IMG/VR virus record: IMGVR_UViG_3300005253_000435
Span: 1-44,458 of that record
Strand: one strand, 5' to 3'
Length of the DNA: 44,458 nt
Source of the DNA: a virus
Under the pieces are notes generated by a model that was given only the letters and a program-made list of their open reading frames with translations, had not been told where the DNA came from and made no database searches. The position numbers and the translations under genes were made by a program. Positions 1-44,458 of the stretch are shown in pieces (positions within the stretch are counted from its first letter, which is position 1; each line of letters starts with the position of its first letter).

Positions 1-776
1 GAGATAGTGATCGGCACGTTCCACTGGGCACACGCTTTCTGATGATCGGTCACGGTAATGAAACGCAGCTCACCAGTGGCGCCGGGACCCATGTAAATCT
101 GTTCCGTATCCGTCTTGCCGTCAGCCGTAGCGGCATAGGTAGCAGAGACATACTTGTGGGTCGGCATACCTTCGGCACCATGTGTGAAGTCCGTACGAAG
201 ATAAGATCCCGAGAACTCGTCATCCTTGGCCGCGCTTAGGTCGAAATTATCCCAGATAGCTGCCGTAGGAAGCTCTGTAGTCGCACGCGAGCGTACGGAC
301 ACCTCTGCACCCTCGACGTTGGTCTGCAACAGGGCCTGTACCAAACCAGCGGTACTGGATCGATCCACAGTCTGCATGGCCCGAGCGATGGGTCTTCCCT
401 CGATCACGCCGCCCGCGACGTGGCTGTTGTCTTGCAGGGTCAGTATAGTAACATCGATCGTACAGTTCTGATCGGTCCAAATCGGTACTTTTTGACCATC
501 AGCAGTGGGCACGTAAATATCCATCAGGCGGGTACCGCCATCTGCGACGATTTTACCATCATGCTCTTCTGTTAGAGCGCCAGCGTAATTCTTGGCATTA
601 CCGTCGTTAATTTGAACACGAGTTGCCCGCTCCCCGTCAACGTCGGTCGCGGTACCCTGATTCTGATCATAAACCACTTGCCACCCGCCACGAACAGTCA
701 CCGAAGAACCGGTGTTGTTCTCAAACATGACCCGCTTCTTAGAGACTTTTTCACTTTTGTATGTGACTTGACTCAT
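1..776 (-). CDS. Virion structural protein following the capsid gene (3' end outside window)
   Basis: The frame is open from an ATG at 776 to the left edge, giving at least 258 residues, and the C-terminus is missing. A strong Shine-Dalgarno (AGGAGG, 8 nt before the ATG) fixes the start. The sequence is rich in Thr, Gly, Val and Asp with alternating beta-type segments and no membrane helix. It lies directly downstream of the capsid gene in the same direction, where head-decoration, head-completion or tail-tube proteins are usually encoded. I do not recognise a family, so virion structural is an inference from position and composition. Confidence 0.6.
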   Translation of the reverse strand, partial: MSQVTYKSEKVSKKRVMFENNTGSSVTVRGGWQVVYDQNQGTATDVDGERATRVQINDGNAKNYAGALTEEHDGKIVADGGTRLMDIYVPTADGQKVPIWTDQNCTIDVTILTLQDNSHVAGGVIEGRPIARAMQTVDRSSTAGLVQALLQTNVEGAEVSVRSRATTELPTAAIWDNFDLSAAKDDEFSGSYLRTDFTHGAEGMPTHKYVSATYAATADGKTDTEQIYMGPGATGELRFITVTDHQKACAQWNVPITI

Positions 777-811
777 TTGAGTCCTCCTGGGGAGTTGATC
801 CCCGTTTGCGG

Positions 812-828
812 GGGAGGGTTGACCTCCC
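812..828. other. Intercistronic hairpin between capsid gene and next gene
   Basis: GGGAGG (812-817) and CCTCCC (823-828) form a 6-bp stem with a 5-nt loop. A weaker alternative CCCCG/CGGGG pairing competes for the same bases. There is no U-tract, so it is more likely an RNA-processing or translation-tuning structure than a terminator. Confidence 0.4.
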
Positions 829-843
829 TCCGCGTTGGAAATA

Positions 844-946
844 CTAATTCTTAGGCTTTTTAGGCTTCTTAGGCTTCTTAGGCTTCTTAGGCTTCTTAGG
901 CTTCTGTTGCCCGTTCAATAATTTGATTGCGCCTCTAAGTGACAAT
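844..946 (-). other. Possible +1-frame C-terminal extension of the capsid protein, ending in KKP repeats
   Basis: The +1 frame relative to the capsid gene is open through the capsid stop codon (935-937) to a TAG at 844-846. A shift at the capsid codon CCC (947-949, followed by A) would add 33 residues ending in one KP, five KKP units and KN. The repeat DNA is a 9-bp tandem (851-905). Listeria phage PSA is known to use +1 frameshifting at a proline codon near the 3' end of its capsid gene. The alternative is a separate 22-codon peptide from a TTG about 13 nt after a weak AGAGG. Without the shift this lysine-rich frame has no good start. Confidence 0.4.
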
Positions 947-2038
947 GGGTTTGTGCATGACAAAACCGGCTCTTCGACGGTTGGTACACAGGTTGTTGTG
1001 GGACCCGTCCAAAAAGATGGTATACGCCGTATGCTGACGACGATCAGTCATGGGTTCCTCTTCGTGCATCCAGTCATCAGCCATAACGACGGGCTTGAAG
1101 AAGGCAAAATCGACCGTGTAAATAGGGTCAGTTGTGGTTCCAGTCACGGGATCAGTCACACCATCAAGCTCTTCACCAGGATAGACGACGGGCAAGCGGT
1201 TGATCATGGCCAATCCATCATCGTTCATGCGAACATTGGACATGATATCCTTGCCAGTATGGTTGTCGTCCTTGCTGTCGGCAAGACGCATGATCTCACT
1301 CATAGCCTGAAACCCAGTATAAATGCGCTTGGAATTCGCAGTTTCGCTACTGGGGTCCTGCACGTTGATTGGTGCCTTGAAACGCGTGCGCAAAAACGCG
1401 ATGCGGTAGGTATCGATGAAGTTAGCGTTAATCTGGGTGTACGTTGCGGCATAGTTACGCCAACGCGCGAACGTGGACGCATCCAAACCTGCGCAGGAAG
1501 TACCAGTAGAACCGTCCTGATAGCGGATGGTCTGGCCACTGAACCCGGCCCCCGTGGTATCGGCGTTCAGCATGTTCAAGTAATAAGGTACCCCGTAAGG
1601 GTACAGGTCATCACTTGCACTGGTAGGAGTCTTCCAGGCTCTCTCTTCGATCAGGTTCGCCAGGGACCACAGGCCGTCATACCGGCGGGTCTTGACCATA
1701 TCGACGAACGCTGCGGGTTGCCGGTTACGCAAGATTTCTCTACGATCCCAGGAATACTCCGTACCAATTTGAACCCAGGGCACAGTGATCGTTTGCACGA
1801 CATCGTTGACAGTAGGCTCGTCAGTATCATACAGCCGACGATACCTGGCCGCTCCAGTGTGGTCGAGCATCACGCGGCGACTGATAGCGGTACCACTCTC
1901 GATCTCCATTCTCTCATTCTGGTAAATCCGAGAGAATTCATACTCGGGATGGTCCCACATTATTTCTATTTCTTGTTTGGGCAAATCTTCCAACGTGGTG
2001 GCGATAAGGTCCGCCAACTGCGCATTTTTCACAGCCAT
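935..2038 (-). CDS. Major capsid protein
   Basis: The 367-residue protein begins with an alpha-helical stretch (MAVKNAQLADLIATTLEDL) followed by mixed alpha/beta sequence. It sits immediately downstream of a charged scaffold-like gene in the order terminase, portal, scaffold, capsid that is standard in tailed phages. It ends HKPIVT and is followed by a possible +1-frame extension. The ATG at 2038 has GGAGG upstream, inside the end of the scaffold-like gene region. No other gene in the window has this size and position. The assignment rests on synteny and general character, not on a diagnostic motif. Confidence 0.75.
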   Translation of the reverse strand: MAVKNAQLADLIATTLEDLPKQEIEIMWDHPEYEFSRIYQNERMEIESGTAISRRVMLDHTGAARYRRLYDTDEPTVNDVVQTITVPWVQIGTEYSWDRREILRNRQPAAFVDMVKTRRYDGLWSLANLIEERAWKTPTSASDDLYPYGVPYYLNMLNADTTGAGFSGQTIRYQDGSTGTSCAGLDASTFARWRNYAATYTQINANFIDTYRIAFLRTRFKAPINVQDPSSETANSKRIYTGFQAMSEIMRLADSKDDNHTGKDIMSNVRMNDDGLAMINRLPVVYPGEELDGVTDPVTGTTTDPIYTVDFAFFKPVVMADDWMHEEEPMTDRRQHTAYTIFLDGSHNNLCTNRRRAGFVMHKPIVT

Positions 2039-2041
2039 TTA

Positions 2042-3202
2042 CTATCCTCCATTACCAAAAACTTTGGCCAGGGCTCTACCAGTCTTTTCCACCAACTCCT
2101 CGTGAGTTTTGGGTTTGCCAGCGGACCTCGTAGAACTACCTGTCCTCTTACTATCTGATGGGCGCACAACGCGTGACTTGCTTCGCTTTTTTACACTTTT
2201 GATAAGGCTATCACGAGCCATGACTGCGGCCATCGGTTCCGACACTATGTTATGCGCCATATTTAGCGCATCGTCCAGCGTCACGTCTTTACCATTAAAC
2301 TGGGCACCGAGCATTATATTCTCTGAAATCTCTAGTACCTTTTCCCTGTTCATCCTCTGTGCGATCGGCAAATTGTGCCACGCCAGGTCCGTTTCCGGTA
2401 GCACCCCATAGAGCATATCGTACTGCTTGACATCGTCCGTTCGGAAGAAGTCTGAAGTCTGCTTTACTTCATTCGTCTTACGAGCGTTTTCAAGTTGCAA
2501 CATGTCCGCGTCATGCGATGACAATCGTCTGTTTACGTCATTCAATTGACCGTTGAGGTCACCGATCATATCATGCTGTTGCCTGTACACCCGAATGAGC
2601 GGGTCGTTTGCCCCGTGTTCAGCTTCATAGGCCGCCAACTCGTCGGGACTTAAACCTGGAAGTTGCGTCGGGGCACCTTGGGGGGTACGCCCGTTTGGTT
2701 GCCCACTGCCGCCGTACTGCTCTTCAAGTTCCTTCATTCGACGGCCAGCATCTGCGTACCATGACGACTGCTGGTTCGACTTTGCATGCAGGTTCTTTAA
2801 GAATCTATCCGTAGCTTCCGGGCCATTGGACTTAAGCATATTAACGATGTCGTCCTTTGTCCACTGGTGTTCCGCAGCCGAGCGAAGATATACTTCTGAG
2901 ATGTCATAATCATCGTCACCTGCTTCGCCTGTAGGATCTGGATCTGGATCTGGATCTGGATCTGGATCTGGATCTGGATCTGGATCTGGATCTGGATCTG
3001 GATCTGGATCTGGATCTGGATCTGGATCTAGTTTGTTCTCACGGGGTACAATACGCTTCCCTCGCTCCCCGTCTCCATCTCCGTCTTCGAAGAGTTCGCT
3101 CAGCCCCTCGCCAACTTTCGCTAAAAGTTTGGGGTCGATTACGGCGTTAGGTTGCGAGCTGATAGGTACTGACGGTTCTTCTCGCGGTCCCAATTTTTCC
3201 AT
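2042..3202 (-). CDS. Scaffold-like protein with a (Asp-Pro)16 tract
   Basis: A 386-residue, highly charged protein encoded just upstream of the capsid gene, which is where the head scaffold normally lies. Residues 59-90 are sixteen consecutive Asp-Pro pairs. The middle (about 130-280) is predicted helical and coiled-coil-like, with Glu, Gln, Asn and Met. The C-terminus is Lys/Arg/Ser-rich and ends in a short helix, as in scaffold proteins that bind the capsid through a basic C-terminal helix. A scaffold is the best guess. A minor capsid or internal head protein is the alternative. Confidence 0.6.
   Translation of the reverse strand: MEKLGPREEPSVPISSQPNAVIDPKLLAKVGEGLSELFEDGDGDGERGKRIVPRENKLDPDPDPDPDPDPDPDPDPDPDPDPDPDPDPDPTGEAGDDDYDISEVYLRSAAEHQWTKDDIVNMLKSNGPEATDRFLKNLHAKSNQQSSWYADAGRRMKELEEQYGGSGQPNGRTPQGAPTQLPGLSPDELAAYEAEHGANDPLIRVYRQQHDMIGDLNGQLNDVNRRLSSHDADMLQLENARKTNEVKQTSDFFRTDDVKQYDMLYGVLPETDLAWHNLPIAQRMNREKVLEISENIMLGAQFNGKDVTLDDALNMAHNIVSEPMAAVMARDSLIKSVKKRSKSRVVRPSDSKRTGSSTRSAGKPKTHEELVEKTGRALAKVFGNGG
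2934..3029. repeat. 16 perfect tandem copies of GGATCT
   Basis: The hexamer GGATCT is repeated 16 times without a mismatch inside the scaffold-like gene. On the coding strand each unit reads GAT CCA (Asp-Pro). Each unit carries one GATC site, so 16 Dam-type sites are spaced exactly 6 bp apart. Perfect identity suggests recent slippage expansion. Confidence 0.97.
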
Positions 3203-3243
3203 TGTTGCGTCTCCAATAAGCTGCCCGGCGTACCGGGGGTAGG

Positions 3244-3609
3244 TTACTTAGATGCTAGTGTTACTGTTTTCCTTTTCCTTCTACCCGATTGCTTGACGTG
3301 ACCAGTCTGTTCGAGGTACTCATCGTGATCCGGGTAATTCTCGAATACTGGTCGGCACTTCTCGTCTAGCGGTATCTTTGGGTAAAGACGTCTATGTTCC
3401 TCGACCTGCTCCGGGTGGATAGCCAATGAATCTGAGTGTATCGGCTTAGTGTAAGAATCTTTGTACACTCTCGGCATACCGGCATGCCAATCCCGAACCA
3501 GTTTCGCGCTACAATTTATACACGTCTTGTCCTTTCCCTTTAATTCAGCATACGGACAAACGAAGTCAACCGTGAGCCCACACCCTTCGCACTTGAATGG
3601 ATATATCAT
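3244..3609 (-). CDS. FmdB-type zinc-ribbon protein
   Basis: A 121-residue protein starting MIYPFKCEGCG, with a second Cys pair CINC near residue 35. This C-x2-C...C-x2-C pattern is that of FmdB-like zinc ribbons. The rest is hydrophilic, contains the segment HPEQVEEHRRLYP, and ends in a basic tail. Small zinc-ribbon genes of this type often lie between portal and capsid genes in phages. The function is unknown. A head-assembly accessory role is inferred from position only. Confidence 0.6.
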   Translation of the reverse strand: MIYPFKCEGCGLTVDFVCPYAELKGKDKTCINCSAKLVRDWHAGMPRVYKDSYTKPIHSDSLAIHPEQVEEHRRLYPKIPLDEKCRPVFENYPDHDEYLEQTGHVKQSGRRKRKTVTLASK

Positions 3610-3627
3610 GCTCTGCCCCCTTAATAG

Positions 3628-3882
3628 TTACATGCCCATTTTCTTCATCTTATTACCGACCTTCTCGACGGCGGCGAACTTACCCTCCGCCTCCGTCAAT
3701 TTCGTCTTCTTATGAACCAAGTACGCTTTCATGTACTTGACCATCTTGGGATCGTCCATGTACTCTTGTGCTTCTGTCACTTTGTCAAGCGCGCTTTCTA
3801 CCATATATTTGGAGTACTTGTTCTCCTTATAAGGCACAGCGTTCTTACTCGACTTGTCCTCTTCGTAGTAATGGTCTGGCAT
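3628..3882 (-). CDS. Small charged head-module protein
   Basis: An 84-residue Lys/Glu/Tyr-rich helical protein with no Cys or membrane segment, ending KKMGM. Its ATG overlaps the TAA of the portal gene (TAATG), so translation is probably coupled to portal synthesis. I do not recognise the family. It may be a head-assembly accessory protein. Confidence 0.55.
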   Translation of the reverse strand: MPDHYYEEDKSSKNAVPYKENKYSKYMVESALDKVTEAQEYMDDPKMVKYMKAYLVHKKTKLTEAEGKFAAVEKVGNKMKKMGM

Positions 3883-5669
3883 TACAATCCCCCTTGGAAT
3901 CCGCTCTGTGCGTCGTTCGCTCCCGTCTGTTCACTGGACCTCCTATCCTGCATTGGGCTGGTAGGTCCTGATACCCCACCAACCGCGGCACCATTCTGCG
4001 CAATAGCCCCGTCCATTCCGGCTTTCATGGGACCTTGAGGCCCGAGTATGGAAGCAAGTTGCAGCTTCTGCATATACTCAGGATCCTCGAACCAATCGTG
4101 TACCTCGTCAAGGATACCCATGTTCTCGGCAATATCGGACAGCGCCTTCGCGATATTAAACGGCGTTCCAGCTTCCGTCATAAGAGTCCGACCCGCCATA
4201 ACGACACTCGGTATTACTGAGGTTGAAAACTCCATGATCAGTTGCGACAGCTGCCTCGGATCCTTAATTTCCATGGACCTTTGTTTTATATCGAAAATGT
4301 AATCCTCTGGCATGCCACGGCGCTGCTCTGGTGTAAGGGTTAACTGCGCATGGTCACCACTCTGTCTTCGGTATGGAATCGGTATGCTTATCAAAGGATC
4401 GTGGTGCATAAACCACGCCTCTTTGCGTGACAACTCACCTGCTGCATCATACAGCATGCCCCGGCCATCTTCTAGGCCTACGTTTGAATTCTGCTGCATG
4501 TTATTTGACTGAGTCGCGGTCTTAGCGTTCGCTGCGACCCCGGCCATCTGGTCAGGATTGCCAGACATGTAATTAGACCACAAACGAAGACCGGTTATAT
4601 AGTCATCGTCACCAGCCTCGCGCCCACCAATAGTCAGTGCGCTTAGATTCTTTGGGTCGCCCTGCACGATGTCACCGTCATCCGCGTCCCTGAAGTCCTC
4701 GGCCTCATCGACGCCTGTGGGGTCCACTACACCGATGGTCTTTTGGTTCATCTGGCGGGCCATGGTCTTGACCATCATTTGGTTGGCCATTAAATTCAGG
4801 TCGTACCACATACCTACGGGCGCTACCGGGAACGGATTATCTGGCACGGGCTGCGTCATGGATAGAAACGTATATGGTCCGTCTTTTGGTCCAAAGTACT
4901 CGTGAACCGCCAGGTAATCGTCAAACGATATTTGCCGAGGATCGGGTATAACCACCACGGCATCAGCATCGGGGGCATATAAATAGACGATGTCAACGAA
5001 GTCTTGCAGCTCCTGTATCTCGTTGTGTGGCATGTTCCTTTTCGTCATTTCGGCCACTCTTTTTTCAACATCAGCGTGCTTACTAGATGGCAACTGCATG
5101 ATAAGGTCGTGGTCATACTCGTTGTTATCTAGCAGTATCTGTCTAGGGGCGCGGATTTTATCCCCCAGGAACGCGGCCTTGTCCCACGACTTACAATCGG
5201 GATCGGGCACAAAGTCGTCGAGGCTCACGTTGTCTGTAAACACCATCCCGTTGTCTATGCGCGTGTCACCGTACATCACGAACGACCCGCTGTCGGCCAG
5301 CGCAGTCTTAAATATAGCCATGCCCCCCAGGAACGCGTCCACCAGTCCATACCTCAACGTTTGTTTCTTCTTTATTTTCCGGTTGTTTCCATCCAGAGCC
5401 CGGCCCAGCAAGTACGCGTAATCGTCGTATTCAACAAAGTCCGACGACACCTTGGTTACTGGGTTCTTCATAACATACTGCGGGACGATAGCGCGAATTG
5501 CGCTGAACACAAGGTTTATAGGCTGCTCACCTGTTATACCGTGCTCTTTCTCAAAGTACGTACCGACGTACGCCTTGATGAACATAGCACGGTTCCTTAC
5601 GTGGACTTTGGTCCGCTCCATCCCTTGCTTGGCCGCTTTAGACATAGACCTTGCTATAAGCTTTTCCAT
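3882..5669 (-). CDS. Portal (head-tail connector) protein
   Basis: A 595-residue protein directly downstream of the terminase large subunit, matching portals in size and position. The N-terminus is basic and helical. The middle contains VFSAIRAIVPQYVMKNP and an acidic segment LDDFVPDPDCKSWDKA typical of portal and connector proteins, which carry acidic/aromatic patches followed by helices. Further on lie an all-helical crown-like segment and a Gly/Ala/Gln-rich C-terminus. The portal would form the dodecameric ring for DNA packaging and exit. Confidence comes from gene order plus the sequence pattern. Confidence 0.83.
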   Translation of the reverse strand: MEKLIARSMSKAAKQGMERTKVHVRNRAMFIKAYVGTYFEKEHGITGEQPINLVFSAIRAIVPQYVMKNPVTKVSSDFVEYDDYAYLLGRALDGNNRKIKKKQTLRYGLVDAFLGGMAIFKTALADSGSFVMYGDTRIDNGMVFTDNVSLDDFVPDPDCKSWDKAAFLGDKIRAPRQILLDNNEYDHDLIMQLPSSKHADVEKRVAEMTKRNMPHNEIQELQDFVDIVYLYAPDADAVVVIPDPRQISFDDYLAVHEYFGPKDGPYTFLSMTQPVPDNPFPVAPVGMWYDLNLMANQMMVKTMARQMNQKTIGVVDPTGVDEAEDFRDADDGDIVQGDPKNLSALTIGGREAGDDDYITGLRLWSNYMSGNPDQMAGVAANAKTATQSNNMQQNSNVGLEDGRGMLYDAAGELSRKEAWFMHHDPLISIPIPYRRQSGDHAQLTLTPEQRRGMPEDYIFDIKQRSMEIKDPRQLSQLIMEFSTSVIPSVVMAGRTLMTEAGTPFNIAKALSDIAENMGILDEVHDWFEDPEYMQKLQLASILGPQGPMKAGMDGAIAQNGAAVGGVSGPTSPMQDRRSSEQTGANDAQSGFQGGL

Positions 5670-5683
5670 GTATTCACCTGTGA

Positions 5684-7597
5684 TTAAAACTTATGTCTCC
5701 ATCCGCCTTTTTTACTTGAACGACGTTTTATATTTCGCTTCGCTCTACGCCCAGCATGTGAGAACGTGTCACCCTTCACAGCGCCTATTGGTGTTTTCGG
5801 CTTCTTGTTGTGCTTCAAGGTCAATGCGTCTGCTATGACCCTGTCGCCGTGCGTCTTCCTAGCTTTGTCACTTTCCTCTATAAAGTCTGCGAACACCGGC
5901 TTGCCGCTATCGTCTCGCACATATCTCTTGGCTTCCTCCAGAGCTTCGTGTGATCGGTTGACCATCAAACCCTGTTCTAGTGCCCGCTCGTATTGTGTAA
6001 GAAGCTCCTCTTTAGACTCATCGCTCATATGGAAGCCGTATGAATCGGACTTCTCATCTCTCTTCTTACCGACTGGTATGTTCCTGTAATACCTCGGGTA
6101 TCGGAATTCCTTAACCATCCTAGAACCGAAGTCCATGCCAGGACCGTTCTTTTCCCATATCAGAAACGGCAGGTTACACCTATCGCGACCGCCAAACCAC
6201 AGGGCAATAGCCACGGCCACACGAGCCATCGCGGAGGGAGGGGTCTGAGCGCAAACCCACTCCCCTACTTTTTCGCCAGTTTCCACACACCTAATGGATA
6301 TGACCGAATTAGAGGCTCCATGCCCTTTTGAAATGTCGATTCCAAACGCGTAACTGAACCGCTGGTCTGGTCGCCCATTTTCCAATCCGCACCATAAGCG
6401 TAACTTACCACCATGCTTTCTTCCGATTCTAATAACGGATAAGTCTTTGCGTTTAAGGATCGTGGAAATTGCATCGTCTGCTACCCCCTTCTTGAACTCA
6501 ATATCAAGCTTTAGCCGTTCTTTCCTGGCAAACAAGACATCGTGAGTTACTATGGATTGTTCATTAAAGAACACGTCACCGGCCGCAACATCGTCGGCGT
6601 CAACTTCCTGCGCCATCTCTCGACGGGATCTTACCTTTTCTTCTGCGTTGTACCACTTCGACCGGATTCTCCACTTACCCGTCTCTGCGTCTTTCTCAGT
6701 GTATCGTCCCTTACCCTTATCGGGATGCTCCCACCACATGAGGGGAAATACTTTTATTTGCCTTGAGGCTTTCCATCTTGAATACTCTGTGCCAGCTCCC
6801 GCGACTGTGCTATTAACGATTCGCATAGCTCCTGCATCTCGCGTTGCTGATCGCATAGCGCCTCCATGCTCAACCTTAGCAAATTCATCGAGCAATATGA
6901 TGTCTCGCCTGTCGCCCGACGCTGCATGTTTCGTAGTGGATTCTCCATCTATGCATGCTCCGTTAAGTTCATTAAACATATGCATGTTCTGACGGTAGCG
7001 ATCCCCGGGCATACAGTCCGGCGGTTGCATCCACCAAGGAAGCCAAGCGTTTATGAAGTCGTGTTTTTGAAACAACGCTTTCATGTTGCCCGTTTTGTCT
7101 ACATAGTCCTTTGTCCGGGACATCTCCAGTATCTGAGATTTCTCCGTAAATAACCAGTGCCAGTGATCGTAACCTGTGCATTCCCAGCTTGCGCCCATGT
7201 CACGAGACTTGTTTATTAGCAAATCTTTACCATTCGCTAAACACCAGTCTAGGGTGTCCAGCAGATTATCCTGAATCTTCCAAGTTACAAAAGGTACGTC
7301 CGCAATGGGTGCAACCATGCGCTCGCCAGATTCGGGGTCGACATCTAATCGGTGGAACGTCCACATGAACGCGTTGAACCAGAGCTTTTTTGACAGGCTA
7401 CACGCGACAAGAAGATCATCTTGCACCCCCTTATCCTTGTCGGCTCCCCTGATTAGTTTCGCCCGCCATTCGGCATTTTTACCCGGGTCTTTCGGGACCT
7501 TGAAGCTGGTTACAGGGCACACCCAGTTTTCCAAGTTGTCTGGAAAGGGACTCGCCAGCATCGGTCTTAGCCGTTGTTCTAGCTCCAGACTTTTCAT
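5684..7597 (-). CDS. terL: Terminase large subunit (ATPase and nuclease)
   Basis: A 637-residue DNA-packaging motor. Residues 129-138 (NKSRDMGASWE region) form the Walker A-like loop seen in phage terminases, and ILLDEFA (about 233-240) is Walker B with the catalytic acidic pair. The C-terminal RNase H-like nuclease begins at FGIDISKGHG (Asp near 421), and the segment IADALTLKHN near the C-terminus carries its last conserved Asp. The start is supported by AAAGGGG 6 nt before the ATG. The first 119 nt overlap the preceding gene in another frame. The enzyme would translocate DNA into proheads through the portal encoded next. Confidence 0.93.
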   Translation of the reverse strand: MKSLELEQRLRPMLASPFPDNLENWVCPVTSFKVPKDPGKNAEWRAKLIRGADKDKGVQDDLLVACSLSKKLWFNAFMWTFHRLDVDPESGERMVAPIADVPFVTWKIQDNLLDTLDWCLANGKDLLINKSRDMGASWECTGYDHWHWLFTEKSQILEMSRTKDYVDKTGNMKALFQKHDFINAWLPWWMQPPDCMPGDRYRQNMHMFNELNGACIDGESTTKHAASGDRRDIILLDEFAKVEHGGAMRSATRDAGAMRIVNSTVAGAGTEYSRWKASRQIKVFPLMWWEHPDKGKGRYTEKDAETGKWRIRSKWYNAEEKVRSRREMAQEVDADDVAAGDVFFNEQSIVTHDVLFARKERLKLDIEFKKGVADDAISTILKRKDLSVIRIGRKHGGKLRLWCGLENGRPDQRFSYAFGIDISKGHGASNSVISIRCVETGEKVGEWVCAQTPPSAMARVAVAIALWFGGRDRCNLPFLIWEKNGPGMDFGSRMVKEFRYPRYYRNIPVGKKRDEKSDSYGFHMSDESKEELLTQYERALEQGLMVNRSHEALEEAKRYVRDDSGKPVFADFIEESDKARKTHGDRVIADALTLKHNKKPKTPIGAVKGDTFSHAGRRAKRNIKRRSSKKGGWRHKF

Positions 7598-7979
7598 CGC
7601 CGACCCCTTTCTTTACTTGTCTGAACTTTTCTGATATCTCGCTCATTTTCTTGTCAAGCGGTACTCCGCGGGCGGTATGATCTTCCTTTTCCTTAACGGG
7701 CGAAGCCTTCGGTTTACCTATGAGACGATCACCCAACTCCTTTATCATGGTCTTGTCGGGTGGATAATAGTTGACTATCCTTCTTTTTTCAACGCCATCC
7801 TTGTCCTCTACAGTATCGTAAACTGCATGCCCGTGCGCGAGCTTCCACATCACAAGGGACAGCGCCTCTACCCGGGACATGGACGACATCTCCCCAGTCT
7901 CCATGTTCTCAAATTCTACCTTCTCCTTGGCATGTTTTTTAATGAATCGGATCAGATCTTTTTCTGTGCTCGTCGACAT
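7479..7979 (-). CDS. Candidate terminase small subunit
   Basis: A 166-residue hydrophilic protein immediately upstream of terL, where the DNA-recognition small subunit is usually encoded. The N-terminal 60 residues are helical and end in MSRVEALSLVMWKLAHG. The middle contains YYPPDKTMIKELGDRLIGKP and the C-terminal third is Lys/Ser/Gly-rich. Its last 119 nt overlap terL in another frame. I see no clear helix-turn-helix, so the assignment depends on position. Confidence 0.5.
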   Translation of the reverse strand: MSTSTEKDLIRFIKKHAKEKVEFENMETGEMSSMSRVEALSLVMWKLAHGHAVYDTVEDKDGVEKRRIVNYYPPDKTMIKELGDRLIGKPKASPVKEKEDHTARGVPLDKKMSEISEKFRQVKKGVGDEKSGARTTAKTDAGESLSRQLGKLGVPCNQLQGPERPG

Positions 7980-7980
7980 G

Positions 7981-9138
7981 TTACCACATACCTCCGCAAC
8001 TCACACCGGGTGCGCCTCCACCACCGGTATTGCCTGCTGCCACATCTGCGGCGAGAATTTCGAAGGTTTTTATCATGCCCTGATTACCGGTGGTTTCGAC
8101 ACCCAAAACAAACTTGTTATCCCCCAACTGCACCATGCTCGGGTACCTACCTAGTACAATGTCGTGCTCCCAGGTGTCGATACGGGCGATGTTAGTAAAG
8201 TCACTGTCCATGCTGAACGTAGAAATTTGACCGTCGCTACCCGTAGCACCGTACGCTATAATGAAGTGAGTTCCGTCCAACAAAATTACAGAACTCGGCG
8301 TGACCCCAGATCCAAAATTGCCATCATGCTCTAATGAACCCACCACGGCTATGTTCTCATACGACCCATCGAACGAGAAAGTTTTAGCAAAGGCAACCTC
8401 AGATAAAGTTCCATCACCTTGATACCCCAACAACAAATGGGTCGAGTCGATCAGCACTAACCCGTTATAGAATCCTTTGACTGTGTCATGTTCTAGAACT
8501 GCAATCTCTGTGATGTTCTCATACGATCCGTCAAAAGAGAAAGTTTTAATAAAGCCGTTCCCACCAACTCCAGCGTACGCCAAAGCAAGATGAGTTGAGT
8601 CAATCAACACTAACGAATTATGTCCCCCGTCAGCCGTGTCGTGTTCTAAAACGGCAATCTCAGCGATGTTAGAGTAAGACCCGTCTATGCTGAAAGTTTT
8701 GATGAAGCCATCGCCTGTCGGCCCTTGGTAGGCCAGTGCGAAATGCGTGGCGTCAATTTTCACCAAGGAATTAAAGGTCGAATCGGAAATATCGAACTCA
8801 AAATTGTCAATTTCAGTCAACACGTAACTGCCGTCTATGGAGAACGTACTAAGGAAACCGTCACCGTCTGCCGACGTATAGGCCAAGATGAAATGCGTGC
8901 TGTCAATCAGTACCAAACTACAGTGGGACACATCGGTTATCTCATGTTCCAGGCTATTCAGTTGCGCCACCACTCTTCCGGCAGAATCTATGGAGAAAGT
9001 CTTTATAAAACCATCTGACGCGACACCTTGAAACGCCATGCAAACGTGCGTGTCGTCTATCTTCACCATGGAGTTCCACGCCCCGGTAGCGGTAGCGTGT
9101 ATCAACGAGGTCTCCCGGGGGATTTCAAATTCCGCCAT
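7981..9138 (-). CDS. Seven-repeat beta-propeller-like virion protein
   Basis: A 385-residue protein made almost entirely of seven repeats of about 50 residues. Each runs roughly N-S-L-V-L-I-D-S-T-H-x-x-L-A-Y, a Gly-rich turn, GFIKTFSIDGSY, and then a LEHD segment. Seven such four-strand units predict a seven-bladed beta-propeller. The C-terminus is Gly-rich with one Cys. There is no signal peptide or membrane helix. It is encoded between the terminase candidate and another structural gene, so it is probably a virion-surface or adhesion protein. Ligand and location are unknown. Confidence 0.7.
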   Translation of the reverse strand: MAEFEIPRETSLIHATATGAWNSMVKIDDTHVCMAFQGVASDGFIKTFSIDSAGRVVAQLNSLEHEITDVSHCSLVLIDSTHFILAYTSADGDGFLSTFSIDGSYVLTEIDNFEFDISDSTFNSLVKIDATHFALAYQGPTGDGFIKTFSIDGSYSNIAEIAVLEHDTADGGHNSLVLIDSTHLALAYAGVGGNGFIKTFSFDGSYENITEIAVLEHDTVKGFYNGLVLIDSTHLLLGYQGDGTLSEVAFAKTFSFDGSYENIAVVGSLEHDGNFGSGVTPSSVILLDGTHFIIAYGATGSDGQISTFSMDSDFTNIARIDTWEHDIVLGRYPSMVQLGDNKFVLGVETTGNQGMIKTFEILAADVAAGNTGGGGAPGVSCGGMW

Positions 9139-9140
9139 AA

Positions 9141-9953
9141 TTAAGATCTCCAGTCGAGATTAATCGTGTCTCCGTCAGTACCGGAGTAGAAGTTAAGTTG
9201 ATTCGTATTCCGCACTGGATACGCTATTGGAGATCCGACAACAGTGGCCCCCGAACCAGACTCGGTAGGCAGACGGAAACTGTTGACAGTAGCCGTAGCC
9301 CCTTCTCGTTTGTACACCGGCCCAGTGCCAAACCAGGTAACCAGGCAACTTTTACAAGCCTGGTTCGCACCGACAGCCACGTTGGAAGAGATGGTCAATT
9401 GCTCCTCGCCGCCACTTGCACTGTTCACGGTAAGGTCGTTTACAGGCGTGCTCGGAAGCTCTATCCTGTCCACAAACGCTATCTCCGCCGTGATACTTGT
9501 AGACGCGAGAGTGGACACGACAATTAGGATCTTTCTGTACCCATTCGTGTTAAACCACGCCTTAGCAGTATCGTTATTTCCACTGTTGGTGATGAGTACT
9601 TCAAAGCCCTCATCCGTAGCTGCCCATGTCATGGTGTCGTGGTACAACCTCGTGCCACCACGAGAGATCATGGTTCCTACCGTAGCCGTTAACTGCCCGA
9701 CGTGCGTGTAGTCATCGTTATCGTCGTCCCCACGGGCGGCGTACACCTCGGCGATGTTAATGTCCGCGTCCGTGCCAGTAGCTAAAAGACGCATCTCAGC
9801 GAATTCGGCAGTCGCTATGGAGAGGTCAAGTTCTATAGCATTCGTACCAATAGTCACGACACTCCCGATACCACGTACATGCCGCTGCTGATTCGTCAGG
9901 GCAGTCAAGGCCGTGGTTATGGTGCCTATGGGTTCCCAGCCGTATTTTTCCAT
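9141..9953 (-). CDS. Putative virion structural protein
   Basis: A 270-residue beta-rich protein (many Thr, Val, Ile, Gly, Asn) with no membrane segment. The ATG at 9953 (MEKYGWEPIG) is preceded by AGGAGGAG, which is better than the upstream in-frame start at 10004. The C-terminal third resembles a small jelly-roll or adhesin fold by strand pattern only. It precedes the propeller gene, and the two probably act in the same virion structure. The family is not recognised. Confidence 0.6.
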   Translation of the reverse strand: MEKYGWEPIGTITTALTALTNQQRHVRGIGSVVTIGTNAIELDLSIATAEFAEMRLLATGTDADINIAEVYAARGDDDNDDYTHVGQLTATVGTMISRGGTRLYHDTMTWAATDEGFEVLITNSGNNDTAKAWFNTNGYRKILIVVSTLASTSITAEIAFVDRIELPSTPVNDLTVNSASGGEEQLTISSNVAVGANQACKSCLVTWFGTGPVYKREGATATVNSFRLPTESGSGATVVGSPIAYPVRNTNQLNFYSGTDGDTINLDWRS

Positions 9954-9994
9954 TCTACTCCTCCTATTGAATTGTTGCGCCCTTGGAAATGAAA

Positions 9995-10054
9995 ACACCC
10001 GCACCCGCGTTACCCACGGAGGGCAGAAGGCGCAGGTATGCGAGCAACGGGTGT
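9995..10054 (-). terminator. Terminator-like inverted repeat after the tRNA-like cluster
   Basis: On the minus strand ACACCCG (10054-10048) pairs with CGGGTGT (10001-9995), and the second arm is followed by TTTC. The loop is long (46 nt) and the U-run short, so it may equally be a processing structure between the tRNA-like RNAs and the structural genes. Confidence 0.3.
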
Positions 10055-10064
10055 AAATTAATCC

Positions 10065-10140
10065 TGGGTGGATGTACTGCCTGTTATACTACTGGGGATA
10101 ACTCCCCTCGCTGAGGACTCGAACCTCTACCTTCCACCCA
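10065..10140 (-). ncRNA. tRNA-like element with its halves in reversed (permuted) order
   Basis: Read on the minus strand, a T-arm comes first (GAGG, TTCGAGT loop, CCTC; box B at 10113-10127). Next are GGGGA, a GTTA linker and TCCCC (10094-10107), and then a textbook D-arm with A14, G18G19 and A21 (10074-10089). The outer ends TGGGTGGA (10140-10133) and TCCACCCA (10072-10065) pair over 8 bp and would be the anticodon stem. Box A and box B are therefore both intact but in swapped order, as in circularly permuted tRNA genes of some algae and archaea. Weak points: the acceptor has only five good pairs, about two extra bases lie between T-arm and acceptor, and no clear T33 or anticodon is visible. 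It could be a rearranged remnant. Confidence 0.5.
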
Positions 10141-10142
10141 AA

Positions 10143-10214
10143 GCGGGAGGCCGGATTCGAACCGGCGGCTCAGAGCTCGTTGGCCCACGCTCTACCTGGC
10201 TGAGCTACTCCCGC
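10143..10214 (-). tRNA. tRNA-like gene A, anticodon arm non-canonical
   Basis: A 72-nt cloverleaf. The acceptor stem GCGGGAG/CTCCCGC is perfect, the D-arm (GCTC...GAGC with G18G19) is canonical, and the T-arm (GCCGG, TTCGAAT, CCGGC) is perfect. The anticodon arm is not normal: by length the stem TGGGC/CTCTG has one Watson-Crick pair, three wobbles and a mismatch, and the loop CAACGAG has A at position 33. If functional, the anticodon would be ACG (Arg), but a pseudo-tRNA or a tRNA mimic is as likely. CCA is not encoded, and TTT follows the acceptor. Confidence 0.55.
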
Positions 10215-10271
10215 AGGAGGCACCGGCTTTTTATTAAGGGAGTAAGCCGCCGCCTAGCAAACGTCTCCAAA

Positions 10272-10352
10272 GCGGGAAGCGGGACTCGAACCCGCAACAC
10301 CCCGTCTGAACTTAATCATGAACGAGGACTCTAACCATTGAGCTACTCCCGC
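10272..10352 (-). tRNA. tRNA-like gene B with an enlarged 16-nt anticodon loop
   Basis: The acceptor GCGGGAG/TTCCCGC, D-arm (GCTC...GAGT) and T-arm (GCGGG, TTCGAGT, CCCGC) are all canonical. The anticodon stem CTCGT/ACGGG pairs fully (one wobble), but the loop between is 16 nt instead of 7, so no single anticodon can be read. A 9-nt insertion, a small intron or a decayed gene would explain it. The acceptor stem is nearly identical to gene A, suggesting duplication. CCA is not encoded. Confidence 0.55.
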
Positions 10353-10355
10353 ACA

Positions 10356-10380
10356 CCTGGGTCGCCAATGGGCTCCCAGG
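10356..10380. other. Hairpin 5' of tRNA-like gene B
   Basis: CCTGGG (10356-10361) pairs with CCCAGG (10375-10380), with an inner GCC/GGC extension. On the minus-strand transcript it lies between the GroES-like gene and tRNA-like gene B, three bases before the latter, so it may guide 5' processing. Confidence 0.45.
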
Positions 10381-10395
10381 CTATTCACTTTAACT

Positions 10396-10422
10396 AGAGA
10401 GCGTCAGATCTGCCCGCTCTCT
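10396..10422. other. 8-bp hairpin over the stop codon of the GroES-like gene
   Basis: AGAGAGCG (10396-10403) and CGCTCTCT (10415-10422) form a perfect 8-bp stem with an 11-nt loop covering the 3' end of the gene. There is no T-run, so intrinsic termination is uncertain. mRNA stabilisation or processing is possible. Confidence 0.45.
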
Positions 10423-10712
10423 TCATCTGTATCATATATGTCCTGCAGCACCACTCGAATATCATCCTCTTCTACCACCATGCACTTCACGTCTCCGTCC
10501 ATCAGATCATAATCCTGCCCGCGTCTCGTGGCCACGATGATCAATTCAGGTTTATGCACGATGTCACCGATTCGCACTTTCTTAACATCCGGTCCCTTGT
10601 ACCTGACCTCGCATCTATCGGTCGACGTCTGATGAGTATCCGGAACCAGAATCGTCCCTTGTTTCTCCTGGATGTCCAGCCCCAGGACCACGTTCTTGCC
10701 CAATGCTCGCAT
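10404..10712 (-). CDS. GroES-like co-chaperonin
   Basis: A 102-residue protein with the GroES pattern throughout: an N-terminal strand like VVLGLDIQEKQGTILVPD, a mobile-loop region (THQTSTDR), then EVRYKGPDVKKVRIGDIV and a C-terminal MVVEEDDIRVVL. These correspond to the barrel strands and the GD-V motif of GroES. Phage co-chaperonins such as T4 gp31 replace host GroES on GroEL to fold capsid protein, a plausible role here. The start has AGAGGG upstream. Sequence identity to GroES is clearly low. Confidence 0.82.
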   Translation of the reverse strand: MRALGKNVVLGLDIQEKQGTILVPDTHQTSTDRCEVRYKGPDVKKVRIGDIVHKPELIIVATRRGQDYDLMDGDVKCMVVEEDDIRVVLQDIYDTDEESGQI

Positions 10713-10723
10713 GATTGCCCTCT

Positions 10724-10987
10724 CTATCCTATGCTGTCGTTAACAACGGTCTTTAGCTCGCCCAGCACACCTTCTGCCTTGCGCCGGTCTCCAATTAGGT
10801 GGTTTATCATTTCCTTTGCCGTATCTTCCATACTGCGCTCCGTCACCATTAAAGTGTCAACACACGGGTCTGGATACCCCATACCACGTAGTGCCCGGCA
10901 GAATAGTCGTTTTATACCGACAAGCCCACACCGCCAGTCCGTGTCCACTGTGACGGACGTTCCTTTTTCTGTCATTACTGCTTTCAT
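10724..10987 (-). CDS. Small protein of unknown function
   Basis: An 87-residue protein with four Cys (RCGLVG, FCRALRG, DPCVD), a mixed alpha/beta N-terminus and a helical Glu/Lys-rich C-terminus. GAGGGCGG precedes the ATG. It lies just upstream of the GroES-like gene and is probably cotranscribed with it. The family is not recognised. Confidence 0.6.
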   Translation of the reverse strand: MKAVMTEKGTSVTVDTDWRCGLVGIKRLFCRALRGMGYPDPCVDTLMVTERSMEDTAKEMINHLIGDRRKAEGVLGELKTVVNDSIG

Positions 10988-11087
10988 AGTTCCGCCCTCT
11001 ATATTGATCCAAAATTCGGGACTTTAGTCACCAAATCGGGTGTCTTTTGCTATAGCTATGTCCCTTGTTTCGTGTTAGTACCCAGGC

Positions 11088-11639
11088 TTACGGGGTCTCG
11101 GTTTCCCCTTCGGTTTTGTCGGTTTCTTCGGCATCCTTAGCGTCCTCTACAAATATAAACCTCTCACGTAGCGTTTCTTTATATCGGTCATTCTTTGATG
11201 CTTCGAGATCCTTTTCACCCTCCGACGTTAACTTTGACTTATAGTAGGCCGCCTGATTTGGATCGATCGTTGTGCACTTCGGCCCATTCTGTATGAAGAC
11301 CACTGGCCTTCCACCGATGGGAGCGAACGTGCGGGTCTTGTCCAACGCGTCACCTAACGTGGGCGAAGGGTTGTCGGCTGCGTCCTCTTTAACTGCCTGG
11401 GAGCACGCTTCTACCTTGGCGCCGTCACTGAGCTTACTGAATTCCTCAGGTTCCATATCAAGGGCACGAGCACCCGCCGCCTCATCCTCGTCAATTGGGC
11501 GTGGTCTATCATGCCCAATCCAACGCTGACTGCCCGTTATCATATTCGGCTTGTGGCTGCGGCACGCGTTGCGAAACTCGTCTATAAACTCCGCGTCCGT
11601 CAGCGAGAAACTCTTTGCATAATCCCGCCATTTACTCAT
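11088..11639 (-). CDS. Protein of unknown function with acidic tail
   Basis: A 183-residue hydrophilic protein. The first 40 residues (YAKSFSLTDAEFIDEFRNACR) are helical, the centre has VFIQNGPKCTTIDPNQAAYY, and the last 20 residues are very acidic (EETDKTEGETE). Its ATG overlaps the stop of the zinc-finger gene upstream (ATGA). A host-takeover or virion-assembly role is possible, but nothing diagnostic is visible. Confidence 0.6.
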   Translation of the reverse strand: MSKWRDYAKSFSLTDAEFIDEFRNACRSHKPNMITGSQRWIGHDRPRPIDEDEAAGARALDMEPEEFSKLSDGAKVEACSQAVKEDAADNPSPTLGDALDKTRTFAPIGGRPVVFIQNGPKCTTIDPNQAAYYKSKLTSEGEKDLEASKNDRYKETLRERFIFVEDAKDAEETDKTEGETETP

Positions 11640-11815
11640 CCGATCAACTCCTCATCAGCATCTAAACAGACGTGGCAGGTCATCGACCCGCAGGCGGCAC
11701 ATTCCATGAGGACCATGGGCTCATCCAGCTCCTGATGCTCAAGTAGCTCTATCTCGGCGCCAAACCTGGCCTCGCAGATGCCGCACTCGACCTTGCCTTC
11801 CCATAGTCTACTCAT
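11636..11815 (-). CDS. Small zinc-finger protein
   Basis: A 59-residue protein with Cys pairs CGIC, CAAC and CHVC, enough to bind one or two zinc ions. ATGA overlaps at both ends (11812-11815 and 11636-11639) place it in a tightly coupled operon. Such proteins often bind nucleic acid or a host polymerase. The role is not known. Confidence 0.65.
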   Translation of the reverse strand: MSRLWEGKVECGICEARFGAEIELLEHQELDEPMVLMECAACGSMTCHVCLDADEELIG

Positions 11816-12117
11816 GCCCGGTCTCTAGACCTATCGATTACTTTGTCGATTTCAGCAGAGAAATTGCCTGTAGCGAGTTCCCGAGCCGCCACCAGCAACT
11901 GCTGGGCCATACGCTTTCGCACATATGCCACAAATTCAAGTGCGGTTCCATTCAAGGATTTCTCCTGTGGATCGAACCAGGCTTCTACCCGCATACTGGC
12001 CCCTATTCCAAGAGACCGTCTGTCTCTATCAATACTGTCAAAGTGCCAAGCGTCGCCCACTCCCGATAGATCCGGCACTATGGTTTCTAACAGGTCTCTC
12101 AGCTCATTCGTCTTCAT
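11812..12117 (-). CDS. Protein of unknown function
   Basis: A 101-residue alpha/beta protein whose C-terminal half is helical (YVRKRMAQQLLVAARELATG). The start is preceded by GGGGGCAGACAG, a cassette shared with other leftward early genes. It is translationally coupled to the zinc-finger gene downstream. Confidence 0.6.
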   Translation of the reverse strand: MKTNELRDLLETIVPDLSGVGDAWHFDSIDRDRRSLGIGASMRVEAWFDPQEKSLNGTALEFVAYVRKRMAQQLLVAARELATGNFSAEIDKVIDRSRDRA

Positions 12118-12286
12118 CTGTCTGCCCCCGAATCAAATTATCTAAAGTATAAAAATGTCGGGGAGGGTGTGGGATTACCCAACGTTGTCCCTCCCCACGG
12201 TACCATCCGCCGTCGCGGTACACTCGCCCACGTTCTTGCAGGGTTCCTCCTAGGGTGGTCCTTACAGGGCACATAGCCAGCGTCAA
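12104..12286 (-). CDS. Possible small basic protein (uncertain)
   Basis: A 60-residue frame rich in Arg, Gly and Trp/Tyr (RVYRDGGWYRGEGQRW) that overlaps the next gene by 14 nt. It starts at a TTG, or at an ATG at 12274, and neither has a convincing Shine-Dalgarno. It may be real because it fills the gap, but coding evidence is weak. Confidence 0.35.
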   Translation of the reverse strand: MTLAMCPVRTTLGGTLQERGRVYRDGGWYRGEGQRWVIPHPPRHFYTLDNLIRGQTDEDE

Positions 12287-12416
12287 CGTCCCTGGGTTTC
12301 GGTAGACCGTATCCCCTACTCCCCAATTTGTTCATACTGTAAAACGATAAGAAAGATATCAGCACCTTGCAAGGGCTCTTTTTGGCGCACGTGTCCTGTG
12401 CCGGTATCCCCTCCCG

Positions 12417-12638
12417 CTATCGAATTGCCTCCAAATGCTTGCTATAACGTTCCTTCGCTGCATTATATAACGCCTCGGCATTCTTCAAATTCGCCTCCGT
12501 ACATATATCTATCGTGCTTCTACCCATTAGGTAGTGCATTTCCACCGCTTGAGCGTCACTCAATTCTACATTTCCAGTCAACAGGTCTTCAGTGGTGGTA
12601 TAGATCAAATCATAGTGCCTCGCCGCCATAAAAATCAT
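12417..12638 (-). CDS. Small helical early protein
   Basis: A 73-residue protein. The ATG at 12638 is preceded by GGAGGGCAGAGAG, better than an upstream GTG at 12668. The C-terminal two-thirds are helical (ANLKNAEALYNAAKERYSKHL). There is no membrane segment. The function is unknown. It follows the 12655-12939 gene in the same promoter unit. Confidence 0.6.
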   Translation of the reverse strand: MIFMAARHYDLIYTTTEDLLTGNVELSDAQAVEMHYLMGRSTIDICTEANLKNAEALYNAAKERYSKHLEAIR

Positions 12639-12654
12639 CTCTCTGCCCTCCCGC

Positions 12655-12939
12655 TTATTCCGCCCCACACGCTACCCGCTCTGTTATAATGGTGTAAGAC
12701 GCCATATTGCATCCCTTTATCCAATAATCTCGCGCTCGATCGGAATTCTCGTAATAATACGACGCTTTGTGGGGATACTGCCAGTCATATATATCCGTCG
12801 GCTCTTTTATGGTCGCCTCTAACGGACTGTCAACGAATTTATAGTCTGTACAGATTCCGTCATCGTGTAACCGAAGGAACTTCCCGTCACTCTTTCTCCT
12901 TGTCAGCAATATCGCCTGAACATCCTTTGACGTTTCCAT
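12655..12939 (-). CDS. Small early protein of unknown function
   Basis: A 94-residue protein with an N-terminal beta pattern (AILLTRRKSDGKFLRLHDDG) and many Tyr/Trp/Asp residues in the middle. It is the first gene after a consensus sigma70 promoter and has GGAGGG 7 nt before the ATG. The N-terminal pattern recalls small nucleotide-handling or Nudix-like strands but lacks a Nudix box, so no function is assigned. Confidence 0.62.
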   Translation of the reverse strand: METSKDVQAILLTRRKSDGKFLRLHDDGICTDYKFVDSPLEATIKEPTDIYDWQYPHKASYYYENSDRARDYWIKGCNMASYTIITERVACGAE

Positions 12940-12959
12940 CTGCCTACCCTCCTCTATTC

Positions 12960-12987
12960 ATTATACCACTTCATTCTGTGATGTCAA
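12960..12987 (-). promoter_or_regulatory. Sigma70 promoter, leftward
   Basis: On the minus strand TTGACA (12987-12982), a 16-bp spacer and TATAAT (12965-12960). Both boxes are perfect consensus. The box is preceded by TTTCTC, as in the neighbouring leftward promoter. Confidence 0.85.
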
Positions 12988-13066
12988 GAGAAATCTGTCC
13001 ACATAATCCTGCAAATTAAATTATTTTCATGCAAATTGTATTAGATATGACGATTATGCGGATAAT

Positions 13067-13255
13067 CTATTCATGCCATTCGAGTTTCTCGCACTTCAGG
13101 CAAGTCAAACAATGCCTGCGCCGCGTGAAATCATCCGCAGTTCTGTGCCCTGTGGTGTTGACCCACTGGTGCCCACCTACCCGGCATATCGTGCCATTGT
13201 CAATCAGCCGTTGGTCAGATTCTTCTCTTCTCTCTTCAGCTATGGTCTTACTCAT
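13067..13255 (-). CDS. Small zinc-binding early protein
   Basis: A 62-residue protein with C-x4-H followed by HCLTCLKC, a likely zinc site. The start has AGGTAGGGCAGACAG, the cassette shared by leftward early genes. It is located between two sigma70 promoters. The function is unknown. Confidence 0.62.
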   Translation of the reverse strand: MSKTIAEERREESDQRLIDNGTICRVGGHQWVNTTGHRTADDFTRRRHCLTCLKCEKLEWHE

Positions 13256-13272
13256 CTGTCTGCCCTACCTTT

Positions 13273-13470
13273 CTATGCCGAGTCTATATAGCGCCTCTCT
13301 TCATTACACCATACTAAGCCGTCGACTTTCGCTTTATGACGCCTCGCGGTCTCCACGATCGTATAACCGTCTTCCTCCTTGGTACGTTCCCACAAGCCGA
13401 CGCCCTTCAAATAGGCTGTAGCCTCTACACATGTGAACCCGCAGATCTCTTCGTACGACCGATTGTCCAT
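13273..13470 (-). CDS. Small early protein, possibly translated from a leaderless mRNA
   Basis: A 65-residue protein with ICGFTCVEATAYLKGVG and a basic/aromatic C-terminus. The ATG lies only 6 nt after a perfect TATAAT, so transcription from that promoter should begin at or next to the start codon. AGGTAG lies just before the ATG, within the -10 to start interval. It may be a DNA-binding protein, but no clear helix-turn-helix is seen. Confidence 0.6.
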   Translation of the reverse strand: MDNRSYEEICGFTCVEATAYLKGVGLWERTKEEDGYTIVETARRHKAKVDGLVWCNEERRYIDSA

Positions 13471-13476
13471 CTACCT

Positions 13477-13504
13477 ATTATACCCCACCCACGGGCTATG
13501 TCAA
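13477..13504 (-). promoter_or_regulatory. Sigma70 promoter, leftward, abutting a start codon
   Basis: TTGACA (13504-13499), 16-bp spacer, TATAAT (13482-13477) on the minus strand, with an A/T-rich upstream stretch (13505-13525) resembling an UP element. The ATG of the next gene is 6 nt downstream of the -10 box. Confidence 0.85.
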
Positions 13505-13559
13505 GAGAAAAATATATTTTTTATTCAAGCGTGCGAGGTCCAGAGTACGTACCTTAAGT

Positions 13560-13631
13560 CCGCGATGGAGCCCGTTCAAGGGCCAGGCCCTACCCCCTCT
13601 ACACAGCGCATGCCCCTCTATCGCGGCCATC
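13560..13631 (-). ncRNA. Candidate structured leader or small RNA
   Basis: The segment starts at the predicted +1 of the 13638-13666 promoter. CCGCGAT (13626-13620) pairs with ATCGCGG (13566-13560) to close a 67-nt fold containing GCCC/GGGC (13570-13583) and GGGCC/GGCCC. A 44-codon frame (13630-13496) begins at the same place, so a leaderless peptide is the alternative. I favour a structured RNA because of the closing stem. Confidence 0.35.
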
Positions 13632-13637
13632 CCTTAA

Positions 13638-13666
13638 AGCATAGCACACGCACGCGCCCATGTCAA
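13638..13666 (-). promoter_or_regulatory. Sigma70 promoter, leftward
   Basis: TTGACA (13666-13661), 17-bp spacer, TATGCT (13643-13638) on the minus strand. It is divergent from the plus-strand promoter at 13691-13719. Confidence 0.7.
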
Positions 13667-13690
13667 GCGCAAAGTTTTTTTGCCTACCCA

Positions 13691-13719
13691 TTTGCACATC
13701 ACCCACCAGTGTGTATACT
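13691..13719 (+). promoter_or_regulatory. Probable sigma70 promoter, rightward
   Basis: TTTGCA with a 17-bp spacer (or TTGCAC with 16) and TATACT (13714-13719). The -35 is weak. It is placed correctly to transcribe the rightward early genes starting at 13768. Confidence 0.55.
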
Positions 13720-13767
13720 ATGAGTACAACGATAGACAGCCCCATGGTGGGGCATCGGAGTGATATC

Positions 13768-13929
13768 ATGATGGACTCAATAGAACAGGCAGCGGCACTG
13801 GACATATGCGGGGTATCCCGCACTGCCCAGCGGAACGCGGCTATCTTGATGGAACACCAACTGATCGACAGATACGACGAGACACCCGACATGAGTTGGG
13901 TGGAGCTATACAAATGGCTAGGGTACTAG
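13768..13929 (+). CDS. Small DNA-binding-like protein, first rightward gene
   Basis: A 53-residue protein with AAALDICGVSRTAQRNAAILMEHQLI, which has the spacing of a helix-turn-helix (residues about 7-32). GGAG lies 7 nt before the ATG at 13768. An in-frame ATG at 13720 lies immediately after the -10 box and would make a longer form. It may regulate the divergent promoters next to it. Confidence 0.55.
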   Translation: MMDSIEQAAALDICGVSRTAQRNAAILMEHQLIDRYDETPDMSWVELYKWLGY

Positions 13930-13959
13930 TCTACGTGTAATTACTTAGGGGATCGGATC

Positions 13960-14040
13960 ATGAAAACGCTCACTGATGACGATTACCTCAACATGGACGT
14001 TGATTATTTGATATACCTCATCCTCGGGGAAATCGTATGA
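13960..14040 (+). CDS. 26-residue acidic peptide
   Basis: Reads MKTLTDDDYLNMDVDYLIYL and ends ILGEIV. It begins with the rightward start cassette (GGGGATCGGATCATG) and ends in an ATGA overlap with the next gene, which supports translation despite the small size. The function is unknown. Confidence 0.5.
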   Translation: MKTLTDDDYLNMDVDYLIYLILGEIV

Positions 14041-14171
14041 ACATAGACTGGCACACCCTACGGCGCAGTGCATTCGGTGACGACAGTATCGGTGAGATCC
14101 TGTTTCGCTGGACATGCCAAGGGATCGGCGTGCTGCTAAGCATCGGATGGATATTAGGAGGCGCATCATGA
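14037..14171 (+). CDS. Small protein with C-terminal hydrophobic segment
   Basis: A 44-residue protein. Residues about 24-42 (hydrophobic, Ile/Leu/Gly-rich) may span or dock to the inner membrane. ATGA overlaps at both ends couple it to its neighbours. The function is unknown. Confidence 0.5.
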   Translation: MNIDWHTLRRSAFGDDSIGEILFRWTCQGIGVLLSIGWILGGAS

Positions 14172-14311
14172 GAACACTAAGAGAGATAGTTAAAGACTTA
14201 CTAAATTCAGACTTTGCGCGGGGTAGGTGGCCGTGGCGAGACGAGGAGCGGACAAGTGACTTGATCGCGGAACTGGACGAGACATTAGCAGAATTGGAGA
14301 AGACATCGTGA
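14168..14311 (+). CDS. Small charged helical protein
   Basis: A 47-residue Arg/Glu-rich protein with a C-terminal amphipathic helix (SDLIAELDETLAELEKTS). GGAGG lies 6 nt before the ATG. ATGA and GTGA overlaps link it to both neighbours. It may be a protein-binding inhibitor, but nothing specific is visible. Confidence 0.55.
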   Translation: MRTLREIVKDLLNSDFARGRWPWRDEERTSDLIAELDETLAELEKTS

Positions 14312-14403
14312 GCATGTTCAGGGAATCGGTGTTGCTGTACAGACAATCAGAGTGGCCCCGCATCATCGTACTCGCCATCGCGGCATACGTTGCCATGTGC
14401 TAG
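14308..14403 (+). CDS. Very small membrane-segment protein
   Basis: 31 residues from a GTG overlapping the previous stop (GTGA), or 29 from an ATG at 14314. The C-terminal 15 residues are hydrophobic (IIVLAIAAYVAM). Coding status is moderately supported by the overlap. Confidence 0.4.
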   Translation: MSMFRESVLLYRQSEWPRIIVLAIAAYVAMC

Positions 14404-14439
14404 CCCCAGATCGGAAGATATCACAAATCGGAGACCATT

Positions 14440-14742
14440 ATGAGTGCATTTATCATTGACCACGAAACACATAACGTTAATAAGACTATCAGATTACTAG
14501 GCAGGCGCAAAAACGTAAGGGCTTGCCAATTTTTTGGCCAATACCGCGAGGATTTGGGCTTATGTCAGATCTACGTAGAAACGGATATGAATGAAGGCAC
14601 CCTGGACCATTGGCTATGGGCCACCAAATCGGTGGGGGACTATATTGCAGTATGCGAGACTGAGAACAGGGACACCGTTGGCACCATCACCGCCGATATG
14701 GTGCTGCTGCGCCAAAACAACGGAAACGGCGGTGTCGCATGA
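14440..14742 (+). CDS. Early protein of unknown function
   Basis: A 100-residue alpha/beta protein starting MSAFIIDHETHNVNKTI. GGAG lies 6 nt before the ATG within AATCGGAGACC, a variant of the shared start cassette. It is the last gene before the 0.63-kb non-coding region. The family is not recognised. Confidence 0.65.
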   Translation: MSAFIIDHETHNVNKTIRLLGRRKNVRACQFFGQYREDLGLCQIYVETDMNEGTLDHWLWATKSVGDYIAVCETENRDTVGTITADMVLLRQNNGNGGVA

Positions 14743-14792
14743 CAGCGATTATGACGATTGTGCGGGCAATAGTATAACAACAACGATTGTTC

Positions 14793-14878
14793 GAACTGTT
14801 CAAACTGTATAAACTGTATAGAAAATCACTATACTCCGTCTACCAAAAGCGACCTTGTCCAAACTGTACAAACTTTCA
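14793..14878 (+). repeat. Iteron-like 9-bp direct repeats (AAACTGTAT family)
   Basis: Copies at 14793 (GAACTGTTC), 14802 and 14811 (both AAACTGTAT), 14861 (AAACTGTAC) and 14870 (AAACTTTCA). They are arranged head-to-tail in two blocks with exact 9-bp phasing. They do not encode a supported gene. Confidence 0.7.
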
Positions 14879-15201
14879 AATTGGTAAAGGCGCATACGAA
14901 TTGACGAAACGCGCATACGATTTCCGGGGCTTCCTCGCGCTCTCACATTTGATTAGACCGCTCACCACTTGACAGTTTGAACACATTGGACAGCTTGTAT
15001 ATCGGGTGAGAAACAGCCCTATGAACGTATAAGAGGTATAAACACAATGGGCACAAGGGCTTATGAGTAAAAACGAGATGTTACACCCCGAATATGCCCT
15101 AACGAGCTATAAGCGCCGGTTTGTTACGCTGATCATTAATATTAAACTTTAAAGAGTGTTATGTTATGGGTATTTACTTTCTCTCACTGGCCTATGAAAG
15201 A

Positions 15202-15211
15202 TAAAGTAAGA
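15202..15211. promoter_or_regulatory. Upstream arm of a 10-bp inverted repeat around a promoter
   Basis: TAAAGTAAGA here is the exact reverse complement of TCTTACTTTA at 15241-15250, which occupies the spacer just before the -10 box. A dimeric regulator binding both arms could loop out or cover the -35 element. Confidence 0.5.
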
Positions 15212-15227
15212 ACGGTAAATACAAGTA

Positions 15228-15256
15228 TTGACATTTGCGCTCTTACTTTATATAAT
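15228..15256 (+). promoter_or_regulatory. Consensus sigma70 promoter, rightward
   Basis: TTGACA (15228-15233), 17-bp spacer, TATAAT (15251-15256). It is a perfect match and should start RNA near 15263, transcribing the small-gene cluster from 15378. Confidence 0.9.
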
Positions 15257-15300
15257 AGTGGAGAAGAGGAGTAGTTTTAAATAACCGTAACGTAACGGCC

Positions 15301-15329
15301 TTTAAGTATAGCGCAGGCCTACACTTAAA
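15301..15329 (+). other. Leader hairpin
   Basis: TTTAAGT (15301-15307) pairs with ACTTAAA (15323-15329) in the 5' leader of the 15228 promoter transcript. It ends directly before an ATG at 15330, so it may hide that start or act as an attenuator. Confidence 0.4.
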
Positions 15330-15377
15330 ATGTTATACATGGATTATTGGGCTAAAAACAACGATTGGAGTATAACA

Positions 15378-15596
15378 ATGTTGATGATAATGATGACGCC
15401 GGCGGCAATAGAAGAATTGATGAGTGAACAAGACGATATTCAAGAGGCCTACGACAAGTTGAGAAAGGCGTACGTCGCGCTAAAGCCCGCAGTACGATAT
15501 AACCTGCGAGGCGGGTTGGGGTGTCTCAAAAGAAGACTGGCGGTCATAGAGGGCCTGTTAAAAGATGTGGTAAAGGAAGAGGAGGACCGATCATGA
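15378..15596 (+). CDS. Small helical early protein
   Basis: A 72-residue helical protein with a Met-rich N-terminus and Glu/Lys-rich remainder. The ATG at 15378 is 7 nt after GGAG, which I prefer to in-frame ATGs at 15330 and 15339. It overlaps the next gene (ATGA). The function is unknown. Confidence 0.6.
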   Translation: MLMIMMTPAAIEELMSEQDDIQEAYDKLRKAYVALKPAVRYNLRGGLGCLKRRLAVIEGLLKDVVKEEEDRS

Positions 15597-15958
15597 AATA
15601 CCTACTCGAAACAGACACGACCGTGATTATCGAACACCTGATGGGCCGCACAGACGTGAAACTGACCCCCATGGATGAAAACTACTTCAAGCCAAGCCTT
15701 GGCAGGCCGCTGAAGGCCGTTCAGGTCTTCTGTAATGCCTTCTGTGAGATAACTGGTGAAGTTGGGGATCGAATCAGTAAACGAGCCTTCAGGGAGCGAT
15801 ACAGAGCTTACCTGGAGACACAGGATTCGCGATTTGGCCTCAAGACAAACGCCAAAATCGGGCGCGAAGCCAAGAAATACTGTGGTCTCGAAACCAAAGT
15901 AGCTCGGTATGAGGGAAAACCCCAGCGCTGTTTCGTCGGGGTTAAATTCAGAGAATAA
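15593..15958 (+). CDS. Stand-alone D5/P4-type primase C-terminal winged-helix domain protein
   Basis: A 121-residue protein. After a short N-terminus, residues about 45-118 follow the pattern of the winged helix at the end of virus D5 and phage P4-like primase-helicases: VFCNAFCEITGEVGDRIS, FRERYRAYLE, FGLKTNAKIGREAKK, and a final FVGVKF strand. The same pattern is visible at the C-terminus of the primase-helicase at 34592-36928. It might compete with or recruit that helicase, or bind the nearby iteron region. The match is by pattern only. Confidence 0.5.
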   Translation: MKYLLETDTTVIIEHLMGRTDVKLTPMDENYFKPSLGRPLKAVQVFCNAFCEITGEVGDRISKRAFRERYRAYLETQDSRFGLKTNAKIGREAKKYCGLETKVARYEGKPQRCFVGVKFRE

Positions 15959-15976
15959 ACAGGAATTGGGGCGACT

Positions 15977-16093
15977 ATGGAACCGTACAGAACAGATAAT
16001 CCTTGGAGTATCGCACTTATGATCTTGGCATTCCTCATGTGCTTTGCGGGAATAGTCATGGCTTTTGTGGGGTGGGCAACCAACTGCAACTAG
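15977..16093 (+). CDS. Small membrane protein
   Basis: 38 residues with one hydrophobic segment (about 13-33, IALMILAFLMCFAGIVMAF). The ribosome site is weak (GGGGCG). It is probably an inner-membrane peptide with no known function. Confidence 0.5.
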   Translation: MEPYRTDNPWSIALMILAFLMCFAGIVMAFVGWATNCN

Positions 16094-16105
16094 GAGACAT
16101 TAATC

Positions 16106-16312
16106 ATGGCGAACCAACGAACAATTCATGTTGATGGGTATAAAATAGTCACCAAACGCCGATATTGGAAAGGTAATTTCCTAGGTTTTTCAGCCGTCAT
16201 CACCAAGGGCCAGTACTGGAGGCTCGATATTCCCGTTATAAATGTGCTGACTCGGGATGAAGCAAATTGGGCTGCAATCGAAAAATACACTGCCAAAGTA
16301 CTAGGTTTGTGA
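16106..16312 (+). CDS. Small beta-rich protein of unknown function
   Basis: A 68-residue protein with basic N-terminus (IHVDGYKIVTKRRYWKG), ending in a helix (AAIEKYTAKVLGL). GGAG lies upstream of the ATG. It resembles small phage proteins that display a WRLDI-type strand pair, but no family is assigned. Confidence 0.6.
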   Translation: MANQRTIHVDGYKIVTKRRYWKGNFLGFSAVITKGQYWRLDIPVINVLTRDEANWAAIEKYTAKVLGL

Positions 16313-16319
16313 ATAATCC

Positions 16320-16348
16320 TTGCAATGTCGCGATTTGTCGCGTATACT
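16320..16348 (+). promoter_or_regulatory. Sigma70-like promoter with a direct repeat in its spacer
   Basis: TTGCAA (16320-16325), 17-bp spacer, TATACT (16343-16348). The spacer is two copies of TGTCGCG (16326-16332, 16336-16342) 10 bp apart, a likely operator. Confidence 0.6.
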
Positions 16349-16422
16349 TTATAGTGAAAGGGGATATACTACGTGCAGCAGGATACACATAGCAACCAAC
16401 TAACCTTTTTAGAGGATCGGTC

Positions 16423-16587
16423 ATGAGTGATAAGCCCGTAGGTTGTCCACATTGTGCCAAAACTGGGCATATACAAGAATCTGAAATAGACACCATGTAC
16501 GGTGACGGGTATCATAGATACGTACGCACATGTACCAATTGTGGAACTACTTACTTTGTTTCGGTCACACCGAGGGATGAGTCATGA
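16423..16587 (+). CDS. Small zinc-ribbon protein
   Basis: 54 residues with CPHC (8-11) and CTNC about 30 residues later, a classical zinc ribbon. It begins with GGATCGGTCATG and ends in an ATGA overlap. It may contact nucleic acid or RNA polymerase. Confidence 0.65.
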   Translation: MSDKPVGCPHCAKTGHIQESEIDTMYGDGYHRYVRTCTNCGTTYFVSVTPRDES

Positions 16588-16700
16588 GACACAACAATTT
16601 CAGCAGCTTGGAAGAGGAAGCGTTATCGCTAATGGCCCAGGGTTGGATGTACGTAGACTTACCTAAAGATCTACAGCGTGCACTGGAGGATCGGTCATGA
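16584..16700 (+). CDS. 38-residue early peptide
   Basis: Acidic/amphipathic (FSSLEEEALSLMAQGWMYVD). Its last codons, LEDRS, are encoded by the start cassette of the next gene (GGAGGATCGGTCATGA), so coding and ribosome-site functions share the same bases. Confidence 0.5.
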   Translation: MRHNNFSSLEEEALSLMAQGWMYVDLPKDLQRALEDRS

Positions 16701-16801
16701 GTGAATTGACGGAATTATTAGCAATTGTCGGAGCAATCGCCGTTGTCATAATATGGGTAACGGGAGTTATTAAAATAATTCATTGGATCACAAATAAATA
16801 G
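16697..16801 (+). CDS. Very small membrane protein
   Basis: 34 residues, nearly all one hydrophobic helix (LLAIVGAIAVVIIWVTGVIK), started by the GGAGGATCGGTCATG cassette. It could be a toxic membrane peptide or holin-like, but its early-gene position argues against lysis. Confidence 0.5.
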   Translation: MSELTELLAIVGAIAVVIIWVTGVIKIIHWITNK

Positions 16802-16812
16802 GAGGATTGAAT

Positions 16813-17211
16813 ATGCCTTGTGATTGCAGTTACATGGAACCGCACAACGATGAGGTAGAGTCACACGATACCGCACAACGATTGCGCTATGCCCTGTTAA
16901 GCCTCGGCCAGAAGGTGCCAGATTGGCTGCAAAAAGCAGCAACCGATATGTATGGCGACAGACGGCGGCTCAAGAACATGGTCGTTACCTTGTGTACCTT
17001 GGTAGGTAGCATGACCGACGAACAAAAGAATTCCATCCTTTATGATGGGCGCAACCCAAAAGCCAGGCTGTTAGCGATATGGTGGGAACGCCACGAAGCA
17101 GCTGACCAAGAGCGTATAGAAAGAGAAAAGGACACCGTCAAGCTAAGTAAAGCGAGGAATACGGCCATAGCTAAGCTGAGTCAAACCGATATTAAAGCGT
17201 TAGGATTATGA
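16813..17211 (+). CDS. Conserved-looking small phage protein (CDCSYM N-terminus)
   Basis: A 132-residue protein starting MPCDCSYMEPHNDEVE, with a helical middle and the segment ARLLAIWWERHEAADQERIEREKD near the C-terminus. The N-terminal C-x-C-x2-M-P pattern and the WW..H.AAD segment occur together in a family of uncharacterised phage proteins. AGGAGG lies 7 nt before the ATG. The function is unknown. It is the largest product in this small-gene cluster. Confidence 0.65.
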   Translation: MPCDCSYMEPHNDEVESHDTAQRLRYALLSLGQKVPDWLQKAATDMYGDRRRLKNMVVTLCTLVGSMTDEQKNSILYDGRNPKARLLAIWWERHEAADQERIEREKDTVKLSKARNTAIAKLSQTDIKALGL

Positions 17212-17251
17212 TAGGGCGATCACACTGTCCACATTTAAAGGAGGATCGGTC

Positions 17252-17491
17252 ATGAAGATAAAACAAGGCGACACTACCAAGCTATGGCTATCCGCTAAAA
17301 ACACCTATGGATGGGCGCATAGACCGGGCGCCGTATGGCCATGCTCCACGCTATCAGGCCATCGGCTGTTCGTTGAATTCGCGCAAAATGGCGACCTAGT
17401 TGACTTCGCCGTGGACGGGGTAACCAGAGACATTCCCGCCGATGAGTTCAACGCCATGACATCAGACTTTATGAGGGATACCGAACCATGA
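17252..17491 (+). CDS. Early protein of unknown function
   Basis: A 79-residue beta-rich protein (RLFVEFAQNGDLVDFAVDG), probably a small barrel or SH3-like fold by strand pattern. It starts with GGAGGATCGGTCATG and overlaps the next gene by ATGA. Confidence 0.6.
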   Translation: MKIKQGDTTKLWLSAKNTYGWAHRPGAVWPCSTLSGHRLFVEFAQNGDLVDFAVDGVTRDIPADEFNAMTSDFMRDTEP

Positions 17492-17700
17492 AAACGCGAT
17501 ACCCGGAGATTGACATTGTGCGCGTAACCGGTCATGTCGTCGGCACACACAATAGGAGGGGGGCGCGACGCAAGCCATGGAAATGTGATGTGTGGCGTTA
17601 CGTGGATACTGAGACTAACGCCCATGTGGGGCCACAGATGCGAACCAAGGCAGAAGCACTAGTTGGCCTTGATACGTACGCCAAAGAATTCGGACTATAG
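17488..17700 (+). CDS. Early basic protein of unknown function
   Basis: A 70-residue basic protein with a clustered Arg/Lys motif (NRRGARRKPWK) and a helical C-terminus. It may bind nucleic acid. It is translationally coupled to the upstream gene. Confidence 0.6.
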   Translation: MKTRYPEIDIVRVTGHVVGTHNRRGARRKPWKCDVWRYVDTETNAHVGPQMRTKAEALVGLDTYAKEFGL

Positions 17701-17716
17701 TATAGGAGATCTGACC

Positions 17717-17992
17717 ATGAAGAATATTGAAATTTCTGATGGTGTATTGCTCTACGCGGGTACAGTACCTGATAATTACGTTCATTTACCTAATTTCCCT
17801 CGACTCAGACAGGCTTTTGCAGATGGATATTGCACGCTCGATGCCGCGCATTCGTATCCAATTGACTGCACGGTCTTTAACGAAAACCAGCAAGATATAG
17901 GGTCTTTTGTTCTCCACGCAAACGGCGATGGAGGGACCATTGAATCGGATGACCCACGAATCGAATTTGACCCGATCGAATGGGTGGGTTAA
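17717..17992 (+). CDS. Early protein of unknown function
   Basis: A 91-residue acidic alpha/beta protein. The ATG at 17717 follows AGGAGATCTGACC, a variant of the shared cassette. No family is recognised. Confidence 0.6.
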   Translation: MKNIEISDGVLLYAGTVPDNYVHLPNFPRLRQAFADGYCTLDAAHSYPIDCTVFNENQQDIGSFVLHANGDGGTIESDDPRIEFDPIEWVG

Positions 17993-18025
17993 CCAGACTA
18001 TAATCTCTAATTAGGAGATAGGATC

Positions 18026-18214
18026 ATGAGTATCATAGGTAGAGAGATTTCGGCAGTGCTGTCCAATAACGAACCTAGCGCGGTCATTGGGCGTGTGGTG
18101 AGTGTGGCGAAGATCGGTCCAGGAGATTGGCAGCTATTGTATGAGCGGAGTGATGGCACACTTTCAACGGTCCACCACGAACAGGTTAAACTTTTAGCGG
18201 AGAAACAGTCATGA
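18026..18214 (+). CDS. Early protein of unknown function
   Basis: A 62-residue beta-rich protein (GRVVSVAKIGPGDWQLLYE) that resembles a small SH3-like barrel. AGGAGATAGGATC precedes the ATG, and the last codons overlap the next start (ATGA). Confidence 0.58.
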   Translation: MSIIGREISAVLSNNEPSAVIGRVVSVAKIGPGDWQLLYERSDGTLSTVHHEQVKLLAEKQS

Positions 18215-18435
18215 GGGCACGAGAAATAGCACGGACCGAGACACGCGGGCAGCATAGTGTAGTACTGTACCAGACGCGTATTGTCGGTACGGACGAATCG
18301 GAACCCGCATTTTCTGTGGGGTACGGCGCCGATGAAAAGACCTTTTTAACCTGGGAAGAGGCAGCGAACGAATACGGGCGTTTCGTTATACACGCCGCTC
18401 AATGCGCCGGGCGTATAAAGGAGAAACAGCCATGA
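18211..18435 (+). CDS. Early protein of unknown function
   Basis: A 74-residue alpha/beta protein (EIARTETRGQHSVVLYQT, then AANEYGRFVIHAA). The GGAGAAACAGTCATG cassette starts it, and its C-terminal KEKQP is encoded by the next copy of the cassette. Confidence 0.58.
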   Translation: MRAREIARTETRGQHSVVLYQTRIVGTDESEPAFSVGYGADEKTFLTWEEAANEYGRFVIHAAQCAGRIKEKQP

Positions 18436-18659
18436 ATCAACACCGAGGAACGCTCGCGGATTGTAAGGGAAAAGCGCGGGACCGGCATCGAGACGGTTGC
18501 CGAGTAAAGCTTGAAAGAATGCTGAAAGTGCCGTTCAACCTTAGGTCCCTCAGAAATGGAGATACTTTTAGAATATCGTGGGACCATCCGGATATGGTTG
18601 GCAGCGGTCCCTATGAAAGTGACCAGAATCATTTCGGCATAACATATTACATAAATTGA
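18432..18659 (+). CDS. Early basic protein of unknown function
   Basis: A 75-residue Arg/Lys/His-rich protein, ending in a short beta segment (NHFGITYYIN). It starts with GGAGAAACAGCCATG. It may bind nucleic acid. Confidence 0.58.
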   Translation: MNQHRGTLADCKGKARDRHRDGCRVKLERMLKVPFNLRSLRNGDTFRISWDHPDMVGSGPYESDQNHFGITYYIN

Positions 18660-18673
18660 CAGGAGAAACAGTC

Positions 18674-18829
18674 ATGAGCTATATCATTGCGCTTATAACG
18701 ACAAACACCGAGACCAGTTCCATCATAGCCGAGGATGATGTAAGTGAGCAGCTAGACGAGGCGAGTGCTATCTCTGCTCACGACAAGATGCTAGACATTT
18801 TGGAGAAACAGTCATGGCGCGATATATGA
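18674..18829 (+). CDS. Early acidic protein of unknown function
   Basis: A 51-residue acidic protein started by GGAGAAACAGTCATG. Its last codons (LEKQSWRDI) run through another copy of the cassette that starts the next gene, giving a 16-nt overlap. Confidence 0.55.
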   Translation: MSYIIALITTNTETSSIIAEDDVSEQLDEASAISAHDKMLDILEKQSWRDI

Positions 18830-19029
18830 AGTACACGAAACAGGACCTTGCCCGATTCGATAGCATGTACAAGACTGCCCAGGCATATGCAGAAGCGTAC
18901 CGCAAGTCTGCGCGTGACTGTCTAATTAGGATCGTAGCGATACGTAAGCAATTAAATTTGACCGATTCCGGGGCACCTAAACCTAGTCGGTTTTTGGAGT
19001 CCTTGGTTAAACTTGAGAAAGGAAATTGA
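18814..19029 (+). CDS. Small helical protein
   Basis: A 71-residue Lys/Arg/Ala-rich helical protein, probably a single helical hairpin. It starts with the GGAGAAACAGTCATG cassette. The function is unknown. Confidence 0.58.
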   Translation: MARYMKYTKQDLARFDSMYKTAQAYAEAYRKSARDCLIRIVAIRKQLNLTDSGAPKPSRFLESLVKLEKGN

Positions 19030-19031
19030 CC

Positions 19032-19181
19032 ATGGAAGTGCATGTAGTCATATGGAGGGAATGGGATTCTATGGAACTCGTCGGGGTTTATAGTACCAAA
19101 GAGGGTGCCAATACAGCGATCAACAACCACGATGACCCGGTTTCATGTAATATATACGAATTCACCATGGAATTAGCTTGA
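19032..19181 (+). CDS. Small acidic protein of unknown function
   Basis: A 49-residue alpha/beta protein (VHVVIWREWDSMELVGVYSTK). Its stop TGA is part of the TTGACA box of the next promoter. AAGGAAATTGACC precedes the ATG. Confidence 0.55.
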   Translation: MEVHVVIWREWDSMELVGVYSTKEGANTAINNHDDPVSCNIYEFTMELA

Positions 19182-19206
19182 CAAGTGGCCCGGTGTCGTT
19201 TAAAAT
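19178..19206 (+). promoter_or_regulatory. Sigma70 promoter overlapping a stop codon
   Basis: TTGACA (19178-19183), 17-bp spacer, TAAAAT (19201-19206). The TGA of the upstream gene lies inside the -35 box. Confidence 0.75.
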
Positions 19207-19261
19207 AGAGTCTGTCGTAAGAAGCTTGTAGAAATGTAACTTAAACAGAAAGGATGCGAGC

Positions 19262-19585
19262 ATGCGGAGATGTGATTTAAGGAGCGGGTACGTTGTAGAG
19301 TATAGGAACGGGGACCGGCGTATGGTTATCGGGCGTCGTCTTTGGGGGCAGGTGGAGGGCGGCTGCGCCCTCGATGAGTTCAGGTCAGATTTGACGGACA
19401 AAGATGGCTGTAAATCTATGGACATCATGAAGGTCTGGACACGTCTGCTCCTAATTCCTAAGGATTTCGCGCACATCAAAGAACCCGATTGGACACGCGA
19501 ATCGACAATTAAGATTTTGGTAGACGACAAGGAAATCATTCTGTCCGCTGAAACGACGGAGAACATCCGTAAGGAATTGGGATAG
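19262..19585 (+). CDS. Early/middle protein of unknown function
   Basis: A 107-residue protein with beta N-terminus (GYVVEYRNGDRRMVIGRRLWG), a basic middle and helical C-terminus. It is the first gene after the 19178 promoter, with AGAAAGGATGCGAGC before the ATG. The family is not recognised. Confidence 0.6.
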   Translation: MRRCDLRSGYVVEYRNGDRRMVIGRRLWGQVEGGCALDEFRSDLTDKDGCKSMDIMKVWTRLLLIPKDFAHIKEPDWTRESTIKILVDDKEIILSAETTENIRKELG

Positions 19586-19633
19586 ATCTCGGTGCGCAGA
19601 TACGAACCGGGTAATTAACTGGAGGCAAACATT

Positions 19634-19780
19634 ATGAATTAAAGACTAAAGCCCTTTGTGTTGCCTTTCGTGCTCTGTTTCAACGCCAACGGAACAACCC
19701 ATTCGGCAACCATATCTCCACGGCTGAATGACAGGGAAACTAAGGGCAGCGCAAAGAACTTTAACTTGAAAGGGAAATGA
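19634..19780 (+). pseudogene. Small gene interrupted by TAA at codon 3 (nonsense mutation or recoding)
   Basis: GGAGG lies 8 nt before ATG AAT TAA, after which the same frame stays open for 45 codons and ends with TGA overlapping the next ATG (ATGA). The post-stop sequence looks like a protein (PFVLPFVLCFNANGTTHS, then ISPRLNDRETKGSAKNF). Proper start, frame and coupling suggest a real gene broken by one stop, or one expressed by readthrough or from an internal GTG. Confidence 0.5.
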
Positions 19781-20061
19781 TGGGTAGGAAACCGCCACTG
19801 AGAAAAGTACCGACAAAGGAATCAGTTGAGGTAGTCGAAAACAAGCCTGGTCTGGCGCCGAAGATCGGATCGTGCGTTGTGATGCACAACGGCATGCTCG
19901 ACTTCTTAGAAATGGAAGACCCGCATACGTTCCACGAGAAGAAGTTTGCCGTAGTGCACGCGGAGCAACAGGCGCGGGAATTCCCCGGTTTGTCGTTCTG
20001 CGTGTACGAAGCTGTTGAAATTATAGGTGCGAAGGTGATTATGGAGTACATACGCAAATGA
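19777..20061 (+). CDS. Protein of unknown function upstream of the methyltransferase
   Basis: A 94-residue protein (start at 19777 or 19780). The basic N-terminus is followed by KIGSCVVMHNGMLDFLEMED and FAVVHAEQQAREFPGLSFCVYEAVEIIGAKVI, an alpha/beta pattern. It ends ATGA over the methyltransferase start, suggesting a linked function. Confidence 0.6.
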   Translation: MMGRKPPLRKVPTKESVEVVENKPGLAPKIGSCVVMHNGMLDFLEMEDPHTFHEKKFAVVHAEQQAREFPGLSFCVYEAVEIIGAKVIMEYIRK

Positions 20062-20894
20062 CAATACTTAAACATTCGTGGCCACACAAGCTACGGCTAC
20101 CCCAGGATGTTAAACCTCAGCTTATATTTGCGGACCCGATGTATAATATTGGTGCCGATTATGAGGATGATCCAACAAGGGATAAGCTGTCCCACAATCA
20201 GTATGTTAGTTTCTGTCGTGCGACTATAGAAACTCTGATGGAAATGCTCCCACCTGGTGGTATGCTATGGTGGTTGTGTTGGGCTAAAGACGGGCGCTGG
20301 ATGTGGGACATTGTGCATGACCACGGCGCATTACTGCATGGGGTGCCGATAATATGGTATGAGCGATTCTCGCAATACCAGTCAAAGCGGCTAACATTGG
20401 ATTATCGGTTGTTGTTTCCGATCGTTAAACCTGGAGCCGCTCCTGTCTTCAATCCAGACGATTGCCGGATAAAGAGTGCTCGTCAGGAGGAATATGGGGA
20501 CAAGCGAGCGAATAAGAATGGTAGAGTGCCCGGCCATGTGTGGACAGTGCGGCGGCTACAAGGGACGGCAAACGATAGGGTGGACTGGCACCCAGTACAA
20601 TTACCCCCTGAACCTCTTGAGTTGATGCTAGGCGGGTTCACGAATCCGGGAGATGTCGTGCTCGATGCCTTCGCAGGATCCGGGAACATGGGCGTAGCGT
20701 GCCAAAAGATGGGCCGGAAATTTGTCGGCGTGGATCAGTCTCGATTGTACTGCACCAAGATGCGTGAGAGATTGACGGGAGCGTTGTCGTTTACTTGTGT
20801 TGGGTGTAATACAGCATTGCCTGTTGTGGATATATCCCGAAAGACCGGCATGGGGGCTTATTGCGCCATATGCGAGGAGACTTACGGTGACTGA
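20058..20894 (+). CDS. DNA methyltransferase (beta-class N6-adenine/N4-cytosine type) with C-terminal zinc ribbon
   Basis: A 278-residue SAM-dependent DNA methyltransferase. The catalytic motif DPMYN is near residues 26-30 and the SAM motif DAFAGSG near 203-209, the beta-class order. A target-recognition region lies between them (about 110-190). The last 35 residues carry CVGC and CAIC (residues 247, 250, 269, 272), a zinc ribbon not typical of the family. No restriction enzyme gene is adjacent, so this is probably an orphan enzyme protecting or marking phage DNA. The DPMY variant makes adenine versus cytosine uncertain. Confidence 0.85.
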   Translation: MTILKHSWPHKLRLPQDVKPQLIFADPMYNIGADYEDDPTRDKLSHNQYVSFCRATIETLMEMLPPGGMLWWLCWAKDGRWMWDIVHDHGALLHGVPIIWYERFSQYQSKRLTLDYRLLFPIVKPGAAPVFNPDDCRIKSARQEEYGDKRANKNGRVPGHVWTVRRLQGTANDRVDWHPVQLPPEPLELMLGGFTNPGDVVLDAFAGSGNMGVACQKMGRKFVGVDQSRLYCTKMRERLTGALSFTCVGCNTALPVVDISRKTGMGAYCAICEETYGD

Positions 20895-21021
20895 TTGCGA
20901 TGAGTGCCAAGAGAAGAAGGACTGCGTGTTTTGGTGCAACTGGGCCGATAAGCACTTATGCACAGAATGCTGGGCTGAGTTTTGTGAGAAAAACATGGAT
21001 ACGGCCGAAGATTTAACTTGA
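20887..21021 (+). CDS. Small Cys-rich zinc protein
   Basis: 44 residues from a GTG overlapping the methyltransferase end, with CDEC, then C, C, CTEC and C. The Cys spacing suggests two metal sites. Its stop TGA lies in the TTGACA of the next promoter. Confidence 0.6.
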   Translation: MTDCDECQEKKDCVFWCNWADKHLCTECWAEFCEKNMDTAEDLT

Positions 21022-21046
21022 CAGCCAGGAGATCGTCGGGTATAAT
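21018..21046 (+). promoter_or_regulatory. Consensus sigma70 promoter
   Basis: TTGACA (21018-21023), 17-bp spacer, TATAAT (21041-21046). It is a perfect match and overlaps the preceding stop codon. It should drive the RecG-like gene and following genes. Confidence 0.9.
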
Positions 21047-21072
21047 GAATGAAACACGGGAGGTGCCATGTA

Positions 21073-21678
21073 ATGCCGATTATGAAGATCCAGGCTAATG
21101 AATTGTTTTTCGGTACTCTTAGAGACTTCCCTAAAGGCACGTTCGATACATGTGAGCATTCCTATGGTTCCCCCGGTTGGTGGGGCACGAAACAGGAACT
21201 CAAATTTTGGAGGCACCCTATGAATTGGTTAAAAAATAAGTTGCGGGATTGGTTGAATGACGGCCGAGAACCGGCGCACTGGGACGATTTTTTAGCGCTA
21301 TCCAATAAATCTAGGAACACGAATAAAATGATTAGTCGTTTGTGCGACCGCGTCCAGTTACTTGAAGACATCGAAACTGAATACGCCGCCGAGGAGGGTT
21401 CCGTCTTCGACGACGTGACGCTAAAGGCCATCTTCGACCGTTTGCAAAGTCAGGCTGACGTTGTAAACGCAACTCAGCATATGACAATCGATCTATTGGA
21501 GGATTTGGGCAATCGCTTGTATGCGGTGGAGGAAAAGACGAACGAAAACAGGGGGTTCGTGACCGATTTATACGGGCAGCACGACGACGGCCAAGTATCG
21601 GGACTGTCTGTACGGACAGGCGCCGTTGAACGAAAACTAGTTGAGCACGAGGTTAGAATCACAGGTCTGGGCCGATGA
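21073..21678 (+). CDS. Protein of unknown function with two possible in-frame starts
   Basis: 201 residues from ATG 21073 (GGGAGG upstream) or 152 from ATG 21220, which also has a perfect GGAGG 6 nt before it. The C-terminal part is helical and looks coiled-coil-like (QLLEDIETEYAAEEGS, then LYAVEEKTNENRGF). It ends ATGA over the RecG-like gene, so it may partner with it. No family is recognised. Confidence 0.6.
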   Translation: MPIMKIQANELFFGTLRDFPKGTFDTCEHSYGSPGWWGTKQELKFWRHPMNWLKNKLRDWLNDGREPAHWDDFLALSNKSRNTNKMISRLCDRVQLLEDIETEYAAEEGSVFDDVTLKAIFDRLQSQADVVNATQHMTIDLLEDLGNRLYAVEEKTNENRGFVTDLYGQHDDGQVSGLSVRTGAVERKLVEHEVRITGLGR

Positions 21679-23537
21679 ACCTCTCAGAGTCTATAAAAAC
21701 TCTCAGCGGCGTGGGACCCAAGCGGGCAACAGCGCTGGGGGAGATGGGCATCAAAACGGTGTCCGATCTCCTCCACCACTACCCGCGCAGCCATGTGTTC
21801 GCCCGATACAGCACGATCCCCGACTTCCGAGAGGGTGACAAGGTGGTGTTCCAGGCTACGGTCATGAAGGTGACTAGGATCAAGCACTTCTTCATCGTGA
21901 AGCTGATGGATGGCGAGTACGAGACCACTTGTATGTTCTTCAACGTTCCCAGTATTCGCGCGATGTTGAGGGTGAACGGGTCGTACTGGTTCTGGGGTAA
22001 GGCGATCATTCCCCCATACAGAGGAGGTTTCCAGCTCACGAATCCGCAGTTCAGCCAACGTGAGCCGACCGGTATTTTTGATAGCGGGGCGCCGGTATAC
22101 CCGGCTACTAAGGCTGTTCCGTCTGACATGATAGCCAAGCTGATTAAGCAGGTGCTTAACGCCTGTTCGCAGGTGGATTTGAAACAGGTGGACGTAGCGC
22201 CAACAGATTTTATGCACCCAGTGAACGCTATACGCGCCATCCATTTCCCCGAGGATAAGCAGCAACTCCAACGCGCTAGGAAGACGCTGAAGTACATCGA
22301 GATTCGTGACGTCCTTCAACGCATGGATTCTCAGAAGCAACAGGCGAAACTGTCGAAGGTTTTTTGCGCCGTAGGTAGGGATCGTGGCGGTAATTTCTAC
22401 AGCGACAAGGCATACCAGCCGTTTGACATCGAATTTACCGGGGATCAGGTACGGGCCACCCTTGATATAGAGGCCGGTCTTGACTCGCATTTGCGCATGA
22501 ACCGGTTGCTTCAAGGGGACGTGGGCTGCGGGAAGACAGCCGTGGCCCAGTGGGCGTCCCTCTACGTGGCTAACTGCGGTATGCAGACTGTAGTCATGTG
22601 TCCCACGCTGGCACTCGCTCGGCAGCATTACGAGTCGTGGTCTAGGTTGTTTATGGGTACCGAATTCTGTGTGGGCCTGCTGACATCCGAGAATAGCGAA
22701 TATTGCTGCGGATGTGGCGTGATTATAGCCACTACATCTGCTCTATCAGATAAAGTGGAGTTCGACAAACTTGGCCTTCTCATAGTAGACGAAGAGCACA
22801 AGTTCGGCAAGGACCAAAAGGATAAGCTCTATCATAAGTATGGTACGAATCGGCTGCTTATGACAGCAACACCGATCCCAGCCGCGCTGACTGCTACTCT
22901 GTTCGCTGATCTGGACGTTACTACCATACGGGAGATGCCAGCGGGTAGGGGAAAGAGAACGACGCGCGTACTGTTGCCGGGCGACCACGGGTCTGTTCCG
23001 TTATCCGGTCAGATATACGAGGTGTTTTCCAGGATCGAGGGGCCGGGCGGTATAGAAGAAGCGGTCCATGTGCCGTTTAATGGTGAATTTAGAGCAGTGT
23101 GCCACGGCAACAGGAAACCGGCGCATAATGCCGCTGCGATAGGTGCTTTTCATCGCGGTGAAGTTAAACGGATGTACTGCACTTCGATGCTCGAAGTCGG
23201 TATTGACAATCCGAATGCGAACACTATAATAGTACATGACGCCAACATGTTCGGGCTGTCCCAGCTTCATCAGATGCGCGGGCGAGTGGGTCGTGGTACC
23301 GACGACTCTTATTGCTACCTGCTGTTGGATACTGCCGATGAAGTGGCGCACGACAGGGTCCGATTTCTTGAGACCTGCGACGATGGTTTCGAGGTGGCTG
23401 AGAAAGACCTTGAACTGCGAGGCCCGGGCGAGTTGGCTGGGAACAGGCAGACGGGATTGGCTGAGTTCAAGCTTACTGACTTGGTGTCGGACTATAGGCT
23501 GATCAAACGTGTTCGGAAGGATTTGAGATTATGCTAA
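21675..23537 (+). CDS. recG-like: RecG-like branched-DNA helicase
   Basis: A 620-residue protein, shorter than the roughly 690 residues of bacterial RecG. The N-terminus has the helix-hairpin-helix-like LSGVGPKRATALGEMGIKT of the wedge region. The helicase core shows Walker A GDVGCGKTA (Lys 287), DEEH (Asp 372), TATPIPA, and QMRGRVGRG (motif VI). RecG remodels replication forks and D-loops by branch migration. In a phage it could drive recombination-dependent replication, a role filled by UvsW in T4. It is transcribed from the 21018 promoter with coupled starts. Confidence 0.9.
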   Translation: MNLSESIKTLSGVGPKRATALGEMGIKTVSDLLHHYPRSHVFARYSTIPDFREGDKVVFQATVMKVTRIKHFFIVKLMDGEYETTCMFFNVPSIRAMLRVNGSYWFWGKAIIPPYRGGFQLTNPQFSQREPTGIFDSGAPVYPATKAVPSDMIAKLIKQVLNACSQVDLKQVDVAPTDFMHPVNAIRAIHFPEDKQQLQRARKTLKYIEIRDVLQRMDSQKQQAKLSKVFCAVGRDRGGNFYSDKAYQPFDIEFTGDQVRATLDIEAGLDSHLRMNRLLQGDVGCGKTAVAQWASLYVANCGMQTVVMCPTLALARQHYESWSRLFMGTEFCVGLLTSENSEYCCGCGVIIATTSALSDKVEFDKLGLLIVDEEHKFGKDQKDKLYHKYGTNRLLMTATPIPAALTATLFADLDVTTIREMPAGRGKRTTRVLLPGDHGSVPLSGQIYEVFSRIEGPGGIEEAVHVPFNGEFRAVCHGNRKPAHNAAAIGAFHRGEVKRMYCTSMLEVGIDNPNANTIIVHDANMFGLSQLHQMRGRVGRGTDDSYCYLLLDTADEVAHDRVRFLETCDDGFEVAEKDLELRGPGELAGNRQTGLAEFKLTDLVSDYRLIKRVRKDLRLC

Positions 23538-23593
23538 ATGTAAATGTTGAACTAAATGAGTCGGATGTGCTTACAAAGCGAGGCGGACTGTGA
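23531..23593 (+). CDS. 20-residue peptide (uncertain)
   Basis: The ATG overlaps the RecG-like stop, and the TGA overlaps the GTG start of the next gene. It may serve only to carry ribosomes between the two genes. Confidence 0.35.
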   Translation: MLNVNVELNESDVLTKRGGL

Positions 23594-23760
23594 AGATAAA
23601 AATAATATTGCCTCTATGTATAGAGCATGATTCGAATCTCACGGTGGGGTCTGAACATGAAACGATACAAGATAACGACCGCGATTATGAAGTGTGGGTG
23701 CTAGGGGATGATAAGACACCCATTAAGTTGTACGGCAGGGAATATGAGGTCGTAGAATGA
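23590..23760 (+). CDS. Small acidic beta-rich protein
   Basis: 56 residues from a GTG (KIKIILPLCIEHDSNLTVG), ending in a beta-rich EVWVLGDD segment. It is coupled by GTGA and ATGA overlaps at its ends. The function is unknown. Confidence 0.55.
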   Translation: MKIKIILPLCIEHDSNLTVGSEHETIQDNDRDYEVWVLGDDKTPIKLYGREYEVVE

Positions 23761-24122
23761 CAATATCAAGAGGTGAACACAACGACAATAATAGGCTCAG
23801 GTTTGGTCCGCCGCCAGCTCCGTTAGGTGAGACCGACTCTGGCGCTGCATTTGGGTCGATACCGGGCGACATGGTAAAGCACCTGAAGGCCTTTAATGTG
23901 CAGTGCGCTCACTATTCAACGCAATCGATTTATGTCACTAATTTGTTAATAGCTCAACTCGATAGGGTAAAAAAGGATAATAAGTTTAGTGTGAAGGCAA
24001 CTACCTTCAGTGTTGTCAGAGAAGATTTTATAAATCTAATAGCCCTGGCGAACATAGGGAGGCAGCATTTGCTATTCATGGAAAAGGAAAGCGCGGAGTT
24101 GCTGATAGACTTGCACGAGTAA
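23757..24122 (+). CDS. Protein of unknown function
   Basis: A 121-residue protein with an N-terminal disordered, Pro-rich region and a helical C-terminal half (TNLLIAQLDRVKK, then LALANIGRQHLLFMEKESAELL). It is coupled to the upstream gene by ATGA. No family is recognised. Confidence 0.6.
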   Translation: MTISRGEHNDNNRLRFGPPPAPLGETDSGAAFGSIPGDMVKHLKAFNVQCAHYSTQSIYVTNLLIAQLDRVKKDNKFSVKATTFSVVREDFINLIALANIGRQHLLFMEKESAELLIDLHE

Positions 24123-24144
24123 TGAACATTCATCGGATACAGAA

Positions 24145-24525
24145 ATGGAATGCTTGAATAAGGACGAAGCCGTGTTGATCGCCTTAGTACACCACGATCA
24201 TAAAGGTTTTCCGCTGAAAGACGCGGCCAATGTCATGAAAATAGGGCTAGATAAGGCCCAGCACCTGCTCGTGTCAGCTGAGGACAAATGCCCGTCGCTA
24301 TTTCCCGTGCTTACGGGTTGGCAGGCTAAGATTCTGCACTTATTCACGGTGGAGGGTTGTAGTAGTGAGGAGATAGCTGTAGCTATGGGAATAAAAATCA
24401 ACACGGTAAAGACGCACATACGCCGTCTCAGAAATAAAGGATTTTTGCGCGACGGGCACAATCTGAGCAAGCGGGAATCGTTCGATGAAGCGACTATGTC
24501 GGGGAGTGTGAAGCAACGATGGTAG
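24145..24525 (+). CDS. LuxR-type helix-turn-helix regulator
   Basis: A 126-residue protein with two helix-turn-helix-like parts. Residues about 57-105 (LTGWQAKILHLF, SSEEIAVAMGIKINTVKTHIRRLRNKG) match the LuxR/sigma-region-4 DNA-binding fold. The N-terminal half (LKDAANVMKIGLDKAQHLLV) may be a second one. There is no receiver or ligand domain. It could activate or repress phage promoters. The ribosome site before the ATG is weak. Confidence 0.75.
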   Translation: MECLNKDEAVLIALVHHDHKGFPLKDAANVMKIGLDKAQHLLVSAEDKCPSLFPVLTGWQAKILHLFTVEGCSSEEIAVAMGIKINTVKTHIRRLRNKGFLRDGHNLSKRESFDEATMSGSVKQRW

Positions 24526-24797
24526 ACTACGTGAATGGAACATTTGAGGCATTGGGGGGTGTGTTCATATTCTTGAACGTCCTCAAGCTACACAAGGATA
24601 AAAAGGTGCGCGGAGTGAGCACGGCCGCTATCGGATTCTTCACAACGTGGGGTTTCTGGAACCTCTTGTATTACCCCGCCATAGGTCAGATAGCGTCAGC
24701 GTGCGCGGCTGGCATAGTCGCACTTGTCAATTTAGTGTGGCTGGGACAGATCTTTTACTACAATAGAAAGGAGAAGTATGAACAAGAAAGACACTAA
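24519..24797 (+). CDS. PQ-loop-like small membrane protein
   Basis: A 92-residue protein with three hydrophobic segments (about 13-24, 35-56, 58-78) and a positive patch (KLHKDKKVRGVS) between them, the pattern of half-size PQ-loop/MtN3-type membrane proteins found in several phages. Transport or membrane-scaffold roles are possible. The function in phages is not established. It overlaps the regulator upstream. Confidence 0.6.
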   Translation: MVDYVNGTFEALGGVFIFLNVLKLHKDKKVRGVSTAAIGFFTTWGFWNLLYYPAIGQIASACAAGIVALVNLVWLGQIFYYNRKEKYEQERH

Positions 24798-25230
24798 CCC
24801 AAAAGACGCGGTCGGTGTGAGGAAGTGGCGCCAGTACTGCACCGTGCCTTGCACTGTGCTGTGGGAACTTGGCGTGGCCATGCTTGAAGGCGCCCGCAAG
24901 TACGGCAGACATAACTACCGCGTGTCCGGTGTGCGGGCGTCTGTGTACGTTGACGCTTCCAAGGGCCACATAGACCAGTGGTGGGAAGGTGAAGATCTCG
25001 ATTCAGATTCCAAGTTATGCCACATCACAAAGGCTATCGCCACACTGGTAGTTATGCGGGACAGCATGATCCGTGGGAATTTCGTGGATGATCGGCCACC
25101 TAAGGTCGACCTCCCAAAAATACGTAACGAGCTTCAAGCCAGGGTGGAAGAGATCATTGATAAGTATCCCGATCCCATTGACCCATTTACACAGAAAGGA
25201 ATTGATGATGAAGAAACCACTGTTTCTTGA
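24778..25230 (+). CDS. MazG-fold dATP/dGTP diphosphohydrolase-like protein (MazZ-like)
   Basis: A 150-residue protein with ELGVAMLEGARKYGRHNYR and HIDQWWEGEDLDSDS...H, the metal-binding Glu/Asp helices of the MazG superfamily. It fits the dATP/dGTP diphosphohydrolase N-terminal family that includes MazZ, which hydrolyses dGTP to dGMP in 2-aminoadenine phages. No PurZ or DatZ is in the window, so a complete Z-genome pathway is not shown. It may instead shape the dNTP pool for the polymerase encoded downstream. GGAG precedes the ATG. Confidence 0.75.
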   Translation: MNKKDTNPKDAVGVRKWRQYCTVPCTVLWELGVAMLEGARKYGRHNYRVSGVRASVYVDASKGHIDQWWEGEDLDSDSKLCHITKAIATLVVMRDSMIRGNFVDDRPPKVDLPKIRNELQARVEEIIDKYPDPIDPFTQKGIDDEETTVS

Positions 25231-25792
25231 CGTTGATGGCATTCTTGTAGACTGGTGCAAGGGCGCCCACGAAATACACGATGTGCCATATTTTGGCGAC
25301 GGTGACAGGTGGCCGTACGCCCGAGGCCCAGCGGGCTGGAACTTTTGCAGAGAACTTGGTATACCTGTGGAGGATTTATTCAAGGGCATGGGACATGAGT
25401 TCTGGGCCAGTCTTGATTGGACTGCGGATGGCAAGCGCATACTGGAATATTGCGAGAATATAGTCGGCCCACTGAACGTGTTTCTGTTGACGTCGCCATG
25501 TTCCAATCCCGGCACTATCGAGGGGCGCATGGAGTGGATACGCAGAGAGATGCCGGAGTACGCCGGGCGAACGATAATTGCTACTGTGGATGATGGGGGC
25601 AACGGGTGTAAGCGCGCCATTGCGCGTCTAGGCACCGTTCTCATAGACGACTATGACTGCAATGTCGATGAATGGACCCACTACGATGGACTAGGTCTCC
25701 TCTACCCGAGGCCGTGGAATAGCAACCACACGGTGACGGACCCCATGACGTGGCTCACACTGAGACTCAACGAAGTCTACGGAGATCAATAA
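25208..25792 (+). CDS. HAD-family 5'(3')-deoxyribonucleotidase-like phosphatase
   Basis: A 194-residue protein (ATG 25208 chosen, 7 nt after AAAGGA; 25205 is possible). The HAD motif LDVDGILVDW is at residues 6-15, with a second motif at LLTSP and the acidic motif VLIDDYDCN near 145. The family hydrolyses deoxynucleoside monophosphates or related phosphates. With the MazZ-like and metallophosphoesterase neighbours it suggests nucleotide recycling. It overlaps the preceding gene. Confidence 0.78.
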   Translation: MKKPLFLDVDGILVDWCKGAHEIHDVPYFGDGDRWPYARGPAGWNFCRELGIPVEDLFKGMGHEFWASLDWTADGKRILEYCENIVGPLNVFLLTSPCSNPGTIEGRMEWIRREMPEYAGRTIIATVDDGGNGCKRAIARLGTVLIDDYDCNVDEWTHYDGLGLLYPRPWNSNHTVTDPMTWLTLRLNEVYGDQ

Positions 25793-26484
25793 TGGCTAGA
25801 GTACTTGTAATAGGTGATATACATGCCCCGGCTACGCGTAAGGGGTACATGCAGTTTTGCCGGGACTTGTACGCGCAATGGGATTGTGATCACGTTGTGT
25901 TCATAGGCGACGTTGTTGACTGGCACGCCATAAGTTTCTGGGCGAAAAATCCAGAGTGCCCAGGTCCCGCCGATGAATACGAGTTAGCTAAGACTGAGGT
26001 CAAGAAGTGGTCGCGAGCTTTTCCTAAAGCAGACGTCTGCATAGGAAATCATGATGAGCGCCCTACTAGACTGGCCAAGTCGGTGTCGATACCCGAATTT
26101 ATGATCAGGCCGTATAGTGAGCTGTGGCCCGCCAAGCAATGGACGTGGGACTGGAAATTCAGCTATGACGGAGTGTGTTATCGGCACGGAACTGGCTGTG
26201 CAGGAATACACCCGGCGTGGAATCTGATGAACAAAACGTACCAATCCGCAGTGATCGGGCATCTGCATACAAGGGCTGGGATCAAGTGGACTTGTAATGA
26301 GAATCAGCGCACATTTGGGATGGACGTCGGGTGCGGCATCGATGAGAAAGCGTGGCAATTTATCTACGGAAGGGACCACCTTATCCGGCCTTTCTTATCA
26401 GCGGGTGCCGTCATAGACGGCATACCTTATCATGAACCCATGCTTTGTGGCAAAGGGGAGACATATCATGACTCAAAGTTCTAA
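25792..26484 (+). CDS. Calcineurin-like metallophosphoesterase
   Basis: A 230-residue protein with the complete metal motif set: GDIHAP (7-12), GDVVDW, GNHDERP, and GHLHTRAG near residue 163. The TAATG overlap with the HAD gene couples the two. Phage enzymes of this type can act on nucleotides, DNA 3' ends or RNA. The substrate is not evident. Confidence 0.85.
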   Translation: MARVLVIGDIHAPATRKGYMQFCRDLYAQWDCDHVVFIGDVVDWHAISFWAKNPECPGPADEYELAKTEVKKWSRAFPKADVCIGNHDERPTRLAKSVSIPEFMIRPYSELWPAKQWTWDWKFSYDGVCYRHGTGCAGIHPAWNLMNKTYQSAVIGHLHTRAGIKWTCNENQRTFGMDVGCGIDEKAWQFIYGRDHLIRPFLSAGAVIDGIPYHEPMLCGKGETYHDSKF

Positions 26485-26974
26485 GAAAAAGCAGAAAGCG
26501 CCGGAATCGGATGACGGGTTCGTTGTGCGTAGAAGTAAATTCTCTGGCGCCGCCGCCATCGCTGCTGCTACCGAGATACGAGAGCGGATACGGGACATAT
26601 GTGGCAAAGTTCTTAAGCTGCCTAGCATCGTGGGCATAAGCCAGTACGAGGAAATGGTCCGTGACTATCGTACAGCCATAGACAAGGGGGGCGTCGAGTC
26701 CTTGCCGTACTTCTCAGACGGCATTGGCTCGAAGCAGCCACGGCTTGTGTCGTGTATAGCGGCTGAAATTAGCTGTATTATCGTCGCTTACTGGGCGTTC
26801 AATCTGAAGACCGATGGACCAACTGCGGAGTGCGTCAATGATCACTTGGAGTATCTCGACAATCTTGTAGCTGACCCCACTACTTTGCGAATCGTGAAAC
26901 TAGGCAACTGCCGATATCGCGCTGCGAATAGCCGCATAGACGCCGGGGAGCGATTAAATGAGAAGGTGGAATGA
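26468..26974 (+). CDS. Protein of unknown function
   Basis: A 168-residue protein (ATG 26468 after AAAGGGGAG). Lys-rich N-terminus, then a helical body (IREIRDICGKVL, ISQYEEMVRDYRTAIDKG) with several Cys. It overlaps the metallophosphoesterase upstream by 17 nt and the next gene by ATGA. No family is recognised. Confidence 0.6.
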   Translation: MTQSSKKKQKAPESDDGFVVRRSKFSGAAAIAAATEIRERIRDICGKVLKLPSIVGISQYEEMVRDYRTAIDKGGVESLPYFSDGIGSKQPRLVSCIAAEISCIIVAYWAFNLKTDGPTAECVNDHLEYLDNLVADPTTLRIVKLGNCRYRAANSRIDAGERLNEKVE

Positions 26975-27240
26975 ATAATCTTGGCCTGATAGCCTGGCTC
27001 AAAACATGCATCGAGGATATGCCGGATAGAGAAATGGAATTTCCAAATTGGTGGTTCGAAGAACCTGATGAGTATGAGGAGGGTGGAGTGATGATCGGAG
27101 ATGCGTTTGACGGTGAGTGCTCGACGTGCGGGCAAGCCTATTTACTGGATGACTTGAAGAATGCCCTCTTGGCCGTGGATCGTTTGCACGAGAGTATACG
27201 GGAGCTAGAGGAGGCGCGTAAAAATAAGGAGGCGGAGTGA
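26971..27240 (+). CDS. Small acidic protein of unknown function
   Basis: An 89-residue acidic protein with one Cys pair (CSTC, about 50-53) and a C-terminal coiled-coil-like helix (SIRELEEARKNKEAE). It is coupled to both neighbours by one- to four-base overlaps. Confidence 0.55.
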   Translation: MNNLGLIAWLKTCIEDMPDREMEFPNWWFEEPDEYEEGGVMIGDAFDGECSTCGQAYLLDDLKNALLAVDRLHESIRELEEARKNKEAE

Positions 27241-27389
27241 TGGGATCCTTTTTAGGCATTTTGATGATACTGTGTTCTGTCGGTTCTGCTGTATGTAATT
27301 ACAACAGACCGAAGATGTCAGCTTACTTGCTGATCGGCGCCATCGCTGCTCTCGCGGGCATAGCCTTGATAAGGCAGTTTCTGCCGTGA
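27240..27389 (+). CDS. Small two-helix membrane protein
   Basis: A 49-residue protein with two hydrophobic segments (FLGILMILCSVGSAV and LLIGAIAALAGIALI) separated by a short polar turn. It overlaps the upstream stop by 1 nt and the polymerase GTG start (GTGA). The function is unknown. Confidence 0.6.
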   Translation: MGSFLGILMILCSVGSAVCNYNRPKMSAYLLIGAIAALAGIALIRQFLP

Positions 27390-29494
27390 AACAAACCACC
27401 ATAGAATGCCTAGAGCGGATCGGCTACCCGACTGATCTCATCATGCTTGATTTCGAGTCGTACTTTGATGACGAATACACCCTTAAGGATTCGTCGACCA
27501 TCGAGTATGTCACCGATTCGCGCTGGGAGTTATTGGGTTGCGGCTTCCAGATCCTGTCACCATACGGCGACACTCCCGCCTATTTCAAGGATAAAGAAGA
27601 GCTAGAGGCGCACCTTATGGAGTTGTGGTACCAGTACGGAAGATTCGATGGAGATGAGGTCACCATTGTTGCCAAAAACGGTAAGTTTGACTTCACGATT
27701 CTCAAGCACCATTATGGCATGGTGCCGAAGTATATGCTGGACCTCGACGATCTACTCCGATTCTACGATGCGCGTATGCGTCATAAGTTGAAGGACGTCG
27801 TGAAACTATTCGGCCTGAAAGAAAAAGGCGATACGATGAAATTCAAGGGCCTCACATTTGATATGATCTGTGATGACCCCGCCGCGTACGATTACCTCGC
27901 CGACTACACCATTAACGATATCGAGAGACAGGTCGAACTCTTGGAAATCGTATTCCCCCTGATAGATTTCACGGAAGACGAAGCAGCGCTCGCCCGGCAC
28001 ACGCATGACCTGTTCCTTAATCCGCAGTTCCGTGTTGACCGTGAGCGGGCTACTAAAGTACGTCTGGGAATGCAGCTTGAGCTTGCCCGTATCATAAAGA
28101 ACTACGCTCCTAAGTTGCTGGGATCGGATATACGGCTGGCGAATAGACTCGGCGCTTTGTTGGCAGAGCATGGCGAGAAGCTCCCCCTCAAGTTGAAAGG
28201 TACGAACAAGAAGACGGGTAAACAGTGCATCGCGACAAAGAACATGTTGCCGCAACTGCAAGAGTTCGGGGGTGAAACCCCAGACGGTGCCCCTTTAGAG
28301 CACTGCGGCCCTACGTTCGCCAAGGATGACGACGGTTGCAAATGGCTACAAGCGCACACCGATCCGCAGATTAGTGAGCTAGTCAAGGCTCGGATAGCCG
28401 TGAAATCGTGGCCTACGCATATAAAAAAGGTTACCGGTATCATGGATCAAGCGACATGTGGCGGTAGCGACATGCTGCGGGTTCCACTGACCTATTACGG
28501 CTGTCACACTGGGCGCCCGTCTGGCGGAGAAGGGATAAACTTGTTAAATCTAGGCGGCAAGGGCCGCGGTACGCCGATTCATTCTCTCATTTCACAAGTG
28601 CGCGGCATACTCCAACCACCGAAAGGTCGGCTACTCTGCATTGTAGACTCTGAGCAGATCGAACCCAGATTGCTTGCATGGATGGCCGGCCAGCAGGACA
28701 TGCTGGATGCGTTCGCCAATGGCGAGGATCTTTATTCTGACTTCGCGTCTGACTTATTTCAAAGTCGTGTGTGGAAATGGGACGACAAGGTAGACGTCGA
28801 AGAATACCCTGGGCAAAAGACGCAGGTCGAAATATGGAGAGGGTTCGGCAAGGACAATATAATCGGTGATGGGTATGGCCTAGGTGGCCGCACGGCCTAT
28901 GCGAGATGCTTGCAAAACCCATTCCTTCGACCTAGGTTTGATAGTGGGGAGTACGACTTTAAAACTGTACAAAAAGGTGTCGACCTGTATCGCAGCAAAT
29001 ATAACCACATCCCTAAATTCTGGACTCGGATGGAGAAGTGCTGGGGCATAGCGGCCCGCATCAAGAACCAGGCGCACCCCATAAAGATACCAGGGACACC
29101 ATCGTGTATCACGTTCACAATGGAAGATAATTCGGTGATGATGAAGCTCCCATCTGGTCGGCGTATCCGGTACCGAAATGCCAGGTATTCGCACAAGCAC
29201 AGGACTATCAAGTTCCGTCACGGGCACCTCTGGGGCGGAACTTTGACTGAAAATGCCGATCAGGCCATAGCCCGTGACTTGTTGTGCTACTGGATTCTCA
29301 AGGCACTGCGCGACAAGGACTATGATTTCAATATCGTCCTGTATCCGTATGATGAGATCGTGGCGGATGTGCCAGAGAAGTATGCTGAGGAGCACCTTGC
29401 ACGTTTGCAGGAGATTATGACGTCAAAGCCCGATTGGGCCAGGGGTCTGCCACTGTCAACTGATCATAAAATAGCCGATAGGTATCTGAAATGA
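27386..29494 (+). CDS. polA-like: Family A DNA polymerase with 3'-5' exonuclease
   Basis: A 702-residue phage replicative polymerase (GTG start overlapping the upstream stop). Exonuclease motifs are LDFES (Asp22/Glu24), NGKFDF (Asn98/Asp102) and a third near 175 (YTINDIERQ). Polymerase motif A is VDSEQIEPR (Asp421). Motif B is RGFGKDNIIGDGYG (Arg485, Lys489, Tyr497), in which the position equal to E. coli Pol I Phe762 is Ile493. Motif C is YPYDE (Asp656, Glu657), where the usual His before DE is Tyr. There is no 5'-3' exonuclease domain. Confidence 0.93.
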   Translation: MKQTTIECLERIGYPTDLIMLDFESYFDDEYTLKDSSTIEYVTDSRWELLGCGFQILSPYGDTPAYFKDKEELEAHLMELWYQYGRFDGDEVTIVAKNGKFDFTILKHHYGMVPKYMLDLDDLLRFYDARMRHKLKDVVKLFGLKEKGDTMKFKGLTFDMICDDPAAYDYLADYTINDIERQVELLEIVFPLIDFTEDEAALARHTHDLFLNPQFRVDRERATKVRLGMQLELARIIKNYAPKLLGSDIRLANRLGALLAEHGEKLPLKLKGTNKKTGKQCIATKNMLPQLQEFGGETPDGAPLEHCGPTFAKDDDGCKWLQAHTDPQISELVKARIAVKSWPTHIKKVTGIMDQATCGGSDMLRVPLTYYGCHTGRPSGGEGINLLNLGGKGRGTPIHSLISQVRGILQPPKGRLLCIVDSEQIEPRLLAWMAGQQDMLDAFANGEDLYSDFASDLFQSRVWKWDDKVDVEEYPGQKTQVEIWRGFGKDNIIGDGYGLGGRTAYARCLQNPFLRPRFDSGEYDFKTVQKGVDLYRSKYNHIPKFWTRMEKCWGIAARIKNQAHPIKIPGTPSCITFTMEDNSVMMKLPSGRRIRYRNARYSHKHRTIKFRHGHLWGGTLTENADQAIARDLLCYWILKALRDKDYDFNIVLYPYDEIVADVPEKYAEEHLARLQEIMTSKPDWARGLPLSTDHKIADRYLK

Positions 29495-29775
29495 GCATTG
29501 AAGAAGATAGGCGTGTAGTGGACAGGCGAATAAAGACGGCAGAAAAATTAATTACTGCGGCGCATTACCTGCGATCGCCCATTGTGCATAATTCGTGCCT
29601 TGGCGATACGTTGCAACCTCCAGATCACGATGCACTTATAGCTTCAAAGGCGCTAATAGACTGTGCCCTTTTGGATTTAGTAGGCATGACAAGTGGTAGG
29701 ATAAGGCGCATACGAATTAATCGCAGAGTGCGAGATGCATCTAAGGGCTGGCACTATAAAAAGGGCGAGAAATGA
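29491..29775 (+). CDS. Protein of unknown function
   Basis: A 94-residue basic protein with a helical N-terminus (VVDRRIKTAEKLITAAHYLR) and Arg-rich C-terminus. It is coupled to the polymerase gene by ATGA. It may bind nucleic acid. Confidence 0.55.
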   Translation: MSIEEDRRVVDRRIKTAEKLITAAHYLRSPIVHNSCLGDTLQPPDHDALIASKALIDCALLDLVGMTSGRIRRIRINRRVRDASKGWHYKKGEK

Positions 29776-29939
29776 GAGTAGGCGGATATAAATGTCGATC
29801 CTGGCGATTGAAGAAGAATTACGAAAGGCGCAAGACACAGATATTCAGGACGTACCTGGACGCCTCACTCTGTTTTCACTATGAGTCGCGTTTGAAAGAG
29901 ACTCGGTTCTGGGGGCAATTCCGTGCGAAAGAACAGTAA
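29772..29939 (+). CDS. Small basic protein nested with the next gene
   Basis: A 55-residue, strongly basic protein (SWRLKKNYERRKTQIFRTYL). It ends 16 nt inside the next gene in another frame and overlaps the previous stop by ATGA. The function is unknown. Confidence 0.5.
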   Translation: MRVGGYKCRSWRLKKNYERRKTQIFRTYLDASLCFHYESRLKETRFWGQFRAKEQ

Positions 29940-30366
29940 AAGAATAGCCTTCAAGCGGTTCGCTCAGATGCTAAGGCACGGCAAGCCCAGTGTGCGCAAA
30001 AACGGCTCCATGGCAACGAAACCGATCGTGCCCGTGGCTGAGGCAACGGAAGCGGAAGTCACTAAAGAGTGCGTGGAGTGGCTAAGACGTCACGGTTGTA
30101 GGATGAAGAGGCAGAACAATGGGGCTGGCTATTTGAACGATAGTCCCAATTACGCAACGTACGGTATAACAGGCAGCGCAGATTTTACGGGTATGCTGCC
30201 CAGTGGTCGCCGTCTGGAGGTGGAGTTCAAGAAGGGCAGCGGCGGCGTACTCAGCAAGGACCAGATAGATTACATGATTTGGACACGCGGGTGTGGTGGC
30301 GCCTACATTTGCGTCCACGGTCTTGAAGAATTAAAAGAAAAAATGAAAAATTTCCTTGACATTTAA
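29923..30366 (+). CDS. VRR-NUC domain nuclease
   Basis: 147 residues from GTG 29923, or 118 from ATG 30010. The VRR-NUC pattern is present: EAEVTKECVEWLRRHGC, GSADFTG (metal-binding Asp), EVEFKKG (Glu and Lys) and LSKDQIDYM. Such stand-alone domains are Holliday-junction or flap-type nucleases in many phages. It sits with the polymerase and Cas4-like nuclease, fitting recombination or replication. A promoter begins within its last codons. Confidence 0.8.
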   Translation: MRKNSKRIAFKRFAQMLRHGKPSVRKNGSMATKPIVPVAEATEAEVTKECVEWLRRHGCRMKRQNNGAGYLNDSPNYATYGITGSADFTGMLPSGRRLEVEFKKGSGGVLSKDQIDYMIWTRGCGGAYICVHGLEELKEKMKNFLDI

Positions 30367-30384
30367 CTAGAAAGGTGGTAGAAT
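30356..30384 (+). promoter_or_regulatory. Sigma70 promoter abutting a start codon
   Basis: TTGACA (30356-30361), 17-bp spacer, TAGAAT (30379-30384). The ATG at 30391 is 6 nt after the -10 box, so transcripts from here would be nearly leaderless for that gene. Its spacer holds an AAAGGTGG ribosome site usable only by transcripts from farther upstream. Confidence 0.75.
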
Positions 30385-30390
30385 CGGATT

Positions 30391-30615
30391 ATGAAATTTT
30401 ACTTAATAACTCGAAATGAAAATGGTACCTGTGTTACTCAATACGGGGCCGATAAGATAAACAGCGTGGTGACTAAGCTTATGCAGGATGGATACGTTGA
30501 AGATATGGTGGCATTGCGGGGCACTTCTTTTACTGTGCACACTCCAAAGAAATCGTTCAAAGTAATACAGGGATTGACTGTGTGCGTCAACGTAACTGCT
30601 GTTGAGGTGGTATAG
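30391..30615 (+). CDS. Small protein after a promoter-proximal start
   Basis: A 74-residue alpha/beta protein (KFYLITRNENGTCVTQYG, then VIQGLTVCVNVTAVEVV). No family is recognised. It is translated either from a leaderless mRNA or from upstream readthrough using AAAGGTGG. Confidence 0.6.
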   Translation: MKFYLITRNENGTCVTQYGADKINSVVTKLMQDGYVEDMVALRGTSFTVHTPKKSFKVIQGLTVCVNVTAVEVV

Positions 30616-30617
30616 AA

Positions 30618-31868
30618 ATGAGTAAACGACTTATACATCTCAGTGCGTCATCGATCGGTGATTACAAGGCATGTGTCACGCGGTTCATGGCCAAGTACAT
30701 TTGTGGTCTTCGGCGGACTGGGCACACGGAGTCGCAGAGACGCGGGCTTATCTGGCATACCCTCCAAGAAATTCTATACGGTAAGCCCGGCGGGCCTTGT
30801 CCCCTGTGCTGCGATCCTGGTTTATTAGAAGGCAGTATCATGCCAGGCGCGACATGCGCCGTATGTGACTGTACTGGGGTCATGTTACATGATACAGCTC
30901 TAAAGGCTGCGCAGGAACATCTCTGTAAGCATTATGAGCACGTGCCTAGCGGAGTAGAGCCGGAGGCGTACGAGACCGAGCGCGCTAAGCTCCTATACGC
31001 ATTACACGTCTACAACTGGTACTGGAACATCCAGAGCGATGGTCTTGGGTACGAGGTTGTTGCAACAGAGGTACCATTCAAGTTACCTATCTTGAACCCA
31101 GACGGCAATGTGTGCCGCGATGCTATTCTCGTCGGTAAGATTGACAAGATAATACGTTTCGGTGATACGCTTGTCGGTACGATGGAACACAAGTCAACGA
31201 CCAGGGATATCGACCCGAATGCTGAGTATTGGAACAAGCTAATCATAGACACCCAGACGACTATGTACCCCTATGCACTTGCGAGGATGCAGAAAGAGGG
31301 ACAGCTTGAGAAGTACGGCATCATGCCAGACCATGAGCTACCCGTGACAACCCTGTACGATGTCACCCGCATGCCAGCCATAAAGATGAAGGCATTGAGC
31401 CAGGCAGAGACGAACTCTTTAATCGAGACCGGCGAATATTGCGGGGCTGAGTTCGACATCGATGGATGCGGCATAACAAAGGATGGTAATAAAAAGAACC
31501 AATGGTTCAGTGACCGCCCGACAGTCGATGGTTGCTCCGTCACGATAGTCGAGGGAAAGAAGGCCAGTGCGTTCCGGGAAACGGAGAACATGTACGGGGC
31601 TCGCGTGTTCAGGGATATGACGGAAAACCCCGAGGAGTATTTCCAACGTAGGGAGATAACGAGGACCACAGACGAGCTTGCCCGATTCGAGGGAGAGATA
31701 TACTCTATCTACAAACACATCCTGTACTTGCGCAAAACCGGGTATTGGTACAAGTGCGAGGGCTCTTGTGAGCGACCATTCAAATGTGATTACGCGTTGT
31801 CTTATTGCTACGTCGGTGAAGAGATAAGCAGAGACAACGTCTTAGAAGGGTTCGAGTTAATTTGGTGA
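30618..31868 (+). CDS. Cas4/RecB-like PD-(D/E)XK nuclease with Cys clusters
   Basis: A 416-residue nuclease. The catalytic core is DKIIRFGDTLVGTMEHKST (Asp176, Glu190, Lys192). An N-terminal Cys (YKACVTRFM) and a C-terminal C-x3-C-x5-C group resemble the four-Cys iron-sulphur cluster of Cas4/AddB. A separate insertion with CPLC and CAVC (about 55-85) looks like a zinc ribbon. No CRISPR array or Cas1 is present, so this is a phage recombination exonuclease, next to the Sak4-like ATPase. Confidence 0.82.
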   Translation: MSKRLIHLSASSIGDYKACVTRFMAKYICGLRRTGHTESQRRGLIWHTLQEILYGKPGGPCPLCCDPGLLEGSIMPGATCAVCDCTGVMLHDTALKAAQEHLCKHYEHVPSGVEPEAYETERAKLLYALHVYNWYWNIQSDGLGYEVVATEVPFKLPILNPDGNVCRDAILVGKIDKIIRFGDTLVGTMEHKSTTRDIDPNAEYWNKLIIDTQTTMYPYALARMQKEGQLEKYGIMPDHELPVTTLYDVTRMPAIKMKALSQAETNSLIETGEYCGAEFDIDGCGITKDGNKKNQWFSDRPTVDGCSVTIVEGKKASAFRETENMYGARVFRDMTENPEEYFQRREITRTTDELARFEGEIYSIYKHILYLRKTGYWYKCEGSCERPFKCDYALSYCYVGEEISRDNVLEGFELIW

Positions 31869-31878
31869 AGAGGCGACT

Positions 31879-32031
31879 ATGGACTTGTGCAGCAACAACC
31901 ACAAAGAATTGTGTTATAATTCGGGTTTTTGTCCGGCATGCGAGATCAGAGATGAGTTACAAGAAAAGATTGACACCCTCAATGCCTCCCTTGATGAACT
32001 GACAGAGGAACTAAAAAAGGAGTTAGAGTGA
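31879..32031 (+). CDS. Small zinc-finger/coiled-coil protein
   Basis: A 50-residue protein: Cys at residues 4, 13, 19 and 22 (ending CPAC), then a heptad-like helix (QEKIDTLNASLDELTEELKK). The stop overlaps the next ATG (TGATG). TGnTATAAT at 31912-31920 may be an extended -10 promoter inside it. Confidence 0.55.
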   Translation: MDLCSNNHKELCYNSGFCPACEIRDELQEKIDTLNASLDELTEELKKELE

Positions 32032-32927
32032 TGACAGAAGTTAAGAAACCGCTACCGAAATTTGACAATGCAGCAGCGAAGGCAGCTAGGTCCAACATGA
32101 CCAGATCTGTAAAGGACAAAAAGCGCATAAAGAAAAATTTCTCAATCACAGAATTCGCCAACGGCGAGGAAGGGAAAAAGATTATCCTGTACTCTGACTC
32201 TGGCATGGGCAAGACTTCCCTGGCCGCTACTCTGCCGAGCCCAGTATTCATTTGCCCAGACAGGGGAATACAGGAATTGGTACACCCACTCGGATTGACA
32301 TGGCCCATCGTGAAAGACGTGGATACATGGGGCGATTTAAGGGACGTTACCCAAGACTTGTCCCTGTTCAAAGACAAGGAATCGGTAGTATTCGACACTG
32401 GCACGGTTGCCCAGAATTCCCTTTGCACTCCATGGGTGGTCGAGAATATACCTAAGGAGAAGGGCGGCAAGGCCAGGAAGATCGCGGATTATGGATACGG
32501 AGGTGGGTACGAGCACGTATTCTATGAGATGCTGCTGTGGCAGTCCGATCTCGACGGACTCGTTCGCGCTGGTAAGAACGTGGTGATATTGTGTCAGGCG
32601 GCGCAATCGGAAATCGACAAAGCGGGATACGGCAAGTACCTGCAATCGCATCCGGATCTTTTCAACAATAAGAAAGGTCCCGTCATGCCATCCTTCGTGG
32701 CGTGGGCCAGTTACGTTTTATACATAGACTGGGCGGATATTAAGATAGACGATCAGAAGCGTGCTATTGCTTCAGATGAGCGGGGTGTGTTTACTAAGCC
32801 CGAGATGTTCTTCAAGGCTAAGTCACGCGGTGACGTCTTTGAAGAATACCCGCTCGTGCAGTTCGAGAACAACGCCGACGATACGTTGTGGCGCATTATG
32901 TTCGATGGAGATACCGAAGATGACTAG
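32031..32927 (+). CDS. Sak4-like RecA-family ATPase
   Basis: A 298-residue protein (ATG 32031 chosen, 8 nt after AAAGGAG; GTG 32028 is possible). Walker A SDSGMGKTS (Lys61), Walker B SVVFDTG, and a RecA-like core with VVILCQAAQ. This matches phage single-strand annealing/recombination ATPases of the Sak4 or AAA_24 type, usually encoded with a single-stranded DNA-binding protein. It probably works with the nucleases upstream. Confidence 0.85.
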   Translation: MTEVKKPLPKFDNAAAKAARSNMTRSVKDKKRIKKNFSITEFANGEEGKKIILYSDSGMGKTSLAATLPSPVFICPDRGIQELVHPLGLTWPIVKDVDTWGDLRDVTQDLSLFKDKESVVFDTGTVAQNSLCTPWVVENIPKEKGGKARKIADYGYGGGYEHVFYEMLLWQSDLDGLVRAGKNVVILCQAAQSEIDKAGYGKYLQSHPDLFNNKKGPVMPSFVAWASYVLYIDWADIKIDDQKRAIASDERGVFTKPEMFFKAKSRGDVFEEYPLVQFENNADDTLWRIMFDGDTEDD

Positions 32928-33132
32928 TAAAAATAACCTACCCTTAGATACGTCTGGTGAAAATAGATTCTACAACGGGGTCGAAGTAGACGGACGTGGG
33001 CCTATCCCGAATAAATTCCTTGACCGAGAGCTTTGGAGCCGGCTTCCCAAAACCCTGGATGAGCCCACGGTCACAGTTAATGGTGTCGAATTGGCGCCTA
33101 AGTCTCTTAGGGAATTTGAAGATGGCGAATAA
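32920..33132 (+). CDS. Small protein of unknown function
   Basis: A 70-residue protein with Arg/Leu-rich C-terminal part (LDRELWSRLPKTLDEPTVT). It overlaps the ATPase gene by 8 nt and the next gene by 11 nt. The function is unknown. Confidence 0.55.
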   Translation: MTSKNNLPLDTSGENRFYNGVEVDGRGPIPNKFLDRELWSRLPKTLDEPTVTVNGVELAPKSLREFEDGE

Positions 33133-33556
33133 CAGGGTGCAAAGAAATGACAAGTGCCCGTGCGGGAGCGGGCTGAAACACAAAAAATGCCATGGAGACA
33201 TGCAATTGGCCAATATGGCCACGAGCGCAGCAAAGATTGTAGCAACCATGAACATCGCCCGAAGGGTCTACGACGCTGATCCAGCGACGGAATCCCAGTA
33301 CCGAGAGGGTACGTTGCAAATGATCAAGGTGCTTAACAATATGCTGCCAGATGGAATCGCGGTCATCATGGTAGACGCGGAAGAGACAGAACCGGAGATC
33401 GACAAGCTCGCCGAGAAAGCGGAGTCCGGTTCGTCGCTAGAAGAAGTGCAGCGCGACATGGCGCCGTGCCCGAGTTGCCTCACTATGTTGCCAAATGGCA
33501 TGATGTGTGCCAAAAGTCAATGCAGAATCGACAGAGTAAAAGGAGAACAGTCATGA
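33122..33556 (+). CDS. SEC-C-motif zinc protein
   Basis: A 144-residue protein with the classic SEC-C motif NDKCPCGSGLKHKKCHG at residues 9-25 (CxC...CH zinc site). A helical middle and a C-terminal second Cys group (CPSC...CAKSQC) follow. SEC-C domains occur at the SecA C-terminus and in many phage proteins as a protein-interaction module. It is coupled to the next gene by ATGA. Confidence 0.75.
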   Translation: MANNRVQRNDKCPCGSGLKHKKCHGDMQLANMATSAAKIVATMNIARRVYDADPATESQYREGTLQMIKVLNNMLPDGIAVIMVDAEETEPEIDKLAEKAESGSSLEEVQRDMAPCPSCLTMLPNGMMCAKSQCRIDRVKGEQS

Positions 33557-34500
33557 ACAAAGTATCGTTTGCAGGAACTTTTAAGGGTCGCGTGCTTGAA
33601 CACGCCTATGGTGAGACGAAAGGTAACGTAGAAGAGGGCAAAGACTCACTTCCGCAACTGATCGTGGACGTAGCACTTGAATGGATCTGGAATGAAAAAG
33701 ATGAGGGGTGGCAGGATTATGCCGATAATGATGAGCACGCTGTAGCGTACCTGCATCTGTTCAACCATGATGAAGGGGAGTCACTTTACCACGCACAAGT
33801 TATGAAGGTGTTCGGATGGGACGGCACGTTGGTTACGGACGTTGACGATATGGGCGTCGATGACAAGATCATTCAAATTCGTGTCGAAGAAAATGATTTC
33901 AATGATAAAATTACCCTAAAGGTAAATTGGATCGATGAAGAGGACGCCGTGCCTGGTCAGCGTATCCGGAGATTTAGCGCCGCCGATTTGAAAGCCTCTG
34001 CTAGTAAATTCGCTATTCTGTCGAAGAAGAGCAAGGGAGCAGTCAGCAAGCCCAGGGGCAAGAATAAATCAACACCCGCTGCACCTAAGACCCAAGGGGC
34101 CTCCCCGGTCGATAAGGCGGAGAAGAACCGTCTTCGCCGCGAACAAGAACTAAAGGACAAGGATGTTAAGGATGCAGCGGCAGAGGTAGCAGCCGTGGAA
34201 AACGGCGTCGACAACGGTGACGGCACCACGACCGCGCCCCTCAAGAGAAGTATGCCCAAATTCGGTAATAAGGCTGAGATCAAGGAAGAAGCGGCCTCAA
34301 CTATGACAGCCGAAGAGGCATGGGGTAAGATCGTCGAAGCAGGCAAGAATAATAATATCTCCGATGGCGACGTCCAGGGTACGTTGTTTGAGGAGCTAGT
34401 TGAGGCAACGGGTGAAAAAGAACCGAGCCTTAAAGACGCCACGAATGCGGAATGGCCCGCTATTGTGAAATCGACAATCGCCCGATTCGGTGGTGAGTAA
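33553..34500 (+). CDS. Putative replication/recombination accessory protein
   Basis: A 315-residue protein starting MNKVSFAGTFKGRVLEHAY. The N-terminal half is beta-rich and could hold an OB-like fold. A Lys/Pro/Ala-rich linker (about 150-215) joins an acidic, helical C-terminal domain (EEAWGKIVEAGKNNNISDGD). Such a gene between a Sak4-like ATPase and the primase often encodes a single-stranded DNA-binding or annealing cofactor, which I infer here. AGGAGAACAGTCATG starts it, a cassette seen in the early cluster. Confidence 0.6.
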   Translation: MNKVSFAGTFKGRVLEHAYGETKGNVEEGKDSLPQLIVDVALEWIWNEKDEGWQDYADNDEHAVAYLHLFNHDEGESLYHAQVMKVFGWDGTLVTDVDDMGVDDKIIQIRVEENDFNDKITLKVNWIDEEDAVPGQRIRRFSAADLKASASKFAILSKKSKGAVSKPRGKNKSTPAAPKTQGASPVDKAEKNRLRREQELKDKDVKDAAAEVAAVENGVDNGDGTTTAPLKRSMPKFGNKAEIKEEAASTMTAEEAWGKIVEAGKNNNISDGDVQGTLFEELVEATGEKEPSLKDATNAEWPAIVKSTIARFGGE

Positions 34501-34512
34501 CATCCTGAATAT

Positions 34513-34575
34513 GGGGAGGACAGGCGGACGAGACGAAACCCTATGTACGTTCGAACTATAAGTCCTGTCCTCTCC
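34513..34575. other. 12-bp intergenic hairpin before the primase-helicase gene
   Basis: GGGGAGGACAGG (34513-34524) pairs with CCTGTCCTCTCC (34564-34575), one G-U, around a 39-nt loop. It fills the gap between two coupled replication genes. There is no T-run, so a processing site or translational regulator is more likely than a terminator. Confidence 0.55.
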
Positions 34576-34591
34576 AACTTTAAGGCCTCCA

Positions 34592-36928
34592 ATGAAAAGA
34601 ACCATAGCCCAGAAATATGAAGCATACCGCCACAACATGACGACCGGTATGTGGAAGGCGATGAGCGAAGAACTCAAGCTTGACGTCTCTATACTCGAAA
34701 GGATGGGCGCGGGCTACGTCCCAGGTGATATAACGGATAAAGGTCCGAGATGGCAGAATGCCTGGGTGTTCGCAGAGCGGAATTCAAAAGGTGACGTAAC
34801 AGGCTTGTTGCTCCGGTACCGAGAAAGTGGAAAAAAGTTTTGCGCCACAGGCTCAAAGCATGGCCTGTATTATGAATATGACCCGTCTAGTGACAGGTCT
34901 AAAAAGAGATTCAGGGAGGGTCGCCACGAATGGATGCGAGTAGATAGTGACCTTTACCCACTGAAGGACAAAGGTTGCCCGTTGTGTGGTCGTAAGAAAT
35001 ACTGCATGGTCAGCGCAGATGACCCGTTAGATCCACCCGCTGTTCTATGCACGAAGAAGAAAACCAGAATCCAGCAGTCAACGGGTTGGCTTCACATACT
35101 GGATGCTTCTAGGAACATGGGCGGCATCACATCGCCGATGAAGGCCAGTGACGGTCCCGTGCTATGCGTCGAAGGAGCTACGGATTGGGGTGCTGGTCTG
35201 ACACTCGGGTTCGACACCATAGGGAGGCCGTCTAACCTGGCTGGTATCGAGATGCTACAGAGGATGCCATTTAACGGGAGGCCAATATGGATAATCGGCG
35301 AGAACGACAAGACCGTGAACGCCGCAGGAGACATCGACTGGCCAGGAAAAGACGGCGTCGACAAAACCGCGATCAACTTACAGGGGCTCGGGCCGATCAT
35401 GAAGGTCTATCCCCCGGAGGGTGTGAAGGACTTACATGACTGGCTTGTTCGCGGCCTCGTCAGAGATGACTTCACGGAGTACGTCGAGGAACATGGTGAC
35501 CGCAGCGAGGAGATTGACCCTGATTTATTTGCAGACAAAGACGTTATAAAAATTGGAAGGCGATTCCTGTCAGAGAACTTTACAGTCGGGGAGTCGCCGA
35601 CCCTTAGATTCTATTACGGCTCGTGGTACCAGTGGAATGGCTCGTGCTATGAGCAAATCGGTCTACCCGCGGTGCGCGGCTGCATGTATGACTTTTTAGA
35701 AGGCAAACAGTTCATAGCGACAGATCCTAGCGGTGTGAAACGGGTTCAACCTTATCTAGTGAGCAGGACTAAAGTATCTGATATAATGGAAGCGTTTACA
35801 CGCGGGGGATGTCTTATTAAAAACGATCCCCCGTGCTGGACACGGGGTGTAAGCGGTTCGAAACCGGAAAATCTCATTTGTTTTAAGAACGGGGTTATAG
35901 ATGTCGAGGAATATATCAACGGACGAGTCACCCTACACGAACCTCACCCAGATTTCTTCTCTACTACCTCTTGTCCCTATGATTTTAACGGTGACGCAGA
36001 CTCCAAATTCGTTGACGATTTCTTGCTCGAAACTTACGGAGGAAACCGAGATTGTGCGGACCTTCTTTGGGAGTGGTGCGGGTACCTGCTTGTTCCAGAT
36101 ACGTCATTTGAGAAAATGATGCTACTACAGGGTAGCCCTAGATCCGGCAAAGGAACAGTTATCGAAATGGCGTCTAACATCGTAGGGGCGGATCAACACT
36201 GCACCACTACTCTTAGAGCGATGACAGAGCGATTTGGTCTTCAACCATTCTTGGGTAAACATCTATGTACGTTGGGAGATGTGCGTAACCCTAGTGCAAG
36301 TATACTTAGACGCGCCTTGGAATTGATGCTCGGCTTAGTAGGCGGGGACCCTCAGCCTGTAGAGAAAAAAGGGGTAAACGATTTGCCTTTGGTCTACCTA
36401 AAAGCTCGGTTTATGCTGGCTATGAACGAGATACTAGCGGTTTCGGACGAAACCGGCGCCATGGAATCCCGCTTGTTGGTGCTCAAGCATTTCGGATCGC
36501 ACATTAAGGATGAAGATCATAAAATAAAGAAGCGAGTGACGCAAGAAGCCAAAGAGGGCAAGCTTATCGTCAATGCCCTAAACGGCCTGAAACGGTTACG
36601 TGCGAACAACCGATTCACGGAACCGAAATCGTCGGGCGAGATCATGGATCAGTTCCGCAGCATGTCGGCACCTGTTTCTACATTCCTACAAGACTGCTGC
36701 ACGGTGGAATCGGATGGAGTAGCGTGCCTGAACTCGATGTTTGAAGTGTGGTCTGGCTGGTGTAGAATCAATGCGAGGAAGTCCGGTCTACCCGAGCAGT
36801 TCTCGAAGTGGTTGCTCGGTCACGTACCGTCAGTGAAGAGGAGCACGTCTCAAAATGGTGAAAGGACTGTGCGAGTCTTCACTGGAATAAAGATACAGGA
36901 ATGGGCATATGAAAGGTACATAGAATGA
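34592..36928 (+). CDS. D5-type primase-helicase
   Basis: A 778-residue fusion. The zinc part CPLCGRKKYC is near 130-140. The TOPRIM primase region shows VLCVEGATDW (about 190) and an acidic IGENDKT and DIDWPGKDG. A D5_N-type region follows (about 310-480). The SF3 helicase has Walker A GSPRSGKGT (near 515), then motif B and sensor strands. The C-terminal winged helix (STFLQDCCTVESDGVACLN onward) resembles the small protein at 15593. It should prime and unwind DNA for the polymerase. Confidence 0.88.
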   Translation: MKRTIAQKYEAYRHNMTTGMWKAMSEELKLDVSILERMGAGYVPGDITDKGPRWQNAWVFAERNSKGDVTGLLLRYRESGKKFCATGSKHGLYYEYDPSSDRSKKRFREGRHEWMRVDSDLYPLKDKGCPLCGRKKYCMVSADDPLDPPAVLCTKKKTRIQQSTGWLHILDASRNMGGITSPMKASDGPVLCVEGATDWGAGLTLGFDTIGRPSNLAGIEMLQRMPFNGRPIWIIGENDKTVNAAGDIDWPGKDGVDKTAINLQGLGPIMKVYPPEGVKDLHDWLVRGLVRDDFTEYVEEHGDRSEEIDPDLFADKDVIKIGRRFLSENFTVGESPTLRFYYGSWYQWNGSCYEQIGLPAVRGCMYDFLEGKQFIATDPSGVKRVQPYLVSRTKVSDIMEAFTRGGCLIKNDPPCWTRGVSGSKPENLICFKNGVIDVEEYINGRVTLHEPHPDFFSTTSCPYDFNGDADSKFVDDFLLETYGGNRDCADLLWEWCGYLLVPDTSFEKMMLLQGSPRSGKGTVIEMASNIVGADQHCTTTLRAMTERFGLQPFLGKHLCTLGDVRNPSASILRRALELMLGLVGGDPQPVEKKGVNDLPLVYLKARFMLAMNEILAVSDETGAMESRLLVLKHFGSHIKDEDHKIKKRVTQEAKEGKLIVNALNGLKRLRANNRFTEPKSSGEIMDQFRSMSAPVSTFLQDCCTVESDGVACLNSMFEVWSGWCRINARKSGLPEQFSKWLLGHVPSVKRSTSQNGERTVRVFTGIKIQEWAYERYIE

Positions 36929-37068
36929 TCGAAAAAGGCGACTTGGGTTTGTTCGCACATTTATTCATGGAATTTAGTAAAGCGTACTTAAAAACGGATG
37001 AAAGTCTTAGAGATGACGCGGACTACGGAGACGTTTTAGACAAGGCGTATAGGGAATACACAGAATGA
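36925..37068 (+). CDS. Small acidic protein
   Basis: A 47-residue helical, acidic protein (LFMEFSKAYLKTDESLRDD), coupled by ATGA to both neighbours. The function is unknown. Confidence 0.55.
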   Translation: MIEKGDLGLFAHLFMEFSKAYLKTDESLRDDADYGDVLDKAYREYTE

Positions 37069-37460
37069 AACACTTTCGATGTAGAGACGATCTACTCGAA
37101 CTCGCCTCTGGGCATCCAAGAGAAGCGATCAAGAGAGCGGTCTTGGACGACAACGTGGAGTGCCTGGGGTTCTTCCTCCGATTCTCGGATGAGGACCCCA
37201 GGCCCGGATGGGGTTTCCGTGTCAACGGTTTTGGCAACAAGGGAAATTGTTGGGTATACATGGTTGTGTACAAAGGCAGGGGTTTTGTCTATAAGAGTAT
37301 GGACCGATACCCCCGCCAGATACCGTGGCACTACTGGCATGGCGACGGTGGCTTGAAAGACGGCGACAAACCGAACATATATAAATTTTATAGACAGCTA
37401 CGGGAGGAAGAAAATGAACACAAAAAAGCCGTTGCCGGACTTCCTAAGAAGAGCCGTTGA
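37065..37460 (+). CDS. Protein of unknown function
   Basis: A 131-residue basic alpha/beta protein with aromatic residues (WHYWHGDGG) and Lys-rich C-terminus. Its last 47 nt overlap the next gene in another frame. No family is recognised. Confidence 0.58.
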   Translation: MKHFRCRDDLLELASGHPREAIKRAVLDDNVECLGFFLRFSDEDPRPGWGFRVNGFGNKGNCWVYMVVYKGRGFVYKSMDRYPRQIPWHYWHGDGGLKDGDKPNIYKFYRQLREEENEHKKAVAGLPKKSR

Positions 37461-37713
37461 CGCGCAGCCAGGCTCCACAGAAGCATCGAAGATAAAACTA
37501 GGAACCGTGCCTAGCCTGGTGTTTAAGCTGACTCGTACTCGTCCATCCAGGACCACCGTATACAATTGGGCGCGCAAAGGGATAAGTGGTCCCTTTGGTC
37601 GTAAGGTAAAATTGAGGTCGTACACGGTGGCAAACACCTTGTTCACGACGAGACAAGACGTGATGGCATTCCTTGAATTAGTTGATGGAGGAGTCAGAAA
37701 TGATACCGAATGA
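37414..37713 (+). CDS. Excisionase-like / DUF1580-like DNA-binding protein
   Basis: A 99-residue protein. After a flexible N-terminus it has KIKLGTVPSLVFKLTRTRPSRTTVYNWARKGI, and SYTVANTLFTTRQDVMAFLEL at the end. This is the layout of MerR/excisionase-like winged helices (DUF1580-type). GGGAGGAAGAAA precedes the ATG. With no integrase here it is more likely a transcription regulator than an excisionase. Confidence 0.55.
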   Translation: MNTKKPLPDFLRRAVDAQPGSTEASKIKLGTVPSLVFKLTRTRPSRTTVYNWARKGISGPFGRKVKLRSYTVANTLFTTRQDVMAFLELVDGGVRNDTE

Positions 37714-38008
37714 CCAGGCGCACACCAAAGTCATAAGACAGAGGTACGCCAACACCAAGGGAAATCCGGTATTGCGTCTGGCGAGTATGTGGAGGCTGGG
37801 GTTTACACCGTTCGCTATTCTGTGGCATCACGAGGGTGCGTACAGTGTGCTGTCGAGAAGTTTCGTAGAGACGATATTCCGGTCGTTGGACAATAAGGTT
37901 GCTGCGGGTTCACAAAAAAATTCCCTAGAATACGACGTTTCGTGGTCGCAAGCTAGGGAGATAGATTATGATATCGGTAGGATGTTAGCTGCCGGTCCCA
38001 CTAATTAG
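37700..38008 (+). CDS. Last rightward gene, unknown function
   Basis: 102 residues from ATG 37700 (GGAGGAG 7 nt upstream). The middle is aromatic and hydrophobic (RLASMWRLGFTPFAILWHHEG) but too short to span a membrane, and the C-terminus is helical. Its 3' end overlaps the convergent minus-strand gene at 37985-38125. Confidence 0.55.
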   Translation: MIPNDQAHTKVIRQRYANTKGNPVLRLASMWRLGFTPFAILWHHEGAYSVLSRSFVETIFRSLDNKVAAGSQKNSLEYDVSWSQAREIDYDIGRMLAAGPTN

Positions 38009-38125
38009 AACCTTATACGATATCAGGCCCAATGGTACGCCGTATGTGAACAGAATCAATTTGATCCACGCCATGTCATTGGACAGTTTCGTGAGTAAAT
38101 CATGATCATTCTTGTTACTTGTCAT
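37985..38125 (-). CDS. Small single-helix membrane protein
   Basis: 46 residues. A polar N-terminus (SNKNDHDLLTKLSNDMAW) is followed by one hydrophobic segment (IKLILFTYGVPLGLI). AAAGGAGG lies upstream of the ATG, and the start overlaps the preceding gene stop (ATGA). It might be a holin-like or virion-entry peptide, but there is no lysin nearby to support lysis. Confidence 0.6.
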   Translation of the reverse strand: MTSNKNDHDLLTKLSNDMAWIKLILFTYGVPLGLISYKVLISGTGS

Positions 38126-39873
38126 CGAAGGATCCTCCTTTTGTTCCTTTTGCTGTCCTGTCCGTATGTCTGTACGCCGACGCCGAGCATGCTCACCATC
38201 GTGTCAGCGGTTGCTCTTGGTATGCCGTGTTCCATCACCGATTGTACTACTTCCCTGGTCGATAACGGTGTCACGAGACTCTTGGCTACAGATTTTACCG
38301 TGGTTGTTTCCCCGACTACGTTCTGTCTTGCGATTATGTCCCAGGCGGCACCATGCAGCGGTGAAAATTTACTTCGGGTAAAATCGAAAACCACTTCACC
38401 CAAATCACGGGAACCTGAACCGGATAACGACCGTACCTCGCCGCTCACGGAACTTTTTGTTTTTCCCGAAATCGCTCTAGATATCAAAACCGCCGTTTGC
38501 GACAGCCCCTCGACTACATCGTATCTAGTATTCCCGTTCTTTTCCTTCAGTTTTAAGAAATCGGACGAGTTGGGGTCGTCTTCTACTATGAAGTCTCCTA
38601 GCTGGGCGGCTAACCACAGGAATATAGCTTTCCCGGCCAGGTATCGGCCATACTCTGCTAGAAGAAGTCTGCGCGTTTCCTTCTTACCAGGTCCTTGCCA
38701 CAGATTCTTTCCAAATATGAACTGGAACCTGCTCGATATCCATCGTGGTGAGAAGAAAGCTGCGTTAAGCAACGGTGCGTTTTTCTCCAAACTCCCTAGG
38801 CTACCGCGCCCTGTTGTCACGTTGACGAAGTCCGCCAGGTTGTCTAGCGCCGCTGTTTGATCAACAGACGGGTCCGGGGGGAACGCCCTAAGCAGCGCGC
38901 TAAACGAATCCATGCGAACTTGGTTGAGAATAGCCGTATATGCCCTATTACTGTGCGATATGATAGGTATGTGCCGCGACCATTCGGACCTTATGTTTTC
39001 TTCTCCCAACGTAACATCGCCATCTGGGTCACTGAAAAATATGCTGTGCCTAACGGCTAAATCGTAGTCCTCTAATTCTTGTATATCGTCGAAGGCTTTC
39101 CGCGATCCTTTCTTCGTCGCCAGGGCACGAATCATGGTGGGAAACGCTTTGGCTGTCCTTATAGGATGCATAGCCAACTGGATACCCCCCTGCCGTCCGA
39201 AGCCGGAAATATCGACACTGGTGGTTATGGACTTGGTCAAGTTGTGCAGCTCACTAACGACTTGTCCAAATATAGACCGGGGTCTCAACCTCCCAACGTG
39301 CCTATCAATTCTCTGTTGTAGCAGCTTTTTTTCTGAGGCGAGCTTAAGGTGTTCCGCAGATTTCCGCGGTATATCGAACCGTTCCCCACTCTGGGGCAAC
39401 TCTCCGGTCTTCTGCATTCGTTTAAGTTTCGCATCGAGGGCAGCTACCTGTTCAGTGAGCCTCTGCACCTGGGCGGGCTCCGTCTTCTTTAGATGAGCCT
39501 TTAAGTCTGCCACTTGGCCCCGCAACACCTTTATAGCGTTCGGCTGCTCGGTCTTCTTCTTCGCCGTTTCAATCGGAAGCCGCCCCTCTGTGATCGCGTT
39601 TGCGAGTTCTTTCCCCGTTGCGTCCAGGTTTTTATTGGTCCTCGCTTCACGTTTTATAGCGGCAAGCCGCCTCTTAACGTCGACCACAGCTTTCTTTCGT
39701 GACTCAAGAACTTCTACGATGGAATCCACGATGTCGTCACGCGTGACGCTGGGTAGATCCTCCGCGATGACGTCTAGGGCACCGTCTATATTTTGGACCG
39801 ACGCATCTTCCTGTACGACGGCCACAACAAGATCGTGCAGCAACTGAGAAAAATCGGAACAATCCTTAGCCAC
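38122..39873 (-). CDS. Large virion protein with LPD38-like C-terminal domain
   Basis: A 583-residue protein. The N-terminal third is coiled-coil-like (AEDLPSVTRDDIVDSIVEVL, Lys-rich helices, VQRLTEQVAALDAKLKRM). The C-terminal half contains AAFFSPRWISSRFQFIFGKN and RYLAGKAIFLWLAAQLGDF, the signature style of large polyvalent-protein-associated domain 38. Polyvalent proteins are huge multi-domain phage proteins, probably injected with DNA. Here the domain is on a separate gene that overlaps the preceding one by 8 nt, as if a polyvalent protein had been split. Confidence 0.6.
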   Translation of the reverse strand: MAKDCSDFSQLLHDLVVAVVQEDASVQNIDGALDVIAEDLPSVTRDDIVDSIVEVLESRKKAVVDVKRRLAAIKREARTNKNLDATGKELANAITEGRLPIETAKKKTEQPNAIKVLRGQVADLKAHLKKTEPAQVQRLTEQVAALDAKLKRMQKTGELPQSGERFDIPRKSAEHLKLASEKKLLQQRIDRHVGRLRPRSIFGQVVSELHNLTKSITTSVDISGFGRQGGIQLAMHPIRTAKAFPTMIRALATKKGSRKAFDDIQELEDYDLAVRHSIFFSDPDGDVTLGEENIRSEWSRHIPIISHSNRAYTAILNQVRMDSFSALLRAFPPDPSVDQTAALDNLADFVNVTTGRGSLGSLEKNAPLLNAAFFSPRWISSRFQFIFGKNLWQGPGKKETRRLLLAEYGRYLAGKAIFLWLAAQLGDFIVEDDPNSSDFLKLKEKNGNTRYDVVEGLSQTAVLISRAISGKTKSSVSGEVRSLSGSGSRDLGEVVFDFTRSKFSPLHGAAWDIIARQNVVGETTTVKSVAKSLVTPLSTREVVQSVMEHGIPRATADTMVSMLGVGVQTYGQDSKRNKRRILR

Positions 39874-41809
39874 CGTAGCACCCCCTTTCGATCAAACTCT
39901 TGAGATCGGTCAAGATTTCGGCTTTCGTTCGCACATTCTTACTCTTGGCGCGTTTTACAACAGCCTCGTTTAGTACCGACTTCTTGTACTTCGTCTGCTC
40001 GGCCTTCAGCCTCTTATCTGTATCGCTCAGTTCATTCACGTTGGTTCGGACTCGTTCCTTGGCGTGTTCAGTAAGCTCTTGACCCGCCGCTGCTCTGGCC
40101 CGTGCTTGGATAGTGGCAAGGTCGTAACTCTTATCGAGTGTCAGCTTTCTCGCCACGAAATCCTTTCCCTCTTCCGAACCAGATTTTATAACGGCGGCGC
40201 TTAACGTGTTGAATTCCCTCACGAATTGGTTCATTTGTTCCAGGGCGATCCTGTCTGACGCGATCGGTTGCCCGCCAAGGCTGTCGTTTACCCGGTCTAT
40301 CCCAACTTTCAACTCTACCATTCTTTGTACAAGGGCTCCGGTTGCGACACGATCTATGGCTCTGGGGTCTTTGTTTACCGATGCTGCAATCGCTGACGCT
40401 TTTTCAACAAGGCCACTATCGATAGCCCGCTGCCGCGTTTGCAAGAAGTCTTCGCCTCCTTTGGTAAGAATCGGCGATAGGCCCATCGCTTCCCTATCTT
40501 GGTTTACCATCTTTGTCCTGGCAGATGTTACCTCCGCGAGTGTTTTCTTGACTGGTGGCATGTCTTCAGGCCTGGTTCCCACGCTCAGATTTGCGGGCGG
40601 CTCGGTGACCGGAGTGCTGGCGTCCGCAGCGAGGACCGGTTCTCCTCCCTGTGACTCCTCACCTTTGGCTATATCTCGCAGGGCCGCGGTGTTGGTGGCC
40701 CCGAGGTCAATGCTGGCATCAGCGGCGGCTTCCGCATCGGCGACGGCTTTAGATCGCAAACCCTGTACAGCTCCACGGACACCGCCCGGTCCTAGGCCTA
40801 GCACTGCGCCGCCAATGGCGGAACCGATTGTCCGGCCGACAGGGTCAACCGCCGCGGTACCTCCCATGATCTCAGGCAGCCAGATCGGTGCCTGTTCTTG
40901 TAGGGCCTCCGTCATGGCCTCCTTTATCATTGTGGCGGGCAGTTCCTTTAAGGCGCCGCTCACGGTCGTCTTGGCTATCACGCTCTTGGTTACCTTGGCT
41001 TTGAGGGCCGAGAACACTTTTTTACTGAGCTGAAAGGCGGTCTTAAGCTGAAATGTTTCCAGCGCAGTATTGATTACACCGATTACATCCCCTGCGAATC
41101 GGGCCTCCCCTTCAGAAAGATTGCGCTTCTTGGCTTCCGTGTAGCCCGAGTATCCTTCATTAACACCAATGGACGCCATGCCCAGCACTGGGTTCACCAG
41201 GCCTAGTATCGTGGCCTCCACCATCACGGGGAGTGCCTCACCGCCCAGGCTCCCGACCCAACCAGCTATGCCGGAATCGGGGTCACGTTGTAGTTCGGGA
41301 GCTTCCGCCCCTTCAGCTACCTGTTTAGCTGCGAAGGCGCCAGCTTCCGTCAGCTTCCGAAATTCCGGCGACAGTCGCTTTAACGCCGCAGTAGGTAGTA
41401 GACCGAGAGCACCCACCCCCCGGTTCAGGACAAAGTCCATCGTCGCGGCCTTTATCATTATACCGCCACGCTCCAGACCCCTCCCACCTTCCACGCCGAA
41501 CCGGTTGTACCAGGCTTTCTGACTTATGGGGGTCTCTAAATCGCCACTCTTGGCGACACCACCACCATTCTTGGCGGCACCGCCCCCCCTAAACGAGCGC
41601 ATAACCTCCCCGCGAAAGAGCCTACCTTCCTTGGTTTTACCCCCGCCAAGGCGGAAATACTCCGTCTTTTGGTCATCTGACACTATGCCGAGTTTCCTGT
41701 CTAAGTCGTCAAAGGAGTCGGTAGGCCTGTTCACTTGGATGGGCGGAGCCACAGGCTGTGTAGCGGCGGAGAAACCAAGTTTACTATCTAGGTCATCAAA
41801 AAAGCCCAT
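39866..41809 (-). CDS. Large virion protein, probable N-terminal half of a polyvalent/ejected protein
   Basis: A 647-residue protein. Residues 3-11 (FFDDLDSKLG) and 31-40 (SFDDLDRKLG) repeat a short motif. Gly/Ala-rich amphipathic hydrophobic stretches (about 180-340, LGLVNPVLGMASIGV and GSAIGGAVLGLGPGG) follow, then a helical Glu/Lys-rich C-terminus. This is typical of internal virion or ejection proteins that cross the host envelope. It overlaps the next gene by 8 nt. Confidence 0.6.
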   Translation of the reverse strand: MGFFDDLDSKLGFSAATQPVAPPIQVNRPTDSFDDLDRKLGIVSDDQKTEYFRLGGGKTKEGRLFRGEVMRSFRGGGAAKNGGGVAKSGDLETPISQKAWYNRFGVEGGRGLERGGIMIKAATMDFVLNRGVGALGLLPTAALKRLSPEFRKLTEAGAFAAKQVAEGAEAPELQRDPDSGIAGWVGSLGGEALPVMVEATILGLVNPVLGMASIGVNEGYSGYTEAKKRNLSEGEARFAGDVIGVINTALETFQLKTAFQLSKKVFSALKAKVTKSVIAKTTVSGALKELPATMIKEAMTEALQEQAPIWLPEIMGGTAAVDPVGRTIGSAIGGAVLGLGPGGVRGAVQGLRSKAVADAEAAADASIDLGATNTAALRDIAKGEESQGGEPVLAADASTPVTEPPANLSVGTRPEDMPPVKKTLAEVTSARTKMVNQDREAMGLSPILTKGGEDFLQTRQRAIDSGLVEKASAIAASVNKDPRAIDRVATGALVQRMVELKVGIDRVNDSLGGQPIASDRIALEQMNQFVREFNTLSAAVIKSGSEEGKDFVARKLTLDKSYDLATIQARARAAAGQELTEHAKERVRTNVNELSDTDKRLKAEQTKYKKSVLNEAVVKRAKSKNVRTKAEILTDLKSLIERGCYGG

Positions 41810-41817
41810 AGGTCCTC

Positions 41818-42846
41818 CTATCTGAGTTCCAACCCGTTCGCCGCCTCTTCCTGTGACATCCCGGCTCTGCGCCTACGCAGGTATTCTGTTTCTGCGGCTT
41901 TTGTCGTCGCTCGCTTCTTCGCGATAGTGTTAGCTACTGCGGAACTCATTACACGTTCACCGACGGTTGATCCTTCACTGTTGGTTCTACCAAATGTCCG
42001 CAACATGTTTTCAGTGCTCTTACTCGAAATACCAAATGTTTCCCGTTCTGCTATTATAGCACGCCGGATGTTGTTCAGGAAACTCTTCGTCTTTCTGAAT
42101 TCTGCCATGGCCGCCGGGTCGTCGCCGGTTACTGTAGTGGTTTGTAATTTAGGATTGTACACGGATGTCGCTACTATGGAGAAATCATCCGTTAAGGGGC
42201 CGTCTTTTTTAGAGAGAGTGGTCACTTCTCGCGGTGGCCCAAGGGCAAGTCCCTTACCTTTGGTTTCTGTTTGGGTCCTAAACCTATCTTGATCCGCCTG
42301 CACCTGGCTTTCTAGTTTCTGTAGGGCGTTGAACTGAGCAAACGGGTTGACCTGTTTGCCCTTCTCCGGGATCGGGGAAAACAGGTCACCGAATTCTTTG
42401 CCAAACGCGGTCCGAGATATTAGGTTTCGGGCTGCGGCGATTTGCCCCTCGTCAAGGATGCCTTGGGATATCAGGTCTTCTATACGGCCCATAAGACCAA
42501 TCTTTTGCTGGTGATCCTGGTACAAGTCTTCTGCCTGTTTTTTGTGACCGGCTTCAAGCTTCTGGGCTGCGGCGAGGTATTTTTCTTGACCCATTGCTTT
42601 CCTTTGTTTGTTTATAAGCCGTCGCTGTATGTTCGTTTTCCGTTGTAAGTTATCGAACTGACTCCGTACTTCTTGCTGTGCGAACGTCCCCGGGTCAATC
42701 TGATTCAGCGGTTCGGGTTGCGGCTGCGGCTGTTGTGGGTCTTCTATCAGCATCTCACGCGTAGGACCTGTCACGCTATTCGGACCTGGCGCGTCTCCTA
42801 CCGGAACCCACGTACCATCGTTAAGTTGTACCATACCCTGTGGCAT
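41818..42846 (-). CDS. Virion accessory protein with Gln/Pro-rich segment and helices
   Basis: A 342-residue protein starting MPQGMVQLNDGTWVPVG, with a Gln/Pro-rich linker (QQPQPQPEP) and a long helical region (INKQRKAMGQEKYLAAAQ). Probably part of the internal virion set with the two large proteins downstream. Its ATG overlaps the stop of the small gene before it (TAATG). Confidence 0.55.
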   Translation of the reverse strand: MPQGMVQLNDGTWVPVGDAPGPNSVTGPTREMLIEDPQQPQPQPEPLNQIDPGTFAQQEVRSQFDNLQRKTNIQRRLINKQRKAMGQEKYLAAAQKLEAGHKKQAEDLYQDHQQKIGLMGRIEDLISQGILDEGQIAAARNLISRTAFGKEFGDLFSPIPEKGKQVNPFAQFNALQKLESQVQADQDRFRTQTETKGKGLALGPPREVTTLSKKDGPLTDDFSIVATSVYNPKLQTTTVTGDDPAAMAEFRKTKSFLNNIRRAIIAERETFGISSKSTENMLRTFGRTNSEGSTVGERVMSSAVANTIAKKRATTKAAETEYLRRRRAGMSQEEAANGLELR

Positions 42847-43007
42847 TATTCCACCTCTTTCCCATCGGGTTCCGGGATCGGCTTGATGCTTTGTTTGAAT
42901 ATAGCCAGAGGAACCAACTCCTCATCTGTCACTTTGTCGTGGGCCAATAACTTGTTCAGAATAGCACTAAGTGCCGTCAGTCCGTCTTTATCTGCCTGGA
43001 TCTCCAT
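42846..43007 (-). CDS. Small acidic virion-module protein
   Basis: A 53-residue acidic protein (MEIQADKDGLTALSAILNKL). AAGGGG precedes the ATG. It is coupled to the next gene by TAATG. The role is unknown. Confidence 0.55.
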   Translation of the reverse strand: MEIQADKDGLTALSAILNKLLAHDKVTDEELVPLAIFKQSIKPIPEPDGKEVE

Positions 43008-43016
43008 GATAACCCC

Positions 43017-44458
43017 TTATATTATGTAGTAACCCGTTAAAATTGCACGTCCGCTATTTGTCCACTCAGTCTCTTGTACGCGTGATGGTCCTGATGTCCC
43101 ATCCCAAAGGTACATCTCGATCCGAGCGGAAGTCCCAGCCACAATTCCCGTTAGTGTATATCCCGCCGGGATCGCCAACCCACTAGAGAATCCCATATTT
43201 ATTGTCCCGGAGTTAGAAGCGCTCGTAAATGGCAACGCCTCAATGCTCATACTGCCCGTACGAGAGGCTATTGAAGCTGTCAATATGTCTACTGAGAAAA
43301 ATACCGATCTACCAATCTTAGTATAAAAACCACTCTGAATAGTATATGTTATTGTGCCGGAACCGCCTGTGAATACCACTGTAGGAGTGAACGTTCCCTC
43401 CTCGTAATCATCGAGCGTGTTAGCATTTGAACTTGGAACTTGTGTGGCTGGGAATACTATTTGACCCCCAGTTAGAGTCAAGTTCGTGAACGTAGGACTA
43501 TTCCCGGTATCCAATCCTAAGTCAGCCCTAGCCAATGCCGCCGTGGTATTAGCAATCAACGTCCTACCGAATGACGGCAGGTCAGCAGCCACGTGTACGT
43601 TGTCAGCGGAAGTGTAGTACATCTTATCGGCTGCCATAGACACGGCGGCCAGGTTGTTGAGCCCAGTGTCGAACGCCTGAACGTCTGACCCTATAGACAC
43701 ACCGATAGACGTTCTTAGCGTAGACCCCGACTCGGCAACGGGGTCCGTAGTTCCATCCCCCACAATCATTTCACTATCTGCCAGGACGGCCATAGCTGTA
43801 ATAGCCCCGGTACCCGATCCTAGCAGAACACCGCCGTCTGTAAAGCTTCCAGCCCCCATCCCCCCGTTAGGAACAGTCAACACATTAGTCAGAGTTACCA
43901 CCTGAGAGGAGTTAATCCGCATAGCTTCAACACTAGAACCCGTAGAAAATGCTATCTCCCCAGCCGCATAATCAGTGGCGAGTTTCATTGTATTATTGCT
44001 GGAACTCTCCATGCCCCAAAACCCTACCCTGTTCGTATTATTCCCGCGATAAAGCTCTATCAGAGTTGCTACTGCTAGGTCCGTTGCAGCATCTGAATCT
44101 GACAGTCTTATCGTTGGGACTACACTCTCTATATGCAGGTCTTTTCGAGGGCTCCCCGTGCCTATGCCTACGCTGCCGTCCCTATTGATTCTGACTCGCT
44201 CTGTGGCACTTGTTGCACCAACCGGTGTTGTATGGAAGGCAAGTGATGTAGGAGATGAAGTATTTGTCCAATTATCAAATGGCACAGCTTGGATGAGTGC
44301 CACCACTTCCTCGGAACCATCTTCACCTCCTTGGAATTGAATCGTTCCAACATCTTGGTTGAAGTCCACGAAAGCATCAACTCGTTTAAGGACAATATCC
44401 GCAGAAGCATCTGACCTGCTAATGGTTAATGCGTTAGAGAATGTCCACGCCCCGCCGA
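43017..44458 (-). CDS. Tail-fibre/tail-spike-like protein (5' end outside window)
   Basis: The frame is open beyond the right edge, and the GTG at 44369 is internal. At least 480 residues. INRDGSVGIGTGSPRKDLHI is the GIGT-SP motif common in phage tail fibres. Ala/Ser/Thr-rich beta repeats with small hydrophobics follow, without membrane segments. The C-terminal end (VRINRDG onward, beta-rich) may be the receptor-binding tip. The N-terminus that attaches to the virion is not in the window. Confidence 0.78.
   Translation of the reverse strand, partial: GGAWTFSNALTISRSDASADIVLKRVDAFVDFNQDVGTIQFQGGEDGSEEVVALIQAVPFDNWTNTSSPTSLAFHTTPVGATSATERVRINRDGSVGIGTGSPRKDLHIESVVPTIRLSDSDAATDLAVATLIELYRGNNTNRVGFWGMESSSNNTMKLATDYAAGEIAFSTGSSVEAMRINSSQVVTLTNVLTVPNGGMGAGSFTDGGVLLGSGTGAITAMAVLADSEMIVGDGTTDPVAESGSTLRTSIGVSIGSDVQAFDTGLNNLAAVSMAADKMYYTSADNVHVAADLPSFGRTLIANTTAALARADLGLDTGNSPTFTNLTLTGGQIVFPATQVPSSNANTLDDYEEGTFTPTVVFTGGSGTITYTIQSGFYTKIGRSVFFSVDILTASIASRTGSMSIEALPFTSASNSGTINMGFSSGLAIPAGYTLTGIVAGTSARIEMYLWDGTSGPSRVQETEWTNSGRAILTGYYII

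What the first reader, a model, noticed from the sequence alone, without database searches (positions are those of the whole stretch)
21675..23537. RecG-like helicase encoded by a phage
RecG is a bacterial fork-remodelling helicase, while phages usually use other branch-migration enzymes such as UvsW. This copy keeps wedge and helicase motifs but is shortened by about 70 residues.
Basis: partly seen in the sequence, partly recalled or inferred. Interest (0 to 1): 0.5.

Follow-up and report, generated by a model that had tools for sequence, protein, structure and literature searches.

The report
Phage-owned RecG branch-migration helicase
This uncultured phage carries its own divergent copy of RecG, a motor that remodels stalled replication forks and DNA junctions in bacteria; related phages share it, and it looks like long-inherited phage property rather than a recently stolen host gene.

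Summary
The ORF at 21675-23537 (620 aa) is a true RecG homologue. All four Pfam domains of RecG pass their cut-offs; of 50 PDB entries listed only T. maritima RecG aligns over the model's whole length; a tree with Mfd as outgroup puts it in RecG, 100/100. It keeps 79 of 88 columns near-invariant in 69 cellular or host-derived RecGs; the missing ~70 residues lie mainly in the C-terminal tail and three helicase loops. It is not contamination or a recent capture: RecGs of 20 other virus records join it in one clade (quick tree), RecG and Sak4 distances correlate over 20 phages (r 0.85, 0 of 10,000 permutations), and replication genes lie beside RecG in 19 of 21 loci. RecG is patchy: 8 of 28 Sak4-retrieved records of 40 kb or more carry it. 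Most likely it is the phage's branch-migration/fork-regression motor, as UvsW is in T4; function is inferred. The papers I saw describe no phage RecG lineage, but PHROGs holds a full-length family of unknown function. No donor phylum was resolved.

The parts
21675..23537 (+). phage RecG gene, 620 aa; ATG overlaps the stop of the upstream ORF (ATGA)
21693..22157 (+). RecG wedge (OB-fold) domain, residues 7-161; F89 aligns with position F204 of the T. maritima chain
22500..22877 (+). helicase domain 1 (DEAD, residues 276-401): Walker A GDVGCGKT 281-288, DEEH 372-375, TATPIP 397-402
23097..23294 (+). helicase domain 2 (Helicase_C, residues 475-540), motif VI QLHQMRGRVGR 530-540
23379..23519 (+). 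RecG domain 3 C-terminal part (residues 569-615) with the TRG-type segment DLELRGPGELAGNRQTG (motif name recalled); tail after it about 30 residues shorter than in cellular RecG
21018..21046 (+). perfect consensus sigma-70 promoter upstream of the ORF that precedes RecG
21049..21678 (+). unknown ORF directly upstream, overlapping RecG by 4 bases
27386..29494 (+). family A DNA polymerase of the shared replication module
29923..30366 (+). small endonuclease-like protein (phrog_93 'endonuclease'); resolvase role only inferred
30618..31868 (+). PD-(D/E)XK exonuclease of the module
32028..32927 (+). Sak4-like ssDNA annealing protein (AAA_24)
34592..36928 (+). P4/D5-type primase-helicase

Best explanation
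The gene encodes a virus-owned RecG with every helicase motif in place. Shown: RecG domain order, helicase motifs, the TRG-type segment, one phage clade, inheritance in step with the phage's Sak4 gene, and purifying selection in four pairs of related copies. Inferred: it binds three- and four-way junctions with its wedge, tracks on the parental duplex with its two RecA-like motor domains, and regresses stalled phage forks or moves Holliday/D-loop branches made by the phage's exonuclease and Sak4, so that replication restarts or the neighbouring endonuclease can resolve them. It would thus fill the place that UvsW holds in T4 and D10 in T5.
For: Domains and motifs: (79 of 88 near-invariant columns kept). 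Model pLDDT 82.4, pTM 0.68; of the 50 entries listed only RecG 1gm5 aligns over residues 1-619 (590 aligned, Z 31.1, rmsd 8.1), the others cover the motor part only. Clade: 99/95 for 20 phage rows of 62, SH-aLRT 100 for 21 of 90, 88/87 for 18 of 71 on the motor part with Mfd outgroup. Co-inheritance with Sak4 over 20 phages: r 0.85, 0 of 10,000 permutations. Replication genes in the fetched stretch beside RecG in 19 of 21 loci. In each of the 17 RecG-bearing records the one Helicase_C match found is RecG itself. dN 0.19-0.31 against dS 1.1-1.4 in four pairs of relatives. UvsW and RecG act alike in fork regression, and UvsW complements part of a recG null (PMC3778716, passages); T5 D10 is a branch-migration protein (PMC5180179, passages with part of the abstract).
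Against: No activity was measured. The window's own RecG has no relative close enough for a selection test (nearest 41.7%). 9 of 88 near-invariant cellular positions differ, including R403A after TATPIP; H354T is shared by most phage copies (12 of 20). The C-terminal tail is about 30 residues short. NCBIfam's RecG equivalog cut-offs are not reached (456.6 of 711; 413.6 of 659.4). In the structure comparison five Mfd chains have a higher Z than 1gm5, on the motor part. RecG is not found in 20 of 28 Sak4-retrieved records of 40 kb or more (one of them, L033, is a truncated copy of the window's phage), so the module can apparently work without it.
Confidence: 0.68

Rival explanations
1. Recent capture of the host's recG, or bacterial DNA mis-binned as virus.
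For: This occurs elsewhere: the RecG of Pseudomonas phage R24 lies in the last 7 kb of the record with an HU gene about 2 kb away and groups with Pseudomonadota-type RecGs; L009, L014, L017, L019 and L023 nest inside bacterial clades.
Against: The window copy and 20 others form a separate clade (19 others), follow Sak4 and mostly lie beside phage replication genes. Identity to the cellular RecGs compared about 30-35%.
Confidence: 0.03
2. The protein is phage RecG, but its main job is removing R-loops or countering host defence or host DNA repair, not restart or recombination.
For: RecG unwinds R-loops in vitro (PMC5055574, passages). Patchy presence suits an accessory role.
Against: Two clades of seven phages each on the Sak4 tree all carry RecG, and RecG follows Sak4 in distance.
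Confidence: 0.17
3. A shortened, degraded or purely structural remnant without motor activity.
For: Loss of about 70 residues and nine unusual residues.
Against: All motifs present; the nearest relative, 41.7% identical, shows a similarly short tail, so it is inherited rather than damage.
Confidence: 0.05
4. An Mfd-type or other SF2 helicase.
For: Motor domains match the Mfd model at 255 bits, and Mfd chains top the structure list.
Against: RecG model 456.6 bits; wedge present; the tree puts it in RecG, 100/100.
Confidence: 0.01

Closest known systems
Bacterial RecG (T. maritima 1gm5, RecG chain 9wm0)
   Same: Wedge, two motor domains, domain 3 with the TRG-type segment, in the same order
   Different: About 30-35% identity to the cellular copies compared; shorter Ia-Ib loop; Lys in DE.HKFG and Arg at 453, both typical of phage copies; tail about 30 residues short
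T4 UvsW / T5 D10
   Same: SF2 branch-migration or fork-regression role expected in a phage with its own recombination genes
   Different: Relation beyond the SF2 core not tested here; that they lack the RecG wedge fold is recalled
phrog_34613
   Same: Full-length match (1-616 on 1-641 of 666, 277.4 bits)
   Different: Annotated as unknown function; its members were not seen here and may include host copies
Mfd translocase
   Same: Same motor domains
   Different: No RecG wedge match region (the match covers residues 249-594 only); lies outside the RecG clade

Membership tests
RecG | RecG wedge domain (PF17191) | tested here: met
   43.8 bits against cut-off 23
RecG | SF2 motor with Walker A, DE.H, ATPIP and QLHQ.RGRVGR | tested here: met
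RecG | RecG domain 3 C-terminal part with TRG-type segment (PF19833) | tested here: met
   37.7 bits against 26.8
RecG | Phylogenetic place inside RecG rather than Mfd | tested here: met
   100/100 branch; only 3 Mfd rows used
NCBIfam RecG equivalogs | Curated whole-protein score | tested here: not met
   456.6 of 711 (NF008165), 413.6 of 659.4 (TIGR00643); so it is a RecG homologue, not filed as an equivalog. Whether the bacterial copies used here pass was not tested
RecG | Fork regression / junction branch migration | not testable with these tools
   needs biochemistry
UvsW-type phage helicase | Match to the UvsW family over its length | tested here: inconclusive
   Best PHROG is phrog_34613 (277.4 bits, full length); the next, phrog_16 'DNA helicase' 48.8 and phrog_6819 'Holliday junction branch migration helicase' 20.1, touch the motor part only. 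Which PHROG holds UvsW was not looked up
Mfd | Mfd curated score | tested here: not met
   255.3 of 800, match limited to residues 249-594

The most novel reading that the evidence does not exclude
RecG exists as an ancient virus-owned lineage, as deep as the bacterial phyla, that serves Sak4-type phages as their dedicated branch-migration engine and is passed on vertically with the phage replication genes.
Probability: 0.35. Interest if true: 0.62.

Novelty: new variant of a known kind. Interest (0 to 1): 0.47.

Why it matters
It would give phage recombination-dependent replication another kind of fork-remodelling motor next to UvsW/D10, in a module with Sak4. Phages with and without RecG in one group make a natural experiment on what RecG is for, a question that a 2016 review treats as unsettled (PMC5055574, title, start of abstract and passages). 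The shortened copy asks which parts of RecG are dispensable for fork regression.

Tried and rejected
Host capture and contamination: rejected by trees and synteny. The RecG hits of R24 and of IMG/VR records L009, L014, L017, L019 and L023 are taken as host DNA from neighbours or tree; fragments L020, L021, L024 and L026 are closest to bacterial or host-derived rows; L022, L025 and L027 were taken as Mfd from length and match and form one 100/100 group. A first IMG/VR scan with the window protein alone found nothing. Many hits look like bacterial contigs, but only three of 58 were opened; two of these (L003, L004, faecal 'Bacteriophage sp.' without annotation) went into the search alignment A1 and were not placed in a tree.

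G023 first looked like the same phage without RecG; blastn showed that its contig simply ends on either side of the gene. Replacement of RecG by another SF2 helicase in RecG-less phages: one of 33 such records (G041) had a Helicase_C match, in a protein that looks SNF2-like by eye. Prophages with phage-type RecG: no score above 578.7 bits in 200 genomes of the phylum of G076; this does not exclude divergent ones, as the phage copy L016 scores 495.5 on the same profile. Host not found. A resolvase identity for 29923-30366 was not confirmed: no Pfam match for it or two relatives, no PDB match for the family. Intein of L018: no Pfam intein match. The viral structure library gave one strong match (A0A8S5RSW5, Siphoviridae sp. 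ctZF426, E 9e-31), not followed up.

Literature: nine searches of the held open papers; in titles, abstract starts and the passages read of six papers I saw no phage RecG lineage. One paper models 39 residues of a toxic phage protein on RecG domain 3 (PMC8145870, passages), which is another matter. Most subscription papers are not held.

Limits of the trees: L018 was left out; a further 21 rows were dropped; the Sak4 tree holds one record twice (L134 and L155 are both G060). The bacterial set was picked by similarity (80 of 592 confirmed candidates kept by the tool), and no row used is titled as Planctomycetota, Acidobacteriota or Myxococcota. L016 and some other phage branches are long, so attraction between them is possible.

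Full report
What it is. The ORF at 21675-23537 is RecG. Pfam finds wedge, DEAD, Helicase_C and RecG domain 3, all above their curated cut-offs. The best NCBIfam models are RecG, but their equivalog cut-offs are not reached. The nearest PDB sequence is T. maritima RecG over residues 2-618. An AlphaFold2 model (pLDDT 82.4, pTM 0.68) aligns to that structure over residues 1-619 (590 aligned, rmsd 8.1, so the domains are not packed alike), while the other 49 entries listed match the motor part only, five Mfd chains with higher Z. With three Mfd motor domains as outgroup the protein lies in RecG at 100/100.

What is missing. Against 69 cellular or host-derived RecGs the window keeps 79 of 88 near-invariant columns. 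The shortening is spread: tail after Q592 29 residues against a median 59, Ia-Ib 43 against 53, R425-Q446 21 against 29, Q446-H477 31 against 40. The nearest relative, G060 (41.7% identical), has a tail of about the same length (the two shortest phage tails are 29 and 32), so this is an inherited trait of that pair and not a sequencing fault; the other 18 phage tails measured are 51-62. The short Ia-Ib loop is typical of phage copies (median 44.5, cellular minimum 49), and so are Lys in DE.HKFG (18 of 20 phage rows; Arg in 64 of 69 others) and Arg at 453 (18 of 20; Leu in 59 of 69).

It is phage property. Two RecG scans of IMG/VR with alignments brought 28 loci; a first with the window protein alone brought none. 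Sixteen of the 28 (L005-L008, L010-L013, L015, L016, L018, L028-L032) are phage copies by neighbours and tree, L029 carrying the same RecG as L028; the other 12 are host DNA, fragments nearest to host rows, or Mfd. Five further phage copies came from searching records with the same Sak4 or primase (G039, G047, G051, G053, G060). In trees these form one side of a branch: 20 phage rows, 99/95 (62 rows, where L011 was still labelled doubtful and fell just outside); 21 rows including L011, SH-aLRT 100 (90 rows, quick method, no bootstrap); 18 rows, 88/87, on the motor part with outgroup (after 21 rows were dropped and L018 left out). In the rooted tree the deep branches are unresolved, so neither a donor phylum nor a stem position is shown.

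It travels with a replication module. The window has a family A polymerase, an endonuclease-like protein, a PD-(D/E)XK exonuclease, Sak4 and a D5/P4 primase. Relatives of the polymerase or the primase lie in the fetched stretch beside RecG in 19 of 21 loci; the exceptions are L016 (none in the stretch, though its record has Sak4 elsewhere) and L011 (only a weak Sak4 match). There are two arrangements: RecG upstream of the polymerase (window, G060, L006, L008 group), or downstream of the primase (L005 group). Over 20 phages RecG and Sak4 protein distances correlate at r 0.85, 0 of 10,000 permutations as high; L030 departs, with RecG close to L032 (76%) but Sak4 not (47%), which suggests exchange between phages. 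L011, a different phage with Gam-like, Sak4 and SSB genes, also has RecG. On a Sak4 tree of 46 rows (one record entered twice) RecG presence needs 7 changes against about 15.8 in shuffles, 0 of 500 as low, though well-supported branches alone force only 2; absence there means not found on records of 40 kb or more, which may be fragments. Of 28 Sak4-retrieved records of 40 kb or more (counted), 8 carry RecG; one of the other 20 is the truncated copy of the window's phage. itself found RecG in 17 of 50 records, 12 of which had been put in because they carry it; one search found it in 9 of 9 records put in for it and as a short fragment in 1 of 13 others.

How it probably works. RecG tracks on duplex DNA with its motor while the wedge holds the junction, and so regresses forks and moves branches; UvsW behaves alike and complements part of a recG null (PMC3778716, passages read). 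In this phage the exonuclease and Sak4 would make annealed or invaded joints, RecG would migrate or regress them, and replication would restart or an endonuclease would cut. Only the parts list and their co-inheritance are shown; the order of steps is inference. dN/dS of about 0.14-0.24 in four pairs of relatives speaks for a working protein; dS is above 1, so the ratio is rough, and the window's own copy could not be tested this way.

Expression. The ATG overlaps the stop of the upstream ORF (ATGA). A perfect consensus sigma-70 promoter lies before that ORF at 21018-21046, one of five in the window where shuffles give a mean of 0.01. Another perfect one lies inside RecG (23203-23230); of the 20 phage loci with RecG scanned, the window included, L008 and L028 also have one inside theirs.

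Novelty. RecG is a known family; a phage RecG clade inherited with Sak4 phages was not met in nine literature searches, of which I saw listings and passages of six papers. PHROGs holds a full-length family of unknown function, phrog_34613, and the viral structure library has one strong match, so single copies are already in databases. I therefore rate it a new variant of a known kind.

Noticed in passing
L018:7122-10022: This phage RecG is 966 aa with an intein-like insert of roughly 300 residues exactly inside the Walker A motif (GDVG|C...TGN|CGKT); uninserted relatives L005, L007, L155 and the window have Cys where most cellular copies seen have Ser. Read by eye; no Pfam intein match.
   Followed up: partly
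window 23203-23230: Perfect TTGACA-16-TATAAT promoter inside the RecG coding sequence, over the residues IDNPNANTII that follow motif V; L008 (9042-9070) and L028 (7961-7989) also have perfect promoters inside RecG.
   Followed up: partly
window 12960-15256 and 21018-21046: Further perfect sigma-70 consensus promoters; five in the window in all, against 0.01 expected.
   Followed up: no
window ends: Record G023 (40,514 bases) matches the window at 99.8-99.9% in two blocks and carries about 6.2 kb between the window's end and start, so the phage genome is probably about 50.6 kb and the window incomplete.
   Followed up: partly
G011:C1:23984-24136: A 69-aa open frame matches only positions 2-51 of the RecG profile (E 2.8e-12) in a relative without full RecG: a possible remnant or free helix-hairpin-helix protein.
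   Followed up: no
window 29923-30366: Small protein with a D..G...G...EvEfK-like pattern reminiscent of PD-(D/E)XK/VRR-NUC nucleases (motif recalled); database support only from phrog_93 and the unnamed phrog_824.
   Followed up: partly
window 24778-26484: dATP/dGTP diphosphohydrolase domain (PF18909, 66% identical in L006), followed by a deoxyribonucleotidase-like and a metallophosphoesterase gene; may point to modified or skewed nucleotide pools.
   Followed up: no
window 10142-10352: Two tRNA genes on the minus strand, one tRNA-Met and one with unclear anticodon.
   Followed up: no
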